Of a stretch of 64,000 nt of DNA, positions 1 through 64,000 are shown piece after piece. The DNA is taken from contig LR632930.1 in NCBI GenBank assembly GCA_902167325.1, positions 3,534,001-3,598,000 of the forward strand, in the 5' to 3' direction. The position numbers were made by a program, and so were the translations under genes. Numbering within the stretch: position 1 is the stretch's first letter; every line of letters starts with the position of its first letter. The notes under the pieces are model-generated. The model was not told where the DNA came from. It saw only the letters and a program-made list of their open reading frames with translations, and did not search any database. This stretch comes from Chitinophaga pinensis (GTDB taxonomy: Bacteria; Bacteroidota; Bacteroidia; Chitinophagales; Chitinophagaceae).

Positions 1-1051
1 ATTTCTTCTGTTCAAGTATGGCGCCTGTATTCACAAGGCTCAGCAGCACAAAGAAAACGGCGAATACACTCAGGCCCGCGGGTATCCATGCTTCGAATAA
101 CATCACCGTAAACAGGACGGTGATACTTAGGATGGTTTGTGCGACAACATACACTCTCTGGCCACGCGTTTGATCACGGGAATGTGCATTCCTCAGCCAT
201 CTTGCTTCCAGCTCACCACGTATGTTGGGATCAATATCATCAGGCTTACCGAAAATGACTTTCCATTTTTTGCGTAACCCATGCGCCTGCACGAAAGCAG
301 TGCCCAGCTCCAGCATGAAATGGAACTGCTGCCATAGAAAGCTGTAGCTGCCCAGCGGTTTGGTAAGTCCGTATACGCAGGGTACTTCCTTCTTCTCTTC
401 CATGAACGTACCAAACATTTTATCCCATACGATGAGTACATCGCCGTAGTTTTTATCGAGGTATACCTCGTTGGAGGAGTGATGTACCCGGTGGTGACTG
501 GGTGTTACAAGAAAATATTCCAGCCAGCCCAGTTTGCCGATGGTGCGGGTATGGATGAAGAAAGGGTACAACCCATGCACCAGTAACAGCGAAGTGATCA
601 TGGCAGGAGGGAAGCCTGCAAGTGGCAGTACTGCCCAGAACAGGGAGCGCGCTGCAGATTGAAACACCGTAATGCGCGCGGATACCGTGTAGTTGAAATC
701 TTCACTCTGGTGATGCACCACATGCGCTGCCCAGAGAATATTCACTTCATGTGCCAGCCTGTGATACCAGTACCATACAAAATCGGTTGCGATAAAAAGC
801 AGGACCCAGGTATACCATGCCGGTTTGATGTCCCAGATAGCGAAATGGCTGTAAATGTATTCGAAGAAGAAATAGAATAATCCGGTAACGAACACATCTA
901 ACAGGCGCTCGGCTATGCCGGTATTTAGGTTGGCGACGGATTCGGCAAAATGAAAATAGTTGCGCCCCGTTCGTTTAGACAGCAGGTATTCCAGCCCGAT
1001 AAAGAGCAGGAACCCTACAATGGAAAGGGCGATCCAGTTTAGATGTTGCAT
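1..1051 (-). CDS. Sterol desaturase / fatty acid hydroxylase superfamily protein (3' end outside window)
   Basis: An integral-membrane di-iron oxygenase-type protein. Reading leftwards from the ATG at 1051 the frame stays open to the window edge, giving about 350 residues without a stop, so the C-terminus is missing. The three histidine clusters of the fatty-acid hydroxylase superfamily are visible: HRLAHE (HxxxH), HVVHH (HxxHH) and HRVHHSSN (HxxHH). They sit between hydrophobic segments, including one at the very N-terminus (WIALSIVGFLLFIGLEYL). Members hydroxylate or desaturate sterols, carotenoids or acyl chains; the substrate cannot be told here. Because the ORF is open-ended, short ORFs in other frames (for example 193-441) look stronger than they are. 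The next gene is 93 bp upstream on the same strand, so co-transcription is possible but not shown. Confidence 0.85.
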   Translation of the reverse strand, partial: MQHLNWIALSIVGFLLFIGLEYLLSKRTGRNYFHFAESVANLNTGIAERLLDVFVTGLFYFFFEYIYSHFAIWDIKPAWYTWVLLFIATDFVWYWYHRLAHEVNILWAAHVVHHQSEDFNYTVSARITVFQSAARSLFWAVLPLAGFPPAMITSLLLVHGLYPFFIHTRTIGKLGWLEYFLVTPSHHRVHHSSNEVYLDKNYGDVLIVWDKMFGTFMEEKKEVPCVYGLTKPLGSYSFLWQQFHFMLELGTAFVQAHGLRKKWKVIFGKPDDIDPNIRGELEARWLRNAHSRDQTRGQRVYVVAQTILSITVLFTVMLFEAWIPAGLSVFAVFFVLLSLVNTGAILEQKK

Positions 1052-1144
1052 GGATATAATGGTTAGTCTACTAAAATGGTAGACAAAATAACGTGATTTA
1101 TACGAAACGGCAAAATCCGTTTCGTATAAATCATATCACATACA

Positions 1145-3538
1145 TTATCTGAGAATGATTTCTTCGAAGTTTCTGGGAAGGAGAATCTCTACGATGCCGG
1201 CCTTGAGTGCGTTAGCCGGGAGGTCAAACGATACGCCGTCTACCACACAGGTAACAGGCGTGAAAGGCAGTCCGTGAATGCGGAGGCGGTGGCTGCGGTA
1301 ATCTGCTTCGAACTTACCTACGAACTTTTTCTTTAAACGGAACTGCCCGGCTTCGGAAACCTGTTTGAAGCGCACGAGGTTGTACTGCCCGGTTTTGTAT
1401 GCATAGTGATCACCTGCATCTTCGTAGAGAATGCTGTGGGTAATGCCTTCGCCAAAATAAACCTGCAGAATCATTTCTTCCACCTTACGCTGACCTACCC
1501 ATTCCATATCGGGATACTGGGGCACTACGGCCCCGCCTTTCACGAATATGGGCATTTCCGATAAGGGGGTGGGAATGGTAACAGACTGTCCCCCGGAAAA
1601 GCGCTGGTCGTTGAAGTAATAATACCAGCTTCCTTCCGGGAGGTACACTGATTTTTCCTGCATACCCGGCTCACTTACGTGGCTGATGAGGATACTGTCT
1701 CCCAGCAGGAACTCGTGGTTGAGATCGTGCGTATTGGCATCGTGCTGTGCTACGAACGCGAGGGGGCGCAGCATAGGCGTGCCATAAGCGGCATATTGCC
1801 AGAAGGTGGTGTAGATGTAGGGGAGAAGGCGGTAGCGAAGCTGGATGAATGATTTGATAACCGCTTCATATTCCGGCCCGAAGCTCCAGGGTTCCTGGTC
1901 GAAGCCTGTATCGTTGCTGGCAGAGTGGGTACGCATGAGCGGGTGGAAGGCGCCCAGCTGAATCCAGCGGGTATATAGTTCTCCTGAAGGCTCGCCGATA
2001 AAGCCGCCGATATCACTGCCGGCGAACGACAGTCCTGATACTGCGAGGCGCTGGCATTGAACGGAAGCCAGCCAGAGGTGCTCCCATGTGCTCATGTTAT
2101 CTCCTGTCCATACGCTGCTCCAGCGCTGGGTGCCGGAATAGGCGGAGCGGGTAATAACGAAGGGGCGGCGCGGCATGAGGTGTTTTTTCAGTCCGGCTGC
2201 GGTTGCCTTGCTCATGAGGTGGCCGTATACGTTATGCGCTTTACGGTGGCTTACATTTTCTCCGTCATAATCATGCCGCACATCTTCCGGGAAAGTACCC
2301 AGTTCGAATACGGCGGGCTCATTCATATCGTTCCATACGCCACGAACGCCGTAAGCGGTGAGATCTTTGAACAACCCTGCCCACCAGTCGCGCACTTTGG
2401 GATCGGTGAAATCAGGGAATGCGCATTTACCGGGCCATACATCACCTTCCATGAGGGCGCCATCGGCCCGTTTGCAGGCGTATCCTTTCTGGACCATTTC
2501 CTGGTACACCGGGTAATCCGGGTCTACTTTAATACCGGGGTCGATGATGACAACGGTTTTGAATCCATCATCAGACAGTTCTTTCAGCAGCCGTTTAGGA
2601 TCCGGGAAGCCTTCTTTGCTCCAGGTGAAGCAGCGGAAGCCCTCCATGTAATCGATATCGAGGTAGAGTGCATCGCAGGGGATGCCGCGTGTACGGAATT
2701 CTTTGGCGATCTCGCTGACCCTTGTGCCTGGGAAATAGCTCCAGCGGCACTGGTGGTAGCCCAGTGCCCAAAGGGGGGGCAGTTCGGCGGTACCGGTAAT
2801 ACGGGCATATGACTCGGCTACATTCAACAGCTCGGGACCATATATGAAGTAATAGTTCATTTCCCCGCCACGCGCCCAGAAGCTGGAAGCATCATCGCGC
2901 TCGAGGCCGAAATCGAACAGGGTGCGGAAGGTATTATCGAAGAAAAGGCCGTAACCTATGCCATTGTGCAGTCCGTAATAGAAGGGGATGTTCCTGTAGA
3001 GGGGATCGGTGTCTTTGGCATAGCCATAAGCATCCGTACCGAAGTTCTCCACGCGTTTACCACGGAGGTTGAGGTCGGTAGGCTTATCGCCCAGGCCGTA
3101 GAATGCCTCGCCTTCCTGGATGAGCTTGGTACAGTAAACGATTTTACCGCCTTTCTGGAGGTAGTACTGCCAATGGAAGCCGGTCTCGTCCTGATTAATG
3201 ATTTTACCGTCCTTATCGGTTATGGTGATCCGGAGGTTTTCCCGGGCTATGTATACCCGGATGGCGGTGGTAAATATTTCGAAGGACTCCTGCCATTCGC
3301 GGATATCGAAGTTTTCGGGGGATTCTTCCAGTTTCTCGCTGAGGGCGTAGGAGAAATCCCGCTGGAACTGACCGTCGGCCGCATACCGGAATCTGACGAT
3401 CTTATCGGATATCACCCTGATTTCCAGGATGGTGGCTGAGGTATAGAAGTAGAAATAGTTGCCTTCCTTTTTCCAGGATTGAATGTTGTCTGGGTAGTGT
3501 TTTACGGAGTATTTCCCCGAAGTAGTAGCCACTTGCAT
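1145..3538 (-). CDS. Glycoside hydrolase family 31 alpha-glucosidase
   Basis: A 797-residue GH31 enzyme that removes terminal alpha-linked glucose (or xylose or other alpha-glycosides) by a retaining mechanism. The nucleophile motif WNDMNEP places the catalytic Asp at residue 404. The acid/base motif WTGDNMSTWEHL places its Asp at residue 480. The N-terminal beta-sandwich precedes the barrel, and the barrel is followed by C-terminal beta domains (YLPEGSWYYYF). Length is normal for the family. No signal peptide is evident (the protein begins MQVATTSGKYSVKHYP), so a cytoplasmic location is likely. It is read on the minus strand, with a 276-bp gap to the next gene upstream. The SusC/SusD systems 7 kb away could supply oligosaccharide, but nothing in the sequence ties them together. 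Exact substrate specificity is unknown. Confidence 0.93.
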   Translation of the reverse strand: MQVATTSGKYSVKHYPDNIQSWKKEGNYFYFYTSATILEIRVISDKIVRFRYAADGQFQRDFSYALSEKLEESPENFDIREWQESFEIFTTAIRVYIARENLRITITDKDGKIINQDETGFHWQYYLQKGGKIVYCTKLIQEGEAFYGLGDKPTDLNLRGKRVENFGTDAYGYAKDTDPLYRNIPFYYGLHNGIGYGLFFDNTFRTLFDFGLERDDASSFWARGGEMNYYFIYGPELLNVAESYARITGTAELPPLWALGYHQCRWSYFPGTRVSEIAKEFRTRGIPCDALYLDIDYMEGFRCFTWSKEGFPDPKRLLKELSDDGFKTVVIIDPGIKVDPDYPVYQEMVQKGYACKRADGALMEGDVWPGKCAFPDFTDPKVRDWWAGLFKDLTAYGVRGVWNDMNEPAVFELGTFPEDVRHDYDGENVSHRKAHNVYGHLMSKATAAGLKKHLMPRRPFVITRSAYSGTQRWSSVWTGDNMSTWEHLWLASVQCQRLAVSGLSFAGSDIGGFIGEPSGELYTRWIQLGAFHPLMRTHSASNDTGFDQEPWSFGPEYEAVIKSFIQLRYRLLPYIYTTFWQYAAYGTPMLRPLAFVAQHDANTHDLNHEFLLGDSILISHVSEPGMQEKSVYLPEGSWYYYFNDQRFSGGQSVTIPTPLSEMPIFVKGGAVVPQYPDMEWVGQRKVEEMILQVYFGEGITHSILYEDAGDHYAYKTGQYNLVRFKQVSEAGQFRLKKKFVGKFEADYRSHRLRIHGLPFTPVTCVVDGVSFDLPANALKAGIVEILLPRNFEEIILR

Positions 3539-3780
3539 CGCGCCGATCTGTTTCTTTTACTGATTAATGACGCGGCTTTTCAGGAGCCGCATTTAATCTA
3601 AATTAATTAAAAAATACTTTTTCCCTGCATTAAACGGGGCAATTCGGGCTTTTACAAAAAAAATCCCTGTGTTGGCGAGATTGTCCGGTGAGATAGCAGT
3701 GAGATGATTTAACTTGTAGTAAATGTACTTTTTGCTTTAACCTATTGTTCCGGTTGTGATACAATAAGCGTATTGTAACA

Positions 3781-3806
3781 GGGCGTCCTTTCCAGGGCGC
3801 CCTTTT
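3781..3806. terminator. Possible stem-loop terminator
   Basis: Arms GGGCG (3781-3785) and CGCCC (3798-3802) enclose a 12-base loop and are followed by four T on the plus strand and preceded by none on the other. It lies directly after the stop of the minus-strand gene ending at 3815. The stem is short, so the call is weak. Confidence 0.3.
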
Positions 3807-3814
3807 GCATGCGG

Positions 3815-4846
3815 TTACATTCCCCTCACCACAGCGATCCTTCCCCTGGCCCCTGCCAGGTACACCGTGCGCCCTGTTTTTGCCCTGCGTACGGCATGGT
3901 ACCCTTCGCCGGGAAGCGATTGCCAGGTTTTACCACCATCGCCCGACCAGTCGGTACCATCCGGACCGGTACATATCACGAGGTTTTTATCGATGTATTC
4001 CACTGCGGAGCGGTACCCGCGCGGAGGTGTAGCGGGCGCTGCCCAGCTGGCACCGCCATCTGTTGTAAGGAGGCAATTCCCTTTTACGATTTCGGGCTTC
4101 TGATAGTCGCCGCCTACTGCAACGCCTTGTTTATCATTGTAAAAAGCAAAGGAAAAGATGCCGGTGGAAGATTGTCCCTGGTTGGCCGGCCATTCCGTAG
4201 CCCGCCATTTCCGGCCATACAGGCGGTAAAACCTGCTATGGGTACCTCCGGATGCAAAAGCCACCTGTGCTCCGGGAAGGGCACGTAAGGTGGTGCCGCT
4301 GGCGGCAAAACAGGCTTCTCCCGAATCTGCCGGAGGCATAGGGTGGTTATACCAGGTTTTACCACCATCGGGCGTAATTAAGCCTTTAAAATTGCCATTA
4401 ATAGGGTCTCCGGCGATGAATCCCTTACGGTCGCCGTAAAACTCCATGGCATCGAGGAAAATGGCGGAATCGTTGTTAAAGTACACCTGCTCCCAGTTCT
4501 TCCCGCCGTCTTCCGTCAGGAAGATCCTTGCCGGAGAGGCAATGCCCATGAGCACGGCGCGCTCCCCGGTGAAGCCTTCCACATCCCGGAAATCTACCGA
4601 ATCGCAGCCGGGAACGGTGAACCACTGCCAGGTTTTGCCCCCATCCGTTGTACGGCCCGCCTTGCCCTGCGTGCCTGATACCCACGCCACACTGTCGCTC
4701 ACTACACTGAGTCCCCTGATGCTGGAAATAGGGGCCGTGGCCACCGGTTCTATCTTAGGGACAGGTAAGGCCTTTAGCGGAGGGGCCTGGGCAGAAAGGA
4801 TATGGCTCATGGTGAACAGCAGAACTGTCAGCACTCGGAATTTCAT
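3815..4846 (-). CDS. Exported BNR/YCF48-like beta-propeller protein
   Basis: A 343-residue secreted protein with a signal peptide (MKFRVLTVLLFTMSHILSAQ). It carries at least five Asp-box or BNR-type repeats of the form T-x-DGGK-x-W: TTDGGKTWQW, LTEDGGKNWEQV, TPDGGKTWYN, TTDGGASW and SGDGGKTWQ. These mark the blades of a six- or seven-bladed propeller, as in YCF48/HCF136-like and sialidase-like proteins. No sialidase catalytic residues (RIP motif) were seen, so an enzymatic role is not supported. In Bacteroidota such proteins are commonly annotated as oxidoreductase or photosystem-II-stability-factor homologues, with no proven function. It is divergent from the histidine kinase gene that starts at 4954, and the two share a short intergenic region. 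Confidence 0.75.
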   Translation of the reverse strand: MKFRVLTVLLFTMSHILSAQAPPLKALPVPKIEPVATAPISSIRGLSVVSDSVAWVSGTQGKAGRTTDGGKTWQWFTVPGCDSVDFRDVEGFTGERAVLMGIASPARIFLTEDGGKNWEQVYFNNDSAIFLDAMEFYGDRKGFIAGDPINGNFKGLITPDGGKTWYNHPMPPADSGEACFAASGTTLRALPGAQVAFASGGTHSRFYRLYGRKWRATEWPANQGQSSTGIFSFAFYNDKQGVAVGGDYQKPEIVKGNCLLTTDGGASWAAPATPPRGYRSAVEYIDKNLVICTGPDGTDWSGDGGKTWQSLPGEGYHAVRRAKTGRTVYLAGARGRIAVVRGM

Positions 4847-4915
4847 ATACGGTTCGTTTTCAGCAATAATAATGAAGAAAAATACAAATTCGTTACAAAG
4901 TGTAAGCGAGAATTA

Positions 4916-4923
4916 TATATTTG
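4916..4923 (+). promoter_or_regulatory. Bacteroidota -7 promoter element for the histidine kinase gene
   Basis: TATATTTG fits the Bacteroidota -7 consensus TAnnTTTG and lies 30 bp before the ATG at 4954. No convincing TTTG is seen at the -33 distance, so only the -7 element is supported. Confidence 0.45.
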
Positions 4924-4953
4924 CAAACCTCCTAAGACATATTCGACTACCCG

Positions 4954-7900
4954 ATGCGATCATTTTTTCAGACAAGCATCCTCGTACTTTGCTGGATACT
5001 GGCCCTTTTTAATACTGCTTCCGCACAGGAACGCAGTTACAATTTCGATGCCTACAGCGTTGATAACGGCCTGTCACAGAACAGTATCGGCAGCATTATA
5101 CAAGGTCCGGAAGGGTTTCTGTGGATTTCGACGTTTGACGGAGTTAACCGGTTCGACGGGTATGTTTTCAATGAGTTCCGTTACAATCCATCCTCAGAAA
5201 GGCCCGATAAGCTGAAAGAGCGTATCGTTTACAACTCTGCCGCCCAGCTGGGGCGTGCCGTGGTAAAAAGCTTCGGCCTGCATGGTACCCGTAATCATCT
5301 CTTTTACCTCGATCATCAGAACCAACTGTTTGTGGCACACAATGCGGGCATTAGTCTGTACGATCGTTACAAGGGTGAGTTCCGGCTCGTTTTCGCCGAT
5401 AGTGTGTATGTCAATGAAGCCGAGCGTGATTTCCTTCCCAAGTTTAAGATCCTCGGAGAAGATCCTGCCACACAAACGCTCTGGGTATGGCGACCGGCAA
5501 AAGGACTGTACCAGCTCCATACTTCCACGTACGATCTCAAAAAGATCATTCTTTACCCGCCGGCATACGTTAAAGCAGGCAAGCTGCCACAAGCCGTGGC
5601 CATGCAGGATAATTATATCTGGCTCTCTTTCGAGAACGAGCAGCTCTACCGGATGGATATCCATACTGCCCGGCTCACTACTTTCTGCCTGCCCACCATC
5701 AGCGGAAAGCCTGTTATCCGCACACTCAACAAAGACTCCCTGCTGCTGGTAAGCAATGGTCATATCACGATCTTTGATACCAAACATAACCGTTACTCCG
5801 ATTCCAAATTCAGTATCCAGAATGAACTGAACGAGCCGTTTACGCCGAACGTTATCGAAATGGATGAGAAGGGTAATGCATGGATTGGTGGAAACAATGG
5901 CGTGCTGGTATACAGCATTGCCAATCATGAGATTGTGAACCACATTACAAGCTTCAATGCTTTCGAGACCAGTTCCTTCAATAAGATCGTAGCACTTTAC
6001 CGCGACCGTGGCAATAACATGTGGATCGGAACGGATGGCGACGGACTGAAGAAATACGCCCCCAATAAAAAAGTATTTTCTCTTTACCGTTCTCCGCGTA
6101 TCTCGCATAACATCGTTAAATCCGTATATAAGCATGATGACGGACGGTTGTATGTAGGCCTGTTACAGGATGGGCTGGACATTTACGAAAAAGGGGGGAA
6201 GTATCTCAAACGTATCTCCAACGAGGTTACCCCCGGCCGTTTCCCGGCAAATAACCTGCACGCCATCTGCAGGGAGGATTATGAAAGTCTCTGGTTCCAT
6301 TTCGTGAAAGGCGCAATCGGACTCTTCGATATTAAAACGGAGCGCTTCCAGGACCTCACGCATAAAGTGCAGGCACTGGGCCTTCCTCCGCAGCATGATA
6401 TTTACCCCTTCGTAAGCAAACGGCCAAATGGAGAAACTTATTTCAACTATGGCGAATACCTCCTCAAATTCACCAGTGCTGATAAGGGTATCACCGCTGC
6501 CATTGTGCACCGGTTCGATAATGAGCAGCTTACCTGCTTCTTCGAAGATTTCTGGGGCAATCAGTACGTAGGTACCAAATCGGCTGTGTACCAGCGGAAG
6601 TCAGACGGTTTTAAATGGGAGAAAATCAATCTCTGGCTGAAAGATGTGGAGATCAAAGCCATCAATAAGAATGCACACAAACAACTACTGCTGGCTACAA
6701 ACAAAGGACTGCTGGTGCTCGATGAGGCTAACCGCAAACTAAAGCATTATAACAGTTATGATTACGCCGGCATGGTGAGCGATTATGTGTACGCTGTACT
6801 GCTCGATGATAAAGATAATATGTGGATCAGCCACAACCGGGGTATTACACACATCCGGCAGAATGGCGATAACCTGGTGACCTACAATTATGAAGACGGA
6901 CTGCAAAGCAATGAGTTTAATACCGGGGCATACTTCAAATCGATGGACGGTGAGTTGTTCTTCGGAGGCATCCGGGGGGTAACTGGTTTCTATCCACGTA
7001 ACTTCCGTACCAACCCCTGGACGCCGAAGGTCATTATCAAACGACTGGAAGTGCTGGATAAGCCGTTTGTGTCGGATACTGCCATTTCATTGCTGCGCCG
7101 TGTGGAGCTGCCATACAACCTTAATACCATAGCTATCGAGTATGTACCATTGGAATTTACCAACCCGTTGAAAAACAAGGTACAGTACATGCTGGAGGGA
7201 GCTGATGAAGACTGGCTCATGGCTGGTAACCAAACGATGGCCAGATATACGAACCTCGCTCCAGGTACCTATCTGTTCAAAGTAAAGGCCTGCAATAACG
7301 ACGAGATCTGGAATACAGAACCCACCACATTGCAGATCGTCATCAAAATACCGTTCTGGCAGTCGCTGTGGTTCCGCTTCTTACTATTACTACTCGTTTT
7401 AGGTATAGCATATTATTTCTCCGCATTGTACCTTGACTATAAGATCCGGAACGAGAAGCTGAAGCTGGAAAAGGAACAGGCGGTAGATCAGGAGCGTGCG
7501 CGCATATCCAGCGATATGCATGACGATCTTGGTTCCGGATTGTCTACTATCCGGTTACTGAGTGAAATCGCGAAACGGAAGATCAAGGATACCGGGCAAA
7601 CGAAAGAGATCGAAAGGATCTCAGAGGCGGCAGGGGAGCTGGTAGACAAGATGAGTGAGATCATCTGGGCTATGAATTCCTCGAACGATTCCCTGGCTAA
7701 CCTCATCGCCTATATGAGAAGCTTTGCGGCTGATTTTCTGGAACATGCACATATCCAGCACCATTTTATCATCCCCGAAAGCATTCCCAATATTAAGCTG
7801 AGTGGCGGTACGCGCAGGCATATTTACCTGGCAGTGAAGGAGTCGCTGCATAATGTTGTGAAGCATTCCCAGGCAACAGAAGTGATTATCGAAGTGAAAG

Positions 7901-8079
7901 TATTTAAAAATATGACGATTATGCTGAAGGATAACGGGAAAGGATTTGACCCCGAAAAGGTGCGCCTGTTCGGCAATGGACTGAAGAATATCGAGAAGCG
8001 GATGCAGCAGGTGGGAGGCCAGGCCGACATCATTTCGCAAAACGGTACTACAGTTTTCTTAGATATACCATTAAATTGA
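4954..8079 (+). CDS. Propeller-type sensor histidine kinase (HisKA_3/HATPase_c)
   Basis: A 1041-residue membrane sensor kinase. A signal peptide (ending SAQE) is followed by two-component-regulator propeller repeats in the periplasm (for example GFLWISTFDGVNRF, NMWIGTDGDGLKKY and NMWISHNRGITHI). A Y_Y_Y-type beta-sandwich with the segment YMLEGADEDWL then precedes one membrane segment at about residues 806-826. The cytoplasmic part has a HisKA_3 dimerisation region with SSDMHDDLGSGLSTIRLL, where His856 is the expected phosphoacceptor, and an HATPase_c domain with DNGKGFD at 993-999 and GNGLKNIEKRM. There is no fused receiver or AraC domain, so this is the classical rather than the hybrid form. 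The NarL-type regulator gene 84 bp downstream is the obvious partner. In Bacteroidota such sensors usually bind a glycan or other nutrient; the ligand is unknown here. Confidence 0.92.
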   Translation: MRSFFQTSILVLCWILALFNTASAQERSYNFDAYSVDNGLSQNSIGSIIQGPEGFLWISTFDGVNRFDGYVFNEFRYNPSSERPDKLKERIVYNSAAQLGRAVVKSFGLHGTRNHLFYLDHQNQLFVAHNAGISLYDRYKGEFRLVFADSVYVNEAERDFLPKFKILGEDPATQTLWVWRPAKGLYQLHTSTYDLKKIILYPPAYVKAGKLPQAVAMQDNYIWLSFENEQLYRMDIHTARLTTFCLPTISGKPVIRTLNKDSLLLVSNGHITIFDTKHNRYSDSKFSIQNELNEPFTPNVIEMDEKGNAWIGGNNGVLVYSIANHEIVNHITSFNAFETSSFNKIVALYRDRGNNMWIGTDGDGLKKYAPNKKVFSLYRSPRISHNIVKSVYKHDDGRLYVGLLQDGLDIYEKGGKYLKRISNEVTPGRFPANNLHAICREDYESLWFHFVKGAIGLFDIKTERFQDLTHKVQALGLPPQHDIYPFVSKRPNGETYFNYGEYLLKFTSADKGITAAIVHRFDNEQLTCFFEDFWGNQYVGTKSAVYQRKSDGFKWEKINLWLKDVEIKAINKNAHKQLLLATNKGLLVLDEANRKLKHYNSYDYAGMVSDYVYAVLLDDKDNMWISHNRGITHIRQNGDNLVTYNYEDGLQSNEFNTGAYFKSMDGELFFGGIRGVTGFYPRNFRTNPWTPKVIIKRLEVLDKPFVSDTAISLLRRVELPYNLNTIAIEYVPLEFTNPLKNKVQYMLEGADEDWLMAGNQTMARYTNLAPGTYLFKVKACNNDEIWNTEPTTLQIVIKIPFWQSLWFRFLLLLLVLGIAYYFSALYLDYKIRNEKLKLEKEQAVDQERARISSDMHDDLGSGLSTIRLLSEIAKRKIKDTGQTKEIERISEAAGELVDKMSEIIWAMNSSNDSLANLIAYMRSFAADFLEHAHIQHHFIIPESIPNIKLSGGTRRHIYLAVKESLHNVVKHSQATEVIIEVKVFKNMTIMLKDNGKGFDPEKVRLFGNGLKNIEKRMQQVGGQADIISQNGTTVFLDIPLN

Positions 8080-8163
8080 TCTAAATTGCCTTTTTATAAC
8101 ATTTTGGTGTTATGTCATTAAATTGAAATGATGGTATATTCGAAAAAAAAGCTACAAAATAGC

Positions 8164-8793
8164 ATGGATATCATCTCTGTGGCTATTGTTGAAGACAATC
8201 ACGATATCAGGCAGGCCATGGAGTTGTTAATCAATGGTTCCGAAGGATACGCGTGCATTGGAGCATTCAACAATGCAGAAAATGGGCTCGAAAAGATTCC
8301 TCAGTTGTTACCCAATGTGGTGTTGATGGACTTTAACCTGCCGGGCATGAACGGCATAGAATGTATTGCGCGGCTGAAAGGGGAGTTCCCCGATATGCAG
8401 TTCATGATGCTGACGGTGTATGAAGACGACGATAAGATCTTTATGGCACTGGAAGCAGGCGCAAGCGGTTACATTCTTAAAAAGACATCGCCCGGTGAAC
8501 TGCTGGATGCTATCCGTGACCTTCACGAAGGAGGTTCACCCATGAGTTCGCAGATCGCCAGGAGGGTAGTAGCCTATTTCCAGAAACAGGCCAAACCTAA
8601 CCCCGCACTGGAAGCACTCACTTCACGCGAGAAGGAAATTCTTGACCAGCTTTCCAAAGGATTCCTCTACAAGGAAATTGCAGGAAACCTCTTTATCAGC
8701 ATCGAAACAGTACGCCGCCACGTCCATAATATTTATGAGAAGCTGCATGTACGCAGCAGGACGGACGCTGTCAATAAGTATTTTAACCGTTAA
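8164..8793 (+). CDS. NarL/LuxR-type DNA-binding response regulator
   Basis: A receiver plus helix-turn-helix response regulator of about 209 residues. The receiver starts ISVAIVEDNHD, has its phosphorylatable Asp at residue 56 (VVLMDFNLPGMNG) and the conserved Lys in GYILKKTSPGE. The C-terminal LuxR-type HTH is LTSREKEILDQLSKG followed by KEIAGNLFISIETVRRHV. I chose the ATG at 8164, giving MDIISVAIVEDN, because family alignment begins there. An in-frame ATG at 8128 would add 12 residues, and neither has a clear ribosome binding site. It follows the sensor kinase closely, and a strong terminator comes right after it, so the pair forms a compact operon. Confidence 0.93.
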   Translation: MDIISVAIVEDNHDIRQAMELLINGSEGYACIGAFNNAENGLEKIPQLLPNVVLMDFNLPGMNGIECIARLKGEFPDMQFMMLTVYEDDDKIFMALEAGASGYILKKTSPGELLDAIRDLHEGGSPMSSQIARRVVAYFQKQAKPNPALEALTSREKEILDQLSKGFLYKEIAGNLFISIETVRRHVHNIYEKLHVRSRTDAVNKYFNR

Positions 8794-8818
8794 AGGTTGA
8801 CTATTGCCATTTTTGAAA

Positions 8819-8847
8819 GGGCTCCCCGTACAGGGAGTCCTTTTTTT
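8819..8847 (+). terminator. Rho-independent terminator after the two-component pair
   Basis: An 8-bp stem, GGGCTCCC (8819-8826) with GGGAGTCC (8833-8840) including one G-T pair, has a 6-base loop and is followed by seven T. Confidence 0.85.
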
Positions 8848-8956
8848 GTTTGACTAATAAATTATTACACGTTAACACAATTGTATTAGGAAAGAATCCC
8901 GCATATACTTACTTTAACATGGCATATTTCCTTGTTTGAGAGCAACATACCACGAT

Positions 8957-9499
8957 ATGGATTGGATCCGGATGAAAAGCGGTGACCTTGCCGCTTTTGA
9001 GCGCCTGTACCGCGCCCACGTCCAGCCCATGATGCGATATGGCCTAAAGATCACAGACAATCCCGCATTGGTACAGGATTGTATTCAGGACCTCTTCGAA
9101 GAAATCTGGAATACCCGCCAGCAGCTTTCTGACACGCCTTACCCCAGATTTTACCTCCTCCGCGCCCTGCGCAACAAACTTTCCAAAGCTTTATCCAAAC
9201 AATCTTTCGTCAGCAACGGCGAAATGAGCCTCGCTTCCGGCGATCAGCCAGTAGCATATGTAGAGCTGGAAATCGTGGCCCGGGAAACGGAAACCCAGAA
9301 CCGGGAAACACTCCGTAAAATGCTCGACGGGCTGCCCCGCCGCCAGCAGGAAGCCATCCACCTCCGCTTTTATGATAATATCCCCTACGAAAACATCGCA
9401 GAGATGATGGACATGAATTACCAGTCGGTCCTCAACCTGGTACAACGCGCTTTAAAAGCCCTCCGCAAGGGTTTCTCCGTAAAAGCTCCCCGCCACTAA
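8957..9499 (+). CDS. ECF RNA polymerase sigma factor (FecI-like sigma-70 family)
   Basis: A 180-residue ECF sigma factor with region 2 (LAAFERLYRAHVQPMMRYG, then QDLFEEIWNTRQQL) and region 4 (LPRRQQEAIHLRFYDN and YENIAEMMDMNYQSVLNLV). I chose the ATG at 8957 (MDWIRMKSGD), which fits the usual start of region 2. An upstream in-frame TTG at 8936 would add seven residues. The gene for a FecR-type anti-sigma lies 69 bp downstream, and a SusC with an STN domain follows, the standard arrangement for cell-surface signalling. In that scheme substrate binding by SusC is relayed through FecR to release this sigma factor, which then transcribes the SusC/SusD genes. That logic is inferred from known FecI/FecR systems. 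Confidence 0.92.
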   Translation: MDWIRMKSGDLAAFERLYRAHVQPMMRYGLKITDNPALVQDCIQDLFEEIWNTRQQLSDTPYPRFYLLRALRNKLSKALSKQSFVSNGEMSLASGDQPVAYVELEIVARETETQNRETLRKMLDGLPRRQQEAIHLRFYDNIPYENIAEMMDMNYQSVLNLVQRALKALRKGFSVKAPRH

Positions 9500-9568
9500 A
9501 AAAAAATATTGCATAAAGTGAGTATCCCGCGCTGAAATGTTCCATTACAGTATATAGATACGTTCCGC

Positions 9569-10642
9569 ATGCATCTGCACGAAGATAAAATTGAAGCCTT
9601 ACTCCTCGACAACAGGTTTGTGGACTGGGTACTGAACCCGGAAAGCAGATACGCGTCTTACTGGGAGGCCTGGGCCGCCGAAAGTGAAGCCAATACTTCA
9701 CTGGCAGGGTATGCCCGCACGATGCTGCAGGAAATAGCCATGGAAGAAGAGTATGCAGGTGCCGATTTGCCGGAAGAAAGCGTGAATGCACTTTTCGGCA
9801 GAATCCGGGAAGGGATCGGCCAGCCGGAAAAGACCAGGAGGATTAAACCCTTCCGCTGGGTAGCCGCAGCAGCCATTGCCATATTACTGGCAGCCGGCGG
9901 ATGGATGCTCTTCCGTGGAGAAGGAGCCGCAAAGCCCATGGCAGGCATAACAAAAAATCAACCATCCCCGGAAGTAGTACGTTTTAATGGAAACTCCGGT
10001 AGTCAGGCCCTTTTTCTGCCAGACGGTTCCCGCGTGATCCTGGCAAAAGGCGCCCGCGTTTCCTACAGCTTGCTGATGGATGGCAGCAAAAGAGAAGTAA
10101 AACTGAGCGGAGAAGCGTTTTTTGATGTAGTCCCCGATCCGCAACAACCCTTTTATATATATACCGACAAAATGGTCGTGAAAGTGTTAGGTACCAGCTT
10201 CCGCGTTACGGCTTCCGGTAAGGAAGAATCCGTAGCCGTGAGTACCGGTAAAGTATCGGTTTATCTGAAAGGGCAGGACCTGGAACAATCCGCAGCCAGT
10301 ATTGTGCTGCCACGGCAGCTGTGCCGCTATGAGGAACGGCTGGATGAACTGGTCACCGAATCGTATGCCGGCGCATTTTCACAGGAAACAGAACTGGAGA
10401 AACTGAAAGCCCTTACCTTTGAGGAAGCCCCTGTGGCGGAAGTGCTGCTGGCATTAGAGAAGCACTACGCCATCCCCATCAAATTCAACGCTGCTACCTT
10501 CGAAAACTGTTATATCACGCTGACACTTGGTAACGAGAGCCTGGAAGAAATGTTGAAAGTTATCACCAGAACTATTGACGCATCGTACACTATGAGCACA
10601 TATGGCATCCTGATAGAAGGGAACGGGTGCCGCGAACAATGA
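9569..10642 (+). CDS. FecR family anti-sigma factor
   Basis: A 357-residue single-pass inner-membrane regulator. A cytoplasmic N-terminal part of about 93 residues is followed by a membrane segment (FRWVAAAAIAILLAAGGWMLF, about 94-114). The periplasmic FecR domain contains LPDGSRVILAKGARVSYS and GEAFFDVVPDPQQPFYIY, and the C-terminal DUF4974-like domain has LTFEEAPVAEVLLALEKHY and ITLTLGNESLEEML. It holds the ECF sigma factor encoded just upstream and is expected to receive the signal from the STN domain of the SusC protein encoded 140 bp downstream. Length and domain order are typical for Bacteroidota. No unusual residues were noted. Confidence 0.93.
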   Translation: MHLHEDKIEALLLDNRFVDWVLNPESRYASYWEAWAAESEANTSLAGYARTMLQEIAMEEEYAGADLPEESVNALFGRIREGIGQPEKTRRIKPFRWVAAAAIAILLAAGGWMLFRGEGAAKPMAGITKNQPSPEVVRFNGNSGSQALFLPDGSRVILAKGARVSYSLLMDGSKREVKLSGEAFFDVVPDPQQPFYIYTDKMVVKVLGTSFRVTASGKEESVAVSTGKVSVYLKGQDLEQSAASIVLPRQLCRYEERLDELVTESYAGAFSQETELEKLKALTFEEAPVAEVLLALEKHYAIPIKFNAATFENCYITLTLGNESLEEMLKVITRTIDASYTMSTYGILIEGNGCREQ

Positions 10643-10782
10643 AATAGATTTTAGAAACAAACAACTTAACAACCAAAATGAACGCATGCGGCAGACCGGA
10701 TCCGTCCGGACAGTTCATGCCCTGTGGTAATCCCCCGCAGTGACGGCGTTCGTCTTTAATTACTGCTAAATCGTTTAATGTT

Positions 10783-13700
10783 ATGAAGAAGAGCTATTCC
10801 ACTTCGAGGATGCATGCCTGTCTTTTAGGTTTGCTTTCCATCGCCACCGCTTTGCCTGCCAGGGCCATAGCGGGCGCGGAACAGGGTGTGCTCGACAGGA
10901 AGCTGACCCTGTCCGTAGAGCACGAAGCCTTCAAAGGTGTGCTGGAGAAAATCAGCCGAAAGGCCGATGTGAAATTCTCCTATACCCGCAATACGCTTCC
11001 CGAAAAAGAAAAGATTTCCATCAGCGCAAAGGATGAAACATTGTCAAAAGTTTTCTCTGCCCTGTTTCAGCCCTACAATATCAATTACGAAGCCATTGGC
11101 AGCCAGATAGTGCTGAAGCGCCAGCGCATCGGTACCATGGCCGGCGGTATGGACGTTCTGGATGAAACCATCGCCGTACTGGCCTTTAAACAGGTAACGG
11201 GTGTTGTGCGCGATGCATTGTCGAACGCTGTAATCCCCGGTGTTACCGTGATGATTAAAGGTACTTCCAAAGGTACCACCTCTAATGGGGAAGGGCGGTT
11301 TTCCCTCGATGCCAATGAAGGCGATATACTTGTGTTTTCCGCCATTGGCTTCAAATCTAAAGAGGTAACCATTTCTACCGATAATTCCTACACTGTTTCG
11401 CTCGAAACCGATGAGCAGGGGTTGGGCGAAGTAGTGGTTACCGCCCTCGGTGTAAAGCGCTCCCCGCGCTCACTGGGATATGCCGTACAGAACGTGAAAG
11501 GCAACGAACTCACCATTGCACAGGCTCCTAACATTGCCCAGGGCCTTATGGGTAAAGTAGCCGGTCTCCAGATCAGTCAGGCCTCCGGCGGCGTGGAAGG
11601 CGGCTCCTCCCGCGTAGTGGTTCGTGGCAATACCACCCTCACCGGCGATAACCGCGCTATGGTGGTGGTAGACGGTGTACCTATCAACAACGACCCCATC
11701 AACAGCAACGGTATAAATAACGGCGGCGGAAGCCTCGGACTTAAACCCGGTGCGGATATTTCCAGCTACAACGACTGGGGTACCGGCCTTAATTTCATTA
11801 ACCCGGAAGATATTGAAAGCGTAACCGTACTGAAAGGCCCTGCTGCAGCAGCACTCTATGGCGCCCGTGGTGGTAATGGTGTGATCATGGTTACCCGTAA
11901 GAAAGGTATCCAGCGTAAAGGGCTTGGACTCGATTACTCATTCTCATCCCGCAAAACACAGGTGTACGAGTTCCTCGATTTCCAGAACGATTTCGGTTCC
12001 GGCCTCGTAGGTTCACTCTGGACGGCTGACCAGCCTAAGCAATTCCCTGTAAACGCAGGTGGTAAACGCTATCAGATCGGTACCTATTCCGGCTCCTATG
12101 GCGCGGGCGATTATAAAACCGGCGCCTATGGCATGCTGCCTTATGATAACAGCACCCAGGCATGGGATCTCTTTTCTTTCCCCAGCGGCCTTTCCTGGGG
12201 CCCCAGGTTCGATAACCAGCCTGTTTTGTGGTACGATGGTGTGGAACGCCCTTATTCCGCACAACCCAATAACTGGAAAGATTTTATGCCCGATGGTTAT
12301 GTGAACCAGCATAACGTTTCGCTTTCCGGCGGTGGGGAATATGGAACCGTTCGCCTCTCTTATACCCGAGACGACAGTAAGGCGAACATCCCTAATTCCA
12401 AATATAACACCAACACCTTCAACCTCGGTTCCAGCATTAAAGTGAGCAAGATGCTGACAGCAGATGTTACTGCCAGCTACATCAGCTACTACCGCCTCAA
12501 TACGCCTCCGGTAGGTTCCGGCAGTTATCTGGCAGGCATGAGCTATGCCGCTACCCGCGATTACCGGTCGGATGTGGAGAAGATGAACAACTTTACCCCA
12601 CAGGGTGCAAGGAGGGATGTAACCAACTCCAGCAACTTCCCGGCTGGTTCTCCTCCTTATCCTTACTATTCCTATATGGCCAACGCCTGGTGGAATATTG
12701 AAAAGAACAATACGGAACTTCGCCGCAACCAGCTGCTGGGCGGTATCCGCCTTACGGCTAACCTGACCGACTGGCTGACGCTGACAGGGCAGGGCAGCAT
12801 CGATAATTCTACCGACGCAACCGAAGTGCGCGAATACCCTAAAAACATTCAGGGAACGGATGGCGCATATAAAGAAGCCAATTCCCGCAACCTCAGCCGC
12901 AACCTCACTGCCATGCTGCGTTTGCATAAAGAAGGCTTGTGGCACAAAGATTTCAACGCCAGCTTAACAGGTGGTGCAGAGCAATACTACCGTAACGACT
13001 ATACGGTAAGCGCGGCCACTAAAGGCCAGCTCCTCAGTCCGTTTGTATTTTCACTGAAGAACGGCGCCGAACAGCCTGACCCTTCTCAGGAGATCCGCTA
13101 TGCCAAGAAGATCAATTCCGGTTTCGGGTTCCTGGACCTCTCTTTCCGTGATAACCTCTACCTGCAGATTACTGCGCGTAACGACTGGTCATCTACCCTC
13201 GATAAGCGTTTTAATTCCTACTTCTATCCGTCCGCCAACCTTAGCTATGTATTCTCCGACGGCATTAAGGGCGTCAGGGAATCAATGCCATGGCTGAGTT
13301 TTGGCAAGTTGAGCCTGTCGTATGCAGAAACCGGCAGCGATACGGACCCATACAGCATTTTCAATCTTTTGTATGTTAACAATATCAACGGTCAGGCCTC
13401 TCAGACCTACCAACCCACACTCAAACTGCCGGACGTAAAGCCTCAGCGCAGCCGGCAGTATGAGCTGGGCCTCCAGCTTGGCTTCTTTGAGAACAGGCTG
13501 AACGTGGAACTGACGGGGTATACCATGAAAACCTACGATCAGATCATCACCGGTACGCTGCCACAGTCTTCCGGTTTTACTTCCGTGGTGTTAAACAGAG
13601 GCTCCATGGGGAATAAAGGCCTGGAATTCGTGATCAACGCCACTCCGGTACGCTCACAGAACTTCTCCTGGACTATCGGTATCAATGGCGCACATAACAG

Positions 13701-14559
13701 CAACAAGATCCTTGCGCTGGACGAAGGAGCTGATAACATTCCCATCGGTAACTTCTTCGGTGGCAGCGGCATTTCCACCCGTCTTAAAGTGGGAGACAGC
13801 TACGGCACCCTTTACGGAAAAGACTTCACCTATCTGAACGGTAAAAAGGTATTGAAGAGAGCAGTGAACCCCCAATCCCAACTGCCCCTTACATACACTA
13901 CCGGCGGTAAAACGTATTACGCAGGTACCCAGTGGGTGCTGACCCCTACGGAAGTGCCCATCGGTAATGCCACACCATGGATGACCGGTGGTATTTCCAA
14001 CACACTCCGATATAAAGACTTCTCCCTCTACGTACTGGCAGATGCCAAACTGGGAGGCGATACTTACTTCGGTACGTATGCCGCAGCGATGGGGAACGGC
14101 CTGCTGCAGGAAACCGTGAAGGAGCGTAACGGCGGAGGTGTTCCACTGGTATATCCTGATGGTACTTCCTCCAACACAGGCGTGGTGTTCGACGGTGTGT
14201 TTGCAGACGGAAAAGAGAACACTGATGTAGTAGCCGCACCGTGGTATTACCTCATGACCTACACTTCCTGGAACCACCTCGGTGTTCCGCGTTCCGCATC
14301 GGTATTCGAGAACTCATGGATGAAACTGCGGGAAGCAGCGCTGACGTATCAGCTGCCTGAAAACGTGGTGCGCAAAACGAGAGTGTTCCAGGCGCTGAGC
14401 CTGTCGCTCATTGGCCGCGACCTGTTCTACATCTTTACCACTATTCCTAAAGGGCTTAACCCCGAAGGGGTGAACGGTATCGGTAACCAGCAGGGCATCG
14501 AGTACTCTTCCATGCCGCGGATCCGCTCCTTTGGCTTCACTGTTAAAGCCTCTCTCTAA
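10783..14559 (+). CDS. SusC/RagA TonB-dependent outer-membrane transporter with N-terminal STN domain
   Basis: A 1258-residue outer-membrane receptor. A signal peptide (to about residue 30) is followed by an STN signalling domain at roughly residues 38-115 (LTLSVEHEAFKGVLEKISRK and SALFQPYNINYEAI). A carboxypeptidase-regulatory-like beta domain spans about 137-213 (TGVVRDALSNAVIPGVTVMI), then a plug (VVVRGNTTLTGDNRAMVVVD and SVTVLKGPAAAALYG) and a 22-strand TonB barrel ending in FTVKASL. The STN domain is the part that contacts FecR, so this copy is wired to the sigma/anti-sigma pair upstream. It is 18 bp from its SusD partner. The substrate is unknown, and no glycosidase lies in this operon. 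Confidence 0.95.
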   Translation: MKKSYSTSRMHACLLGLLSIATALPARAIAGAEQGVLDRKLTLSVEHEAFKGVLEKISRKADVKFSYTRNTLPEKEKISISAKDETLSKVFSALFQPYNINYEAIGSQIVLKRQRIGTMAGGMDVLDETIAVLAFKQVTGVVRDALSNAVIPGVTVMIKGTSKGTTSNGEGRFSLDANEGDILVFSAIGFKSKEVTISTDNSYTVSLETDEQGLGEVVVTALGVKRSPRSLGYAVQNVKGNELTIAQAPNIAQGLMGKVAGLQISQASGGVEGGSSRVVVRGNTTLTGDNRAMVVVDGVPINNDPINSNGINNGGGSLGLKPGADISSYNDWGTGLNFINPEDIESVTVLKGPAAAALYGARGGNGVIMVTRKKGIQRKGLGLDYSFSSRKTQVYEFLDFQNDFGSGLVGSLWTADQPKQFPVNAGGKRYQIGTYSGSYGAGDYKTGAYGMLPYDNSTQAWDLFSFPSGLSWGPRFDNQPVLWYDGVERPYSAQPNNWKDFMPDGYVNQHNVSLSGGGEYGTVRLSYTRDDSKANIPNSKYNTNTFNLGSSIKVSKMLTADVTASYISYYRLNTPPVGSGSYLAGMSYAATRDYRSDVEKMNNFTPQGARRDVTNSSNFPAGSPPYPYYSYMANAWWNIEKNNTELRRNQLLGGIRLTANLTDWLTLTGQGSIDNSTDATEVREYPKNIQGTDGAYKEANSRNLSRNLTAMLRLHKEGLWHKDFNASLTGGAEQYYRNDYTVSAATKGQLLSPFVFSLKNGAEQPDPSQEIRYAKKINSGFGFLDLSFRDNLYLQITARNDWSSTLDKRFNSYFYPSANLSYVFSDGIKGVRESMPWLSFGKLSLSYAETGSDTDPYSIFNLLYVNNINGQASQTYQPTLKLPDVKPQRSRQYELGLQLGFFENRLNVELTGYTMKTYDQIITGTLPQSSGFTSVVLNRGSMGNKGLEFVINATPVRSQNFSWTIGINGAHNSNKILALDEGADNIPIGNFFGGSGISTRLKVGDSYGTLYGKDFTYLNGKKVLKRAVNPQSQLPLTYTTGGKTYYAGTQWVLTPTEVPIGNATPWMTGGISNTLRYKDFSLYVLADAKLGGDTYFGTYAAAMGNGLLQETVKERNGGGVPLVYPDGTSSNTGVVFDGVFADGKENTDVVAAPWYYLMTYTSWNHLGVPRSASVFENSWMKLREAALTYQLPENVVRKTRVFQALSLSLIGRDLFYIFTTIPKGLNPEGVNGIGNQQGIEYSSMPRIRSFGFTVKASL

Positions 14560-14577
14560 ACTCAAAACGAACCGAAC

Positions 14578-16194
14578 ATGAAAAGAAAAATATATAGCCT
14601 GCTGGTCTTCGGCCTCCTCATCGGCAGCGCCGCTTGCAGGAAAGGATTTGAAGACCTTAACAGACCATACAGTGATGCGGACGACAGCAGGATCAGCATC
14701 CCCGGCCTGTACAACGGCATGGTGGAATCGTTCACCAAGTATGGCGACGATGCCCTGAACGTAAGTCTGCTGTATCCCATCACTAACCAACAGGCTTACC
14801 AGAACACTCTGGCGCCTTATGTAAACTATGCGGGAGGCTACTGGAGCCTGTATTATCCCGTATTGCAGAACTACCGCCAGCTGATGCTGCTGATCGATAA
14901 ACAGCCGGATAAGGCCGCATTCACCAATGTACGGAGCATGGCAACCATCCTCCTCGCTTCCCGCACATTGCGGATGTTGGACTATTACGGCGATATCCCA
15001 TACAGCCAGGCGGTGAAAGCTGCAGACGGATCTGTTAATTTCCGCCCTGCATACGATAAGCAGGCCGATGTGTACAAGAGCGTTCTGGCCGATCTGAAGG
15101 CTGCCGTGGAAGGACTTACCACCGCAGCCGGACAAACCAGCATCGGCGCTTCCGAAAGCTTCCTGAAAAACGATATTGTGGCATGGCGTAAAATGGGTAA
15201 TGCCCTGCGCCTCCGCTACGCCGTACGCCTCTACAACAAGGAAACCGCACTCTGCAACGAGATCATCGCGGATATTATCGGCGGAAATAAACCCCTGCCG
15301 GAAAACCAGAGCGTGGCTGCAGCGGATATCTGGAAAGACAACTTCGGTCTCTGGCCTGATAACTTCTCGAACTCGAATATCTTCGGGTCGTTGGACAGTA
15401 AATGGAACTCCTACGCAGAACTTTCTATTTCCAATATGCGGATGAGCAGTAACGTGTGGCAGCAAATGTCGTCCAGCAACGATTCCAGCGGTGCAGGGAT
15501 CTTCGACCCCCGCTGTTATGTATTCTTCATGACCAGCAACCGGGATAAATGGGCACCTCAGCCACAGGACGGCTCACAGTCGGAAGGCGGCAGGCCTTAC
15601 CAGGGCGGAATGACCATTCGCAGGCCTTTTGGAGATGATATCGCCAACAAGTTCTCCTGTGTTAACTTCTTCATGGCGGCAGACCGGTTGTATTATCCGT
15701 TGCTCATTATCACTGAAGCAGATGTGTATTTCCTGAAAGCGGAGATCTATCAGCGTGGGATTGGGGTAGCTAAAGACATCACCAAGGCAAAAGCAGCGTA
15801 TGAAGCTGGTTTACGCTCTTCTACTGATTTCTGGTACGGCTATGCCAAAAACTCCGAGTTCTGGACCTCCAAACCCGTACCGCCTACAGCAGGACAGATG
15901 ACCGCATTCCTTACCAATCCGAAAGTGGCCTATAATGGTGCCAATGATGCAGATGCACTGCGGAAGATCGCCACACAGGCATGGCTGGCCACTATGTTCC
16001 AGCCCTGGGAAGCATGGGCGATCGTAAGGCGTACCGGCCTTACCCCCAAAGACCCGAACTATACACCCAGCGTAGTGAACAAACTGCCTTACCCGGACGA
16101 CGAGACGATTAATAACCGTGATAACTGGCAGAAGGCAACAAATGGCGCAAGCCCCGGTCAGCAGGTATTACAGAAAGTTTATTGGATGCCCTGA
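14578..16194 (+). CDS. SusD/RagB-like outer-membrane lipoprotein (SusD-like 2 type)
   Basis: A 538-residue lipoprotein with a type II signal peptide whose lipobox is GSAAC near residue 20. It is the surface lid that works with the SusC barrel encoded immediately upstream. Features typical of the family include the TPR-rich helical body (ATILLASRTLRMLDYYGDIP and LRLRYAVRLYN) and the C-terminal part with YYPLLIITEADVYFLKAEIY and QPWEAWAIVRRTGL. Those motifs place it in the SusD/RagB superfamily, more like the SusD-like 2 subgroup than classical SusD. Its co-transcription with the SusC gene is supported by the 18-bp gap and the strong terminator that follows. Ligand unknown. Confidence 0.9.
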   Translation: MKRKIYSLLVFGLLIGSAACRKGFEDLNRPYSDADDSRISIPGLYNGMVESFTKYGDDALNVSLLYPITNQQAYQNTLAPYVNYAGGYWSLYYPVLQNYRQLMLLIDKQPDKAAFTNVRSMATILLASRTLRMLDYYGDIPYSQAVKAADGSVNFRPAYDKQADVYKSVLADLKAAVEGLTTAAGQTSIGASESFLKNDIVAWRKMGNALRLRYAVRLYNKETALCNEIIADIIGGNKPLPENQSVAAADIWKDNFGLWPDNFSNSNIFGSLDSKWNSYAELSISNMRMSSNVWQQMSSSNDSSGAGIFDPRCYVFFMTSNRDKWAPQPQDGSQSEGGRPYQGGMTIRRPFGDDIANKFSCVNFFMAADRLYYPLLIITEADVYFLKAEIYQRGIGVAKDITKAKAAYEAGLRSSTDFWYGYAKNSEFWTSKPVPPTAGQMTAFLTNPKVAYNGANDADALRKIATQAWLATMFQPWEAWAIVRRTGLTPKDPNYTPSVVNKLPYPDDETINNRDNWQKATNGASPGQQVLQKVYWMP

Positions 16195-16224
16195 GCATAA
16201 AGGTCGGAAATGGAGCACTGACCC

Positions 16225-16256
16225 AGGCTGTCTGCACATGCAGGCAGCCTTTTTTT
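16225..16256 (+). terminator. Strong Rho-independent terminator after first SusC/SusD pair
   Basis: An 11-bp stem runs from AGGCTGTCTGC (16225-16235) to GCAGGCAGCCT (16240-16250) with a 4-base loop and a T run to 16256. Confidence 0.92.
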
Positions 16257-16704
16257 ATCCTGCGTAAAAAAAACACTTATTCCACTACCTGCGAATCAAT
16301 TTTTTTACGACCTTAGTATAAAGCGTATAACACACGCTTCTTTTTTGCCGGCTAAATGCAAACGATTGCACAGTGAGATAGAAGCTCCGGCCATACGACA
16401 GATTCCACGGCGATGAAAGCGATGCATGATTTCCCATCGTAAACATCCTCCACATTCCACCGCCCCGGGGCCGTGCAGGGATTTATTTGTCCTGCCATGA
16501 AGCACCCGGCACCAGCGGCACGTCTGCAGTAAAACGTAACGCCATGCGGCATCCGCATGCGCATAACGCCCGTACTGTATGACCTTTTATGCACATACCG
16601 CCACACCACGCCACAGGTGCAGGAGCCCGGCAGCTCCTGTCAGAATTCCCATGGCCATTACGGCCTATCGTTCCATTTATTTGCAGGCTTTTAAAATTCC
16701 ATGT
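16257..16704. other. Intergenic leader of the second SusC gene, no gene seen
   Basis: About 450 bp without a convincing gene. It contains a small hairpin AAGCGT/ACGCTT at 16321-16339 followed by CTTTTTT, which looks like a second weak terminator. Closer to the SusC start there is a 7-bp hairpin CAGGAGC/GCTCCTG (16620-16639). No TAnnTTTG promoter was found. In-frame upstream starts for the SusC gene exist (16579, 16654) but give no signal peptide at the N-terminus. Confidence 0.5.
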
Positions 16705-19700
16705 ATGATCAAGTTTTTCCACCGGCTGCCATGCAGTTGGCGCACATCACCAGGCACCCTGCTGGCAGGGCTTTGCCTGTTGCTGCTGCCCGTATTTGCA
16801 GCGGGGCAGTCGCGCACCATTTCCGTTAAGGGCACTGTTACCAACCAGCAGGGAGAAGGGTTACCCGGCGCCGCAGTAGGTGTACGCGGCTCTTCCGAAG
16901 GCGTAGCCACGAAAGAAGACGGCTCTTTTACCATCAGTGTCGCAGCAAACAGTGTGCTGCGTATTTCCTATGTTGGTTACACCACGCAGGAGGTACGCAT
17001 CGGCGCTTCCGCACCTGCCAGCCTTCGTGTACAGCTGGTAGCAGATAAGGGCGACCTTAATGAAGTGATTGTGGTGGGTTATGGTAAACAGAAGAAATCA
17101 GATGTTACCGGCTCCATCGTTTCCATCAATGAACAAACCCTGAAACAAACGCCTGCTGCTAATATCAGCTCGGCATTGCAGGGCCAGGCTGCTGGTGTGG
17201 ATATCCAGAAAGGCGGCGGTAATAATAAACCCGGTGCTGCACCCCGTATTCTTATCAGGGGTAATCGCTCACTGAACGCTTCCAACGATCCGTTGTTTGT
17301 AGTGGATGGCATCCCTTTTAACGGGAATATAAATGACCTTAACCAGGACGATGTAGTGTCTGTTGAAGTATTAAAAGACGCTTCCGCCACGGCTATCTAT
17401 GGTTCCAGAGGCGCCAACGGGGTGATCCTCATTTCCACCCGCCGCGGTAAGGCTGGTAAGGCCCGGGTTACCTACAGCGGATACGCCGGCGTAGTGAAGC
17501 CCCGGGGTAAATTCCCCATCATGAACGGGGAGGAGTTTTTCCGTTTCAAACAATGGGCGAAATACTGGGGCGCCATCGGTACAAGCGGTGCCTATACGGG
17601 CATCGATGATCCGCGGCTGAACCAGGCAGGAGAGGAGTTTACCCCCACAGAAATAGAATCCGCGAAAGCCGGGCGCAGTACCGACTGGCAGGATCTTATC
17701 TATCATACAGGAACCACTACCGATCACCAGGTAGGCCTGAGCGGCGGTACGGAAACCACGCAGTATGCCCTTTCCGGCGCGTACTTCCGGGAAACGGGGA
17801 TCTACTACGGTCAATCGTTTGAGCGCTTTACACTGAAGGCCACGGTAGATCATGCATTCAGCAACAAACTGCGTGTTGGACTCAGCTCACTTAATAATTA
17901 CAGCATCAATATGGGGGAGAGCAACAACCCCATGAGCCAGGCCCTGCGTGCTAATCCGCTGGCTTCTCCCTACGATTCCGCCGGCAATCTGGTGGGTTTC
18001 ATCATCGGCAATGCCAATCAGGTATGGAACCCGCTGGCGAACGAAGTGCCCAATGCAGTAACAGAGCGGCGGAAGCGCTTCGGTACGTTCACCAATCTTT
18101 TCCTCGATTACGAATTTATACCCGGCCTTAAATACCGCTTCAATGCCGGTGCGGAAATCAGGTCTGATCTCTATGGCAGCTTTTCAGCCAGCAACACCAC
18201 CTATAACCTCGGTGCATTATCACGCTCGCTGAACCAGAACCGATTTTCAACAAACTATACGCTGGAAAACATCCTTACGTACGATAAAACGTTTGCCCGC
18301 AAACATCGCGTGCTCTTTACTGCCATGTACAGCTACCAGCAATCCAATTATCAGCGGAATGATTTTGGCAACAACAACGTACCAGCGGATTTTCTCGAAT
18401 ACTTCGGTCCGCAGTTCGGCCAGAACCATACGGGCACTGGCGAACAGGAGCAGTGGGGGATTATCTCCTATATGGGCCGCCTCAACTACGCTTACGACAA
18501 CCGCTATTTGCTGACGCTCACGATGCGTTCCGACGGTTCTTCACGCCTCGCACCCGGCAACCATTTCCAGCTGTTTCCCTCCGCTGCGTTGGGATGGAAT
18601 ATTTCCAATGAGGCATTCCTAAAAGGCAATCCCGTGCTTAACAACCTGCGCGTGATTGGCTCTTACGGCCGTACGGGCAATACCGCCATTGATCCTTACC
18701 AGACGCTGGGCAGTCTGAGAGATGTACGTTACAACTATGGTCCCGACCAGATGGTGATCGGCGCATATCTCAACACCATTCCCAATCCCAACCTCACGTG
18801 GGAGTATACTTCCACCGCCAACATCCGCCTGGAATTTGGCCTGTGGAACAACCGGATCAGTGGTTCCGCGGAATATTATCGTCAGCGCACGAGCGATCTT
18901 CTGTTACCTAAAACCCTGCCGCCCACCTCGGGCATTCCTGAGCCGATATTGCTCAACGTAGGGAAAACGGAGAACAAGGGAGTGGAGATTCAGCTGAGTA
19001 CACAGAACGTGGTGCCGAAAGGCAGGGAAGGATTTGGCTGGAGCACCGATCTGAATTTTTTCATGAACCGTGGCCGCATCACAGAACTCTCTGATGGTGT
19101 GATCAACGATATCTCCAACGGCCGCTTTGTAGGCCAGCCCATCGGTGTGTATTACGACCTGGTGCTGGATGGCATCTGGCAGAATACTCCGGCAGATAGT
19201 GCCATGGCGCGCGATTACAAGCAAACCCTCACCGGCAACGGCTCTGTAATCGGCAATATCCGTTACCGCGATTTCAATGGTGATAAAAAGATGAATGCAG
19301 ACGACCGTACTTTCATCGGCTCTCCGCAACCGAAATGGCAGGGTGGTATGACGAACCGGTTTACCTACCGCGGCTTCGACCTTACCATTGCCGCTTTCGC
19401 CAGAATGGGTGGTATGATCTCCAGCAACCTGCATAAGAGTGGTAACGCTTTCGTACACACGTACCAGAGCAATTACAACAACCTGCGCGTTAATTACTGG
19501 ACGCCCACCAATGGAGAAACCCGTTATCCCAAGCCAAATGCCAACAATACGAATGCCCCCAACGTAAGCCTGCTCAGCTATTTCGACGGATCATTCGTGA
19601 AAATCCGCACCATTGGCCTGGGATATACTTTCTCGCCCGTGGTCCTGAAAAGGATCGGACTGGGGAACCTCCGTGTGTATTCCACCGTGGAAGATCCTTT

Positions 19701-19821
19701 CATACTTTTCTCGCCTTTCGTGAACAAATATGGTGGCCTCGATCCTGAAACAGCCGGTAACCTTACTGCGGATACACCACCTGTTTGGTCTGCCGTGTTT
19801 GGCGTTAACGTCACCTTCTAA
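16705..19821 (+). CDS. SusC/RagA TonB-linked outer-membrane transporter (no STN domain)
   Basis: A SusC-type receptor of 1038 residues from the ATG at 16705. This start was chosen because the signal peptide begins there (MIKFFHRLP, hydrophobic core TLLAGLCLLLLPVFA). A frame extending back to 16579 would put 42 charged residues before it. A carboxypeptidase-regulatory-like domain starts at about residue 42 (VKGTVTNQQGEGLPGAAVGV). The TonB plug begins at about 121 (VIVVGYGKQKKSDVTGS) and includes RGNRSLNASNDPLFVVDGIP and VEVLKDASATAIYGSRGANG. The rest is the barrel. Unlike the first SusC it has no STN domain, so it is not expected to signal through FecR. Its SusD partner follows after 18 bp. 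Substrate unknown. Confidence 0.95.
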   Translation: MIKFFHRLPCSWRTSPGTLLAGLCLLLLPVFAAGQSRTISVKGTVTNQQGEGLPGAAVGVRGSSEGVATKEDGSFTISVAANSVLRISYVGYTTQEVRIGASAPASLRVQLVADKGDLNEVIVVGYGKQKKSDVTGSIVSINEQTLKQTPAANISSALQGQAAGVDIQKGGGNNKPGAAPRILIRGNRSLNASNDPLFVVDGIPFNGNINDLNQDDVVSVEVLKDASATAIYGSRGANGVILISTRRGKAGKARVTYSGYAGVVKPRGKFPIMNGEEFFRFKQWAKYWGAIGTSGAYTGIDDPRLNQAGEEFTPTEIESAKAGRSTDWQDLIYHTGTTTDHQVGLSGGTETTQYALSGAYFRETGIYYGQSFERFTLKATVDHAFSNKLRVGLSSLNNYSINMGESNNPMSQALRANPLASPYDSAGNLVGFIIGNANQVWNPLANEVPNAVTERRKRFGTFTNLFLDYEFIPGLKYRFNAGAEIRSDLYGSFSASNTTYNLGALSRSLNQNRFSTNYTLENILTYDKTFARKHRVLFTAMYSYQQSNYQRNDFGNNNVPADFLEYFGPQFGQNHTGTGEQEQWGIISYMGRLNYAYDNRYLLTLTMRSDGSSRLAPGNHFQLFPSAALGWNISNEAFLKGNPVLNNLRVIGSYGRTGNTAIDPYQTLGSLRDVRYNYGPDQMVIGAYLNTIPNPNLTWEYTSTANIRLEFGLWNNRISGSAEYYRQRTSDLLLPKTLPPTSGIPEPILLNVGKTENKGVEIQLSTQNVVPKGREGFGWSTDLNFFMNRGRITELSDGVINDISNGRFVGQPIGVYYDLVLDGIWQNTPADSAMARDYKQTLTGNGSVIGNIRYRDFNGDKKMNADDRTFIGSPQPKWQGGMTNRFTYRGFDLTIAAFARMGGMISSNLHKSGNAFVHTYQSNYNNLRVNYWTPTNGETRYPKPNANNTNAPNVSLLSYFDGSFVKIRTIGLGYTFSPVVLKRIGLGNLRVYSTVEDPFILFSPFVNKYGGLDPETAGNLTADTPPVWSAVFGVNVTF

Positions 19822-19839
19822 TCCGTAAAAAATGATGTT

Positions 19840-21543
19840 ATGAAGAAATATTACCTGATCCTCGCCGTAGCACTGGCTGCCGCAGGATGTCAAAATAAAC
19901 TGAAGGAACAACCGCATGCCCTCATCACACCCGAATTCCTCAAAACGGCACAGGGCTTCCAGTTAACGTACGATGCATGCTATGCAGGCGGACGTACAGT
20001 GTGGGGAACAATGGATTTCTTCTTCCTCACCATTCCCGGTACCGATGAGTTCATTTCCGGGAAAGACGGTGGCAGTGATCTGAACCGGTATGCCAGCGGC
20101 TACACACCCGGCACAGGCACGATGCTGAATGTCTGGCGGCCCATTTACCAATACATCAACAATTGTAACGGACTTATCAACGCCGCGCCTTCCGTAAAAG
20201 GCCTGGACGCAGAAAAGAAGAAGCGAATGGTGGCAGAGGTTAAATTCCTGCGGGCCAATTACTACTTCCAGCTGGCGCAGCAATTTGGCGACCTAACGCT
20301 CACCACTGAGTTTAATACCGCTCCCAAAACGAGTGCCGACAGGCATCCGCTGGCACAGGTGTACGACCTTATTGTGGCAGACCTGACGGAGGCAGTGAGT
20401 ACACTGCCTGCCGGCCCGGGGGTAGACGGTGTTTTGCCTGGTAAAGCGCATAAAGCAGTGGCCATGCACCTGCTGGCTAAAGTACTCCTCACGCGGGGAT
20501 ATAGTAAAGCAGCAAAGCCGGATGATTTCACCAAAGCCGCGCAACTGGCGGCAGATCTCATCACCACGGTAGCACCGCAGGCAGGACTGGCCCTGCAGGA
20601 TGATTTTGCGAATGTGTTTAAAGAAGGCAACGAGGCAAACAGTGAAGTGATCTGGACGGTGCAGCACACGGCAAACCTGCCCTATAATGGGCCTAATAAC
20701 AGCAGCGGGCACGATAATATCCTGAACCACCTCTGGGTGCCTCAATACGAGAACCAGGAAGGCATGCAGCGCGATGTGAAGTACGGCAGGCCTTACATCC
20801 GCGTGGTACCTACCCGCTGGCTGACGGATACGGTGTTTAAGGAAAGGGTCAATGATACGCGGTATAACAAAACATTTCAGACCATGTGGCGCAGTAACAA
20901 CGGGGCTAAGTTGCCTAAGTGGCCCACGCCGTTGCCACCGGGCGCCCCTGCGGGAGCAGTATCCGGTCAGCCTAAGTTTGGCGTAGGCGATACCGCCATC
21001 TGGATGCCCGGCGTGGATGTAACGGATGCGCAGATCAAAGCAGCGCCCTATGCGCTGATACCGCCGCAGAAGTATTCCACGGCTATGAGTCCGGCCATGA
21101 CGAAGTTTTTCGACACCAAACGGCAGGATATGAATTACCCCTCCATCCGCCCGGTAATTGTGTACCGCCTGGCCGATACCTATCTTATTGCGGCGGAAGC
21201 CTTACTGAAGGCCGGAAGGGCAGGGGAAGCCGTTCCTTATATCAATGCCGTACGACGCAGGGCAGCTTACCCTACAGGCAATGCGGCAGCGATGGAAATC
21301 ACAGCGGCTGACGTAACGATAGATTTCATACTGGATGAGCGTTCCAGGGAACTGTGCGGAGAGCTGACCCGCTGGCCCGACCTGGTGCGTACCGGCAAAC
21401 TGATAGAAAGAGTGGTGCTGCATAATACCGACGGACAAAAGAACATTCAGGCGCGCCACATACTGCGGCCTATTCCGCAGGCACAGATAGACGCAACTAC
21501 TACCGGGCCGGAATATCCCCAGAACCCCGGCTGGGACGATTGA
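19840..21543 (+). CDS. SusD/RagB family outer-membrane lipoprotein
   Basis: A 567-residue lipoprotein; the signal peptide ends with the lipobox AAAGC (Cys17). Classical RagB/SusD features are present: YINNCNGLINAAPSVKGLDA and AEVKFLRANYYFQLAQQFGD in the N-terminal half, and VYRLADTYLIAAEALLKAGR with FILDERSRELCGELTRWPDL in the C-terminal half. It binds the substrate at the cell surface for the SusC barrel encoded just before it. The second half contains a Pro/Gly-rich stretch (PTPLPPGAPAGAVSGQP), probably a surface loop. A strong terminator follows 20 bp after the stop codon. Compared with the first SusD (14578-16194) it belongs to a different subgroup, so the two pairs probably handle different ligands. 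Confidence 0.94.
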   Translation: MKKYYLILAVALAAAGCQNKLKEQPHALITPEFLKTAQGFQLTYDACYAGGRTVWGTMDFFFLTIPGTDEFISGKDGGSDLNRYASGYTPGTGTMLNVWRPIYQYINNCNGLINAAPSVKGLDAEKKKRMVAEVKFLRANYYFQLAQQFGDLTLTTEFNTAPKTSADRHPLAQVYDLIVADLTEAVSTLPAGPGVDGVLPGKAHKAVAMHLLAKVLLTRGYSKAAKPDDFTKAAQLAADLITTVAPQAGLALQDDFANVFKEGNEANSEVIWTVQHTANLPYNGPNNSSGHDNILNHLWVPQYENQEGMQRDVKYGRPYIRVVPTRWLTDTVFKERVNDTRYNKTFQTMWRSNNGAKLPKWPTPLPPGAPAGAVSGQPKFGVGDTAIWMPGVDVTDAQIKAAPYALIPPQKYSTAMSPAMTKFFDTKRQDMNYPSIRPVIVYRLADTYLIAAEALLKAGRAGEAVPYINAVRRRAAYPTGNAAAMEITAADVTIDFILDERSRELCGELTRWPDLVRTGKLIERVVLHNTDGQKNIQARHILRPIPQAQIDATTTGPEYPQNPGWDD

Positions 21544-21563
21544 TGAATAGCATATAATAAAAA

Positions 21564-21596
21564 GATCCGCCCGGTTCCGGGCGGATCAATTTTTTT
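21564..21596 (+). terminator. Strong Rho-independent terminator after second SusC/SusD pair
   Basis: A 10-bp perfect stem from GATCCGCCCG (21564-21573) to CGGGCGGATC (21578-21587) with a GTTC loop is followed by a T run to 21596. Confidence 0.92.
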
Positions 21597-21621
21597 GCGT
21601 TTGGTTCGGGCTGTGCAGTAA

Positions 21622-21744
21622 TCAGCGGGTAGCGGGCACTTTCTGCGTACGCATACGCTGCATGTACTTACGGGCGAAATGCGCCAATAATACTACGGAA
21701 GCAATGCATAGACATGCCAGTTTGAATAATAAGCCGGTTTTCAT
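21622..21744 (-). CDS. Putative 40-residue single-pass membrane microprotein
   Basis: A small ORF read leftwards from an ATG at 21744 to a TGA at 21622. It starts MKTGLLFKLACLCIAS, has one hydrophobic segment (about residues 4-22) and a basic tail (ARKYMQRMRTQKVPATR), as expected for a small inner-membrane protein with its positive C-terminus in the cytoplasm. It lies 61 bp downstream of another ORF of the same build on the same strand. No family is recognised. At this length chance cannot be excluded. Confidence 0.4.
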   Translation of the reverse strand: MKTGLLFKLACLCIASVVLLAHFARKYMQRMRTQKVPATR

Positions 21745-21805
21745 AGGTATAGGGATTATAAGTTTACGAATTAGGTGAAAATGCTAAAAGTGAAGGAAAA
21801 TGTGC

Positions 21806-21961
21806 TCAGGACATTACCCGCCAGGATTCCAGGTGTTGCGAAAACCCTATACAGGTATCTTTTAACCTCCGCATATCGCGCTGCTCCTTTTTAACAAGCA
21901 TTACTACGATAACAGCGATCAGCAAAACAGATACGACGATTCCAAAAAAAATAGTTTTCAT
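21806..21961 (-). CDS. Putative 51-residue single-pass membrane microprotein
   Basis: Read leftwards from an ATG at 21961 to a TGA at 21806. The N-terminus MKTIFFGIVVSVLLIAVIVV continues into a basic cytoplasmic part (LVKKEQRDMRRLKD). The hydrophobic segment followed by a basic stretch is a clean single-pass signature. It sits in tandem with the 40-residue ORF at 21622-21744, between the SusD terminator and the parE promoter. Function unknown. Confidence 0.4.
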   Translation of the reverse strand: MKTIFFGIVVSVLLIAVIVVMLVKKEQRDMRRLKDTCIGFSQHLESWRVMS

Positions 21962-22636
21962 CAGGATATCGATTTAAATGTCAGGAAGATTTGCCGTAAT
22001 CCAGTGTAAATATAGATATTTTATTTATATAACTAATTATTTGAATAGAAATTTTATTGGTATCGAATTCACATGGATTTCGTTCAATAAAGTATGCATT
22101 TTTTGATAACGCGTTATGGTACGAATGGGGGATTTTACCCCTGCGGCCCCGGCGCAGCAGATTGACAGTGCCCTTTTACCCGCTTTCTCACCCATATTCA
22201 CCGCGAATAAACCAGGTAAGAAGTGAGGTAGCAGTTAGCATACTCCAGGGATAAAGAACGGATAATGCGTACTTAAAGCAGGGTATAGGCTGGGAGCACC
22301 TGCTCAAACCCGCTGCAGTAGCAGCCCTGTTACAATACTGTGTAGTAAAAGATGGCTATAAGTAACCATTAGGATACTACCTGGTAAACAAGAAGTAAGA
22401 CAAAAGTAAATAGTAAATAAGGTGGTTGTAAAGTATACGCAGGTATAGCGCTTGGTCTGACGGAAGGGGAAGCCCGGTAGTACAGGGCTGCCGGAATTAG
22501 TGGCAGCATGCTGAAATGAAGATAAGAAAAAGTTGGGGTAAAATGCCTGATCCTTACCACCGCTGAACATCAGGGTGGTGGATAAATCCATTTAGGGTTG
22601 AAAATCAATGCAGAAGGTATAGTGCATAAAATCTAC
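21962..22636. other. Intergenic region before parE, no gene seen
   Basis: About 675 bp, visibly AT-rich in its first 130 bp. ORFs on both strands here (22057-22254 plus, 22304-22591 minus) have no signal peptide, domain or start signal, and the region is probably non-coding. No repeat or RNA structure was recognised. Confidence 0.4.
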
Positions 22637-22666
22637 TTGGCATATTCCGCGAATCCTTTATTTTTG
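22637..22666 (+). promoter_or_regulatory. Bacteroidota-type promoter for the topoisomerase IV cluster
   Basis: A TTG at 22637-22639 is separated by 19 bp from TATTTTTG at 22659-22666, which matches the -7 consensus TAnnTTTG. Transcription would start near 22673, leaving a leader of about 85 nt before the ATG at 22759. This argues against the upstream in-frame TTG at 22681 as start codon. Confidence 0.65.
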
Positions 22667-22758
22667 CCAACGACCGGGTTTTGCTAAAAGATTTAGTAAG
22701 GGGCCGGGGCACACCCCACCCCAACGGTTTAATCATCAACAGGTTAACAGTCAGACTT

Positions 22759-24657
22759 ATGGCAGAAAACAAAGAGTTGTTCAATACCTATACCGAGGAT
22801 TCCATCCGCTCGCTGGACTGGCGGGAGCACATCCGCCTCCGTCCGGGTATGTACATTGGTAAGCTTGGCGACGGCAGCAGTCCCGACGATGGTATCTACA
22901 TTCTCATTAAAGAGGTAGTGGATAACTGTATCGACGAGCATATGATGGGCTTCGGCAAGCAGATCGAGATCAAGGTATCGGAACACAGTGTAACCATCCG
23001 CGATTATGGCAGGGGCGTTCCCCTTGGCAAGGTGGTGGATGTTGTGAGCAAGATCAATACCGGCGCCAAATACGACAGTAAAGCCTTCCAGAAATCAGTG
23101 GGGCTGAACGGTGTGGGTACAAAGGCGGTTAACGCCCTGTCCAGCTACTTCAAAATATCCTCCGTTCGTGAAGGCCGTATGAAAACCGCCGAGTTCGAGC
23201 GGGGTATACTGGTGAAAGACCATAAGGAGAACGATACAAGAGATAACAACGGGACCATTGTAACGTTTACGCCAGACGATACCGTTTTCAAGAACTATCA
23301 CTTCATCCCCGATTTCCTGGAGAACCAGATCTGGAACTATTGCTTCCTGAACGCAGGGCTTACCATCCAGTTCAACGGGCAGAAGTATATCTCCAAAAAC
23401 GGGCTGCTGGATCTGCTGCAGCGCAAAACCAATCCGGATGATCTCCGTTATCCCATCATTCACCTGAAGGGCGAAGATATTGAAGTGGCCATCACCCACG
23501 AAAACCAGTACGGCGAAGAATATTACTCATTCGTAAACGGCCAGCACACCACGCAGGGCGGTACCCACCTCGCGGCCTTCAGGGAAGCATTGGTGAAAAC
23601 GGTGCGTGACTTCTATAAGAAAGATTACGATGCTACCGACATCCGGGCGTCTGTATGCGCCGCCATAGCAGTGCGGGTACAGGAGCCTGTATTCGAAAGC
23701 CAGACCAAAACCAAACTGGGATCGCTCACGGTTTCGGAAGGCGGACAGTCGATGAAAGCCTTTGTACTGGAATTCCTCAGCAAGCAGCTGGATGATTACC
23801 TGCACCGTAACCCTGCCGTGGCCGAAGCACTTAAAAAACGTATCGAGCAAAGCGAAAGGGAACGGAAAGAGCTGGCCGGTATTAAGAAACTGGCCAATGA
23901 GCGCGCCAAAAAGGCCAACCTGCACAACCGTAAACTGCGCGACTGCCGCTTCCATCTTAACGAAGAGGCAACAGGCAAGCAGAAGGAAGATCAGGAAACC
24001 AAACAGCGCGAAACCACCATCTTTATTACGGAAGGTGACTCTGCGAGCGGGTCCATCACCAAATCCCGTAACGTGGAAACACAGGCAGTATTCAGTTTGC
24101 GCGGTAAACCGCTGAACTGCTACGGTCTTTCCAAAAAAATCGTATACGAAAATGAAGAGTTCAACCTGCTCCAGCATGCCCTCAACATCGAGGAAGGCCT
24201 GGAAGGGTTGCGTTATAACAACATCGTGATCGCTACCGATGCCGATGTGGACGGTATGCACATCCGGTTGCTCATGCTCACCTTCTTCCTCCAGTTCTTC
24301 CCCGATCTGGTAAAGAACGGGCACGTGTTTATCCTCGAAACGCCGCTGTTCCGCGTCCGTAACAAGCAGCAAACCATTTACTGCTATAGTGAAGAGGAAA
24401 AGCAGAAGGCAGTGAAGAAACTGGGCAATAAACCGGAGATAACCCGATTCAAGGGTTTGGGTGAGATCAGTCCGGATGAGTTCGGGCAGTTCATCGGTGA
24501 CGATATGCGCAAATCTCCCATCATCCCGTCTCAGGAAATGCCTGTAGCGAAGATGTTGGAATATTACATGGGTAAGAACACGCAACACCGGCAGGATTTC
24601 ATCATCAGCAACCTCCGTTATGAGAAGGATCTGGTGGAAGAAACCGCGGAAGCATAA
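22759..24657 (+). CDS. parE: DNA topoisomerase IV subunit B (type IIA, ATPase subunit)
   Basis: A 632-residue GyrB/ParE-family subunit that drives ATP-dependent strand passage and decatenation of daughter chromosomes. The GHKL ATPase has [10 protein letters not shown] (Mg-binding Glu/Asn region), DYGRGVPLG and [11 protein letters not shown]. The transducer domain follows. The TOPRIM domain has EGDSASGS and [10 protein letters not shown], and the C-terminal part has [17 protein letters not shown] chose the ATG at 22759 ([14 protein letters not shown]) because a promoter lies just upstream and the upstream TTG frame adds 26 residues unlike the family. The partner ParC gene lies 1.3 kb downstream with two small genes in between, an uncommon spacing. 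The paired ParC-like subunit favours ParE over GyrB. Confidence 0.93.
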
Positions 24658-24684
24658 TATATTAAGCAGAAGAGAATACCGACA

Positions 24685-25539
24685 ATGATATTGCATATTG
24701 TATTCGGGCAGCAGAGTGTCGCCAATCTGAAAGCGGCATTTGAACTGGACCCGCAGCTGGAAGGGGAGATTTTAAGTTTTGAAGACGATCTGGCAGTAGG
24801 TCCGCTCTTCATCCTCGACACGCCCGACGGGCGCGCGGCACGCCGCGACTGGTGGAATGCCGTACAGGAAATTACCGTACCGCAGCCGGCAGAAGGGGAA
24901 ACAATTCCCCCGCCGGAAGATCCCATCCGCAGCCTGAAAGGGCGGCTAAGGGAGGAAGAGGAACTGGTGATCTGGATATGGGCAGGGCAGAACCCTACCG
25001 ATGTATGCGGGTATTACTGGCTGATCAGTCAACTCGACCGCTTCTCCGGCCGCATCCACCTCATTTATCTCAACAACCTGCCTTTCCTGAATGAAAAGAA
25101 CGGCGTGTTTTATCCTACCCACCTCCACCAGATATTGCCCAAGGAATACCTGAAGGCGCGCAAACTGGCGCGGGAAGTATCCTTAGCGGAGTTTGAGCTG
25201 GATGGGGATGAATGGCGCAGACTGATGAATGAAAGTGCAGGCGTACGCCTCCTGGAAGGGGGGAAGAAGATCCGCGGCGAAGCGGCTAATTACTACGACA
25301 AGGATTTGCTGGCGGCAGCAGGCAAGGAGTTCGCAAAAGCGAATAAGGCTGCCAACGCCGTGATCGGCAAAATGAAATACCCTGTGATGGATCATTACCT
25401 GAACTGGCGCCTGAAAGAGCTGGTGAAGGAGGAAAAACTGGAATCACGTGGGGAACTGAAATCTTTGAAAGATTACGAAATCAGGCTGCCGGGTGGCGGT
25501 GGAGAATCCGAAGCACCCGCAGCTGCAGAAAATGCATAA
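24685..25539 (+). CDS. DUF1835/DUF3658-type protein
   Basis: A 284-residue cytoplasmic protein. The N-terminus MILHIVFGQQSVANLKAA with SFEDDLAVGPL fits the DUF1835 family, in which a Rossmann-like half (lHivfG…s…lk) is followed by a DUF3658-like helical half. The second half here has EFELDGDEWRRLMNESAGVR and a basic helical tail that may bind nucleic acid. The extreme C-terminus is a low-complexity GGGGESEAPAAAENA. The biochemical function of the family is not established. It starts 27 bp after parE and ends 3 bp before the cupin gene, so it belongs to the parE-parC transcription unit. I would not infer a role in topology from position alone. Confidence 0.75.
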   Translation: MILHIVFGQQSVANLKAAFELDPQLEGEILSFEDDLAVGPLFILDTPDGRAARRDWWNAVQEITVPQPAEGETIPPPEDPIRSLKGRLREEEELVIWIWAGQNPTDVCGYYWLISQLDRFSGRIHLIYLNNLPFLNEKNGVFYPTHLHQILPKEYLKARKLAREVSLAEFELDGDEWRRLMNESAGVRLLEGGKKIRGEAANYYDKDLLAAAGKEFAKANKAANAVIGKMKYPVMDHYLNWRLKELVKEEKLESRGELKSLKDYEIRLPGGGGESEAPAAAENA

Positions 25540-25542
25540 CCG

Positions 25543-25944
25543 ATGACACAGCCAGACATCCAGCCTATGCCGCTGGCAGGGGAAGACGACCGGGGCAGCA
25601 ATTACCTTTGGGAATGCTTCCGTACCGGTACATTCATCCTATGCTACCGCAACGCCGGCAGCAGCAGTGGTCAGCATTACCATCAGGGTAATTCCGATTA
25701 CAAGAACCCGGAGATCATGTATCTCCTGAGTGGCACAGCTGAGCTGCACTGGTGCCCGCTGAACGAATCGGAGATCCGGATGGATATCGTGAAGGCACCT
25801 GCAAGGGTAGAGATACCCATTAATATCTGGCACCAGCTGATCGCCGTAACGGATTGTTCTTTCATAGAGCTGAACACGATGGATGATGTGATGATCGATT
25901 CCGTTCGCGTGTGGCGCGAAGATTTCCTGGCAGGGAAACGATAG
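25543..25944 (+). CDS. Small cupin-like protein
   Basis: A 133-residue protein with a single cupin-like beta-barrel. The segments SSGQHYHQGNSDYKNPEIMY and LSGTAELHW correspond to the first cupin motif (two histidines and a glutamate), and INIWHQLIAVTDCSFIELN resembles the second, with its His. This would be enough to hold one metal ion. No catalytic assignment is possible, as small cupins include isomerases, dioxygenases and sugar-binding proteins. It begins 3 bp after the DUF1835-type gene and 24 bp before parC, which makes a common operon almost certain. Confidence 0.65.
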   Translation: MTQPDIQPMPLAGEDDRGSNYLWECFRTGTFILCYRNAGSSSGQHYHQGNSDYKNPEIMYLLSGTAELHWCPLNESEIRMDIVKAPARVEIPINIWHQLIAVTDCSFIELNTMDDVMIDSVRVWREDFLAGKR

Positions 25945-25968
25945 ATTTTACTTTTCTGAATTTAGTAT

Positions 25969-28509
25969 ATGAGTAATACAAACGAAAAAGCGGACGAATC
26001 ACTGCATGGCGCAGCGCACGTAGATGAGAAATACAAGGACTGGTTCCTCGACTATGCCTCCTACGTTATTCTGGAGCGTGCGGTACCCGGTGTGGAAGAC
26101 GGACTGAAACCCGTTCAACGCCGCATCCTGCACGCCATGAAGGAAATGGACGACGGTCGTTTCAATAAAGTAGCCAATGTTATCGGGCAAACTATGCAGT
26201 ACCATCCGCATGGCGATGCCTCTATTACCGATGCCATGGTTAACCTCGGGCAGAAAGAACTGCTCATCGATATGCAGGGTAACTGGGGAGATGTGCGTAC
26301 GGGAGATGATGCGGCGGCTGCGCGGTACATTGAGGCACGCCTCTCGAAGTTTGCCCTCGATGTAGCTTTCAATAATAAAACTACAGATTGGCAGCTGAGC
26401 TACGACGGCCGTAAGAACGAGCCGCTCGCTTTGCCCATGAAGTTCCCGCTGCTGCTTGCACAGGGAGCAGAAGGCATTGCCGTGGGCCTCAGTACCAAGA
26501 TCCTTCCCCATAACTTCAATGAACTGATCGACGCTTCCATTAAATACCTCCGCGGCAAGAAATTCGAGCTATACCCGGATTTCCTCACCGGCGGTATGGT
26601 GGATGTCGCCAACTATAACGACGGCAGGCGCGGTGGTAAAGTGCGCGTTCGCGCTCACATCGAGGAAAAGGATAAAAAGACCCTCCTCGTGAAAGACGTT
26701 CCCTATGGCGTTACCACTACCGGTCTCATGGACTCTATCGTGAAAGCCAACGATAACGGTAAAATAAAGATCAAGAAGGTAGTGGATAACACCGCGGCGG
26801 AAGTAGAGATTGAAGTACAGCTGGCGCCCGGTATATCGCCCGATATCACCATCGATGCCCTCTATGCATTCACCGACTGCGAAGTATCCATTTCCCCCAA
26901 CGCCTGCGTGATCGTAGACGATAAGCCGGTATTCATCGGCGCATCCGACCTGCTCCGCCGTTCTACAGACCTTACCAGGGAATTGCTGGGTAAGGAACTG
27001 CAGATCCGCCTTGCCGAACTGGAAGAGAAATGGCACTACACCTCGCTTGAAAAGATCTTCTTCGAGAAAGGGATCTACAAGGAGCTGGAAGAAAAACATA
27101 AAGACTGGGAAGCCGTACTGGTGGCTATTGATAAAGGCTTCGGTCCGTACAAGAAACTGTTGAAGCGTGAAATCATGCGGGAAGATATCGTGAAGCTCAC
27201 GGAGAAACCCGTACGCCGCATCTACCGCCTCGATATCAATGAGCTGAACGAACAGATCAAGAATATCGATGCAGAGATCAAACAGGTGAAGCACGACCTT
27301 GCCAACCTGACCGATTTCGCCGTTGCTTATTTCGAAACACTGCTCAAGAAATACGGTAAAGGCCGCGAACGCAAAACTGAAATCAAAACCTTCGATACCA
27401 TACAGCAGCAATCAGTAGCTATCGCCAACACCAAGCTGTATGTAAACCGTGCAGACGGCTTCATCGGTACCTCACTGAAGAAGGATGAGTTTGTAGCCGA
27501 TTGCTCCGATATCGATAATATCATCGTATTCCGCCGCGATGGCGTGATGCTGGTAACGAAGGTGGCCGATAAAACCTTTGTAGGTAAAGACATCATACAT
27601 GTGGACGTATTCCGTAAGGGCGACGAGCGTATGACTTACAACATGATTTATGTTGACGGTAAAACCGGGTACAGTCTGGCTAAACGCTTCAACGTAACCG
27701 GTATCACCCGTGATAAGGAATATCATCTCGCGAAGGAAGATAAAAGCTCCAAAGTGCACTATTTCACTGCTAACCCCAATGGTGAAGCAGAAGTAGTGAT
27801 CGTGAAGCTCAGTTCCAACTGCGCTGCCAAGAAGAAAGAATTTGATTTCTACTTCGAAACCATTCCCATCAAGGGCCGCAGCTCCATGGGTAATGTGGTG
27901 ACTAAATGGCCCATCCGCTCCGTGAAATTCAAGGAGAAAGGCGTATCTACTCTCAGCGGACTGAAGATCTGGTACGATGATGCCGTTGGCCGTCTTAACA
28001 CCGACCAGCGCGGCGTGTACGTAGGCTCTTTCGAAGGGGATGATAAGATACTGGTGTTCTATAAAAACGGTACATACGAACTGACCAACTTCGAACTCAC
28101 CAACCGGTATGATGCTGATGATGCGGTGTATATCGAGAAGTTCAACCCGGAAAGGATCGTATCAGCCGTATACTTCGATGCCGACAAGAAGCAGCATAAT
28201 ATCAAACGCTTTAAGATAGAGACGCAAACGCTCAACAACAAGTTCTCCTTCATCAAGGAAGGCGCGCAAAACCGCCTCGAACTGGTGACCACACAGGCAG
28301 AACCCGTGGTATTACTGCGCACCGGCAAGAAGAAAGACCCCGAAGAAGAGGAAATCTCACTGCATGAAGCTTATGAAGTTACCGGCTGGCGCACAGTAGG
28401 GCATAAGATAGCCGGAGACGACTTTGTGAGCATAGAACTCATAACGGAAGATGAGGAAGCCGAGCAGGAAGATGACGAAACCGGCAATGTGCAGGGCGAA
28501 TTGTTCTGA
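25969..28509 (+). CDS. parC: DNA topoisomerase IV subunit A (type IIA, breakage-reunion subunit)
   Basis: An 846-residue GyrA/ParC-family subunit that cuts and rejoins DNA with ParE. The active-site tyrosine is Tyr120 in AAAARYIEARLS; the winged-helix and tower regions follow (GLKPVQRRILHAMKEM and YHPHGDASITDAMV). The C-terminal region has repeated beta-pinwheel-like segments (VVTKWPIRSVKFKEKG and YVGSFEGDDKILVFYKNG) but lacks a GyrA box of the QRRGGKG type, which supports ParC rather than GyrA. It ends with an acidic tail (EDEEAEQEDDETGN). It is the last gene of the parE-DUF1835-cupin-parC group and is followed by a strong terminator. Confidence 0.93.
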   Translation: MSNTNEKADESLHGAAHVDEKYKDWFLDYASYVILERAVPGVEDGLKPVQRRILHAMKEMDDGRFNKVANVIGQTMQYHPHGDASITDAMVNLGQKELLIDMQGNWGDVRTGDDAAAARYIEARLSKFALDVAFNNKTTDWQLSYDGRKNEPLALPMKFPLLLAQGAEGIAVGLSTKILPHNFNELIDASIKYLRGKKFELYPDFLTGGMVDVANYNDGRRGGKVRVRAHIEEKDKKTLLVKDVPYGVTTTGLMDSIVKANDNGKIKIKKVVDNTAAEVEIEVQLAPGISPDITIDALYAFTDCEVSISPNACVIVDDKPVFIGASDLLRRSTDLTRELLGKELQIRLAELEEKWHYTSLEKIFFEKGIYKELEEKHKDWEAVLVAIDKGFGPYKKLLKREIMREDIVKLTEKPVRRIYRLDINELNEQIKNIDAEIKQVKHDLANLTDFAVAYFETLLKKYGKGRERKTEIKTFDTIQQQSVAIANTKLYVNRADGFIGTSLKKDEFVADCSDIDNIIVFRRDGVMLVTKVADKTFVGKDIIHVDVFRKGDERMTYNMIYVDGKTGYSLAKRFNVTGITRDKEYHLAKEDKSSKVHYFTANPNGEAEVVIVKLSSNCAAKKKEFDFYFETIPIKGRSSMGNVVTKWPIRSVKFKEKGVSTLSGLKIWYDDAVGRLNTDQRGVYVGSFEGDDKILVFYKNGTYELTNFELTNRYDADDAVYIEKFNPERIVSAVYFDADKKQHNIKRFKIETQTLNNKFSFIKEGAQNRLELVTTQAEPVVLLRTGKKKDPEEEEISLHEAYEVTGWRTVGHKIAGDDFVSIELITEDEEAEQEDDETGNVQGELF

Positions 28510-28529
28510 TAATCAATGATTTATTATAA

Positions 28530-28564
28530 GGGCGCAAAGGATTTACCTCCTTTGCGCCCTTTTT
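28530..28564 (+). terminator. Strong Rho-independent terminator after parC
   Basis: A 12-bp perfect stem from GGGCGCAAAGGA (28530-28541) to TCCTTTGCGCCC (28548-28559) with a 6-base loop is followed by a T run. Confidence 0.93.
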
Positions 28565-28662
28565 GTTGCTATATGCGGATTATCCTTTATTTTTAAGAAG
28601 GGCAATACCTGCCCGCTATTTGCTGAACCTGTTTTTAATTCCTGACCCTTGAACCTTCGCCC

Positions 28663-30042
28663 ATGAAGAAAACACCCCTTTTTCTATCGCTCATGCTGCT
28701 GACCCTTACAGCATCCGCGCAAAAGTCTCCTAACAAACCATCTAACATCTTCCTGTCCAAATTACCGAACGGGCTGGAGCTGCTGGTGCTGGAAGATCAC
28801 TCAGTACCCCTGGTGACCATAGAAATGGCCGTTCGGAACGGATCCTATACAGAAGATGATGAATTTAACGGCCTGTCTCACCTCTACGAGCACATGTTCT
28901 TTAAAGCCAACAAAGACATTCCCTCACAGGAGCGGTACCTCGAGCGTGTACAGGAGCTGGGCATATCGTTTAACGGTACCACCAGCCAGGAGCGCGTGAA
29001 TTATTTCTTTACGCTTGGGAGTAAAGACCTGGCCAACGGACTGCAATTCATGAACAGCGCTATCCGTTACCCTCTGTTTCTGCAGGAAGAGATGAAGCGG
29101 GAGAACCCTGTAGTAGATGGGGAGTTTCAAAGGGCGGAATCTAACCCTGCCTGGGCACTCTTCGAGAAGGTAAACCGCAAAACCTGGGGTGCACATTACT
29201 CGCGTAAGAACCCAATTGGTGATCACGACATCATCCTTACCGCCACGCCCGAGAAAATGCGCATCATCAAGGATAAATATTATTACCCTGACAATTCCAT
29301 CCTCATGGTTGCGGGTGATGTGAAGCATGAAGACGTATTCAAAAAAGCGAAAGAGTTATTTGGCGACTGGAAGGCTGCGGGCTTTGATCCTTTCCAGCGC
29401 TGGCCAATACCAGAGTTTGCACCCCTCAAAGGGAAGGACAGTCTGCATTTCGTAACCACCAGTGCCAATGCCCGGGTGCCGATGCTGCTCCAGGTATGGC
29501 ACGGACCTGATACCAGGAATGATCTGAAGGCTACCCTCGTTGCTGATGTGTTCTCCTACATCCTCACGCAGAAAAACTCGAAGTTCCAGAAGAACCTGGT
29601 TGATAGTGGTTATGCCCTGAATGCGGGGATCAATTATGGTACCCAGAAATTTGTTGGCCCTATCCAGATCTTTTACGTGCCGAATCCGGCTAAGTTTGTC
29701 GGTGCTTTTAAGGCCCTGCAGGCGCAGATCGATCAGTTCGACAGTGACGACTACTTCTCCGATGAGCAGCTGGAAACATCCAAGATAAAGCTCGCTAACA
29801 GTGAGAAGTTTGGCATGGAAGCCACTACGGATTATATCCATACCCTGAGCTTCTGGTGGGCCTCAGCTTCACTGGACTATTACTTTGACTACATCTCCGA
29901 GCTGAACAAGGTGAGCCGGAAAGACATTCAGGACTATGTCCGTAAGTACATCAAAAACCAGCCAAACGTGGCTGGGCTGCTACTGAGTCCGGACATGCAG
30001 AAACAATGGCAGGTAACTGACCTGGATGCCTTATACCGCTAA
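28663..30042 (+). CDS. M16 family zinc metallopeptidase (active subunit)
   Basis: A 459-residue exported peptidase (signal peptide MKKTPLFLSLMLLTLTASAQ). The inverted zinc-binding motif HxxEH is present as HLYEH at residues 73-77. The third ligand is Glu154 in VVDGEFQRAES, 77 residues after His77, the spacing usual in M16 enzymes. The C-terminal M16 half follows. It degrades peptides or processes proteins in the periplasm; the substrate is unknown. Eighteen bp downstream is a second M16 gene that lacks the motif, so the two probably form a heterodimer, as in many bacterial pairs and in mitochondrial processing peptidase. Confidence 0.93.
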   Translation: MKKTPLFLSLMLLTLTASAQKSPNKPSNIFLSKLPNGLELLVLEDHSVPLVTIEMAVRNGSYTEDDEFNGLSHLYEHMFFKANKDIPSQERYLERVQELGISFNGTTSQERVNYFFTLGSKDLANGLQFMNSAIRYPLFLQEEMKRENPVVDGEFQRAESNPAWALFEKVNRKTWGAHYSRKNPIGDHDIILTATPEKMRIIKDKYYYPDNSILMVAGDVKHEDVFKKAKELFGDWKAAGFDPFQRWPIPEFAPLKGKDSLHFVTTSANARVPMLLQVWHGPDTRNDLKATLVADVFSYILTQKNSKFQKNLVDSGYALNAGINYGTQKFVGPIQIFYVPNPAKFVGAFKALQAQIDQFDSDDYFSDEQLETSKIKLANSEKFGMEATTDYIHTLSFWWASASLDYYFDYISELNKVSRKDIQDYVRKYIKNQPNVAGLLLSPDMQKQWQVTDLDALYR

Positions 30043-30059
30043 CCTTTTAAACAACGACC

Positions 30060-31394
30060 ATGAAACGAATAATCTATATCGTATTATGTATTTGCGGCAG
30101 TACATCGCTGTTTGCCCAAACCACGAAAGAGCTGCAGGTAGATGGGATTAAAGTGATTTTTAAGAAAACGGAGAAATCCGTAGCTACTGTTAACCTCTGT
30201 ATCCGTGGCGGCGTGGCTAATATATCGGAAGCTCAGCAGGGACTGGAGCCACTGGCCCTGCGCACTGCTTTGAATGGAGGAACTGCCACCGTGAGCAAAG
30301 ACGCCCTCTCTGCCGAGCTGGAGAAGCTGGGGACTGAATTCGAAGCCGGTTCCCGGAACGATTTTTCTTCTATGACCATGACCTGCCTTCGGGATAACTG
30401 GGACCGCAGCTGGACCCTTTTCAGCGATGCAATTCTGCACCCTGTAATGGACGAAGCTGAGTTTAACCTGGAACGCGACCGTATGGTATCAGGTGCTAAA
30501 CAGCTGGAGTCTGATCCTGACCAATACCTGCGTTTGCTGGCAACCCAGCAGTTATTTGCAGGGTCTGACTATGCCAAAAGAGTTAATGGTGAACCTGCCA
30601 CGCTCGAAAAACTGACATTGCCCCAGGCTAAGGATTATTACAAACAGTTGCTGGGTAAAAAGAAGATTTACCTTGTGATTGTAGGCAACCTGAATGAACA
30701 GGACATCATTGCTAAAGTGAAAAGCTCGCTGGCTGCACTTCCGCAGGGAGAGGCACCCCGAACGCCTACCACTACCAGCATTAAGCAGGGTGTTAAAATC
30801 AATAACCGTGATCTGGCAACGAATTACATCCTGGGCATGGCCAACGCCCCGAAATATTACTCTCCTGACGGACCACTTTTCCAGTTTGCCATGAGCATTC
30901 TGTACGACCGGTATTTTGTGGAGCTGCGTACAAAACGGAGTCTTTCCTATGCCCCGGCCGCAGGGTATAACAATAGTTACATTGAAAACCCTATGGCTCA
31001 GCTGTACATCACTACCATTGATCCTAAGCAGTCGCTGGAAGTAATGACAGCCATTATCAACGATGTGAAGGAGAATGGTTTTAAACCTAAGGAAGTGGAG
31101 AATAAAAAGAAATCCTACCTCACCAATTACTATATGACCAACCAGAGCAGCGGGGCACAGGCCAATGTGATGAGTACCTGTGAGGCATCCGGGAACTGGA
31201 AGATCTTCGATGAGATCAATACCCGTATTGGCCAGGTGAAAACCGAAGATGTAAACCGCGTATTCAGCAGCTACCTTACTGATGTTCAATGGACGTATCT
31301 CGGGAAGGAAGATAAAGTAGCGGCTGATGATTTCAAGCAGCCTGCACCTTCAAAACTACCTGCTTCAAAAGTAAAAACGACAGGGAAAAACTGA
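30060..31394 (+). CDS. M16 family peptidase-like protein (inactive partner)
   Basis: A 444-residue exported homologue (signal peptide MKRIIYIVLCICGSTSLFAQ). At the position where the active subunit has HLYEH this protein reads QGLEPLALRTALNGG, so both zinc histidines are absent and it should not be catalytic. It keeps the M16 fold, with LTLPQAKDYYKQLLGKKKIY and a C-terminal half containing FELRTKRSLSYAPAAG-like sequence (VELRTKRSLSYAP). It is coupled to the active M16 gene upstream by an 18-bp gap. The role is most likely to complete the substrate chamber. A perfect 11-bp stem-loop follows its stop codon. Confidence 0.9.
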   Translation: MKRIIYIVLCICGSTSLFAQTTKELQVDGIKVIFKKTEKSVATVNLCIRGGVANISEAQQGLEPLALRTALNGGTATVSKDALSAELEKLGTEFEAGSRNDFSSMTMTCLRDNWDRSWTLFSDAILHPVMDEAEFNLERDRMVSGAKQLESDPDQYLRLLATQQLFAGSDYAKRVNGEPATLEKLTLPQAKDYYKQLLGKKKIYLVIVGNLNEQDIIAKVKSSLAALPQGEAPRTPTTTSIKQGVKINNRDLATNYILGMANAPKYYSPDGPLFQFAMSILYDRYFVELRTKRSLSYAPAAGYNNSYIENPMAQLYITTIDPKQSLEVMTAIINDVKENGFKPKEVENKKKSYLTNYYMTNQSSGAQANVMSTCEASGNWKIFDEINTRIGQVKTEDVNRVFSSYLTDVQWTYLGKEDKVAADDFKQPAPSKLPASKVKTTGKN

Positions 31395-31410
31395 TTCCTG
31401 ATATCTATCT

Positions 31411-31449
31411 CAGATGCCGGGCCTGCCATAATGGGGGACCCGGCATCTG
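31411..31449 (+). terminator. Stem-loop after the M16 pair (no T tract)
   Basis: The arms CAGATGCCGGG (31411-31421) and CCCGGCATCTG (31439-31449) are perfectly complementary with a 17-base loop. A T tract is missing, so it may stabilise the mRNA end or act as a weak terminator. Confidence 0.45.
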
Positions 31450-31484
31450 TATCTGGTGCTGTAACCAGTTTTAACAGCAATTCG

Positions 31485-31492
31485 TATTTTTG
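31485..31492 (+). promoter_or_regulatory. Bacteroidota -7 promoter element
   Basis: TATTTTTG matches the -7 consensus TAnnTTTG. It would place the transcription start near 31499, 25 nt before the preferred ATG at 31524 of the following lipoprotein gene. No clear -33 box. Confidence 0.4.
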
Positions 31493-31523
31493 CAGAGTAT
31501 AATCTGACACAATGCCGCACCTG

Positions 31524-32060
31524 ATGAAATATTTTCCATTAGTACTCACATTGGCAGTGGGAGGCGCCGCCTGTGAGGGGCATCATTCCTCCTCCGGCCG
31601 CGATTCTGCGCAAGTACACGCTCCTGTGATAGTGGTTAACGAGATCACTGATACGGCGCAATATATCGCTACAGGTAATCCCGACACAGCGCTGGCGCTG
31701 TTCCTTTACAAGGAAGCATATGCCTACAACTACGACATCCATAAAGAAGAATATGTGCGATGGTATACCGAAAGGTCGAAGATACGCAGGATGTACAATA
31801 GCATGTTTGCTGCTCATGCTGACCGGGAGCACCGGTTGACTGCTGCAGATAATAATTCACGCGAATTCCTCCAGTCTGTCCGTAAGCGGGTATTCGATGA
31901 TTTTAAAATGAACCGGGCATTGAATGATACAATGGAAACTGCGTTTCTGTTCCGTATCCGTGATAAAGTGTTTTATGAGTTGCTGAACAAGATCAAGGAT
32001 AATCCGCAGAAACTGAAGAAACATCGTGAACTGGCACATCAGTTGTTGAATCAGTGGTAA
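31524..32060 (+). CDS. Hypothetical lipoprotein
   Basis: A protein of 178 residues from the ATG at 31524 (MKYFPLVLTLAVGGAAC, a type II signal peptide with lipobox GGAAC). An in-frame ATG at 31512 would add four residues but would leave a leader of only about 13 nt after the predicted promoter. The mature part is highly charged and helical (REFLQSVRKRVFDDFKMNRA and NPQKLKKHRELAHQLLNQW). No domain is recognised. It may be a small outer-membrane-anchored protein. It is followed at 36 bp by another small lipoprotein gene, suggesting joint expression. Confidence 0.65.
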   Translation: MKYFPLVLTLAVGGAACEGHHSSSGRDSAQVHAPVIVVNEITDTAQYIATGNPDTALALFLYKEAYAYNYDIHKEEYVRWYTERSKIRRMYNSMFAAHADREHRLTAADNNSREFLQSVRKRVFDDFKMNRALNDTMETAFLFRIRDKVFYELLNKIKDNPQKLKKHRELAHQLLNQW

Positions 32061-32095
32061 TGTGCTGACAAGCAATTTTTTATTAACTTGTGGCT

Positions 32096-32587
32096 ATGAA
32101 GCAGTACACATGCATGTTTGCGGCAATGCTGGCAGTTGGTTGCATTTCTTCTGAAAGGCAGAAAGAGAATAGCGATCAGCAGGATATAAAAGCCACGAGC
32201 CAGGCAGTGCTGGCCACTATTGAAAAGAAGGATGTAAAAGGCTTCCGGGCATTAGTAGGTGTGCCGCTGGATCAGATAGGGCAAACCGAAGTAACACTTA
32301 CCCGTAAGTTTGAAAGGATATGTGATGTGTATGCCGAATACATCAAGGGCGAAAGGCCGCCGGTATATATCACCGACTCAGTTTCCACATTCAATAAAAG
32401 AGTAGTGTTTGTGCCCTTGTACAGTGGTAAGGGACTGAAAGGAGAGGTAGGCCAGGTGCGGCTGATGTTGCTCTTTGGTCCTAAAACGCATTACAAATAC
32501 GATAAGATCTCTGATATAGCATTGCAAATCTTTAACCACAATGCAAACGATCTTCCCCTGCCGGATAGTGAGCTGCCTGCGCCCTGA
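32096..32587 (+). CDS. Hypothetical lipoprotein
   Basis: A 163-residue protein beginning at the ATG at 32096, with the signal peptide MKQYTCMFAAMLAVGC ending in a lipobox (LAVGC). A GTG at 32090 is also in frame but is less likely. The mature part is a small mixed alpha/beta domain with VLATIEKKDVKGFRALVGVP, a pattern seen in NTF2-like or DUF-type periplasmic domains, but no family is assigned. It is arranged in tandem with the preceding lipoprotein gene. No operon partner on the far side: the next gene is convergent. Confidence 0.6.
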   Translation: MKQYTCMFAAMLAVGCISSERQKENSDQQDIKATSQAVLATIEKKDVKGFRALVGVPLDQIGQTEVTLTRKFERICDVYAEYIKGERPPVYITDSVSTFNKRVVFVPLYSGKGLKGEVGQVRLMLLFGPKTHYKYDKISDIALQIFNHNANDLPLPDSELPAP

Positions 32588-32673
32588 TGCAAAGATGACA
32601 GATATTAAACAGCAGCAGTGTGCGACGCAACGGGGGCTGGATTAGTGTCCATCAGTTTGGTACATCAGCAAGC

Positions 32674-33657
32674 TTACCCTTTCTTCTTTTTCTTCTTCGC
32701 GTCTTTCTCCGCTTGTTTAGCGGCTTCTTCTTCAGCTATTTCATCGTAGGTTTTAGGTTCTCTCAGATTAGATTTACTCTTGTCCAATGGTACGCCTACA
32801 GGTACTTTGCCTTTCTCCAAAGCATCGTGGAATATCTTTTCGATATGCACCCATTTGCCGGCCTGCCATTTGAAGCCTTCATAATCCATATCGGGCACCA
32901 GTGTGTGTTTCTTCACCTCTTCGCCCGTTTCGGAAATGAGGTGATCGTAAACAATGATGCCGGCTTCTTCATTGAAATTCAAGCTGGCTGCAGCATCGCG
33001 TTTGTATTCGAGAACGAAGCGGTTACGGGTGGGTTTGCGGGTGGTATCTTCCACGAAACTGAAGAATGGACCGCCGAAGGTGGGTTGCCCGTCTTTAAAT
33101 GTGAGTACCTCTGCAATCTTCTTCTGACTGCGAAGGTTATTGGCGTCCCATCCGAAGAGGGTGTAGTATTCTGCATTGAAATACCTCCGCTGGATCATGG
33201 CATAATACAGGCATCCATACCAGCCCTGGTGGTTGGTAATAGTGTCGGGATTGGCGGTGTAATCAGAGTTGTCGAATAAAGGGAACAGCTTCAGGGAGCC
33301 ATCTTTCGTGTTCATCTGTATCACCCCGAAATGGCGGAAAGTACCGTTGTCGTTTTCGAGGGGCCAGGTGAAGATGCGGAAGGTACTGTCTGCCGGGTAT
33401 ACCTGCGCCATGGTTTTCAGGGAGTCGAACGGGTAATAATAGGAGTAAGGCGTTTTGAGGGCCTTCACGAGCGCGGGGATGAATTCATCGTTCCGGAAGC
33501 TGCGTGTTTCCTGAGTTTTACCGTTGATGATATCGTAGCTGATGGCACGCAGGGTATCCTGCTGGCTGTCGAGCGCAGCTTTGCCTGCCGCAGGGAGCTT
33601 TTGGCCCATGGCGGTGGTGGCAGTTAATATGGCGAAAATGAATATTATGGCTTTCAT
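32674..33657 (-). CDS. Hypothetical exported protein
   Basis: A 327-residue protein with a signal peptide (MKAIIFIFAILTATTAMGQ). The mature sequence is rich in aromatic residues (YYYPFDSLKTMAQVYP, FRIFTWPLENDNGTFRHFG and YYTLFGWDANNLRSQ) and looks like a globular beta-rich secreted domain. The C-terminal 20 residues are a Lys/Glu-rich tail (EAAKQAEKDAKKKKKKG). I do not recognise a family. It lies 33 bp downstream of the GT4 gene on the same strand, so it may be the last gene of the glycosyltransferase operon. If so, it could act on the exported glycan, but this is conjecture. Confidence 0.6.
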   Translation of the reverse strand: MKAIIFIFAILTATTAMGQKLPAAGKAALDSQQDTLRAISYDIINGKTQETRSFRNDEFIPALVKALKTPYSYYYPFDSLKTMAQVYPADSTFRIFTWPLENDNGTFRHFGVIQMNTKDGSLKLFPLFDNSDYTANPDTITNHQGWYGCLYYAMIQRRYFNAEYYTLFGWDANNLRSQKKIAEVLTFKDGQPTFGGPFFSFVEDTTRKPTRNRFVLEYKRDAAASLNFNEEAGIIVYDHLISETGEEVKKHTLVPDMDYEGFKWQAGKWVHIEKIFHDALEKGKVPVGVPLDKSKSNLREPKTYDEIAEEEAAKQAEKDAKKKKKKG

Positions 33658-33690
33658 GGTACTTGTTTTATTAACCCGAAAAGCGGCATT

Positions 33691-34809
33691 TTATTGCAGG
33701 GTTCCCAGCGTATTTACGAAATGGCCCCAGGAATACAGTTGTTGCTGCGACCGGATGAATTCCGTAAACGTTCCGGCAGGCTGTACTAAGAACCGGAGGA
33801 TACCGTCTGCAATAGCAGTGGCATCCGGGGGTACCACGTATCCTGCTTTACCATCGGGCACAATTTCCGGGAGGCCACCCACATTGGTGACCAGCATGGG
33901 TATGCCGAAGTGATAGGCCATTTGTGAAATGCCGCTTTGCGTGGCGGTACGGTAAGGCTGCACCACCAGATCGGCCGCTGAAAAGTAATACCGTACTTCG
34001 GCATCGGGGATGAAATCGCTTACCAGGGCAACGTTAGACCCAAGCAGCGGTTCGTATTTCTTACGGTCTTCATAGAACTCACCAGCCACTACGAGACGCA
34101 GATTGTCAATTGCCAGGATGCGCGGGTCGCGCATGGCTTCCAGTAAGAGATCGAGCCCTTTGTAATGACGGATAAATCCGAAGAAGAGGAGGTATTTCCC
34201 GTTGGCATCCCAGCCCAGTTTCTGCCGTGCTTCAGGTGCGGGGAGCGCATCACCGAAGGAGTCGTATACAGGGTGGGGGGCGTATACGGCGGGCTTGTCT
34301 GTGAGTTTACGGATATCACTCAGTACTTCGCGGCTCAGGGTGATGAAGTTATCGCAGCTGTTGACGAAGTATTTAGTGAGAAAAGCATCGCCCGGGCGTT
34401 TTTCGTGCGGGATAAGATTGTGCACGAGGCCGGTGATACGGGTATGCCCGTTTTTACGGATCAGGCGCGCCAGGCTGCCGAGGCTCATGGCCATGAGGGG
34501 GATCCAGAAGGCTATGATCACCCTGTCTGGCCGCTGGCGGCGGATGGCGAGGCCCGTCTTCCTCCAGTTCAGCGGGTTAAGGGAATGCACACTCCGCTTA
34601 ATACGGAGGCCCTGTGGCGCAGGAGCGGAGGTGTATTGTTCCTTACCCGGGAACATGAACGAGGGGTATTGAAAGGAAAAGGTATGTATTTCCACATCAT
34701 GCCCCTGTGCTATCAGCTCACGGGCCAGGCGTTCATTGAAAGCAGCCAGCCCTCCCCGGATAGGGTGGGCCGGGCCTATAATGACGATCTTTTGCGCGGG
34801 AGCCATCAT
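33691..34809 (-). CDS. Family 4 glycosyltransferase (GT-B fold)
   Basis: A 372-residue glycosyltransferase. It begins with a Rossmann nucleotide-sugar fold marked by GPAHPIRGGLAAFNERLARE and FHTFSFQYP-like sequence (EIHTFSFQYPSF). The C-terminal donor-binding half has LLFFGFIRHYKGLDLLLEAM, then DFIPDAEVRYYFSAADLVVQ and PYRTATQSGISQMAYHFGIP, the retaining GT4 pattern with the E-x7-E-like region shifted. It transfers a sugar onto a lipid- or polysaccharide-linked acceptor. Its start overlaps the stop of the upstream GT2 gene by 4 bp (ATGA), which indicates translational coupling. Acceptor and donor are unknown. Confidence 0.88.
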   Translation of the reverse strand: MMAPAQKIVIIGPAHPIRGGLAAFNERLARELIAQGHDVEIHTFSFQYPSFMFPGKEQYTSAPAPQGLRIKRSVHSLNPLNWRKTGLAIRRQRPDRVIIAFWIPLMAMSLGSLARLIRKNGHTRITGLVHNLIPHEKRPGDAFLTKYFVNSCDNFITLSREVLSDIRKLTDKPAVYAPHPVYDSFGDALPAPEARQKLGWDANGKYLLFFGFIRHYKGLDLLLEAMRDPRILAIDNLRLVVAGEFYEDRKKYEPLLGSNVALVSDFIPDAEVRYYFSAADLVVQPYRTATQSGISQMAYHFGIPMLVTNVGGLPEIVPDGKAGYVVPPDATAIADGILRFLVQPAGTFTEFIRSQQQLYSWGHFVNTLGTLQ

Positions 34810-35762
34810 CCTTCGTTTTCAAGGATTTCTTCCACGAGATACGAATTGCGCTCCGGGGCATTGCGCGCTACCAGCTCGGCGATGAAGCCGGTCAGGAACA
34901 GTTGCGAACCAATGATGAGGAGGAGCATGGCGAGGAAGAACAATGGTCTTTCCGTCATCTTGTATTGCATCCAGAAGATTTTGGCTACTGCCAGGTACCC
35001 TGCGATGATAAAACCGATGAGGAAAAACAGGGTACCCAATGGGCCGAAGAAGTGCATAGGGCGTTTGCCGAAGCGGCCAACGAAAGTAATGGAAGCAAGG
35101 TCAAGGAAGCCATTGATGAAGCGTTCCAGCCCGAATTTGGTGGTGCCGTATTTACGCTTGCGGTGCTCTACCACCTTTTCGCCGATGTTGCGGAAGCCGC
35201 TCCATTTGGCGATAACGGGTATATAACGGTGCATCTCTCCGTATACTTCAATGGTTTTAACCACCTTTTTGCGATACGACTTCAGACCGCAGTTGAAATC
35301 ATGCAGTTTGATGCCGCTCATTTTAACGGTGGCCCAATTGAAGAGCTTGGAGGGCAGGTTTTTAGTGAAGGTATTGTCGTAGCGCTTTTTCTTCCAGCCG
35401 CTCACGAGGTCGTACCCGTCTTCCGCGATCATTTTGTAGAGACCGGGGATTTCATCGGGTGAGTCCTGCAGATCGGCGTCCATAGTGATAACCACAGCGC
35501 CTTGTGCTTTACGGAAGCCTTCGTTGAGCGCGGCGGATTTGCCATAATTGCGCTGGAATTTGATGCCTTTGACGTTAGGGTTGGTGGTGGAGATCTCGCG
35601 GATCACGTCCCACGATTGGTCGGTGCTCCCGTCGTCTACCATCCACACTTCATAGGTGAAGCCGTTGTCCTGCATGACACGGTGGATCCATGCTGCCAGT
35701 TCAGGCAGTGATTCTTCTTCGTTTTTCAGGGGAACGATTACGGATATGTCCAGGTGTTTCAT
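34806..35762 (-). CDS. Family 2 glycosyltransferase, polyprenyl-phosphate type
   Basis: A 318-residue inverting GT2 enzyme. The nucleotide-sugar-binding N-terminus is ISVIVPLKNEEESLPELAAW, followed by VDDGSTDQS. The metal-binding DxD motif is Asp95-Ala-Asp97 in MDADLQDSPDEI. The tail has two membrane segments (about residues 241-262 and 275-297: PLGTLFFLIGFIIAGYLAVA and LFFLAMLLLIIGSQLFLTG). This architecture is that of dolichyl/undecaprenyl-phosphate sugar transferases (ArnC/DPM1-like), which load a sugar on a lipid carrier for later use by outside-facing enzymes. It is coupled to the GT4 gene and to the DUF4199 gene by 4-bp overlaps. Confidence 0.93.
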   Translation of the reverse strand: MKHLDISVIVPLKNEEESLPELAAWIHRVMQDNGFTYEVWMVDDGSTDQSWDVIREISTTNPNVKGIKFQRNYGKSAALNEGFRKAQGAVVITMDADLQDSPDEIPGLYKMIAEDGYDLVSGWKKKRYDNTFTKNLPSKLFNWATVKMSGIKLHDFNCGLKSYRKKVVKTIEVYGEMHRYIPVIAKWSGFRNIGEKVVEHRKRKYGTTKFGLERFINGFLDLASITFVGRFGKRPMHFFGPLGTLFFLIGFIIAGYLAVAKIFWMQYKMTERPLFFLAMLLLIIGSQLFLTGFIAELVARNAPERNSYLVEEILENEG

Positions 35763-36238
35763 TTCTTTTTGGCTAAGGCTGCCCCCAGCAAGGATGCAAT
35801 GATGCCGGGGAGCACGTATAAAAAGAGTATGCCGGACAGCACCATAACAGCGAACTGCTGGCTGAGCCGGTCGAATTCAGCGGCATGGGTTTCAGGCAGA
35901 TCTGCCTGCGGCCCCATAGCGATCATGTCGCGGATGAACTGTTCTTTGTATCCGGGCATCATCTGAGCGAAGAGCATGAATAGTGCGGCGAAGAGAACGG
36001 TGGCAGCTGCCGTGGTGCGGAAGCCGGTGCCGAATACTTCCCCGAAGGATGCTTTGTGATCCATATCCCGCGAATAGCGCAGGCAGGAGGCCACTACGGC
36101 CACTACGAGTACTGCGAGTGCGGCGATGCGGAAAAAGATATTGCCTGAGCTGGCGCCGGAATAAAACTGGGTCAGCAGCAGGGCGAAATTGATGCCTGCG
36201 GCCAGCAGACCGAACAGGAGGTGTTTTTTATTCTTCAT
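35759..36238 (-). CDS. DUF4199 family membrane protein
   Basis: A 159-residue integral membrane protein with four hydrophobic stretches: LLFGLLAAGINFALLL, FRIAALAVLVVAVVASC, TAAATVLFAALFMLFAQMM and MVLSGILFLYVLPGIIASLL. Between the second and third lies SRDMDHKASFGEVFGTGF, typical of DUF4199 in Bacteroidota, where these proteins often sit with glycosyltransferases and dihydroorotase. Molecular function is unknown. Both ends overlap its neighbours by 4 bp. Confidence 0.82.
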   Translation of the reverse strand: MKNKKHLLFGLLAAGINFALLLTQFYSGASSGNIFFRIAALAVLVVAVVASCLRYSRDMDHKASFGEVFGTGFRTTAAATVLFAALFMLFAQMMPGYKEQFIRDMIAMGPQADLPETHAAEFDRLSQQFAVMVLSGILFLYVLPGIIASLLGAALAKKK

Positions 36239-37500
36239 GACCGGAACCAGGATTTGTTTTGACGAATGATGCCGGTAACGCTGCCTTTGGCGGTTTTCCC
36301 GAGGAAAGGCGTGTTCCTGCTTTTAGACTGGAAGCGGTCGTCGCTGAGGGTATATTCCGTTTCCGGCTCAAATACCGTGATGTTGGCAACTGCGCCTTCT
36401 GCGATAGGGGCGAGGGATTGTCCGAAGATACGGCGCGGATTGTCTGACAGCAGTTTTACCAGCTGTGCGGGCTTGAGTTGGGGAAGAGCGGTGCGGAGGG
36501 CAGCAAAGGTTGTTTCCAGCCCTATCATGCCCGGCTTGGCATATTCGAACTCTACCTGCTTGGCGTCCCAGTCCTGTGGCTGGTGATGGGTAGCTATGCA
36601 ATCCACAGTGCCATTGGCTACAGCGGAGCGGAGCGCATCCACATCTTCCTGCGTGCGGAGGGGAGGGTTTACTTTGAGGAAGCTGTCGTACGAGGCCATA
36701 TCGGCATCGGTGAACAGCAGGTGATACGGCGTAACGGAGCAGGTGACCCTGAGGCCGCGGGCTTTGGCTTCGGCGATAAGCTGAATGGAGCCTGCGGTGG
36801 AAACGGCCGTTACATGGAGGCGTGAGCCGGTATAATCGAGGAGGTCGAGATCGCGTTTAAGCATGATTTCTTCGGCGATGGCGGGCTTACCGGGCATGCC
36901 GAGGCGGGTGGAGTGGATGCCTTCGTGCATGAGGCCGTGGCCGGAAATGGTTGCATCGTCAGGGATCTGTATCACGGCACCGTCGAATGCTTTTACGTAC
37001 TGGAGGGCTTTGAGCATAAGGCCGGAAGACTGCACCGGTTTGAGTCCGTCGGAGAATGCTACGGCACCTGCTTCCTTCATCTCGTACATTTCTGCAAGAG
37101 AAGTACCTTCCAGGTTTTTGGTGATGGCGCCAATGGGCAGAACTTCTGCTGCGTTGTGGGCGGCAGAACTGTGAACATAAGCGATCTGTGTTTTGGTGTG
37201 AAGGGCGGGCTGGGTGTTGGGCACGATCATAACGGCCGTATAACCGCCCGCAGCGGCGGCCAGAGCGCCTGACTGAAGGTCTTCTTTGTATTCCTGTCCC
37301 GGATCACAAAAATGAGCGAATACATCCATCCATCCGCCGGATACATGAAGGCCTTTTCCTTCGATAACGGTTGCATTACCGGGAGCTATGCTGCCGGCGA
37401 TGGAGGTGATAACGCCATTGTCGATCAAGATATCTTTTTCCTGCCCGTTGAAAGGCGAATTTTCAGAGACGATCGTCGCGCTTTTCAGTAAAATTTGCAT
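36235..37500 (-). CDS. Dihydroorotase-like amidohydrolase, probably inactive
   Basis: A 421-residue protein with clear type I dihydroorotase similarity (GGYTAVMIVPNTQP, KVNPPLRTQEDVDALR and GLETTFAALRTALPQL). Residues needed for zinc and catalysis are altered. The first metal motif HxH reads Phe61-Ala-His63 (MDVFAHFCDPG). The His of the HVST motif is Ala (LHVTAVSTAGS). The TPHH motif is TPYH. The IATDHxPH motif reads IATHHQPQ, with His305 instead of the catalytic Asp. I therefore expect no classical dihydroorotase activity; a related role, or a structural role with aspartate transcarbamoylase, remains possible. It heads a four-gene overlapping operon with DUF4199, GT2 and GT4. An active pyrC should exist elsewhere in the genome. 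Confidence 0.85.
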   Translation of the reverse strand: MQILLKSATIVSENSPFNGQEKDILIDNGVITSIAGSIAPGNATVIEGKGLHVSGGWMDVFAHFCDPGQEYKEDLQSGALAAAAGGYTAVMIVPNTQPALHTKTQIAYVHSSAAHNAAEVLPIGAITKNLEGTSLAEMYEMKEAGAVAFSDGLKPVQSSGLMLKALQYVKAFDGAVIQIPDDATISGHGLMHEGIHSTRLGMPGKPAIAEEIMLKRDLDLLDYTGSRLHVTAVSTAGSIQLIAEAKARGLRVTCSVTPYHLLFTDADMASYDSFLKVNPPLRTQEDVDALRSAVANGTVDCIATHHQPQDWDAKQVEFEYAKPGMIGLETTFAALRTALPQLKPAQLVKLLSDNPRRIFGQSLAPIAEGAVANITVFEPETEYTLSDDRFQSKSRNTPFLGKTAKGSVTGIIRQNKSWFRS

Positions 37501-37519
37501 CTTTTGATTTTATCCCGTG

Positions 37520-37527
37520 CAAATGTA
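37520..37527 (-). promoter_or_regulatory. Bacteroidota -7 promoter element for the dihydroorotase-like operon
   Basis: CAAATGTA on the plus strand reads TACATTTG on the minus strand, matching TAnnTTTG. Transcription would begin about 12 nt before the ATG at 37500. No convincing -33 box. Confidence 0.45.
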
Positions 37528-37602
37528 CGCATAAATGTGGTCGGATGTATAGCAAGCGGGAAGCGGTTGTCAACAGTTTTTTGACAAAAAGTCCGAGAAA
37601 AA

Positions 37603-37633
37603 TTTGCTGAAATGAAAACATTCGCTACTTTTG
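37603..37633 (+). promoter_or_regulatory. Consensus Bacteroidota promoter of tRNA-Pro
   Basis: TTTG at 37603-37606 and TACTTTTG at 37626-37633 are 19 bp apart, the full Bacteroidota housekeeping consensus. The tRNA begins 31 bp after the -7 element. Confidence 0.82.
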
Positions 37634-37664
37634 CATCCCGTCACACACAAACGGTCCGGAAGTT

Positions 37665-37738
37665 CGGGACGTAGCGCAGCCCGGTAGCGCACTTGCATGG
37701 GGTGCAAGGGGTCGCTAGTTCGAATCTAGTCGTCCCGA
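37665..37738 (+). tRNA. tRNA-Pro (anticodon GGG)
   Basis: A 74-nt tRNA. The acceptor arms CGGGACG (37665-37671) and CGTCCCG (37731-37737) pair perfectly. The anticodon stem CTTGC/GCAAG encloses the 7-base loop ATGGGGT, whose middle three bases are GGG, so it reads CCC (proline). The T-loop is TTCGAAT. A discriminator A is at 37738 and CCA is not encoded. Its 3' end is the target of the island described at 37857-46929. Confidence 0.95.
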
Positions 37739-37747
37739 CACTGCAGA

Positions 37748-37778
37748 AGGTCATCAGGTAAAACTGATGGCCTTTTTT
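37748..37778 (+). terminator. tRNA-Pro terminator
   Basis: A 10-bp stem AGGTCATCAG (37748-37757) with CTGATGGCCT (37764-37773), loop GTAAAA, then a T run. The same hairpin recurs at 46961-46991 and, with one change, at 47074-47104. Confidence 0.92.
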
Positions 37779-37793
37779 GTTGTTAAAAAGATT

Positions 37794-37856
37794 CCGGTAT
37801 CGCATCCCGGCATGAGTCGGGAGGGTCGCTGGTTCGAATCCAATCCAGCTTTCCCG
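37794..37856 (+). pseudogene. tRNA-like fragment (degenerate, left copy)
   Basis: From CCGGTATCGCA on, the sequence follows the D-loop to acceptor part of tRNA-Pro with many changes. An anticodon-stem-like TCCCG/CGGGA encloses eight bases instead of seven, and the T-arm carries a 5-bp insertion. No 5' acceptor strand is present, so it cannot be a functional tRNA. Confidence 0.55.
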
Positions 37857-37864
37857 TCGAGATC

Positions 37865-38221
37865 ATGAAGAAAGTTTTGCGTGGCGGCATGGACCTCGGC
37901 GGCTTCATCCTGAACGAACCATCAACGGGTGAGATGGCTGTCGATATGGCCGCAATATACCAGTACCATCAGCTGCCAAAGTGCATTATAGCGCTCATGA
38001 GAGAGGTTGACTGGTCGTGGCACCGGCGACTGGTAGATGAGGAACCCAGCGATGCTTACAGAAACGCTATATTCCTGTTTCAACAGCACGGTAAGTTGCC
38101 TGGTGGCCTGGGTCTCGGCAGACTCCTGTGGGATATTGAGGCGCCCACTTGGTGCGAAATGCCGGTATTCCTCAGAGAAGACCAGCCCGTTACCTTTAGC
38201 AGCTTGCTGGAAAAAGCATAG
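37865..38221 (+). pseudogene. Truncated paralog of the 38328-38939 family
   Basis: A 118-residue reading frame that starts 8 bp after the left repeat. It aligns with the C-terminal two thirds of the 203-residue protein encoded at 38328-38939: GEMAVDMAAIYQYHQLPK against GEIVIDMAQLYFQHVLPK, and LPGGLGLGRLLWD against LPGGLKIGRTLWD. The first 70 residues or so of the family are missing, and the frame begins at the island edge. The most likely reading is that integration or an edge deletion removed the 5' part. It may still be expressed from the ATG at 37865, but this looks like a remnant. Function unknown. Confidence 0.6.
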
Positions 38222-38327
38222 TATGCCCATGATGCGCGATATCAGGACACGACTTTATGGACTGGATACAACTGTACTTTTACCGCTTCGCCTTTGGTGA
38301 TCTTCGCATGTATTAAATTAGCAGTAT

Positions 38328-38939
38328 ATGCGCATCAACTTATCTGACTTTCGGGATTTTTTGGATCAGGTGGACGCCGGCTACCACGACCATGTACCAT
38401 TTGGTGCCTTTCCTGTTGATGGATACGCATCTGAGCATAAATTAATATTGCTGGGTAAAGGAGAGGATATTGCGGCAATGGCGCATTCGCCAAGACAGTA
38501 TGCCTATGATTTCTATACCCTGGCTATACTACAACACCTGATGAGGGGCGTAGTTAACGGTGAACGCCATATCGAATCTTTTCTGTCCAATCATCCCATT
38601 TCAGGTGAAATCGTTATTGATATGGCACAACTTTATTTCCAGCACGTTTTACCAAAGTATATCACCGATCACCTGGAACGCGTGGACTGGCAAAAAGAAA
38701 GGCGCGAAGATCCAGGTCAAAGGAGTTTGCAATTCATGAATTGCATCGCGCTGTTCGACAGGCTCAGCCAGCTGCCAGGCGGCCTGAAAATTGGGCGCAC
38801 TCTATGGGATAGCCTTGTGCCGGCCGGAATTCCAGGTATGCCTCCGTACCTTCGCAATGTGCCGGCTGCCGCTGGCGTTCCCCTTAATTATTTTAAGGAA
38901 CTGGAGCGGGAACTTCGCCAGGGACTTGGTCGCAGATAA
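38328..38939 (+). CDS. Hypothetical island protein (paralog family)
   Basis: A 203-residue soluble protein without signal peptide or membrane segment. The N-terminal part is MRINLSDFRDFLDQVDAGYH. The second half contains SGEIVIDMAQLYFQHVLPK and LPGGLKIGRTLWDSLVPAGI, shared with the truncated copy just upstream. I do not recognise a known domain. It is followed, 145 bp later on the same strand, by the HExxH-type gene. The two may be functionally linked (for instance as protein and metallopeptidase partner), but no evidence beyond position supports this. Confidence 0.7.
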   Translation: MRINLSDFRDFLDQVDAGYHDHVPFGAFPVDGYASEHKLILLGKGEDIAAMAHSPRQYAYDFYTLAILQHLMRGVVNGERHIESFLSNHPISGEIVIDMAQLYFQHVLPKYITDHLERVDWQKERREDPGQRSLQFMNCIALFDRLSQLPGGLKIGRTLWDSLVPAGIPGMPPYLRNVPAAAGVPLNYFKELERELRQGLGRR

Positions 38940-39084
38940 TTTAATCCCCGCTTCACCCCTGAGTGCAAAAATCTTATCTGATATATGCGCTCAAATCGCC
39001 GGCAGCAGGGGATTTCATTCCGGATGGCCGTGATGGGTGACAGTATTTTTTAATTGATTGACAATTTTAATATTTACGTTCCAG

Positions 39085-40440
39085 ATGACAGAACAAGATG
39101 TATTTGTAGAAGGCGAAATCGCTCCGGCGTACTTCGAGATGAATCTCCATACCACAGAAGACCTGACACAGCTTGATAAACTACCGACTGAAGTTCAACG
39201 TGCTTACTACCACGAGTTTATTCACTATGTGCAGAATAATACGACCGGGTTTGGGCTCTACTATTTCTGGCATATTTATGAGAGATTACGGATCTTACTC
39301 GGTTCCCTGCCGACAGATAACAGTCCCGTGGAAGTGCCGCTGGACAATGAGGGAGCAGAAAGAGTGAAGGAACGGAACAAGGTATTTGATCGCATGCGCG
39401 GTAGCCATAAGTTCGGTCCGAACGTTGCCTTTGATTTGCGTCATGAGTATCAGATTGCTGACGTGGAATTCGAAAATGACCCCTTTTTGGACGAACAGTT
39501 TAAAGGCCACGATGTAAGTCACATCATCCTGATATACCGGCGACCAGGCACGGGACAGACAATGATGAGGTTTGGTGAAAACTTTGTTATGGAGGGCATG
39601 ACCCGGCTGGCAGAAGTCCGCCATTATGGGGATGTAGCACAATTGCAGGAACACCCCTATATTACTGCCGAGCAACTTGCACGATTCGTATACCCGCATG
39701 TGGCAGATGATCCGGAGCGGTTGTTTGCGCTCTGCGACGTTTCACTGATGCACCCGTTACCCGGTTGGGCCTTTTACCAGTTGCTGACTGCAATGCGGGA
39801 TAATGCCGTTACTTTCGGCACGGCAGAAGAACTTTACGATTATGGGATGATCTATTATGCAAAGAACGGGTGGCGCATTCCGTACCGGGAGCAGGATGCC
39901 ATGGATGGCATTATTAAATCGCTGGACAACCTTTTTCATTTGCCGCAGTATGCGGAAACTAAAACATGGATAAGAACGGTGCTGGAACAGGGGCATGATC
40001 TGCGTGGTAGTGACCCGCATTTTTTTATCAAGCTGTTTCGCGACAAGCCTTTTACGGGCATGATGGATGAGGTGTGGAGGCGGATGGGAGGTCCGCACTG
40101 TATCAATGATGACTCCGTCCGCAAAATTCAAATGCCACAGGTGCTGCTTGCTCAGGACCCCAATATCGCTGACCGCGTTTATCCTCAGCGAATGCGGATG
40201 ATCTGGCAGTTTCATGAGTTCCTGCTCAAAGGGCACGCCTCATGTGGGCAAACCAAAATCTGCGCATCCTCGGTTCCCGATAACGGAGTTGATGAAAGCT
40301 GCAACCTGTCGCCATGGGTCCGGGCCTGGAAAAACCCCTGGTGTGTGTATGCCACCTCGATGCACCAGTGGGGGCTGATTCCCCGTCATCTGGTAATTAA
40401 CGGACAGCCGGTGGATACATCCCTTGCCGGAAAGCCATAA
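39085..40440 (+). CDS. Putative HExxH zinc metallopeptidase-like protein
   Basis: A 451-residue protein from the ATG at 39085 (MTEQDVFVEGEI); an in-frame TTG at 39058 is less likely. The motif HEFIH at residues 43-47 (YYHEFIHYVQNNTTGFGLYY) is the zincin HExxH signature, and the possible third ligand lies at Glu170 in FVMEGMTRLAEVRH. Length and overall sequence match no family that I can name. The C-terminal part is Cys-rich (GHASCGQTKICASSVPDNG, then SCNLSPWVRAWKNPWCVY), perhaps a small metal or disulphide knot. No signal peptide is seen, so a cytoplasmic target is likely. The reading frame ends in TAA at 40438-40440 but stays open in the same frame for another 120 codons (see next feature). 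Peptidase activity is inferred from the motif only. Confidence 0.65.
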   Translation: MTEQDVFVEGEIAPAYFEMNLHTTEDLTQLDKLPTEVQRAYYHEFIHYVQNNTTGFGLYYFWHIYERLRILLGSLPTDNSPVEVPLDNEGAERVKERNKVFDRMRGSHKFGPNVAFDLRHEYQIADVEFENDPFLDEQFKGHDVSHIILIYRRPGTGQTMMRFGENFVMEGMTRLAEVRHYGDVAQLQEHPYITAEQLARFVYPHVADDPERLFALCDVSLMHPLPGWAFYQLLTAMRDNAVTFGTAEELYDYGMIYYAKNGWRIPYREQDAMDGIIKSLDNLFHLPQYAETKTWIRTVLEQGHDLRGSDPHFFIKLFRDKPFTGMMDEVWRRMGGPHCINDDSVRKIQMPQVLLAQDPNIADRVYPQRMRMIWQFHEFLLKGHASCGQTKICASSVPDNGVDESCNLSPWVRAWKNPWCVYATSMHQWGLIPRHLVINGQPVDTSLAGKP

Positions 40441-40803
40441 CCGGTTGTTGATGTTAATTCTGATGTGGTGCCTACAGCAGGCGATGTCAGCTTCACCAGT
40501 AGAACGTCGAAAGGCACGGGCCCTCCATTGTTGGAGCAAGGAAAAGTCGATAACTTTGCGGGTATGAGAGGTATCCGGTTTGAGGCGACATTTGGAGAGG
40601 AAACGAAAGTTGTCGAGATCAGTTTCGCTCCTGGTTCGGCAAGACAGTGGCACCTGCTTATCAATAATCGCTTCCAGGGCCAGTTCATTAAACAAAACGG
40701 AATTAGAACCTTTAAGTATCAAAATGCACCTGACTGGAGCTCAGGCGATGACATCGGTATCCTGGTTGATATCTTCTTTGAAATCAGTGGTGAACAGCGG
40801 TAG
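40441..40803 (+). pseudogene. In-frame continuation after the stop of the HExxH gene
   Basis: Exactly in the frame of the HExxH gene and directly after its TAA, the frame is open for 120 further codons. The sequence looks like real protein (RGIRFEATFGEETKVVEISF, then HLLINNRFQGQFIKQNGIRT) with a beta-sheet-like pattern. The only start inside is GTG at 40465, with no ribosome binding site. Two explanations fit: a nonsense mutation split a 572-residue gene, or this is a separate small gene started at the GTG. The first seems more likely for an island with a decayed edge. Confidence 0.5.
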
Positions 40804-40959
40804 CACGCCATTCTACAACCCAAAATATTGATTAGCCGTGTCTTGACAATACCCTGAAAATACTTCCGGTCTCATCATAAACAGGGCGGATTTGTGGCGG
40901 ATACGGCTGGCAAAGATGGTAAATTTATCGTCGGATAGATTGCCTCCAATTGCCGGCGT

Positions 40960-43632
40960 ATGCGCAGTATAGCAATCCTCATTTTTGTCATGCTTTCAGG
41001 GTGGAATGCCGGCGCACAGCGCCCAGGCTATGCGCCGCTGAAAGGTATTGTGCAAGTTTCAGCGACCGCCCAACCATTGGAGGCCGCCACCGTTTCTGTT
41101 TACACAGTCGCTGATTCTGCCCTGGTATCTTACACCATCACCAACCGCAAGGGCGAATTCACCATTCCAAACGTCCCCAAGGCCCGCGCCTGTAAGGTTG
41201 TCGTCTCCTATAAGGGCCTGCAGAACTACGAGCAGGACTTTACCATTCCCCCCGACAGTAAAGAGCTCATCATCCGCACCATCGACCTGTCACGCCAGGT
41301 AACCACACTCGATGAGGTGATCGTATCCCGGATGCGCCCACCCGTAATTGTGAAGAAAGATACCATCGAGTTTTCGGCGGGAGCTTTTAAGACGCCGGTC
41401 AATGGCGTGGTGGAGGATCTGCTGCGCCAGCTCCCAGGGGTTGAAGTGGACATCGACGGCAACATCACCGTCAACGGTAAGCCTGTCGCAAAGATCACGG
41501 TGGAGGGGCGCGACTTTTTCGGAACCGACGTAAAGCTGACCACCAAAAACCTGCCACGCGATATCATCGATAAAATCCAGGTCGTGGACGCAAAGACAAA
41601 GGAACAACAGTTCACCGGTGCCACACCCACTGGAAGCGGGAAGGTGATAAACCTGGTACTGAAGAAGGATAAGAAAAAAGGCATATTCGGCCGCGCTTCG
41701 GCCGGCGGCGGCACCGCAGACCGCTACGAGGGAATCACCAACCTCAATCAGTTCGACAGTAAGAACCAACTGAGCCTGATCGGCTATGACAACAACACCA
41801 ACAACAACGGAGGGGGGACGGTGCCTTTAAATTCGCTTGGCTCCACCACGCCCGCCCGCATCCGCAAATCGGGCCTGGGCTTAAATGCAGGCACAGTGGT
41901 GTCGCCAAAATTCAAAGTGAACGGCAGCTACTTTTTCAATGCCGACATGCAGCGCAGCCTGATCGAGACGGACCGCAGTAATGTTTTGCCGGACACAGCT
42001 TATGATTTCCGGTCGGTGGCCGATAACCATACCCGCACCAGTGGCCATTCCGCCACCCTGCAAATGGAGCTGCGGCCAGATAGCCTGACGGAGATTTCCA
42101 TCGGCACCCAGTTCCAGCTGACAGGAGCCCGCCCGACAGTACTAACCAGCGGGGTAAATACGGGCACTGCGGGCGCCAAAATCAACGAAAGCACCAACCT
42201 CCTTACATCCCATTCGCAAAACTCCTATTTTAACGCGCTCGTGTTCATGGGGCGTAAATTCAAAAAGAAGGGCCGCATCTTCGCCCTGAACGCGAATTTA
42301 TCCAATAACCGCAACAGGAGGGATGACTACAGCTTCAGCACCGTAGACCTGTACAGGCTGGGGGTACCTGAACGGTCGGTCATCGATCAGTACGTCAGGA
42401 TCTCCGGCGGCGGCCCGGCCGCAGGCTTCTCAGCTGCATGGACCGAACCGCTGCTGCCCAGGTGGAGCCTGCGCTTTGCCTATAGTTTCAGTGCATCTGC
42501 CAGCAGCAGTGACCGGGAGGCGTTTAGAAAAGATCCGTTTGGGGGCGGATATATCCTGCCGGACAGCACATTTACCAACCGTTTTACAAGCCGGTTCCTG
42601 TCCAGCTCACCGACGGCATCCATCCAGTACAACGGGGAAAAGACGTTCATGGAGCTCGGCGCCGGCCTGCAAAGCAACCAGTTGCGCAGTAGCTCCGGTG
42701 ACGGCCTGGCTGACCTGGAACAGCGGGTGACCAATTTCCAGCCGGCGGCGGTACTGATGCGCCGTCTTGGGGAGGCCGCATCGCTGACGCTGCGATACAA
42801 TGGCGTATCAAGACAGCCATCCCTGCAGCAGCTGCAACCGGTCCCCGATATCACTAACCCGCTCTACGTCCGGGAAGGCAATCCTGCCCTCAAACCTTCC
42901 TTTACCCATAATGTCGCCGCCGAAATCCAGAAGAACCGCGGCGCTTCCTACTGGAGTGCTGCCCTTAATTACACGGGTTCGTCCAATTTGATCGTTGAGG
43001 AAACATGGTTGGATTCGGTCCAGCATACCAGGCCCATCAATAGTAATGGCAATTACTCCCTGAATGGCAATGTCAACTACAGCGCTTCCTGGCGCCGCGG
43101 GCCGTCAGCGTTAAGGTTTTCGATTGGTGCGGGAGTATTTCAGAACATGAATGTATCCTACACAAACAAATTTGAGAACCGGTCCCGCATCCTGGGGCTC
43201 GCGCCGCGCATATCCATGCAATACAGCTACCGGGATAAAGTGACGATCCAGCCCAACGTTTCTGTAGCCTATTCTTCCACCCGGTTTTCGCTTCCCATGA
43301 CGCCCAGGATGACAAGCACCACAGTTACCGGGGCAGTATTCGCCCAAATAAACTGGAACCCGCGATTGGTAATCGAAAACACGTTTAATTACCTATATAA
43401 TCAGCGTGATGGTACCGGCAGCCCGGCTACTGTTGCGGTTTGGAACGCTTCGGTTAACTACTACTTTACCCGCGACAGGAAATGGATAGTACGGATGGCT
43501 GGATTCGACCTGCTCAACAGAAACGAACTATTCCAGAACACGATCTCCCCAATATTTGCGGAGACAACAAGGGCGGAATTACTTCGCAGGTATTTTCTCG
43601 CATCTATCACATGGAAAATCGACAATATGTGA
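40960..43632 (+). CDS. Outer-membrane beta-barrel receptor (TonB-dependent family)
   Basis: An 890-residue exported protein (signal peptide ending GWNAGAQ). An N-terminal carboxypeptidase-regulatory-like domain (about 25-110: LKGIVQVSATAQPLEAATVS and TNRKGEFTIPNVP) is followed by a plug-like segment (VVEDLLRQLPGVEVDIDGNI, then VNGKPVAKITVEGRDFFG) and a large barrel of the OMP_b-brl_3 type. Proteins of this type in Bacteroidota are TonB-dependent receptors without a dedicated SusD. There is no SusD-like gene nearby. Base composition is at least as GC-rich as the chromosome, unlike the KAP gene that follows. This suggests the island was assembled from several sources. The ligand is unknown. Confidence 0.85.
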   Translation: MRSIAILIFVMLSGWNAGAQRPGYAPLKGIVQVSATAQPLEAATVSVYTVADSALVSYTITNRKGEFTIPNVPKARACKVVVSYKGLQNYEQDFTIPPDSKELIIRTIDLSRQVTTLDEVIVSRMRPPVIVKKDTIEFSAGAFKTPVNGVVEDLLRQLPGVEVDIDGNITVNGKPVAKITVEGRDFFGTDVKLTTKNLPRDIIDKIQVVDAKTKEQQFTGATPTGSGKVINLVLKKDKKKGIFGRASAGGGTADRYEGITNLNQFDSKNQLSLIGYDNNTNNNGGGTVPLNSLGSTTPARIRKSGLGLNAGTVVSPKFKVNGSYFFNADMQRSLIETDRSNVLPDTAYDFRSVADNHTRTSGHSATLQMELRPDSLTEISIGTQFQLTGARPTVLTSGVNTGTAGAKINESTNLLTSHSQNSYFNALVFMGRKFKKKGRIFALNANLSNNRNRRDDYSFSTVDLYRLGVPERSVIDQYVRISGGGPAAGFSAAWTEPLLPRWSLRFAYSFSASASSSDREAFRKDPFGGGYILPDSTFTNRFTSRFLSSSPTASIQYNGEKTFMELGAGLQSNQLRSSSGDGLADLEQRVTNFQPAAVLMRRLGEAASLTLRYNGVSRQPSLQQLQPVPDITNPLYVREGNPALKPSFTHNVAAEIQKNRGASYWSAALNYTGSSNLIVEETWLDSVQHTRPINSNGNYSLNGNVNYSASWRRGPSALRFSIGAGVFQNMNVSYTNKFENRSRILGLAPRISMQYSYRDKVTIQPNVSVAYSSTRFSLPMTPRMTSTTVTGAVFAQINWNPRLVIENTFNYLYNQRDGTGSPATVAVWNASVNYYFTRDRKWIVRMAGFDLLNRNELFQNTISPIFAETTRAELLRRYFLASITWKIDNM

Positions 43633-43728
43633 TCCGATATCGATTTATAGAAAAAATCAGTTCAATTGAATTTCGATACATGCCTGAATTAATTGGCAAC
43701 TCAGCTTGTTTTCATGCTATCAAATGGT

Positions 43729-46524
43729 TTAATAGGCGATTACGATTTCTAATACTTCCAACAAATATGCGATGTCCTGCATAGGTGCCGTTGTATTGTC
43801 GGACATAAAAGGCACTAACGGCATAGTGTCTCCTTTTCTTAGAATGGAAATTCTATCATCAGATACTCGGTGGATATGATTAGCTGTACTATAATGTTGA
43901 ATTGCTTGCAATGTGATGGAGATGCCTTTGTTAGTCTGCCAAATGCTTTGACGGCTCATTGCTTTATAGCGTAATATCAAGAGGTTTTTTGCTAACTGAT
44001 ATCGTAAATAGAAAATCCTCATCTGCCGCGGTGTCGCGTCTGCCCATTGGGTATATATTAGTTGTAAGCATTTTACCTCAATCGGGGTTAGCCTGAAGTC
44101 TGAGGGTTCAATGTTATTCGTTTGGTTTTTAGCAACCGGAACTGTTTCGGCAGGTGGTTCGTTTGTAGTATGTGCTTCAGACGGATCGCTGTTCGTTGTG
44201 AACGATAAGGTGTTTCCGCCAATACTACCTTGGATCAGTGTATTATCGTTTTGGACATTTTCGTTGTTTTCCTTCACTGTATTGAGGGGTAGATCGTCCT
44301 TTAATAGCAAATGTAAGTATTCAACGATTTCGACTTCGGTTAAATCACCAAGTTTTATGGCCGAGATAAATAACTTATCGATATACTCTTTTATCAAAGG
44401 AAAGACTTGTGGCTTATCATCAAAAAGCTTATAGTTTTCGCTCGTTTTGAAAACTTTGTCATACTTTAAAACAATAGCATTCTTCAAAATTCTTTCGTCG
44501 ATCGCGGTAACAATGAGCACTCTTCTAGCTATTTCATCATCCTCCAATAAGATACGGAGTGCATCTATATTTTGCATTATCTTTTCCTCGGTGCATCGAT
44601 CAATATCCTCTACATATAGGATTATTTTTTGAATTTCTTTGTTAAGCTTTTTCTTCGGAATCCATACCGTTAATAGTTTTTTAAGTTCTTTTTGAATGTC
44701 AGCTTGGATGCCAAGACTGTCTTTAAAGCTATTTCTAAGATTATATAGCTTTATTAATGCGACTGCTTTAGGTGACAATTTTTTAAACGCAGTCGTTAAG
44801 TAAGTCGCAGAAAGAGTAATAGTTAGTGATACCGATCCGTAAATGACCCAATTTTGCTGTGGTACTTCTTTTTTAATGAAATGAAAACTTGCAATAATTG
44901 CAATTACGGTCGTGACTATAGCAATAAAGAATTTAAAAAGTGGCCAAAAGCCATGTCTGTGACAGTTAAGCTTTAATAATTTCCAGGCGTAAGGTAGATT
45001 TTTCTTTTTGCCTAAATAAGATTCAACAAATTGTTCGTATAGGTACGCCCATGAAGCGGGAGTCTCCTGATATTTCCAGGCATGAAAGTCTACATGGATA
45101 AATTCAGGTTTTTTATACTTTTTTAGTGCTTCCTTTAATTGATTTATAAAATACGTTTTGCCCCGTCCCCATTTACCAAAAATGCCTATCATTTGCCCTT
45201 TTTCAGCCTTCATCGAGTGCAATAATGTGCCAAGGACATTTGCTAGTTCAGATACGCCCATTACGGGCTCAGCCTTATGATATTCTTTTATAATTATTTT
45301 ACTCGTGAACGCCTGAATTTCCATGTCTTCGGAGAATAATTCTTTTGAAGGTGTTTCTATAGGCGTTTCTTCAGATTTTTCCTCTTGCGGGAGCTCTGAG
45401 CCATCATTTAAGGCATTGGTAAATGCTGCTCCCAATTTGTCGAGTTTTTCCCTGAAGCCTTTATCACCTTGACTAAATATTATCTCCGGTGATTCTTCGT
45501 CTTCAAAAGTGGATTTGAGGTCCGCCTCAATCAGTTTTAAAATAGTATCATAGTCTTCATTCAGGTTGTTAATTGGAGATCCACCATGCCATTTAAGGAT
45601 TGCAGCAAAAAGTGTATTACTCACTGCAACTGGTATAGGAAGACTTTTAAGCTGTTGAAGAAAGAAGTTTGGTTGCCTTAATGACTGTTTTAATAAATCA
45701 ATTTGGCGATAAAGCAGATTTAGGAAGTCTAAAGGGGTTACCCTCGTTGAATGATGTTTTTCAATAAATTCTATGGTGGACGTAACTAGATTCTGATTAG
45801 GAATATTCTTTGGATTAGTATACCAGTCCATGTCACGATCATACTTCAAATCCTTATGATTATCTGATGGCGGCGTATTAGATTCGTTAGCCTTTTTAGT
45901 ATATGGGGATATTGCCGGTTCTGTAACAAAGAATTCTGCTTCCTTAATTGCGACAAGATTCTTCTGCTCAAAATATGGCAGCATGTCCTTTTCTTTTGTC
46001 GATACTTTTATTGTAAGAGCTGAGCTCAATTTGCCGTCTTTTATAGCATGCTTAATTCTCAACGCAGCAATAAGTAGAAGTACATTTTCGGCAGGCAACG
46101 GAGAATTTCTGTCAATATCTATACCCAGTAAGGTTGCCAGTACAGTTGATACGAGCACGGTTACGGTGCCTTCTGCAATGTAATTCTGTTGCTCTGAAAC
46201 AAAATAGTTGTATTTATATCCTAACTCAGCAGTGATAGATGGTGGTATATATTCAGGGTTACTAAGTTTTAATATTAGGAATCGGTTCTGGGTTAGGTAG
46301 GCATTAATATATGCTTCCCCAGTCCGTGTGAGTGTAATTGTACTGGAGCCCTTCGAAATTAGCTTGTTTGCTATGCAGGTTGTTAAGACTTTATTGGTCT
46401 CAGCGGGCGTTAGTCCTAAGAATTTCGATATCGATTTCGTCTCAGCGCCTAATCCCGGCTGCTTTTGCGTTACTTTATAAAGTGTAAGTAAAAATTCAAC
46501 TTCTGATGCAGTCATTTGGGGCAA
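43729..46524 (-). CDS. KAP family P-loop NTPase with N-terminal winged-helix-like domain
   Basis: A 931-residue protein. The N-terminal 75 residues (MTASEVEFLLTLYKVTQ and ISKFLGLTPAETNKVLTTCI) look like a winged-helix domain. The P-loop is GIFGKWGRGKTYF with Gly450-Thr457 as Walker A. Two membrane segments follow at about residues 530-552 and 562-583. The Walker B motif IILYVEDIDRC has its Asp near residue 640. Membrane segments inserted within the NTPase are the mark of the KAP family, which includes the F-plasmid phage-exclusion protein PifA. The C-terminal half is helical, with a Ser/Asn-rich linker. It is the most AT-rich gene in the window, opposite in strand to the rest of the island. 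A role in phage defence is inferred from the family. Confidence 0.83.
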   Translation of the reverse strand: MPQMTASEVEFLLTLYKVTQKQPGLGAETKSISKFLGLTPAETNKVLTTCIANKLISKGSSTITLTRTGEAYINAYLTQNRFLILKLSNPEYIPPSITAELGYKYNYFVSEQQNYIAEGTVTVLVSTVLATLLGIDIDRNSPLPAENVLLLIAALRIKHAIKDGKLSSALTIKVSTKEKDMLPYFEQKNLVAIKEAEFFVTEPAISPYTKKANESNTPPSDNHKDLKYDRDMDWYTNPKNIPNQNLVTSTIEFIEKHHSTRVTPLDFLNLLYRQIDLLKQSLRQPNFFLQQLKSLPIPVAVSNTLFAAILKWHGGSPINNLNEDYDTILKLIEADLKSTFEDEESPEIIFSQGDKGFREKLDKLGAAFTNALNDGSELPQEEKSEETPIETPSKELFSEDMEIQAFTSKIIIKEYHKAEPVMGVSELANVLGTLLHSMKAEKGQMIGIFGKWGRGKTYFINQLKEALKKYKKPEFIHVDFHAWKYQETPASWAYLYEQFVESYLGKKKNLPYAWKLLKLNCHRHGFWPLFKFFIAIVTTVIAIIASFHFIKKEVPQQNWVIYGSVSLTITLSATYLTTAFKKLSPKAVALIKLYNLRNSFKDSLGIQADIQKELKKLLTVWIPKKKLNKEIQKIILYVEDIDRCTEEKIMQNIDALRILLEDDEIARRVLIVTAIDERILKNAIVLKYDKVFKTSENYKLFDDKPQVFPLIKEYIDKLFISAIKLGDLTEVEIVEYLHLLLKDDLPLNTVKENNENVQNDNTLIQGSIGGNTLSFTTNSDPSEAHTTNEPPAETVPVAKNQTNNIEPSDFRLTPIEVKCLQLIYTQWADATPRQMRIFYLRYQLAKNLLILRYKAMSRQSIWQTNKGISITLQAIQHYSTANHIHRVSDDRISILRKGDTMPLVPFMSDNTTAPMQDIAYLLEVLEIVIAY

Positions 46525-46929
46525 TTTTGCTCATTTTTCCCTTTCCAGATATTGATCTGGCAATTTTTAATGATTGCCTATCTGGTACGGGAGTTACTTT
46601 TTGGCTCTTTTTATCGGATTTTCCAATTCTTATTAAAGTGGGAATTTAACTTATCTAACGGATAAAGTCAATAGGTTCAAGGTCGCACTATCGACAATTT
46701 CATTAATTTTGCATCAGTTCTTTGCGTTTTGGTAACGAAATGACGGCAAAATGGTGCTTTGTTTGCGTTTGAGCTTAAACAGTAGTGAACATCTTTTTGC
46801 AGGCTTATAAACTATTGATATACAATGATATTAATGGGCGATTCGATATTTTGGCAATTTCATGAGTAAAGTCATGAGTAAAATGCCCGGACTTTTTGAA
46901 AGTGGCCATGGCGGCTGATTTCAAAACCC
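46525..46929. other. Intergenic stretch between the KAP gene and the right repeat
   Basis: About 405 bp, AT-rich, with no gene seen. It contains a plus-strand TAATTTTG at 46704-46711 that fits the -7 consensus TAnnTTTG; no gene follows it before the right repeat, so it could drive a small RNA or be chance. A short palindrome TTATC-TAAC-GGATAA lies shortly before it. Confidence 0.4.
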
Positions 46930-47063
46930 AGTTCGAATCTAGTCGTCCCGACACTGCAGAAGGTCATCAGGTAAAACTGATGGCCTTTTTTGTTGTAAAA
47001 AAGCTCCGGTATCGCATCCCGGCATGTGTCGGGAGGGTCGCTGGTTCGAATCCAGCTTTCCCG
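46930..47063 (+). repeat. Right direct repeat (attR-like): T-arm, terminator and tRNA-like fragment
   Basis: Second copy of the sequence at 37717-37856, offset by 9213 bp. It starts exactly in the T-arm (AGTTCGAATCTAG), continues through the acceptor CGTCCCG and the terminator (46961-46991), and ends with the tRNA-like fragment. The 5' half of tRNA-Pro is absent, so no functional tRNA exists here. Confidence 0.85.
46961..46991 (+). terminator. Second copy of the tRNA-Pro terminator
   Basis: Identical to the hairpin at 37748-37778: AGGTCATCAG with CTGATGGCCT, loop GTAAAA, then T. Confidence 0.85.
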
Positions 47064-47064
47064 A
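47006..47064 (+). pseudogene. tRNA-like fragment (right copy)
   Basis: From CCGGTATCGCA to CCCGACA this follows the D-loop to 3' end of a tRNA, with an intact T-arm (GCTGG-TTCGAAT-CCAGC). The anticodon loop has eight bases and no 5' acceptor strand is present. It is followed by a third copy of the terminator. Confidence 0.55.
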
Positions 47065-47104
47065 CACTGCAGAAGGTCATCAGGTAAAACTGATGGTCTT
47101 TTTT
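47045..47104 (+). repeat. Third T-arm/terminator copy
   Basis: GTTCGAATCCAGC, then CCCGACACTGCAGAAGGTC and the hairpin AGGTCATCAG/CTGATGGTCT (47074-47099, one changed base) with T run to 47104. It repeats the tRNA-Pro 3' module a third time within the window. This fits successive integrations at the same site. Confidence 0.7.
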
Positions 47105-47184
47105 GTTGCTAAGATTCAGAAACCGGATTAATAGTATTCCAAGCAGGTATGAAGCTAATATCAAGCTAATGTCTAGGAGATTCT

Positions 47185-47294
47185 GAGCACTGTACAAGCA
47201 TTATGGAAGCACTCTGCAAGCACTTTTCATGCACTCAGCAAGCAGTCAGCAAGCACTCTTCATGCACTTTTCATGCACTCAACAAGCACTCAGC
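47185..47294. repeat. Array of ten 11-bp tandem units
   Basis: Ten consecutive units of 11 bp with consensus close to AAGCACTCWKC: for example AAGCACTCTGC, AAGCACTTTTC, ATGCACTCAGC, AAGCAGTCAGC, AAGCACTCTTC and ATGCACTTTTC. The first two units are diverged. As 11 is not a multiple of three, a protein repeat is not the explanation. The array starts 81 bp after the third T-arm/terminator copy. It is probably a non-coding simple-sequence or binding-site array. An ORF starting inside it (47229) is not supported. Confidence 0.8.
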
Positions 47295-47459
47295 ACTTCC
47301 TTCAATACGGAACAAATGACCCTAAATGACCCCAATCGGAACATTATGACCCTTTATCTTTATGAAGTAACAGGACGTGCATACTTTCGAAGTGTAAATA
47401 CAACCACACAGATCACGTAAAGCCCAGCTGGCAAGGCGATGTAAGAGCCAAACACCAAA

Positions 47460-47684
47460 ATGATAAAACAATTTTTAATGATTTGGAACAAACAATCTGG
47501 CATGCTCCAACTTAAAGGAGCCACCCTAAAAACGATGTTCTACAAAAGAAAACTGGAGTACGCCGTGAAATTAAAAGGCGATGGCGCATCCGAAGAATTC
47601 ACAAAGTGCAGTGAAGTTTGTATGAAGCGCCAGTTAGCCTTTGCAGGAACGGAGGACATCATTTTTAGTTCCACCCGGTCTTGA
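47460..47684 (+). CDS. Small hypothetical protein
   Basis: A 74-residue frame, MIKQFLMIWNKQSGMLQLKG, rich in Lys and Met. No domain, signal peptide or ribosome binding site is evident, and it sits between the tRNA-derived repeats and the SPFH gene. It may be a remnant of mobile DNA or a chance ORF. Confidence 0.25.
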   Translation: MIKQFLMIWNKQSGMLQLKGATLKTMFYKRKLEYAVKLKGDGASEEFTKCSEVCMKRQLAFAGTEDIIFSSTRS

Positions 47685-47765
47685 TTCGGGGCATAATATG
47701 CGTGGCATCCATATTTTATGTAAATTCCATTGCTCTTTTGCTAATAATACTTAAATACCTCTACC

Positions 47766-48767
47766 ATGGGCATATTCGACTTTATCAAAAATGAATTTAT
47801 CGAGGTCATCGACTGGGTAGATGACACGAACGATACCGTTATCTATAAATTCCCTGACAAAGGCGATAAAATCATGAACGGCGCTCAGCTGACTGTAAGG
47901 GAATCGCAGCTGGCAGTACTCATGAACGAAGGCGAGGTTGGGGATGTATACCTGCCCGGCCGCCATGAGCTGACCACCAGCAACATGCCCATTACCACCA
48001 CCCTGAAGTCCTGGAAATACCTTTTCGACTCTCCATTTAAAGTAGATATTTACTACGTAAATACCCGCCAGTTCACCAACCTGAAATGGGGTACTTCCAA
48101 TCCCATCATCGTTCGCGATCCTGAATTTAAACAGGTACGCCTCCGCTCGTTCGGAACGTATACTATGCGGGTTACCGATCCGCAGAAATTTATAAAGGAA
48201 TTTGCCGGTACGCATCCCTGGGTACGTATAGATGCCGTGAGCGAACAGTTGCGTAATGCCATTATCAGCAAACTTGCCGAAGGACTGGCGGAAGCAGGCA
48301 TATCCGTATTGGACCTCGCTGCCAACTTTACCGAGATCGGTGAGAAGCTGAAACCCGTATTCCAGAAGGAATTCGATATATGGGGCATAGAACTGGGCCA
48401 GTTCTACATCGAGAATGTGACCCTGCCTGAAGAAGTGGAGAAGATGCTGGACAAAACCACACAGTTGAACATGATGGCCGACAAGCTGAACCAGTTCAAC
48501 CAGATGCAGGGCGGTATTGCGCTCGAGAATCTGTCTGAGAACCCGGGTGCCGCAGGTATGGCCGGAATGGGGGCAGGAGTGATCCTTACCAATATGCTGC
48601 AACAGCAACAACAGCCTGTTCAGCAACAAAATGTTCCTGCAGCAGACCCTAATGAGAAGCAAAAGCTGCTGGACCTGTTAAAGCAACTGGGAGAATTGAA
48701 AGCCCAGGGGATCTTAACAGAAGAGGAGTTTAACCAGAAAAAAGCAGAGATACTCAGCAAATTGTAA
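47766..48767 (+). CDS. SPFH domain protein with C-terminal SHOCT domain (YdjI-like)
   Basis: A 333-residue cytoplasmic or membrane-associated protein. The N-terminal part (MGIFDFIKNEFIEVIDWVDD, then GQLTVRESQ-like AQLTVRESQLAVLMNEGEVG) and the middle (LRSFGTYTMRVTDPQKFIKE) fit the virion-core/YdjI branch of SPFH proteins. A Gln-rich linker leads to the C-terminal SHOCT motif (LLKQLGELKAQGILTEEEFN), a short oligomerisation domain. SPFH proteins form membrane-linked oligomers. A paralog with the same architecture is at 54070-55104. The next gene encodes a zinc-ribbon membrane protein like YdjG, so a joint role in membrane stress is likely by analogy with Bacillus YdjGHI. Confidence 0.88.
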   Translation: MGIFDFIKNEFIEVIDWVDDTNDTVIYKFPDKGDKIMNGAQLTVRESQLAVLMNEGEVGDVYLPGRHELTTSNMPITTTLKSWKYLFDSPFKVDIYYVNTRQFTNLKWGTSNPIIVRDPEFKQVRLRSFGTYTMRVTDPQKFIKEFAGTHPWVRIDAVSEQLRNAIISKLAEGLAEAGISVLDLAANFTEIGEKLKPVFQKEFDIWGIELGQFYIENVTLPEEVEKMLDKTTQLNMMADKLNQFNQMQGGIALENLSENPGAAGMAGMGAGVILTNMLQQQQQPVQQQNVPAADPNEKQKLLDLLKQLGELKAQGILTEEEFNQKKAEILSKL

Positions 48768-48773
48768 AGACAT

Positions 48774-48823
48774 CAGCCTGCAGCACGTATCTGATTAAGT
48801 GCAGAAGTATGGACTGCAGGCTG
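48774..48823. repeat. Inverted repeat between SPFH and zinc-ribbon genes
   Basis: CAGCCTGCAG (48774-48783) and CTGCAGGCTG (48814-48823) are perfect 10-bp inverted copies 30 bp apart. No T run follows, so it is not a standard terminator. It could be an operator for the downstream gene or an mRNA structure. Confidence 0.5.
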
Positions 48824-48851
48824 TAGCCAATCAGGGACGATCTCTGACCAT

Positions 48852-49952
48852 ATGAATACCATGCCAGCAACGCACGACCAACATAATTCCCTGCTCCTTT
48901 TTCCCTGCCCGGGATGCAATTCACAATTATATTTCAGTCCTAAGCTGCAATTGCTACAGTGCGAGCATTGCGGAACGCAGGTTGGGATCGATAAGGCTGT
49001 AGACCAGATCAAAGAAAATCACCTGCGCCAGCAATTGCAAACGGGTGATGATGCTGCCAATACCATCGAACAGCAGGTATATAAATGCAACCGTTGTGGC
49101 TCGCAATCGGTATTCCTGTCCGAAACCCCTACGTTTACCTGCAGCTTCTGCAATTATGAAGCAGTAAACCCGGAAGCATATAAAACAAGGGTCATCCAGC
49201 CTTCAGGTATCATCCCCTTTAAGGTGGATAAACAGCAGTCGCTCGATATCTTCAAAACATGGATAGGTAAGGGATGGTGGGCGCCGGGAGACTTAAAAGC
49301 TATTGCCCGGCATAATACCCTGCACGGCATATACCTCCCTTTCTGGACCTATGACGCCCAAACCCACAGCAGCTGGAGCGGTTATGGAGGCAGGTATTAT
49401 TATGAGACGGAACATTATACCGACAACAATGGCCGTCGCCAGAGCAGAACAGTGCAACGAACCGAATGGATTTACCGCAGCGGTACCTTTGATCACTTTT
49501 TCGACGATATACTGATTGGCGGTGCTACTGAGCTTACGCAGAAGGAATATGAAAGCGTATTCCCTTACCAGCTGGAAGCACTCGTTAACTTCGAAGCGCA
49601 ATACCTCTCAGGCTGGCAGGCCGATGTGTATGATATTGCTGTGCATGATGGATATGAGAAAGCTGAAACCGTAATGGACAATTTTATCGAAGAGGCCTGT
49701 GCGGGATTATGCCGCATCGATACTTACAAGGATCTGGACGTGAACACTTCCTATTCCAATCAGACTTATAAACACATCCTGCTACCCATCTGGCTGTGTA
49801 CGTATGTTTATAAGAAGAAGTCATACCACTTCCTGGTAAATGGACAAACCGGTAAGGTACATGGGAAGAAACCTGTTTCTACCGGAAAGGTAGTAATGGT
49901 TATACTGGCTGTTGTTGCCATCATACTCCTCATTGTCCTGCTAAACCAGTAA
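48852..49952 (+). CDS. Zinc-ribbon membrane protein (YdjG-like)
   Basis: A 366-residue protein with two zinc-ribbon-like knuckle pairs at the N-terminus (CPGCNSQLYF and LLQCEHCGTQVG; YKCNRCGSQSVF and FTCSFCNYEAV), a large middle domain with many aromatic residues (YLPFWTYDAQTHSSWSGYGG) and a single C-terminal membrane segment (VVMVILAVVAIILLIVLL). The layout zinc ribbon, long middle, C-terminal anchor is that of TFIIB-type zinc-ribbon proteins such as YdjG in Bacillus, which works with an SPFH partner to recruit PspA. Its SPFH-SHOCT neighbour is 84 bp upstream. No PspA gene is present in the window. A bidirectional terminator follows. Confidence 0.78.
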   Translation: MNTMPATHDQHNSLLLFPCPGCNSQLYFSPKLQLLQCEHCGTQVGIDKAVDQIKENHLRQQLQTGDDAANTIEQQVYKCNRCGSQSVFLSETPTFTCSFCNYEAVNPEAYKTRVIQPSGIIPFKVDKQQSLDIFKTWIGKGWWAPGDLKAIARHNTLHGIYLPFWTYDAQTHSSWSGYGGRYYYETEHYTDNNGRRQSRTVQRTEWIYRSGTFDHFFDDILIGGATELTQKEYESVFPYQLEALVNFEAQYLSGWQADVYDIAVHDGYEKAETVMDNFIEEACAGLCRIDTYKDLDVNTSYSNQTYKHILLPIWLCTYVYKKKSYHFLVNGQTGKVHGKKPVSTGKVVMVILAVVAIILLIVLLNQ

Positions 49953-49971
49953 TTAGAATATTTAGATAAGG

Positions 49972-50006
49972 AAAAGGCCATCGTTTTTAATCGATGGCCT
50001 TTTTTT
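49972..50006. terminator. Bidirectional terminator between convergent genes
   Basis: AAAAGGCCATCG (49972-49983) pairs with CGATGGCCTTTT (49992-50003), followed by T on the plus strand. The A run in front gives a T run for the convergent OmpA gene on the other strand. Confidence 0.85.
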
Positions 50007-50026
50007 GTTTAGCAAATGGGAATGGA

Positions 50027-51139
50027 TTACAGTTTAATAAACTCCACCCGCCTGTTTTTCGCTTTCCCTTCCCTGGTTGTATTATCCGCAGCCGGACTTC
50101 CTTCACCCAATCCGTCCGTTTGCATACGGCTGGCATCAACTCCGAAATTCGTTGTAAGGCTTTTTTGTACAGCAGTGGCACGGCGCTTAGACAGTTCCAG
50201 ATTGGCAGATGCTTCACCATCGCTGTCGGTATGCCCAACGATTTTTACTTTGACATTGGCATTCTCCTTCAACACTGCGGCAATTTCTTTCAGCACGCCA
50301 TTACTTTCCGGTTTAATCCTGTCCGATCCTGTATCAAAAAGAATACCGTTGGTTACCAGGCGCCCTTCTTTCAGCAGCTTGCTCCGCATATCCGGTGTGC
50401 CTTCCGCCACTTTGAGGTTCGATACATAAATGCCCAGCTGATCTTCTGTATAAACGGAGGATTCCACGCTGAACCCGGCCCTGTTAAAACCGGCATTGGC
50501 AGGTATGCCAAGTGGTATGTCGAATATCTTCTCTTCATTTATCCAGCAGCGGATACGTTGCTGCTGAACCCACACCGACAGGTGCAGTACGTGTTCATTA
50601 TCAGATACTGCTTTTATTTCTTTCCCTTCATTCGAGAAATGAGTGGATCCTTTCACATAGCTTTTGAGTGAAGCGGTCAGAGGCTTGCCTTCACCCGCAG
50701 AGGAAAGTACCAGTGCCACCTCGTTGGTGGCATCCTGATTCACCACGTATGAATTTACATGCGCATCGCCCTGTAGTATGTCCAGTAGTTTTATTTCCAG
50801 TTCGGGGTATACATATCCTCCTTCGCCTGCATAGCGGATCTGGATATCAGCATCCATTGTAAAATTGGCAGGCAGCTTTTTGAATGCAGGAGAAGCAAAC
50901 CTGCTTCCGGGAAAGAGGCGGAACCATTTACCCTGCAGCTGCTCAACGGATACGGTTTCACCACGGTTGTTTGTAATCCATTTCATTGGCAATTCTCCAA
51001 TGGCTTCATCAGAGAAGTCTTCTGTATACAAAATGTTTTCGCCCGGAATATAATCGAACCGGCTATAAGTACCTGATTGTGCACCGGCTGTTACGGAGAT
51101 TCCCATAAGTGCCAGCAGCATTAGCTTTTTCATGCGCAA
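50027..51139 (-). CDS. OmpA family protein
   Basis: A 370-residue exported protein (signal peptide MKKLMLLALMGISVTAGAQ, reached from the first ATG two residues earlier). The N-terminal 230 residues resemble a concanavalin/laminin-G-like beta sandwich (YTEDFSDEAIGELPMKWITN, then LHLSVWVQQQRIRCWINEEK and a galectin-like DIPLGIPANAGFNRAGF). The C-terminal domain is OmpA/MotB: FDTGSDRIKPESNGVLKEI with VGHTDSDGEASANLELSKRR, ending VEFIKL. OmpA domains bind peptidoglycan, so this is probably an envelope-anchored protein. The neighbouring plus-strand gene encodes a ZU5-like lipoprotein and is divergent from this one. No partner is implied. Confidence 0.88.
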   Translation of the reverse strand: MRMKKLMLLALMGISVTAGAQSGTYSRFDYIPGENILYTEDFSDEAIGELPMKWITNNRGETVSVEQLQGKWFRLFPGSRFASPAFKKLPANFTMDADIQIRYAGEGGYVYPELEIKLLDILQGDAHVNSYVVNQDATNEVALVLSSAGEGKPLTASLKSYVKGSTHFSNEGKEIKAVSDNEHVLHLSVWVQQQRIRCWINEEKIFDIPLGIPANAGFNRAGFSVESSVYTEDQLGIYVSNLKVAEGTPDMRSKLLKEGRLVTNGILFDTGSDRIKPESNGVLKEIAAVLKENANVKVKIVGHTDSDGEASANLELSKRRATAVQKSLTTNFGVDASRMQTDGLGEGSPAADNTTREGKAKNRRVEFIKL

Positions 51140-51393
51140 TTGTTTAATAAGAGTGTTTGCAATGGGGTTGTTTTTATCAGATGTTCCGCTTATCGGAAAT
51201 GATGCAGCGCAAAATTACCAGCCATCCCATTCTCATTTCTCAGTAAAAACCCGTAGAGCGTTAATTCCGCAGAACACGCAGTAGGGCATCATGCACCATC
51301 TAAGTGTTTTACTGATTTTTCTGCCGGGGTAGTTGCACTGATAAAGCAGATATGAATTGGGGTGAACTTTGCATACCATTAAACATCAGCTTT

Positions 51394-52695
51394 ATGACCA
51401 TTGTTAAGGCAATTTGCAGCAGTATTCTTTTGTTTGCCATGCTTGGGTGCAGCAAAACCCATTCCCCTGAAAATGAGCCTGAGAAACCGTCTCCCGCAGG
51501 CGTTGTACGCCCGCCGGGGCAATCCATCGGCCAAAGGGTAGAAAAGGTGATCGGGAAAGAAGGAGGAACCATAGAGGCGGGTGATGGCCGGCTGGCCATT
51601 GTAATACCTCCTGGTGCATTGGATAAGAACACGACTATCGGTATTGAGCCGGTGTCACGAACATTGATAGATCGTCCGGAAAATAAAACATTGCCTGCCT
51701 ACAGGCTCACTCCACATGGCCAGCAATTCCTGCAACCGGTGACCCTCAAGTTCAATATCGTTTCTAAAGAATTGGCACATATTGCCTGGCAGGACGATAA
51801 GGGCATGTGGCGCGGTATTCCAAGATCACGCAAGAATGAATCCACGAATACCGTGGAAGTGCAATCCAGCCACTTCAGTGACTGGACTACCTATGAAAGC
51901 ATTTATCTTGAACCGAAAGGAGATATCACTGTGGAGACGGGTAAATCCGTCATATTACGGGTTATGTCTGTCACTTCCATGGCTTTAACAGCAGAGGATC
52001 AATGGAAAGAAGAATTCTTCCTGGAGGAACCTTTTGAGTTTCCGGCAACTGTAGACTGGCGGATCGTGAATGGTCCGGGGAATGGAAATATTGCAGGCGT
52101 TCCTACGCGGGCAGCGGCTACTTTTTCCGCTCCGGGTTTCGTGCCAGACAAAAATCCTGTGGAGGTAGAAGCGAAGTTCGCATTGAAGTCCGGTGGATAC
52201 ATGCTACTGCTGACTGCTATTACCATTATAGAACCTGTGAAACCCGGTATTCAACTGCGGATTAACGGGGGCGCTCCTATATATTTTGAGGATGAATCGC
52301 TGAGTCCTGGAAATTCTTCATTCGGCAGTGACGGGGAATATCCTTACGATCGTCATTCCCTTTACTTCAATATTGCTGGCGGCAAGGCAAAAGGCATTGG
52401 TACCTGGGGCTGGGACGATTTACCGGAAACAGAAGATCATACTACGTTTGAATATATCGCTAAGAAGCCTGGTCCCAGAACAACTTACAGCCATATATTC
52501 AGGGCAAGTGATCTGGATGATCCGCATATGAGCCCGGGTAGCATCCGTATCACGGAGTATACGAAGGATGTTTTTGGGCAAACCTGGGCCAAGGGCGACT
52601 TTGTAATTGAAAAATCCACTCCATACATCGATGGACAAACAGGAACACCACCATCGGTGCGTATTGAAGGACGGTTTAATCTGCGGGCAGACTAA
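51394..52695 (+). CDS. ZU5-like domain lipoprotein
   Basis: A 433-residue lipoprotein. I chose the ATG at 51394 because it gives a type II signal peptide (MTIVKAICSSILLFAMLGC); an ATG at 51352 in the same frame adds 14 residues without a purpose. The mature N-terminus has KVIGKEGGTIEAGDGRLAIV followed by PPGALDKNTTIGIEPVS, the ZU5-type pattern seen in many Bacteroidota surface proteins. The rest has beta-rich modules that may be Ig-like or lectin-like. Function unknown; a cell-surface role is likely. It ends with a clear terminator. Confidence 0.75.
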   Translation: MTIVKAICSSILLFAMLGCSKTHSPENEPEKPSPAGVVRPPGQSIGQRVEKVIGKEGGTIEAGDGRLAIVIPPGALDKNTTIGIEPVSRTLIDRPENKTLPAYRLTPHGQQFLQPVTLKFNIVSKELAHIAWQDDKGMWRGIPRSRKNESTNTVEVQSSHFSDWTTYESIYLEPKGDITVETGKSVILRVMSVTSMALTAEDQWKEEFFLEEPFEFPATVDWRIVNGPGNGNIAGVPTRAAATFSAPGFVPDKNPVEVEAKFALKSGGYMLLLTAITIIEPVKPGIQLRINGGAPIYFEDESLSPGNSSFGSDGEYPYDRHSLYFNIAGGKAKGIGTWGWDDLPETEDHTTFEYIAKKPGPRTTYSHIFRASDLDDPHMSPGSIRITEYTKDVFGQTWAKGDFVIEKSTPYIDGQTGTPPSVRIEGRFNLRAD

Positions 52696-52708
52696 TGCCC
52701 CTGAATGG

Positions 52709-52746
52709 AAAGAGGCTGTTTTCCGGAATGGGAACAGCCTCTTTTA
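52709..52746. terminator. Terminator between convergent genes
   Basis: AAGAGGCTGTT (52710-52720) pairs with AACAGCCTCTT (52733-52743), with partly paired inner bases, followed by TTTT. It serves the ZU5-like gene and possibly the convergent gene at 52764. Confidence 0.85.
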
Positions 52747-52763
52747 TCTAAAGTTAACTGCTA

Positions 52764-54014
52764 TCAGAAACTGATATCGCTGCCAGCGCCTGAAGCCGCG
52801 AATTCGGCATTGTATTTTTCCATTAATGGAGCCATCTTCATAGCCAGTTGTAAATCGCTTCCCATCTTGGGTGCCCAATGTGCTCCTGCCATACTCCAGT
52901 CTGTTACGGATAATCCATATTGCTTCAATACCGAAGTTGCGTCGATGCCCTGAACACTTGCCATGTTCTGGTGACACATGATTTTGATGTAAAGCTCGAA
53001 GTCGTTCTTTACCTTATCCAGCTCACCGGAACTCTGTGCGGCGCCACTGCCTCCGGCCTGAGCGAATTTGCCAATGTTAGGATTGGTAAAGGCATCGCCA
53101 TATACTTTTGAAATGGCAAAGGTGGTGTCTTGAGACATGCGCGCCATCCATTCCGCCGATACTTCGTCCCATACCGGTTTTTCCGTACCCAGTACTTTCA
53201 GTACCTCATCGAGGGGCCTGCCGTTGGAGAGCTGTACATTGGCTGCCGCCCAGTCTTCCATACCAATTCCCTTAATAGGGTCCAGCAATCCGCCGGATTT
53301 GGCAGCAGCGATGTGCTGGTTCATGGCTTCGGCCTGCTGTTTACTTTGTTCATCCAGCATGGACTGTGCTTCCGCGATGCCTACTGTTATATTACGGCGT
53401 ACGCGCTCAACGGTATAGTTAAGATGATGAATGTTATCAAAGCCGGCAGCTTTAATCTTCGCTTCATTGTTTTCTTCAGCCAGTGCCTCCAGTTCGGTCA
53501 TCAGCTCATATGCATCTCTGCCGATATACTGGTCTGGAATCGTATATGGGATAATGGCGCAATTACGCAGTGAGTTGCCGTAGTAATGGCCTACCCAGCC
53601 ATCGCTGCTGTCGTTGCCGTAGGAGCGGATCCAGGGAGATGGGGTGTCGAGTATTTCGGCGAGGTAAAGATATTCATTGCCTTCGTCGCTCAACCTGTAT
53701 CCGAATGGCACATAGTCGGCAGTGAATTTCGAATTCGCGAAGCGTCTGATCACGTCTTCCTTTCTGTTCTTCGCCTCGTTCCAGTCCAGCACTTCGATGG
53801 TGCAATGGTTGAAGTCGCCTTTCTTGTCAGCAACCGTAATAAATTCCACCTTTTTGCCTTTGTATTTCGAAACGATCTGCTGTAATACTGCTGCTTCGGA
53901 GCTATCACGGCTGATGGTCTGATCGATGAGTGGCAGTACAGATTCCGCGAATTGACCTATTCCTCTTGATTTAAAGCTGGCCGGATGGTCGACCAGTGAG
54001 TGCCTTTCTTCCAT
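52764..54014 (-). CDS. Hypothetical protein with two Trp-containing repeats
   Basis: A 416-residue protein without signal peptide or membrane segment. The first 200 residues form an uncharacterised domain (SRGIGQFAESVLPLIDQTIS, then CAIIPYTIPDQYIGRDAYEL). The second half has two related helical repeats: GIGMEDWAAANVQLSNGRPL with VWDEVSAEWMARMSQDTTFA, and LKQYGLSVTDWSMAGAHWAP with KMGSDLQLAMKMAPLMEK. Both follow the pattern W-x-x-A/V, then W-x-x-R/K-M-x-x-D. This looks like a Bacteroidota-specific repeat family, possibly the type catalogued as DUF6620, but I cannot confirm that. It is the last gene of a minus-strand run with SPFH-SHOCT and zinc-ribbon genes, so it may be part of the same membrane-stress complex. 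Confidence 0.65.
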   Translation of the reverse strand: MEERHSLVDHPASFKSRGIGQFAESVLPLIDQTISRDSSEAAVLQQIVSKYKGKKVEFITVADKKGDFNHCTIEVLDWNEAKNRKEDVIRRFANSKFTADYVPFGYRLSDEGNEYLYLAEILDTPSPWIRSYGNDSSDGWVGHYYGNSLRNCAIIPYTIPDQYIGRDAYELMTELEALAEENNEAKIKAAGFDNIHHLNYTVERVRRNITVGIAEAQSMLDEQSKQQAEAMNQHIAAAKSGGLLDPIKGIGMEDWAAANVQLSNGRPLDEVLKVLGTEKPVWDEVSAEWMARMSQDTTFAISKVYGDAFTNPNIGKFAQAGGSGAAQSSGELDKVKNDFELYIKIMCHQNMASVQGIDATSVLKQYGLSVTDWSMAGAHWAPKMGSDLQLAMKMAPLMEKYNAEFAASGAGSDISF

Positions 54015-54069
54015 AGAATGTTGGATTTTTAGTTTGTATTAGAAATGATATAAATGTTGTGACTAAATA

Positions 54070-55104
54070 TTATAACTGCGCCAGGACTTCCTGTTTTTTG
54101 GCGGCATATTCCTGTTCATTGATCAGTCCCATCTCAAACAGTTTTTTCAGTTTGGCAAGTTTTTCCATTGGATCGTCTGCAGGCGGTGCGGGATTTGCGG
54201 GAGTGGGAGAGGTGGCTGGTTGTGCAGGTGATTGGGAGGGAGGGTTCATCATCTGCCCAAAGAGCTTACCCATTTCCATGCCCATGCCCATTTGCATGGC
54301 CGGGTTTCCCTGGCCTTCATTGCGTGCCATATCACGCATGGCCTGCAGTTGCTGGTGCTGTACATAGTCGATGCCCAGTGCTTTCAGGGCCTGCGCCTCG
54401 GCGGTCATATCGGAAATACGGCCTATCCGTTCCTGTGTGGCTTCGTCGAACCGGGTGCCTTCAATATTGAAATCCAGCAATTGAAAGCCTAGCGCCCCAA
54501 AAATTGGTGCTACAGCCTCTTTGCAGAAAGCAGCGATGGCATTGCGGTGTTTGTCTATCTCCGTATACCCGAATGCTGCATTAGCGAGGTAATCGCTCAT
54601 CGGTTGCGTTATCCTCGACAGCAGTACCTTCTGGATATCGCGCACCGGGTATACAGGCGCACCGGCTACTACCTGCCTGAAGAAATCGACCGGCTGCGCT
54701 ATTCTGAAGGAGAAATTACCGAAAGCCCCCAGTCCTACCGGGAACTTATATTGCGGGTCTGTATACGTTATTGGCGAAGGGGTACCCCAGCGCTGGTTGA
54801 GCAGGTCGGCTTTGCGGAAGAAGAAAAGGCCCACCTTGTGGTATGATTCGAATTTGTATAACGCGTTTTTGATATTGGTCCAGAAGGGGATGTTACCTGT
54901 TTCGAGATTGTAAAGCCCCTCTTCGGTGAAAACACCTTCCACTTTCCCTTCGTATACAAATATGCAACCCTGCCCGGGCCCTATGATCAGTTTGGACGCG
55001 TTTTTGATCTCGTCGCCGGAGTCGGTCCAGCGTTCAAACAGGATATCTGGGCCAGGTGCTGCCCACTCGATCACCGATCGTAATTGACCAGATAGTAATG
55101 ACAT
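54070..55104 (-). CDS. SPFH domain protein with C-terminal SHOCT domain (YdjI-like paralog)
   Basis: A 344-residue paralog of the protein at 47766-48767: both have RWGTPSPITYTDPQY- or KWGTSNPIIVRDPEF-like segments (here LLNQRWGTPSPITYTD) and an SPFH core. The N-terminus is MSLLSGQLRSVIEWAAPGPD. A Met-rich stretch and a Pro/Ala-rich linker lead to the SHOCT motif KLAKLKKLFEMGLINEQEYA. It is predicted to form membrane-linked oligomers. Here it is encoded with zinc-ribbon genes upstream and a Trp-repeat gene downstream on the same strand, giving a second YdjI-type module within 7 kb of the first. Confidence 0.88.
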   Translation of the reverse strand: MSLLSGQLRSVIEWAAPGPDILFERWTDSGDEIKNASKLIIGPGQGCIFVYEGKVEGVFTEEGLYNLETGNIPFWTNIKNALYKFESYHKVGLFFFRKADLLNQRWGTPSPITYTDPQYKFPVGLGAFGNFSFRIAQPVDFFRQVVAGAPVYPVRDIQKVLLSRITQPMSDYLANAAFGYTEIDKHRNAIAAFCKEAVAPIFGALGFQLLDFNIEGTRFDEATQERIGRISDMTAEAQALKALGIDYVQHQQLQAMRDMARNEGQGNPAMQMGMGMEMGKLFGQMMNPPSQSPAQPATSPTPANPAPPADDPMEKLAKLKKLFEMGLINEQEYAAKKQEVLAQL

Positions 55105-55150
55105 GGTAATGTTGGTTAATAGGTTTCGTGATGAATGATAGCATGCACCG

Positions 55151-55993
55151 TCAGCTGATACATAGCGTATACTTGCTGAGCCAGGCTATTTTGGCTTTTT
55201 TATCCGCTTCATACCGTTCCTGATATACCGGTATCATGTTGATACGGGCCTTCAGGTAAACTTCTATGTAATTTGTATACGCGGCTAATACTTCATCTGC
55301 CGTTATTGCTGCCTCATCTTCTTCGCGCTGTGCGCTATATTGCTGCAGCAGCTCCCAATATTTCCAGTATTGATCGAGCGCCTGTTCTTCAGCTATGGGA
55401 TCCAGTGCAAAATGCTCGGTCATTCTTGCGATTGAGCCGGGTTCGAAGGTGTTGGTGGTCTGGCAGTACTGGCATACCTGGTAATAGGATCTGTAGAAGT
55501 TTGTCGCTACCGGCAAAGGTGCCTGGCATTGAGAGCAGGAGAATTCGCCGGAGAGTACCTCATGTGCTTTCGCGGCCAGCTTCCTGCCTGCAGCGGCAAA
55601 GGTTTTTACTTCATAATTGCGCAGGTCCTTTTCCAGTTGCAACATGAGCTTTTTGCCTTTTTCCTGTTCCCTGTAGTAGCTTTCGTAAAACTGCAAGTGG
55701 AAGTGTTCCATTTCCTGACCTGCGTCGTTAAGCCGGTCCTCTTCTTCGTTGCGCCAAGTTTCCCATCCGGGAGAAACCGTGTTCTGCCAGGTGGCATCTA
55801 TTTTCGCGATCAGCTCTTTGGATTGGGCATTGATGCCGGTCCAGGCATTGCTGAAGGGAATGGTGTCGAATTGCTGGTAATCGAGCAACTCCGGCAGTAT
55901 GGCAGCGGCCTGTGAGAGTATTTCCTGGAAACGTTCATGGATTTTAAACAGAAAGGCATCCCATCTTTGCTGCAGGTCTGTAGTTGTGTTCAT
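55151..55993 (-). CDS. Zinc-ribbon and coiled-coil protein
   Basis: A 280-residue protein, soluble by composition. Residues 1-150 are mostly helical, with long charged stretches (EQEKGKKLMLQLEKDLRNYE) suggesting a coiled coil. A zinc ribbon with two CxxC pairs follows near residue 155 (FSCSQCQAPLPVATN and YQVCQYCQTTNTF). The last third is again helical. The layout resembles a scaffold that brings zinc-ribbon proteins together. It lies 46 bp from the SPFH-SHOCT gene and 29 bp from the tiny zinc-ribbon gene on the same strand, so these form one transcription unit. No named family is recognised. Confidence 0.65.
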   Translation of the reverse strand: MNTTTDLQQRWDAFLFKIHERFQEILSQAAAILPELLDYQQFDTIPFSNAWTGINAQSKELIAKIDATWQNTVSPGWETWRNEEEDRLNDAGQEMEHFHLQFYESYYREQEKGKKLMLQLEKDLRNYEVKTFAAAGRKLAAKAHEVLSGEFSCSQCQAPLPVATNFYRSYYQVCQYCQTTNTFEPGSIARMTEHFALDPIAEEQALDQYWKYWELLQQYSAQREEDEAAITADEVLAAYTNYIEVYLKARINMIPVYQERYEADKKAKIAWLSKYTLCIS

Positions 55994-56022
55994 GGAGTAT
56001 CGGATGAATGGAATAGTAAGGT

Positions 56023-56229
56023 TTATGGTTGGGGGAAGAATTCGTACCCGCAGTATGCACAGGTGCTGAGTTCAGTACCATCCGGCCGTGCAGCTCCGCA
56101 GCTTCCGCAGGTACGGGTTTCCAGGCCGGCTTGTTGTTGCCCGTGTTGGGCGGAGGTATTGAGCGCATTTCCCAATATATTCGCCAGTAGATTAACCGGC
56201 GGTTTGGACTGGTTATTTTCCTGTTCCAT
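56023..56229 (-). CDS. Small zinc-ribbon protein
   Basis: A 68-residue protein read from the ATG at 56229 (MEQENNQSKPPVNLLANIL). An upstream in-frame ATG (56319) is less likely because the added sequence is unlike anything coding. The C-terminus holds two CxxC knuckles (TCGSCGAARPDG and CAYCGYEFFP), a minimal zinc ribbon. It heads the minus-strand cluster zinc ribbon, coiled-coil zinc ribbon, SPFH-SHOCT and Trp-repeat gene. Confidence 0.65.
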   Translation of the reverse strand: MEQENNQSKPPVNLLANILGNALNTSAQHGQQQAGLETRTCGSCGAARPDGTELSTCAYCGYEFFPQP

Positions 56230-56579
56230 AAGCGTTGTGATTTGTGCATGCCCGGTAATATTCAAACAGGCATGCGGTCGTGAATAAGCATATGCAGGTT
56301 TCGGGGGATGGCATAGCATAGGTGATCAGGCTCCCGGACGAACATTCGTTTTCCGCGATAAAGATGTCCTGAATTTCCCTGATTCAGGGGCTCCGGCGTG
56401 CTAAAGTGAAGGATAAGTCTGCCGGGGTAAAGATTCTGTCCGCTTAATTGAAAGAGGATAATGAGTGGATTTACAGTTTACATCAAAATATGTAATAAGT
56501 ACACATAGGCCTGCTTTAAGAATAGATTTTGGCTGTTTCATTTTTTTGATCTTATTTACACAGCATAGCTCCGTTTAAT
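56230..56579. other. Intergenic region before the Lrp/AsnC gene, no gene seen
   Basis: About 350 bp between divergent transcription units. No TAnnTTTG promoter, repeat or RNA fold was recognised on either strand, although both promoters must lie here. Confidence 0.4.
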
Positions 56580-57068
56580 ATGCCAACCAAAACTCCCCGC
56601 CAGCAGGATCTGGATGAGCTGGATATGAATATTATTTCTGCACTTTCCGTGGAAGCGGATGTGTCTCACAAAGAACTTGCGAGGAAATTCAACGTATCTC
56701 CCGGAACCATTCATTTTCGCATTATCAGGCTGAAAGATGCCGGCGTATTGGGAAATACACGGGTGAAAGTGAATCTGCAGCGTGTAGGGTTAAAGATGAC
56801 CGCTTTTGTGGGGATTTACCTGCAGAATGCCTCCCGGCACGATTTTGTAGTGGGCAGGCTCATGGGAATGAAGGAAGTGATCAGGGTGCACACAATTACA
56901 GGCCCTTACAGCCTGCTGGCCGAACTCGTTTGCTCAGACACAGAGCATCTCAGATCAGTATTGCATGGTAAGATCCAGCATATTTCAGGAATAGACCGTA
57001 CCGAATCAATGATATCGCTGCAGGAAGAGTTTTCAAAAGATGTAGCAGTACCCACCGTTAAAGGATAG
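56580..57068 (+). CDS. Lrp/AsnC family transcriptional regulator
   Basis: A 162-residue regulator. The N-terminal helix-turn-helix is DELDMNIISALSVEADVSHK with LARKFNVSPGTIHFRIIRLK. The C-terminal ligand-binding (RAM) half begins GLKMTAFVGIYLQ and continues LMGMKEVIRVHTITGPYSLL. Members sense amino acids or other small molecules and often assemble into octamers. The target genes are not visible: the next gene downstream (57114) is in the same direction but unrelated in type, and the minus-strand zinc-ribbon cluster on the other side diverges. Function of the ligand is unknown. Confidence 0.93.
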   Translation: MPTKTPRQQDLDELDMNIISALSVEADVSHKELARKFNVSPGTIHFRIIRLKDAGVLGNTRVKVNLQRVGLKMTAFVGIYLQNASRHDFVVGRLMGMKEVIRVHTITGPYSLLAELVCSDTEHLRSVLHGKIQHISGIDRTESMISLQEEFSKDVAVPTVKG

Positions 57069-57113
57069 CCGGGAGTAATGGGAATTCCGTAATATTATCG
57101 TAAATATCTGCTT

Positions 57114-57719
57114 ATGCCTTTGAAATACTGGTTGGTGGCATCCCTTATATTCCTTATTCCCACCGCCATTTACGCTCAAAACAAGGAATTAGAGATAGTT
57201 TGGCCGGTAGTGAAAAATGAGGCGCTTCAGCCTGGTAAATCTGCTATTTATGGCACTTTCATTCAGCGTTTAGGTTTCAGCAGTGGTGGCAACCCGCAGG
57301 ACATAATTCTCCGCCATGATTCATCGGGCCGGATCTATACAATGCGTGTGAAGGGTACTTTTAAATCTGCAAAAGAAAACTTTTTCTGCTTTCACCTGCC
57401 TTCCGGTAAATACACCCTTCTGCAATACTACTGGACTAAAAGCAAATGGTATGGTGGCTTGGTTCTCCTGGAGCCAATCGCTAAGAATGTAAACTTTGAT
57501 GAAGCGAAGCAACTGAGCGACAAAGGAGAGCTTTCCGAAGAACGCCTCCAACGTTATACCTTCATTTTATTGCCCAATACCCTGCACTATATGGGTACCT
57601 GGCATTTTGAGACAGCTACCGTCTCCTTTACGGATGATAAGCAGCAGCTGGATGAGAAGGTCGCCAAAATGTATAAACGCCTTAGTTTCCCGGCAGCTAT
57701 TACAACGCTGCCCCGTTAA
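57114..57719 (+). CDS. Hypothetical exported protein
   Basis: A 201-residue protein with a signal peptide (MPLKYWLVASLIFLIPTAIYAQ). The mature domain is beta-rich (KSAIYGTFIQRLGFSSGGNP, FCFHLPSGKYTLLQYYWTKS and LLPNTLHYMGTWHFETATVS) and may be a small periplasmic binding or carbohydrate-related domain. I do not recognise the family. It is separated by 45 bp from the Lrp/AsnC gene and its stop overlaps the convergent stop of the large AsmA-like gene by 4 bp. Confidence 0.65.
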   Translation: MPLKYWLVASLIFLIPTAIYAQNKELEIVWPVVKNEALQPGKSAIYGTFIQRLGFSSGGNPQDIILRHDSSGRIYTMRVKGTFKSAKENFFCFHLPSGKYTLLQYYWTKSKWYGGLVLLEPIAKNVNFDEAKQLSDKGELSEERLQRYTFILLPNTLHYMGTWHFETATVSFTDDKQQLDEKVAKMYKRLSFPAAITTLPR

Positions 57720-60700
57720 GACCGCTTCGCCTTACCCAGCCCTACCTTGAAATTATCAGGTGTTCCGGTCACCTTAATGCTCATAAAGCGCAGCTTCTTA
57801 TCCTTATCACGGTACTCAATAGCATCTACCTGGTCAATATCCACTTCCGCCTGCTTTTTTCCAAATAAAGCCTGGAAGCCTACCTGCGTAACCATCTTCA
57901 TGGGTACACGCATGTAGTATTCCATTTTCATGTCGAGCGACTGCTTGCCGGAAATTTCCATGAACCCGAGCGAAGAGTTAATATTCATTGCAGGAATATT
58001 GAGTGTGCCATTGGTAAAAGTGAGTTTGTTGCGCAGCGTATCAAACCTGACCAATTGCAGGTTCTTGTCTTTGAAGTATCCGGCCATCGCCTTCATAGGT
58101 GTAAAATCTACGAGGCTGCCATTGCGGATCTCCACATCCAGCTCTGCTTTTGTATCATGGAGGATGGGTACGAAGTCGGGATGGATCTGAACGTGGCTGC
58201 GGATGTTGCCGGTGAGCCTGCCTTTGATGTTTTTGTTGATGACAAGGTCCTGCCCGAAATGGTCGAGCTTAATCAGCATTTTCTCCATATCCACATCGTT
58301 TACCCGGATGCGGCTGCGGAAGTATATCTTTTCCGGATTGCTGCCGTTGAGGTAGCCTTTCATCCCTACATAACCTCCGGCTACTTTCATGCCGAGGGTA
58401 TCGAGGTGTATGTAATGATCTTCCTGCATCCGGAGGCGGGCAGTTACACCCTGCAGCCAGAGCTTATTATATTTAAAACGTCCTATATCGGCCTTCACTT
58501 CGAACGCAGGGAAGGGTAGTGTGAAGATGTTGAATGCCTTAGCGTGTGCAAGGGAATCAGGGGCAGCCCTTACTGTACCTGTTGCTGCGGGAGCAGTACT
58601 TGCAACAGGGGAGAAGCGGTAACCGCTCAGCTGATCCACATCGAGGAATCGGCTGCGGAAATAAAGGTAATTGGTGCGGTTTTTAATGAGGGAATCTTTG
58701 CCGTTGAAGAGACGCAGACTGATATCGAAATCACTGCGGCCAATACGGCCTTTGAGCGTATCCACTTTAAGAATACGGTTGGCACCATAGAGTATGTTTC
58801 CGTTAATACTGTCCAGCTGCATCGCGTGCTTTTTAAGGGAGCCGGAAATGTTGGCAATGCGAACCTTCGCAAAGCGGAAGGATGTATCATACCTAAGATC
58901 GGCACGGGCACGCAGCCAAACGTTGCTGGCAGTTTCATCCTGGTAACCGATGGGCACATGTTTTCTGCTGATGGGGCCAAGGAGATCTTCCATCGCCAGG
59001 CGCTCCGATTTAAAATCGAAAGCCACCTGTGTTTTACCTTTCTTAACTGGCAGGAACCATAGTGCATAATTGATCACCCGCCCGCTGAAGCGGAAGTCAG
59101 AAGCGTCGATCCTCCCGGTGAAATCCTTCAGCAGCAGCGCGGTATCATTGATCCGCAGGGTAGCGCCAATATCACGGAAAGCATGCGGGTATTTCCTGAA
59201 TGATGCCTGCAGGTGCTCCAGCGTGAGCGTTCCTTCCGGTAATGGCTTCGGTTGGCGGAGTTGGCGCACCGTAGTAGCGAGGGAAACACCTATGCGGAAG
59301 CCCAATATCTCTTCTGTCATCTTATTGGCAAGTGCAGTGTCTCCCGCGAAAATGTCTTTTAACCGAACGAGCTGACTATTGGCCTGTAAGCGTATGGTAA
59401 CGGGCTTGTCCGGGGCATGGAGTAATGCGGCTACATCGCTCACGCTGCCGCTCACCCTTATGTCTGACCCGCCTGCACGTACCCGCAGGGAGTCGAGGGT
59501 TACCGTGCCGTTTTTCATGGCAGCATGCAGATCCATATCGCGTATGGGGTGCGGGTAACCGGGGAGGCGGAAAGACAGATTGTCCACAGTAAGCTCGCTT
59601 TGCACGCCTTCTTTCAGCTTACTTATATACTGTTCCGGCAGGTCAAAATCCATCAACTCTTTAAAATCCATATCCAGCTTCACCTTACCCGTAATATGCT
59701 CCAGATCGGGAATGCCGAGGAAAGCGCCAACAAAGGCCAGATCCAGCTCTGAATGCAGCTGCATCAGTACTTTCGGATCAGTAAAGTCGCGTATCACAAA
59801 GTTGCCTTTGAAGATCCCTTTGCCAGGCCGTGCCATTACATTGGTCATATGCAGCTCTGATGTCTGAAGGGTATGCGCAGCACCATTCGTATAAAAACCT
59901 TTGAAGCCAAGACTGTCCAGCTTCTTATCTGCCCCCGTATTATGGAACCAGGCGTTTTCGCACCCAAAGGTTATCTCTATCAGCGGCAGCTGATTATATG
60001 CAATGGTTCCTTTGATTTTTCCATCGAAGTAGATATGACCGTCGTACCGGAAGGGTCTCAGCATAGTGGCCACATCCCCGGGAATGAAAGCTGCCAGCAG
60101 CTTCATATCCGGCTTGTCACCTTTTACCCGGAAGTTTACTTCACTACGGGTTCCCAGCGTTGCCTCACCCTCCAGCCGGAAGTCGGCGTCCTGCAGTTTG
60201 ATGGCGCCGGTGGTAATGCGGAGGTGTTGGGTGTTTTTGGTATAATCGGCATGAATGTCAAGCACCAGGCGCTTATGCCGGAAAAAGGTGGTATCTGCCG
60301 GACTGCTCACATCCAACATCAAATCAGTGTCCAGCCCAACTGCCAGCTGCAGGCTGTCGGATTTGAAAGAAGCCGTCAGCTTACTGATATTGGATTGAAT
60401 CTGCTGGCCGGTTGTTTTATCAAGAAAGGAAAACCGCATGTCGCGGATCACCATTTTCTTTAAATCCACTTCCAGTCCGCTGCTGCTTTCGGAAGACTGC
60501 TGAGTGGTATCCGATTGCAGGTTTTTGGCTTCTGCGAGGTTGAGGGTACCGTTTTTATTGCGAACCAGGGCAACATATCCGCCTTTGAGGAACAGCCGGC
60601 GTACATGATATAGCCCGCGTAATAGCTTCGGGAGACTGAAGCCAACATACAGGCGGTCTACCTCATAAAGTGGCTGGCTAGTATGTTTTTTATCCGGGTA

Positions 60701-60943
60701 AAAGCGGACGCCGTGCAGGGCAATGGATACGTAAGGGAAATTCTTGAACAGGGAGATGTTGCTTTTTTCTACCGATAGCTCGCCTTTGAACTGCTTATTC
60801 AGCTCCGCAACGGCCATTTCGGTGATACGCTGCTGCTGTGTATATAAAATCAGCACGGCCGAGATCAGGAGTACGGCAAAAACAGACAGGGCAATGATGC
60901 CTCCTCGGATAATCCTCTTCTTAACCCTATGGGTAATACGCAT
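57716..60943 (-). CDS. AsmA-like family protein
   Basis: A 1075-residue protein anchored by one N-terminal membrane segment (IIALSVFAVLLISAVLILY, about residues 16-34). The rest is a long repetitive beta-rich region with the AsmA N-terminal motif (LSVEKSNISLFKNFPYVSIA, then LRGLYHVRRLFLKGGYVALV) and an AsmA C-terminal-like region (FTNGTLNIPAMNINSSLGFM and GKQSLDMKMEYYMRVPMKMV). Large AsmA-like proteins of Gram-negative bacteria form periplasm-spanning grooves that move phospholipids between the membranes, and this one has the length for that. That role is inferred from TamB/YhdP-type relatives. The gene stands alone between a convergent and a divergent neighbour. Confidence 0.85.
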   Translation of the reverse strand: MRITHRVKKRIIRGGIIALSVFAVLLISAVLILYTQQQRITEMAVAELNKQFKGELSVEKSNISLFKNFPYVSIALHGVRFYPDKKHTSQPLYEVDRLYVGFSLPKLLRGLYHVRRLFLKGGYVALVRNKNGTLNLAEAKNLQSDTTQQSSESSSGLEVDLKKMVIRDMRFSFLDKTTGQQIQSNISKLTASFKSDSLQLAVGLDTDLMLDVSSPADTTFFRHKRLVLDIHADYTKNTQHLRITTGAIKLQDADFRLEGEATLGTRSEVNFRVKGDKPDMKLLAAFIPGDVATMLRPFRYDGHIYFDGKIKGTIAYNQLPLIEITFGCENAWFHNTGADKKLDSLGFKGFYTNGAAHTLQTSELHMTNVMARPGKGIFKGNFVIRDFTDPKVLMQLHSELDLAFVGAFLGIPDLEHITGKVKLDMDFKELMDFDLPEQYISKLKEGVQSELTVDNLSFRLPGYPHPIRDMDLHAAMKNGTVTLDSLRVRAGGSDIRVSGSVSDVAALLHAPDKPVTIRLQANSQLVRLKDIFAGDTALANKMTEEILGFRIGVSLATTVRQLRQPKPLPEGTLTLEHLQASFRKYPHAFRDIGATLRINDTALLLKDFTGRIDASDFRFSGRVINYALWFLPVKKGKTQVAFDFKSERLAMEDLLGPISRKHVPIGYQDETASNVWLRARADLRYDTSFRFAKVRIANISGSLKKHAMQLDSINGNILYGANRILKVDTLKGRIGRSDFDISLRLFNGKDSLIKNRTNYLYFRSRFLDVDQLSGYRFSPVASTAPAATGTVRAAPDSLAHAKAFNIFTLPFPAFEVKADIGRFKYNKLWLQGVTARLRMQEDHYIHLDTLGMKVAGGYVGMKGYLNGSNPEKIYFRSRIRVNDVDMEKMLIKLDHFGQDLVINKNIKGRLTGNIRSHVQIHPDFVPILHDTKAELDVEIRNGSLVDFTPMKAMAGYFKDKNLQLVRFDTLRNKLTFTNGTLNIPAMNINSSLGFMEISGKQSLDMKMEYYMRVPMKMVTQVGFQALFGKKQAEVDIDQVDAIEYRDKDKKLRFMSIKVTGTPDNFKVGLGKAKRS

Positions 60944-61127
60944 GGTTCGGTTTCTCGTTTAATCGCTTCTAATGCAGCAGTATGACAGTGTGGGGGAAGC
61001 GTATGGATGGCATGCCGGTGGCATTGCGGGTCAAAAATAACATAAGCAGGGGAAAAATACATGTTAATAAAAAGCCAAATGTAACTTATGGCAGAAGGAG
61101 AAAAGATAAAAACCGTAATTTAATAAC

Positions 61128-62783
61128 ATGCAATATCCCGGCGTAATCATCATTGGTGCAGGGCTTTCAGGCCTTGTGGCAGCCAGCGAGCTGGCGGAAA
61201 ATAATATTCCTGTCATGCTCCTCGATCAGGAGGGAGAGCAGAATCTTGGCGGACAGGCTTTCTGGTCGCTGGGAGGACTTTTTATGGTAGATACACCCAT
61301 GCAGCGGCGAGTAGGCATCCGCGACAGTCTTGAGCTTGCCATGCAGGATTGGATGGGTACTGCGGGGTTCGACAGACCGGAGGATCATTGGCCACGGAAA
61401 TGGGCTGAGGCGTATGTGCAGTTTGCCGCAACGGAAAAATACACGTGGCTCCGGCAAAGGGGGCTGCGTTTCTTCCCCGTTGTGGGCTGGGCTGAAAGGG
61501 GTGGATATGGTGCCATCGGGCACGGCAATTCCGTACCACGGTTTCATATCACGTGGGGTACCGGTCCGGCTGTTGTGGGGCCGTTTGCGGAACAGGTGAA
61601 GGCCGCAGCGCGAAAAGGGACGATCGACCTTCGTTTCCGGCATAGGGTAAACGAGCTGATCGTAGAGAATGGCGAGGTGAAAGGAGTACGCGGTGTGGTG
61701 CTCGCTCCGTCAGGCGTGGACCGTGGCGAAGAGAGTCCGCAAAATATTATCAGTGATTTTCATTTAGAAGCCTCCCGCATCATCATTACCTCCGGCGGGA
61801 TTGGCGGGAATCATGCACTGGTAAGAAAGAACTGGCCGGTAAGACTCGGGCCGGTACCACAGCATATGGTTTCCGGTGTGCCGGCACATGTAGACGGCCG
61901 GATGCTGGGAATAGCGCAGGATGCGGGAGCCAGCATCATCAACCCCGACCGTATGTGGCATTACACCGAAGGTATTCAGAACTTTGCCCCCATTTGGCAA
62001 AACCATGGTATCCGCATATTACCCGGCCCTACCTCGATATGGCTCGATGCCACAGGAAACCGTTTGCCCGTACCGTTGTTCCCGGGTTTTGATACGCTGG
62101 GAACGCTGGAGCACATAGGGCATACAGGGTATGATTATTCATGGTTTATCCTTAATCAGGCTATCATTAAAAAGGAATTCGCATTATCCGGATCAGAACA
62201 AAACCCGGACCTCACGGGTAAAAACTGGAAACTGGTATTGAAACGTGGCTTTGGTAAAAAGGCCACCGGGCCGGTGGAAGCATTTAAAGAAAAAGGGGCT
62301 GATTTTGTCGTGGAAAACAACCTCCGTGATCTGGTGGCCGGTATGAATAAACTAACGCCTCAGCCGCTGCTCGATTATGAGGCCGTAGAAAGAATTATAC
62401 TGGCGCGGGATAAAGAGCTGGATAATAAATTCTGTAAAGACGCTCAGATCATGGCCATCCGCAATGCACGCCAATACCTGGGCGACCGGCTAATCCGCAC
62501 CGCGAAAGTTCACCGTATACTGGACCCCGCCGCAGGACCATTAATAGCCGTGAAGCTCCACATACTTACACGCAAAACACTCGGTGGACTGGAAACCGAC
62601 CTTGGGGGCAGGGTGTTGCAGCCGGGAGGGCAACTGGTAGGAGGACTATACGCGGCCGGGGAAGCTGCCGGCTTTGGTGGTGGAGGCATGCATGGATACC
62701 GTGCGCTGGAAGGTACTTTCCTCGGAGGGTGTATCTTTTCAGGACGCACCGCTGCACGCACCATAGCAGGTGCAAAGGATTAA
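61128..62783 (+). CDS. FAD-binding dehydrogenase (FAD_binding_2 family)
   Basis: A 551-residue flavoprotein. The FAD-binding Rossmann motif is GAGLSG at residues 10-15 (VIIIGAGLSGLVAASEL). A large middle domain with a Trp/Gly-rich face (GGQAFWSLGGLFMVDTP, then VVGWAERGGYGAIGHGNSVP) is followed by the C-terminal FAD site (YAAGEAAGFGGGGMHGYRAL). The pattern is that of ketosteroid-dehydrogenase- or fumarate-reductase-like proteins, often annotated only as FAD-binding dehydrogenase. Substrate cannot be named. It stands alone: the stop is 1 bp from the stop of a convergent gene, and the start region shows no promoter consensus. Confidence 0.87.
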   Translation: MQYPGVIIIGAGLSGLVAASELAENNIPVMLLDQEGEQNLGGQAFWSLGGLFMVDTPMQRRVGIRDSLELAMQDWMGTAGFDRPEDHWPRKWAEAYVQFAATEKYTWLRQRGLRFFPVVGWAERGGYGAIGHGNSVPRFHITWGTGPAVVGPFAEQVKAAARKGTIDLRFRHRVNELIVENGEVKGVRGVVLAPSGVDRGEESPQNIISDFHLEASRIIITSGGIGGNHALVRKNWPVRLGPVPQHMVSGVPAHVDGRMLGIAQDAGASIINPDRMWHYTEGIQNFAPIWQNHGIRILPGPTSIWLDATGNRLPVPLFPGFDTLGTLEHIGHTGYDYSWFILNQAIIKKEFALSGSEQNPDLTGKNWKLVLKRGFGKKATGPVEAFKEKGADFVVENNLRDLVAGMNKLTPQPLLDYEAVERIILARDKELDNKFCKDAQIMAIRNARQYLGDRLIRTAKVHRILDPAAGPLIAVKLHILTRKTLGGLETDLGGRVLQPGGQLVGGLYAAGEAAGFGGGGMHGYRALEGTFLGGCIFSGRTAARTIAGAKD

Positions 62784-62784
62784 A

Positions 62785-63657
62785 TCAGTCCGGCAGCCCG
62801 GCTTTTTTCATACTGATCCATTTTACATCATTATCACTGCTGAAGAATAAATACTTCCCGTCGCGGGAAAAGGCCGCACAGTATTCATAGGAAGTTGTAT
62901 TTACTGCAGGTCCCAGGTTCCTGGCGGTGCCCCAGTTGCCCTGTGCGTCTTTTCTTGACACATATACATCTCCTTCACCCATGCCGCCTTCGCGGTTAAC
63001 GGAAGTAAATAGTAACAGTTGCTCGTCAGGAGAAATGCAGGGGTCATGTTCCATAACCGGAGAATTAATGGCAGCACTCAGCAATACAGGACGGGAGTAA
63101 TGCCCGTTTATCAGGGTACTGGTATAAATATCATAACCGCCGCCCCGGTTGGAGGCGAAGTAGAGATTGCCATTCTGTGCCAGAGATACATAATACTCCG
63201 TACTGTCGGAGTTCACGGCCGTAAGGTTCACCGGGTCTTCCCAGCTGCCATCGGTTGCCTGGTGAGCATACCATATATCGAAATCTCCTGGTGTAACATT
63301 ATCATCCGGTGGCTGGTTAGAGATGAAGTATACTGTACTGTCGGGCGTAATGAAAGGATCAGCCTGCGACCAGGCGGTATCTGCGAAGGGTGCAAGGGCA
63401 GGGGGCGACCATTTATCCCCGTCAAACGTGGTTTGCCAGATGCTCCATTTCCGGTTTACGGACCTGCAGAAGTAGAAAGTGCGGCTGTTAGGTGAAAAGG
63501 CGGCGTTAAAGTCGAGCGAATCTGCCGAAACAATACCGGGAAGGAATGATAAAGCAATCGTATCCGGAAAAGGCTCCGGGTATGAAATGGTGCGGTGGGT
63601 GGCTGTCTGGCAGCAGGCAAAGGCTGTTGCCAGGGCTATCAAACAAAGCGATCTCAT
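62785..63657 (-). CDS. PD40/TolB-like beta-propeller lipoprotein
   Basis: A 290-residue lipoprotein; the signal peptide MRSLCLIALATAFACC contains the lipobox AFAC. The body consists of WD40-like (PD40) repeats: FNAAFSPNSRTFYFCRSVNR, VYFISNQPPDD, LYFASNRGGGYDIYTST and CISPDEQLLLFTSVNREGGM. In Bacteroidota these proteins are often associated with OmpA or SusC-type proteins, but here no such partner is adjacent. The final repeat ends YLFFSSDNDVKWI. Function is unknown; a surface-exposed or periplasmic propeller is the best description. Confidence 0.85.
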   Translation of the reverse strand: MRSLCLIALATAFACCQTATHRTISYPEPFPDTIALSFLPGIVSADSLDFNAAFSPNSRTFYFCRSVNRKWSIWQTTFDGDKWSPPALAPFADTAWSQADPFITPDSTVYFISNQPPDDNVTPGDFDIWYAHQATDGSWEDPVNLTAVNSDSTEYYVSLAQNGNLYFASNRGGGYDIYTSTLINGHYSRPVLLSAAINSPVMEHDPCISPDEQLLLFTSVNREGGMGEGDVYVSRKDAQGNWGTARNLGPAVNTTSYEYCAAFSRDGKYLFFSSDNDVKWISMKKAGLPD

Positions 63658-63787
63658 GGGGTTGTACTTGAGAACCTGAAGGTACGAATAAACATGCTAT
63701 TCCATTTAGCAGGCATGTTAACGTAATGATATGAACCACCCGTACCGGCATTTCATGCGGTTCAACTGAAAATCGATATTCCCTCCT

Positions 63788-64000
63788 TTACTCCGCTGTT
63801 GCCGGATCGATGATAGCTTTTACCTCATGGATAGCAGTTGCGGGGAACCCTCCCTGCAGGGCATGTTCACGGACAAGCGCTTCATCCTGCGCCAGGTATA
63901 CGCAGAAGATCTTATCGGGCGTCACGTAACTGTGTATCCACTGGATCTTAGGGCCCAGTGCCGCCAGAACGTTGCATGATGTCTGCGATACAACTTTAAG
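63788..64000 (-). CDS. DUF4242 family protein (5' end outside window)
   Basis: The last 71 codons are visible: SCNVLAALGPKIQWIHSYVT, then DKIFCVYLAQDEALVREHAL and GGFPATAIHEVKAIIDPAT, ending at a TAA at 63788. This matches DUF4242, a small ferredoxin-like family that includes a nickel-binding Streptomyces protein; the His in the REH motif is one possible ligand. The N-terminus and start codon lie beyond 64000, so the strand is minus and the length unknown (family members are about 90 residues). Confidence 0.75.
   Translation of the reverse strand, partial: LKVVSQTSCNVLAALGPKIQWIHSYVTPDKIFCVYLAQDEALVREHALQGGFPATAIHEVKAIIDPATAE

Follow-up and report, generated by a model that had tools for sequence, protein, structure and literature searches.

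A tail-unit array and an island remnant behind a tRNA-Pro gene of Chitinophaga pinensis, and a candidate compact GIY-YIG element of Bacteroidota

Introduction

At tyrT/rtT of Escherichia coli a tRNA gene is followed by repeats in tandem, every one of which includes the tRNA 3' end. REP elements are short hairpins that a small enzyme, the RAYT transposase, moves in trans. Homing-endonuclease insertions of fungal mitochondria supply the gene that they invade with a replacement 3' end. In phages T4 and T6, SegB is a free-standing GIY-YIG homing endonuclease located beside tRNA genes, and its action has been shown to amplify a tRNA segment in tandem via recombination (PMC13096335).

The window analysed here, a stretch of 64,000 nucleotides of Chitinophaga pinensis DNA, includes a tRNA-Pro(GGG) gene followed by long direct repeats and the genes between them. 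With a probability that we put at roughly 0.7, three layers are present together: a tRNA-tail array, what is left of a tyrosine-recombinase island, and, as the proposed source of the units, a compact mobile element. In the PMC literature (titles and abstract openings), the matches listed included neither tRNA-tail units nor a tRNA-linked GIY-YIG element in Bacteroidota.

Results

The tRNA-Pro(GGG) gene (37665..37739, + strand) is the sole tRNA reported by ARAGORN in the window and is intact, as the initial annotation had stated, with an Rfam tRNA score of 59.3 bits. The direct repeat that the same annotation described, 134-140 bp long and starting in the T-arm, is borne out by alignment of 37717-37856 with 46930-47063 (94% identity over 140 bp, query 78-217, E 1.8e-54); a third copy at 47043-47116, 86% identical to the first over 74 nt, had been missed. 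Behind the tRNA, the left copy forms a tail unit (37740..37856, +) composed of a terminator, a partial tRNA with a TCCCG..CGGGA hairpin (37805-37822), a T-arm and a 3' tail, the last with a 5-nt insertion and lacking the final AC. On the right, a 113-bp unit (46953..47065, +) is followed by the terminator of a further, incomplete unit (47066..47108, +).

Chitinophaga deserti XJ-2 (G044), the closest relative identified, keeps both flanks of this locus (93.5% identity over 5160 bp, 90% over 12295 bp), with synteny on the right extending through a Band 7/SPFH gene and a 366-aa gene (47766..49952, +); about 1 kb next to its array is not common to the window locus. The island is absent from its tRNA-Pro locus, and in its place stands a tandem array in which a 113-bp unit occurs five times in full and once in part. 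Each full unit consists of a terminator, a partial tRNA in which a hairpin replaces the anticodon arm, and the neighbouring tRNA's 3' tail, and the terminators are all alike within the array. The five full units are 92-97% identical to the first 101 bp of the window's left unit, and 91-96% identical to its right unit. At the level of sequence, this comparison identifies the long repeats as units of a tandem array trailing the tRNA gene, independent of any island.

The initial annotation had taken the two long repeats for the attL and attR of one element, and had proposed that related genomes be compared at this place, naming as a refutation the repeat in strains devoid of the interior genes. 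A repeat flanking foreign-looking genes at a tRNA 3' end would suit such a reading, but C. deserti carries it in tandem without the interior genes, and the long repeat is therefore rejected as an att site. The third copy, beside the right one, also argues against it, as do three other loci, L023 (G011), L032 (G018) and that of a Chitinophaga genome, G081, where the terminators behind the left and right tRNA 3'-end copies differ, so that the common core there is the tRNA end alone. Long attL and attR sites are thus highly improbable. In the window, only the 23-bp tRNA 3' end at 46930-46952 fits an att core, the remainder of the repeat being assigned to the tail-unit array.

Between the units lies a 9.07-kb stretch (37857..46929) that is absent at the same place in C. 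deserti, with synteny breaking on both sides. Its cut left end is marked by a 118-aa ORF (37865..38221, +), a 5'-truncated paralogue of the gene for a 203-aa protein without a family match (38328..38939, +); its reading frame, taken from 37850 on, aligns at 39% with residues 70-177 of that protein. There follow a 460-aa ORF (39058..40440, +; scanned from 39085 without a Pfam match, with an HExxH-like HEFIH read by eye), an 890-aa outer-membrane beta-barrel protein (40960..43632, +; PF14905), matched at 80% over its C-terminal 64 aa by the G081 island, and a 931-aa KAP P-loop NTPase (43729..46524, -) with weak likeness to QatA/PifA. Membership of the NTPase in Qat was considered and rejected (NCBIfam 45 bits, cut-off 600). 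In composition the interior is in part unlike its flanks, as the initial annotation had noted: the KAP-NTPase stretch at 44-47 kb has a GC content of 36-39% against 51-57% in the left flank and 44-49% in the right, but the outer-membrane-protein gene has 56-58%.

The right end of an integrative element is recognizable at 46855..46929 (+), which is 80% identical to the G081 island over 75 bp (E 4e-16); another alignment with G081 extends for 256 bp, on through the core and a tail unit. This right end contains the arm-type repeat TCATGAGTAANNNCATGAGTAAAAT (46860..46884, +), identical in G003 beside its integrase and with similar copies at either end of the island in G081; a pattern drawn from the window and G003 matched once in the window and in 0 of 100 shuffles, and these repeats are probably integrase arm sites. 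Next to it is the attR core (46930..46952, +), the tRNA-Pro 3' end from the T-arm to the last base, identical at 23 of 23 positions to 37717-37739. G081, in an assembly rated 65% complete, has an integrase-bearing island at tRNA-Pro, with the integrase in two frames and the island touching the tRNA directly. Homologues of one integrase lie beside the tRNA in six of 24 tRNA-Pro loci of relatives, two of them as fragments, and one of the six, checked by Pfam, has the domains PF00589, PF13102 and PF17293. In the window island no integrase was detected among the six interior ORFs scanned, in agreement with the initial annotation, whose suggestion that a decayed integrative element occupies the tRNA 3' end gains support from the G081 right end and from the integrases of relatives.

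These comparisons largely show that a tyrosine-recombinase element entered at the 23-bp tRNA 3' end and that the 9-kb island is what remains of it. In the window, unlike G081, a tail unit lies between tRNA and island, and entry may have been at either the tRNA or a unit's tail within the array. The integrase and the left end would have been lost through a deletion running into a gene. The intact left end (attL side) is missing, the island now starting inside the truncated gene, and its excision as a circle is for that reason unlikely. Another possibility is that the island arrived without an integrase, carried on transferred DNA and brought in by homologous recombination between units of the array. 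The presence of units on both sides would fit this; the right end, with its arm-type repeat and its homology to an integrase-bearing island, makes it decidedly improbable.

Similar units trail tRNA genes across Bacteroidota, in a long form of about 325-380 bp that encodes an 80-95-aa GIY-YIG nuclease and a short form of about 100-145 bp without it. Both occur in the tRNA-Ala array of G081, which has six units of 108-112 bp and one of 373 bp with the nuclease ORF. At tRNA-Arg(TCT), C. deserti is occupied by 549 bp (five units) and G000 is empty: the 549 bp sit exactly between the tRNA and DNA that in G000 starts at the first base after the tRNA (81% identity over 526 bp). This occupied and empty pair suggests precise insertion.

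One alternative is that the units are passive tandem duplications of a tRNA 3' end and its terminator, made by slippage or unequal crossing-over, with the nuclease hitch-hiking. The window's genome, part of whose tRNAs were covered for arrays, has a tRNA-Leu(TAG) array that might be so explained (three near-perfect 144-bp copies, anticodon arm intact), and the uniform terminators of the tRNA-Pro array would be as expected. At tRNA-Arg, however, the terminator of the units differs from the native one remaining downstream, and different tRNAs share the TCCCG..CGGGA kind of hairpin with compensatory inner pairs, including A-T, C-G and G-C types (mean 2.49 inner pairs against 0.68 in shuffled sequences, the highest of 1000 shuffled means being 1.05). 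This hairpin is not universal, since the Leu(TAG) array keeps its arm and the tRNA-Ser array and one tRNA-Val array have other hairpins; its pattern, in a scan that itself selects for TCCCG..CGGGA, was found in six of 79 genomes of the genus.

The arrays might instead persist because their transcript or DNA has a role, as serial terminators, as tRNA decoys against tRNA-cutting defences, or as decoy att sites that spare the tRNA. All 11 units folded have the terminator and hairpin fold, and the window island does lie beyond a tail unit. Yet unit number varies between two near relatives (Arg, 0 versus 5; Pro, 2 full versus 5 full), and the direct contact of the G081 island with its tRNA also speaks against this; we consider maintenance for such functions quite unlikely. 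A phage origin of the units also appears unlikely: one pattern gave two stretches in a viral collection, a unit with a nuclease frame (L307) and one that looks different (L308).

All five ORFs scanned from long units matched PF01541 above cut-off and nothing else, leaving no RAYT (HUH, Y1) transposase among them. The nuclease profile, whose nearest solved structures in the PDB are UPF0213 and SLX1, matched 123 of 198 Bacteroidota genomes. Among the 30 top-scoring loci of the matches listed, for a query profile itself built from tRNA-linked nucleases, 21 have a tRNA on the same strand no more than 600 bp upstream. In 17 of these 21 the last 18 nt of that tRNA are repeated within 300 bp after the nuclease, compared with 0 of 696 for the tails of other isotypes; the other four have no tail by the 18-nt test. 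The remaining nine of the 30 have no tRNA upstream within reach, and in five of them the nuclease is at most 180 bp from the edge of the fetched DNA. Viewed from the hairpin, a GIY-YIG ORF ends no more than 150 bp upstream of 45 of 103 pattern matches (36 of 80 loci). Within the genus, the loci that one nuclease matched mostly lack a tRNA link. On the nuclease tree, proteins with the same tRNA target cluster (19 changes against a shuffled mean of 33.4, with 0 of 200 shuffles as low), a pattern confounded with host family (15 changes when the rows that carry a group name are counted) in a tree with six of 55 inner branches starred.

The nuclease subfamily had no match in the window's genome or in C. 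deserti. Because of this their units are classed as orphans, which might therefore have multiplied by plain unequal crossing-over, and for the window's own genome this favours passive duplication. The correct tRNA's tail after the nuclease in the 17 loci tells against it, and as a general account of the units it is, in our view, unlikely.

Discussion

The short units may be best regarded as copies, lacking the nuclease, of a compact mobile element of Bacteroidota, whose mobility the nuclease would drive. The full element, of about 325-380 bp, would carry the gene for a GIY-YIG nuclease of 80-95 aa, akin to UPF0213/SLX1, that cuts tRNA genes, or hairpins formed by tRNA arms. Repair from an occupied copy would then insert a unit directly behind the tRNA, which would remain whole, the unit supplying that tRNA's own tail. 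The replaced arm could be either the preferred hairpin of the nuclease or a change that makes the copy uncuttable, and arrays would lengthen and shorten through recombination. In its broadest form, the proposal is of an undescribed, phylum-wide class of very small elements: a 325-380-bp unit (terminator, 80-95-aa GIY-YIG nuclease, hairpin and target tRNA's tail) that goes in precisely behind a tRNA gene, leaves that gene unbroken and gives rise to arrays, such as the window's, of about 100-145-bp units without the nuclease, the arm-replacing hairpin of most copies being nuclease substrate or immunity change. We regard the odds on this broad form as about even.

If correct, an unrecognised mobile element lies behind tRNA genes in about six of every ten sampled Bacteroidota genomes, sparing these genes by carrying the tRNA tail, and would rank with the smallest mobile units that are self-encoded. 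Many of the phylum's tiny GIY-YIG genes would be accounted for, and false att repeats at tRNA genes, those of the window included, would have an explanation. A further question becomes testable: does a near-bare GIY-YIG domain recognise the tRNA gene or a DNA hairpin?

Several known systems resemble parts of this picture. The structure-specific nucleases UPF0213 and SLX1 are the best PDB matches of the nuclease profile, and to our knowledge have no tie to tRNA tails. For the tyrT/rtT repeats we know of no linked nuclease, and rtT itself had no Rfam match in 37400-47700 at E-values up to 1. The likeness to REP/RAYT is by analogy, the enzyme here being a GIY-YIG protein and the units lying at tRNA tails. 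The fungal mitochondrial insertions share the combination of a nuclease gene with a replacement gene end that leaves the host gene whole; the genes concerned there encode proteins, whereas here they are tRNA genes, and we know of no ORF-less hairpin arrays among them. With tRNA-targeted tyrosine-recombinase islands the window locus shares the att core at a tRNA 3' end, the arm-type repeats and, in relatives, the integrase beside the tRNA; it differs in that the window copy is without integrase and left end and sits inside a tRNA-tail array. SegB is similar in the linkage of a GIY-YIG nuclease to tRNA genes. The Bacteroidota nuclease differs in being chromosomal, in having 80-95 aa, and in lying within a unit that ends in a tRNA-tail copy, and the phage carriage of SegB is not matched here, given the two viral stretches obtained with the unit pattern. 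Tandem units are seen in Bacteroidota, and the tail-unit nuclease may cut DNA and drive amplification or homing.

Tandem units behind tRNA-Pro

The tRNA-Pro(GGG) gene of the window (37665–37739, forward strand; ARAGORN) is directly followed at its 3′ end by one repeat unit (37740–37856). The repeat that starts in its T-arm comes back beyond a 9.07-kb island (37857–46929), at 46930–47063 (94% over 140 bp, E 1.8e-54), confirming the direct repeat of the initial annotation (37717–37856 and 46930–47063); a third copy (47043–47116) overlaps the right-hand one. Read as units, the right side holds one full unit (46953–47065) and a partial further one (47066–47108), and the units in the window stand in phase with the tRNA-Pro 3′ end. 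A full unit consists, in order, of an intrinsic terminator, a spacer, the final portion of a D-arm, a hairpin, a variable loop, a T-arm and the acceptor 3′ strand; at tRNA-Pro the hairpin, TCCCG..CGGGA, occupies the anticodon-arm position. Imperfect 11-bp tandem repeats of AGCACTC type adjoin the array (47186–47290), in a stretch absent from the counterpart in Chitinophaga deserti XJ-2 (G044).

That genome, the nearest relative found, bears on the role of the repeats. Its left flank (window 32681–37840, 93.5% over 5160 bp) and right flank (window 47709–59992, 90% over 12295 bp) are common to both; the sequence in between, on NZ_QFFK01000007.1, comprises the tRNA, a 113-bp-unit array and about 1 kb of unshared DNA. 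The long repeats had been taken for attL and attR, with an empty site expected to carry a single copy. Island-free G044 instead has five full units and one partial unit (Tandem Repeats Finder: 6.0 copies, 96% matches): the repeat is present where the island is absent, the outcome named initially as refuting the attL/attR reading, and on this sequence comparison the tRNA-Pro array exists independently of the island.

The tRNA copy number at the site also varies: the window and G044 have one tRNA-Pro there, and in five other genomes (G006, L016; G041, L069–L070; G064, L071; G066, L068; G081, L066) two tRNA-Pro(GGG) copies, the second in G006 cut by the contig end, flank Band 7 and 366-aa genes.

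Units at other tRNA genes

Among 39 tRNA genes examined in the window's genome (62 RF00005 matches), a later copy of the last 25 bases was flagged for seven, one “copy” being a second tRNA-Met gene. The remaining six are Pro(GGG), Pro(TGG), Ala(GGC), Leu(TAG) and two Ser(TGA); the Ser loci were included since their arrays had already been seen, and the two Pro loci were likewise known in advance, while the other 35 genes, from the score-ranked RF00005 list, yielded the copies behind Ala(GGC) and Leu(TAG). Other genomes yielded further arrays, at their tRNA-Arg, Val, Ser, Ala and Pro genes, and by sequence the units are not limited to tRNA-Pro. Of 79 genomes in the genus, 6 contain the TCCCG hairpin pattern and none contains the reversed control pattern. 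At one locus (L143, G055), about 2.2 kb separates two tRNA-Ser(TGA) genes, both of which have an array of 115-bp units of their own.

At least two extra pairs can form inside TCCCG..CGGGA in 80 of 87 distinct inner sequences, with a mean of 2.49 extra pairs vs 0.68 in shuffles (highest mean of 1000: 1.05) and with varying pair types. Arrays at tRNA-Ser and one tRNA-Val have hairpins of differing sequence, and at tRNA-Asp and tRNA-Gly loci (L344, L349, L351, L364) a hairpin of like kind takes the place of the T-arm, not the anticodon arm; L364 has two hairpins within one tRNA copy. Because either arm may be replaced, the commonest feature is a tRNA copy with an arm swapped for a strong hairpin. 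The tRNA-Leu(TAG) array (L335, own genome C1:255930–257250), three near-perfect 144-bp copies, is the exception: its anticodon arm is intact and the 5′ part of the tRNA is replaced.

An occupied and an empty site can be compared at tRNA-Arg(TCT). No unit stands behind this gene in the window's genome; in G044 the tRNA is followed by five units (549 bp) and only then by the native downstream DNA, whose start corresponds to the first base past the empty site's tRNA (81% over 526 bp). The units' terminator is unlike the native one. Precise insertion that duplicates the tRNA tail would produce such an arrangement, although the units could instead have been lost from the window's genome.

A nuclease in the long units

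The pattern TCCCGN{8,16}CGGGANGGN{2,5}GGTTCGAATC, scanned over named genomes, matched at least 118 stretches, and 80 loci were analysed: by title, 77 Bacteroidota, two Ignavibacteria-type (L165, L220) and one Acidobacteria (L195). These listed loci hold 103 matches, 13 of them inside ARAGORN tRNA calls; for 62 of the remaining 90 a same-strand tRNA lies within 1.5 kb upstream, and at 55 the tail of such a tRNA is repeated with at least 22 of 26 bases matching. A GIY-YIG frame ends within 150 bp before 45 of the 103 matches (36 of the 80 loci), and all five frames tested, four from pattern loci and one from genome G033, matched PF01541. Tandem long units of 357–375 bp exist, and a single array at tRNA-Ala of G081, with six 108–112-bp units and one 373-bp nuclease unit, links short and long units. 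Five loci from Spirosoma, Cyclobacteriaceae and Algoriphagus (L181, L182, L192, L199, L212) show a tRNA-Pro-like 5′ part and hairpin with a different 3′ end, and no upstream tRNA was called there.

A profile from 14 nuclease sequences matched 123 of 198 genomes of the phylum (at least 90% complete; E up to 1e-10); since all 14 are tRNA-linked members, the counts describe this subfamily, not all GIY-YIG proteins. Its best 30 loci hold 41 nuclease genes, 28 of them (21 loci) with a same-strand tRNA within 600 bp upstream. That tRNA's last 18 bases recur within 300 bp past the nuclease for 17 of the 28 genes (17 of 21 loci); tails of other isotypes recurred in 0 of 696 control trials. Nine of the 30 loci lack a tRNA, and in five of these the fetched DNA ends no more than 180 bp from a nuclease. 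A single member matched 27 of 79 genomes of the genus, at 28 loci, of which only those in G058, G081 and G018 (two overlapping loci) have a tRNA with tail copies, the rest being unlinked. The window's genome and G044 gave no match to this member, nor did the window's genome match the 14-sequence profile. Behind tRNA-Pro(TGG), locus L301 of G018 carries two tandem 366–367-bp units that encode a divergent nuclease and have the hairpin CCGCT..AGCGG.

The island as a decayed tRNA element

The integrative element at a tRNA 3′ end proposed initially largely holds up, apart from the ends assigned to it. Its core (46930–46952) repeats the final 23 bases of tRNA-Pro. In G081, an 11.6-kb island has a right end aligning to window 46855–47107 (80% over 256 bp, taking in core and array unit); 75 bp belonging solely to the element are 80% identical (E 4e-16), a further 37 bp 89%, and the final 198 bp of the outer-membrane gene in the window match the G081 island at 73%. 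The shared end contains TCATGAGTAANNNCATGAGTAAAAT, a pattern derived from window and G003 sequences, which occurs once in the window with 3 mismatches allowed (0 of 100 shuffles), adjoins the integrase in genome G003, and has a similar form at both ends of the G081 island.

A tRNA 3′ end that recurs downstream with a different terminator is the usual trace of an element integrated there, and among 24 tRNA-Pro loci from other species of the genus this is seen at L023 and L032. A homologous gene adjoins tRNA-Pro in six of the 24 (L017, L022, L031, L036, L037, L039), in two pieces at L031 and as a short piece only at L037; the one scanned, at L017, encodes Phage_integrase, SAM-like and arm-binding domains, which make it a tyrosine recombinase. 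G081 has an integrase in two frames after its second tRNA-Pro, 71% identical to that of G003. In the window's island none of the six interior ORFs scanned is an integrase, in line with the initial annotation, and the left end is missing too, because the island starts inside a gene: the frame from 37850 matches residues 70–177 of the adjacent 203-aa protein (39%). From this we infer loss of both through deletion. Either the tRNA itself, as in G081, or an array unit's tail may have been the point of entry. The island is an ordinary decayed tRNA element.

Its cargo includes two related small proteins (one of them the 203-aa protein), a 460-aa protein containing an HExxH-like motif, an outer-membrane beta-barrel protein and a 931-aa KAP P-loop NTPase (43729–46524). 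The NTPase weakly matches QatA and PifA and, in its N-terminal part, the MkoB and PRTase_III-A models; matches elsewhere in the genus have partial coverage only, and it may be a defence gene in its own right.

Possible mechanism and known systems

Unlike the ordinary decayed island, the repeat opens a family of tRNA-tail units not met in the PMC literature among the matches listed. The nuclease tree groups by tRNA target (19 changes vs 33.4 in shuffles, 0 of 200 as low), a clustering partly due to host relatedness in a poorly resolved tree, and as expected of a putative site-specific element with an occasional target switch. We infer that the nuclease would cut tRNA genes and that repair templated by an occupied copy would then add a unit. 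The units thus envisaged would behave like a homing endonuclease cassette, a likeness and not a claim to membership in any named family; among solved structures, the nuclease profile is nearest to UPF0213 proteins and SLX1 structure-specific nucleases. The nearest working analogy for the nuclease of the Bacteroidota units is SegB of phage T6, a tRNA-linked GIY-YIG homing endonuclease which, by way of recombination, drives tandem amplification (PMC13096335).
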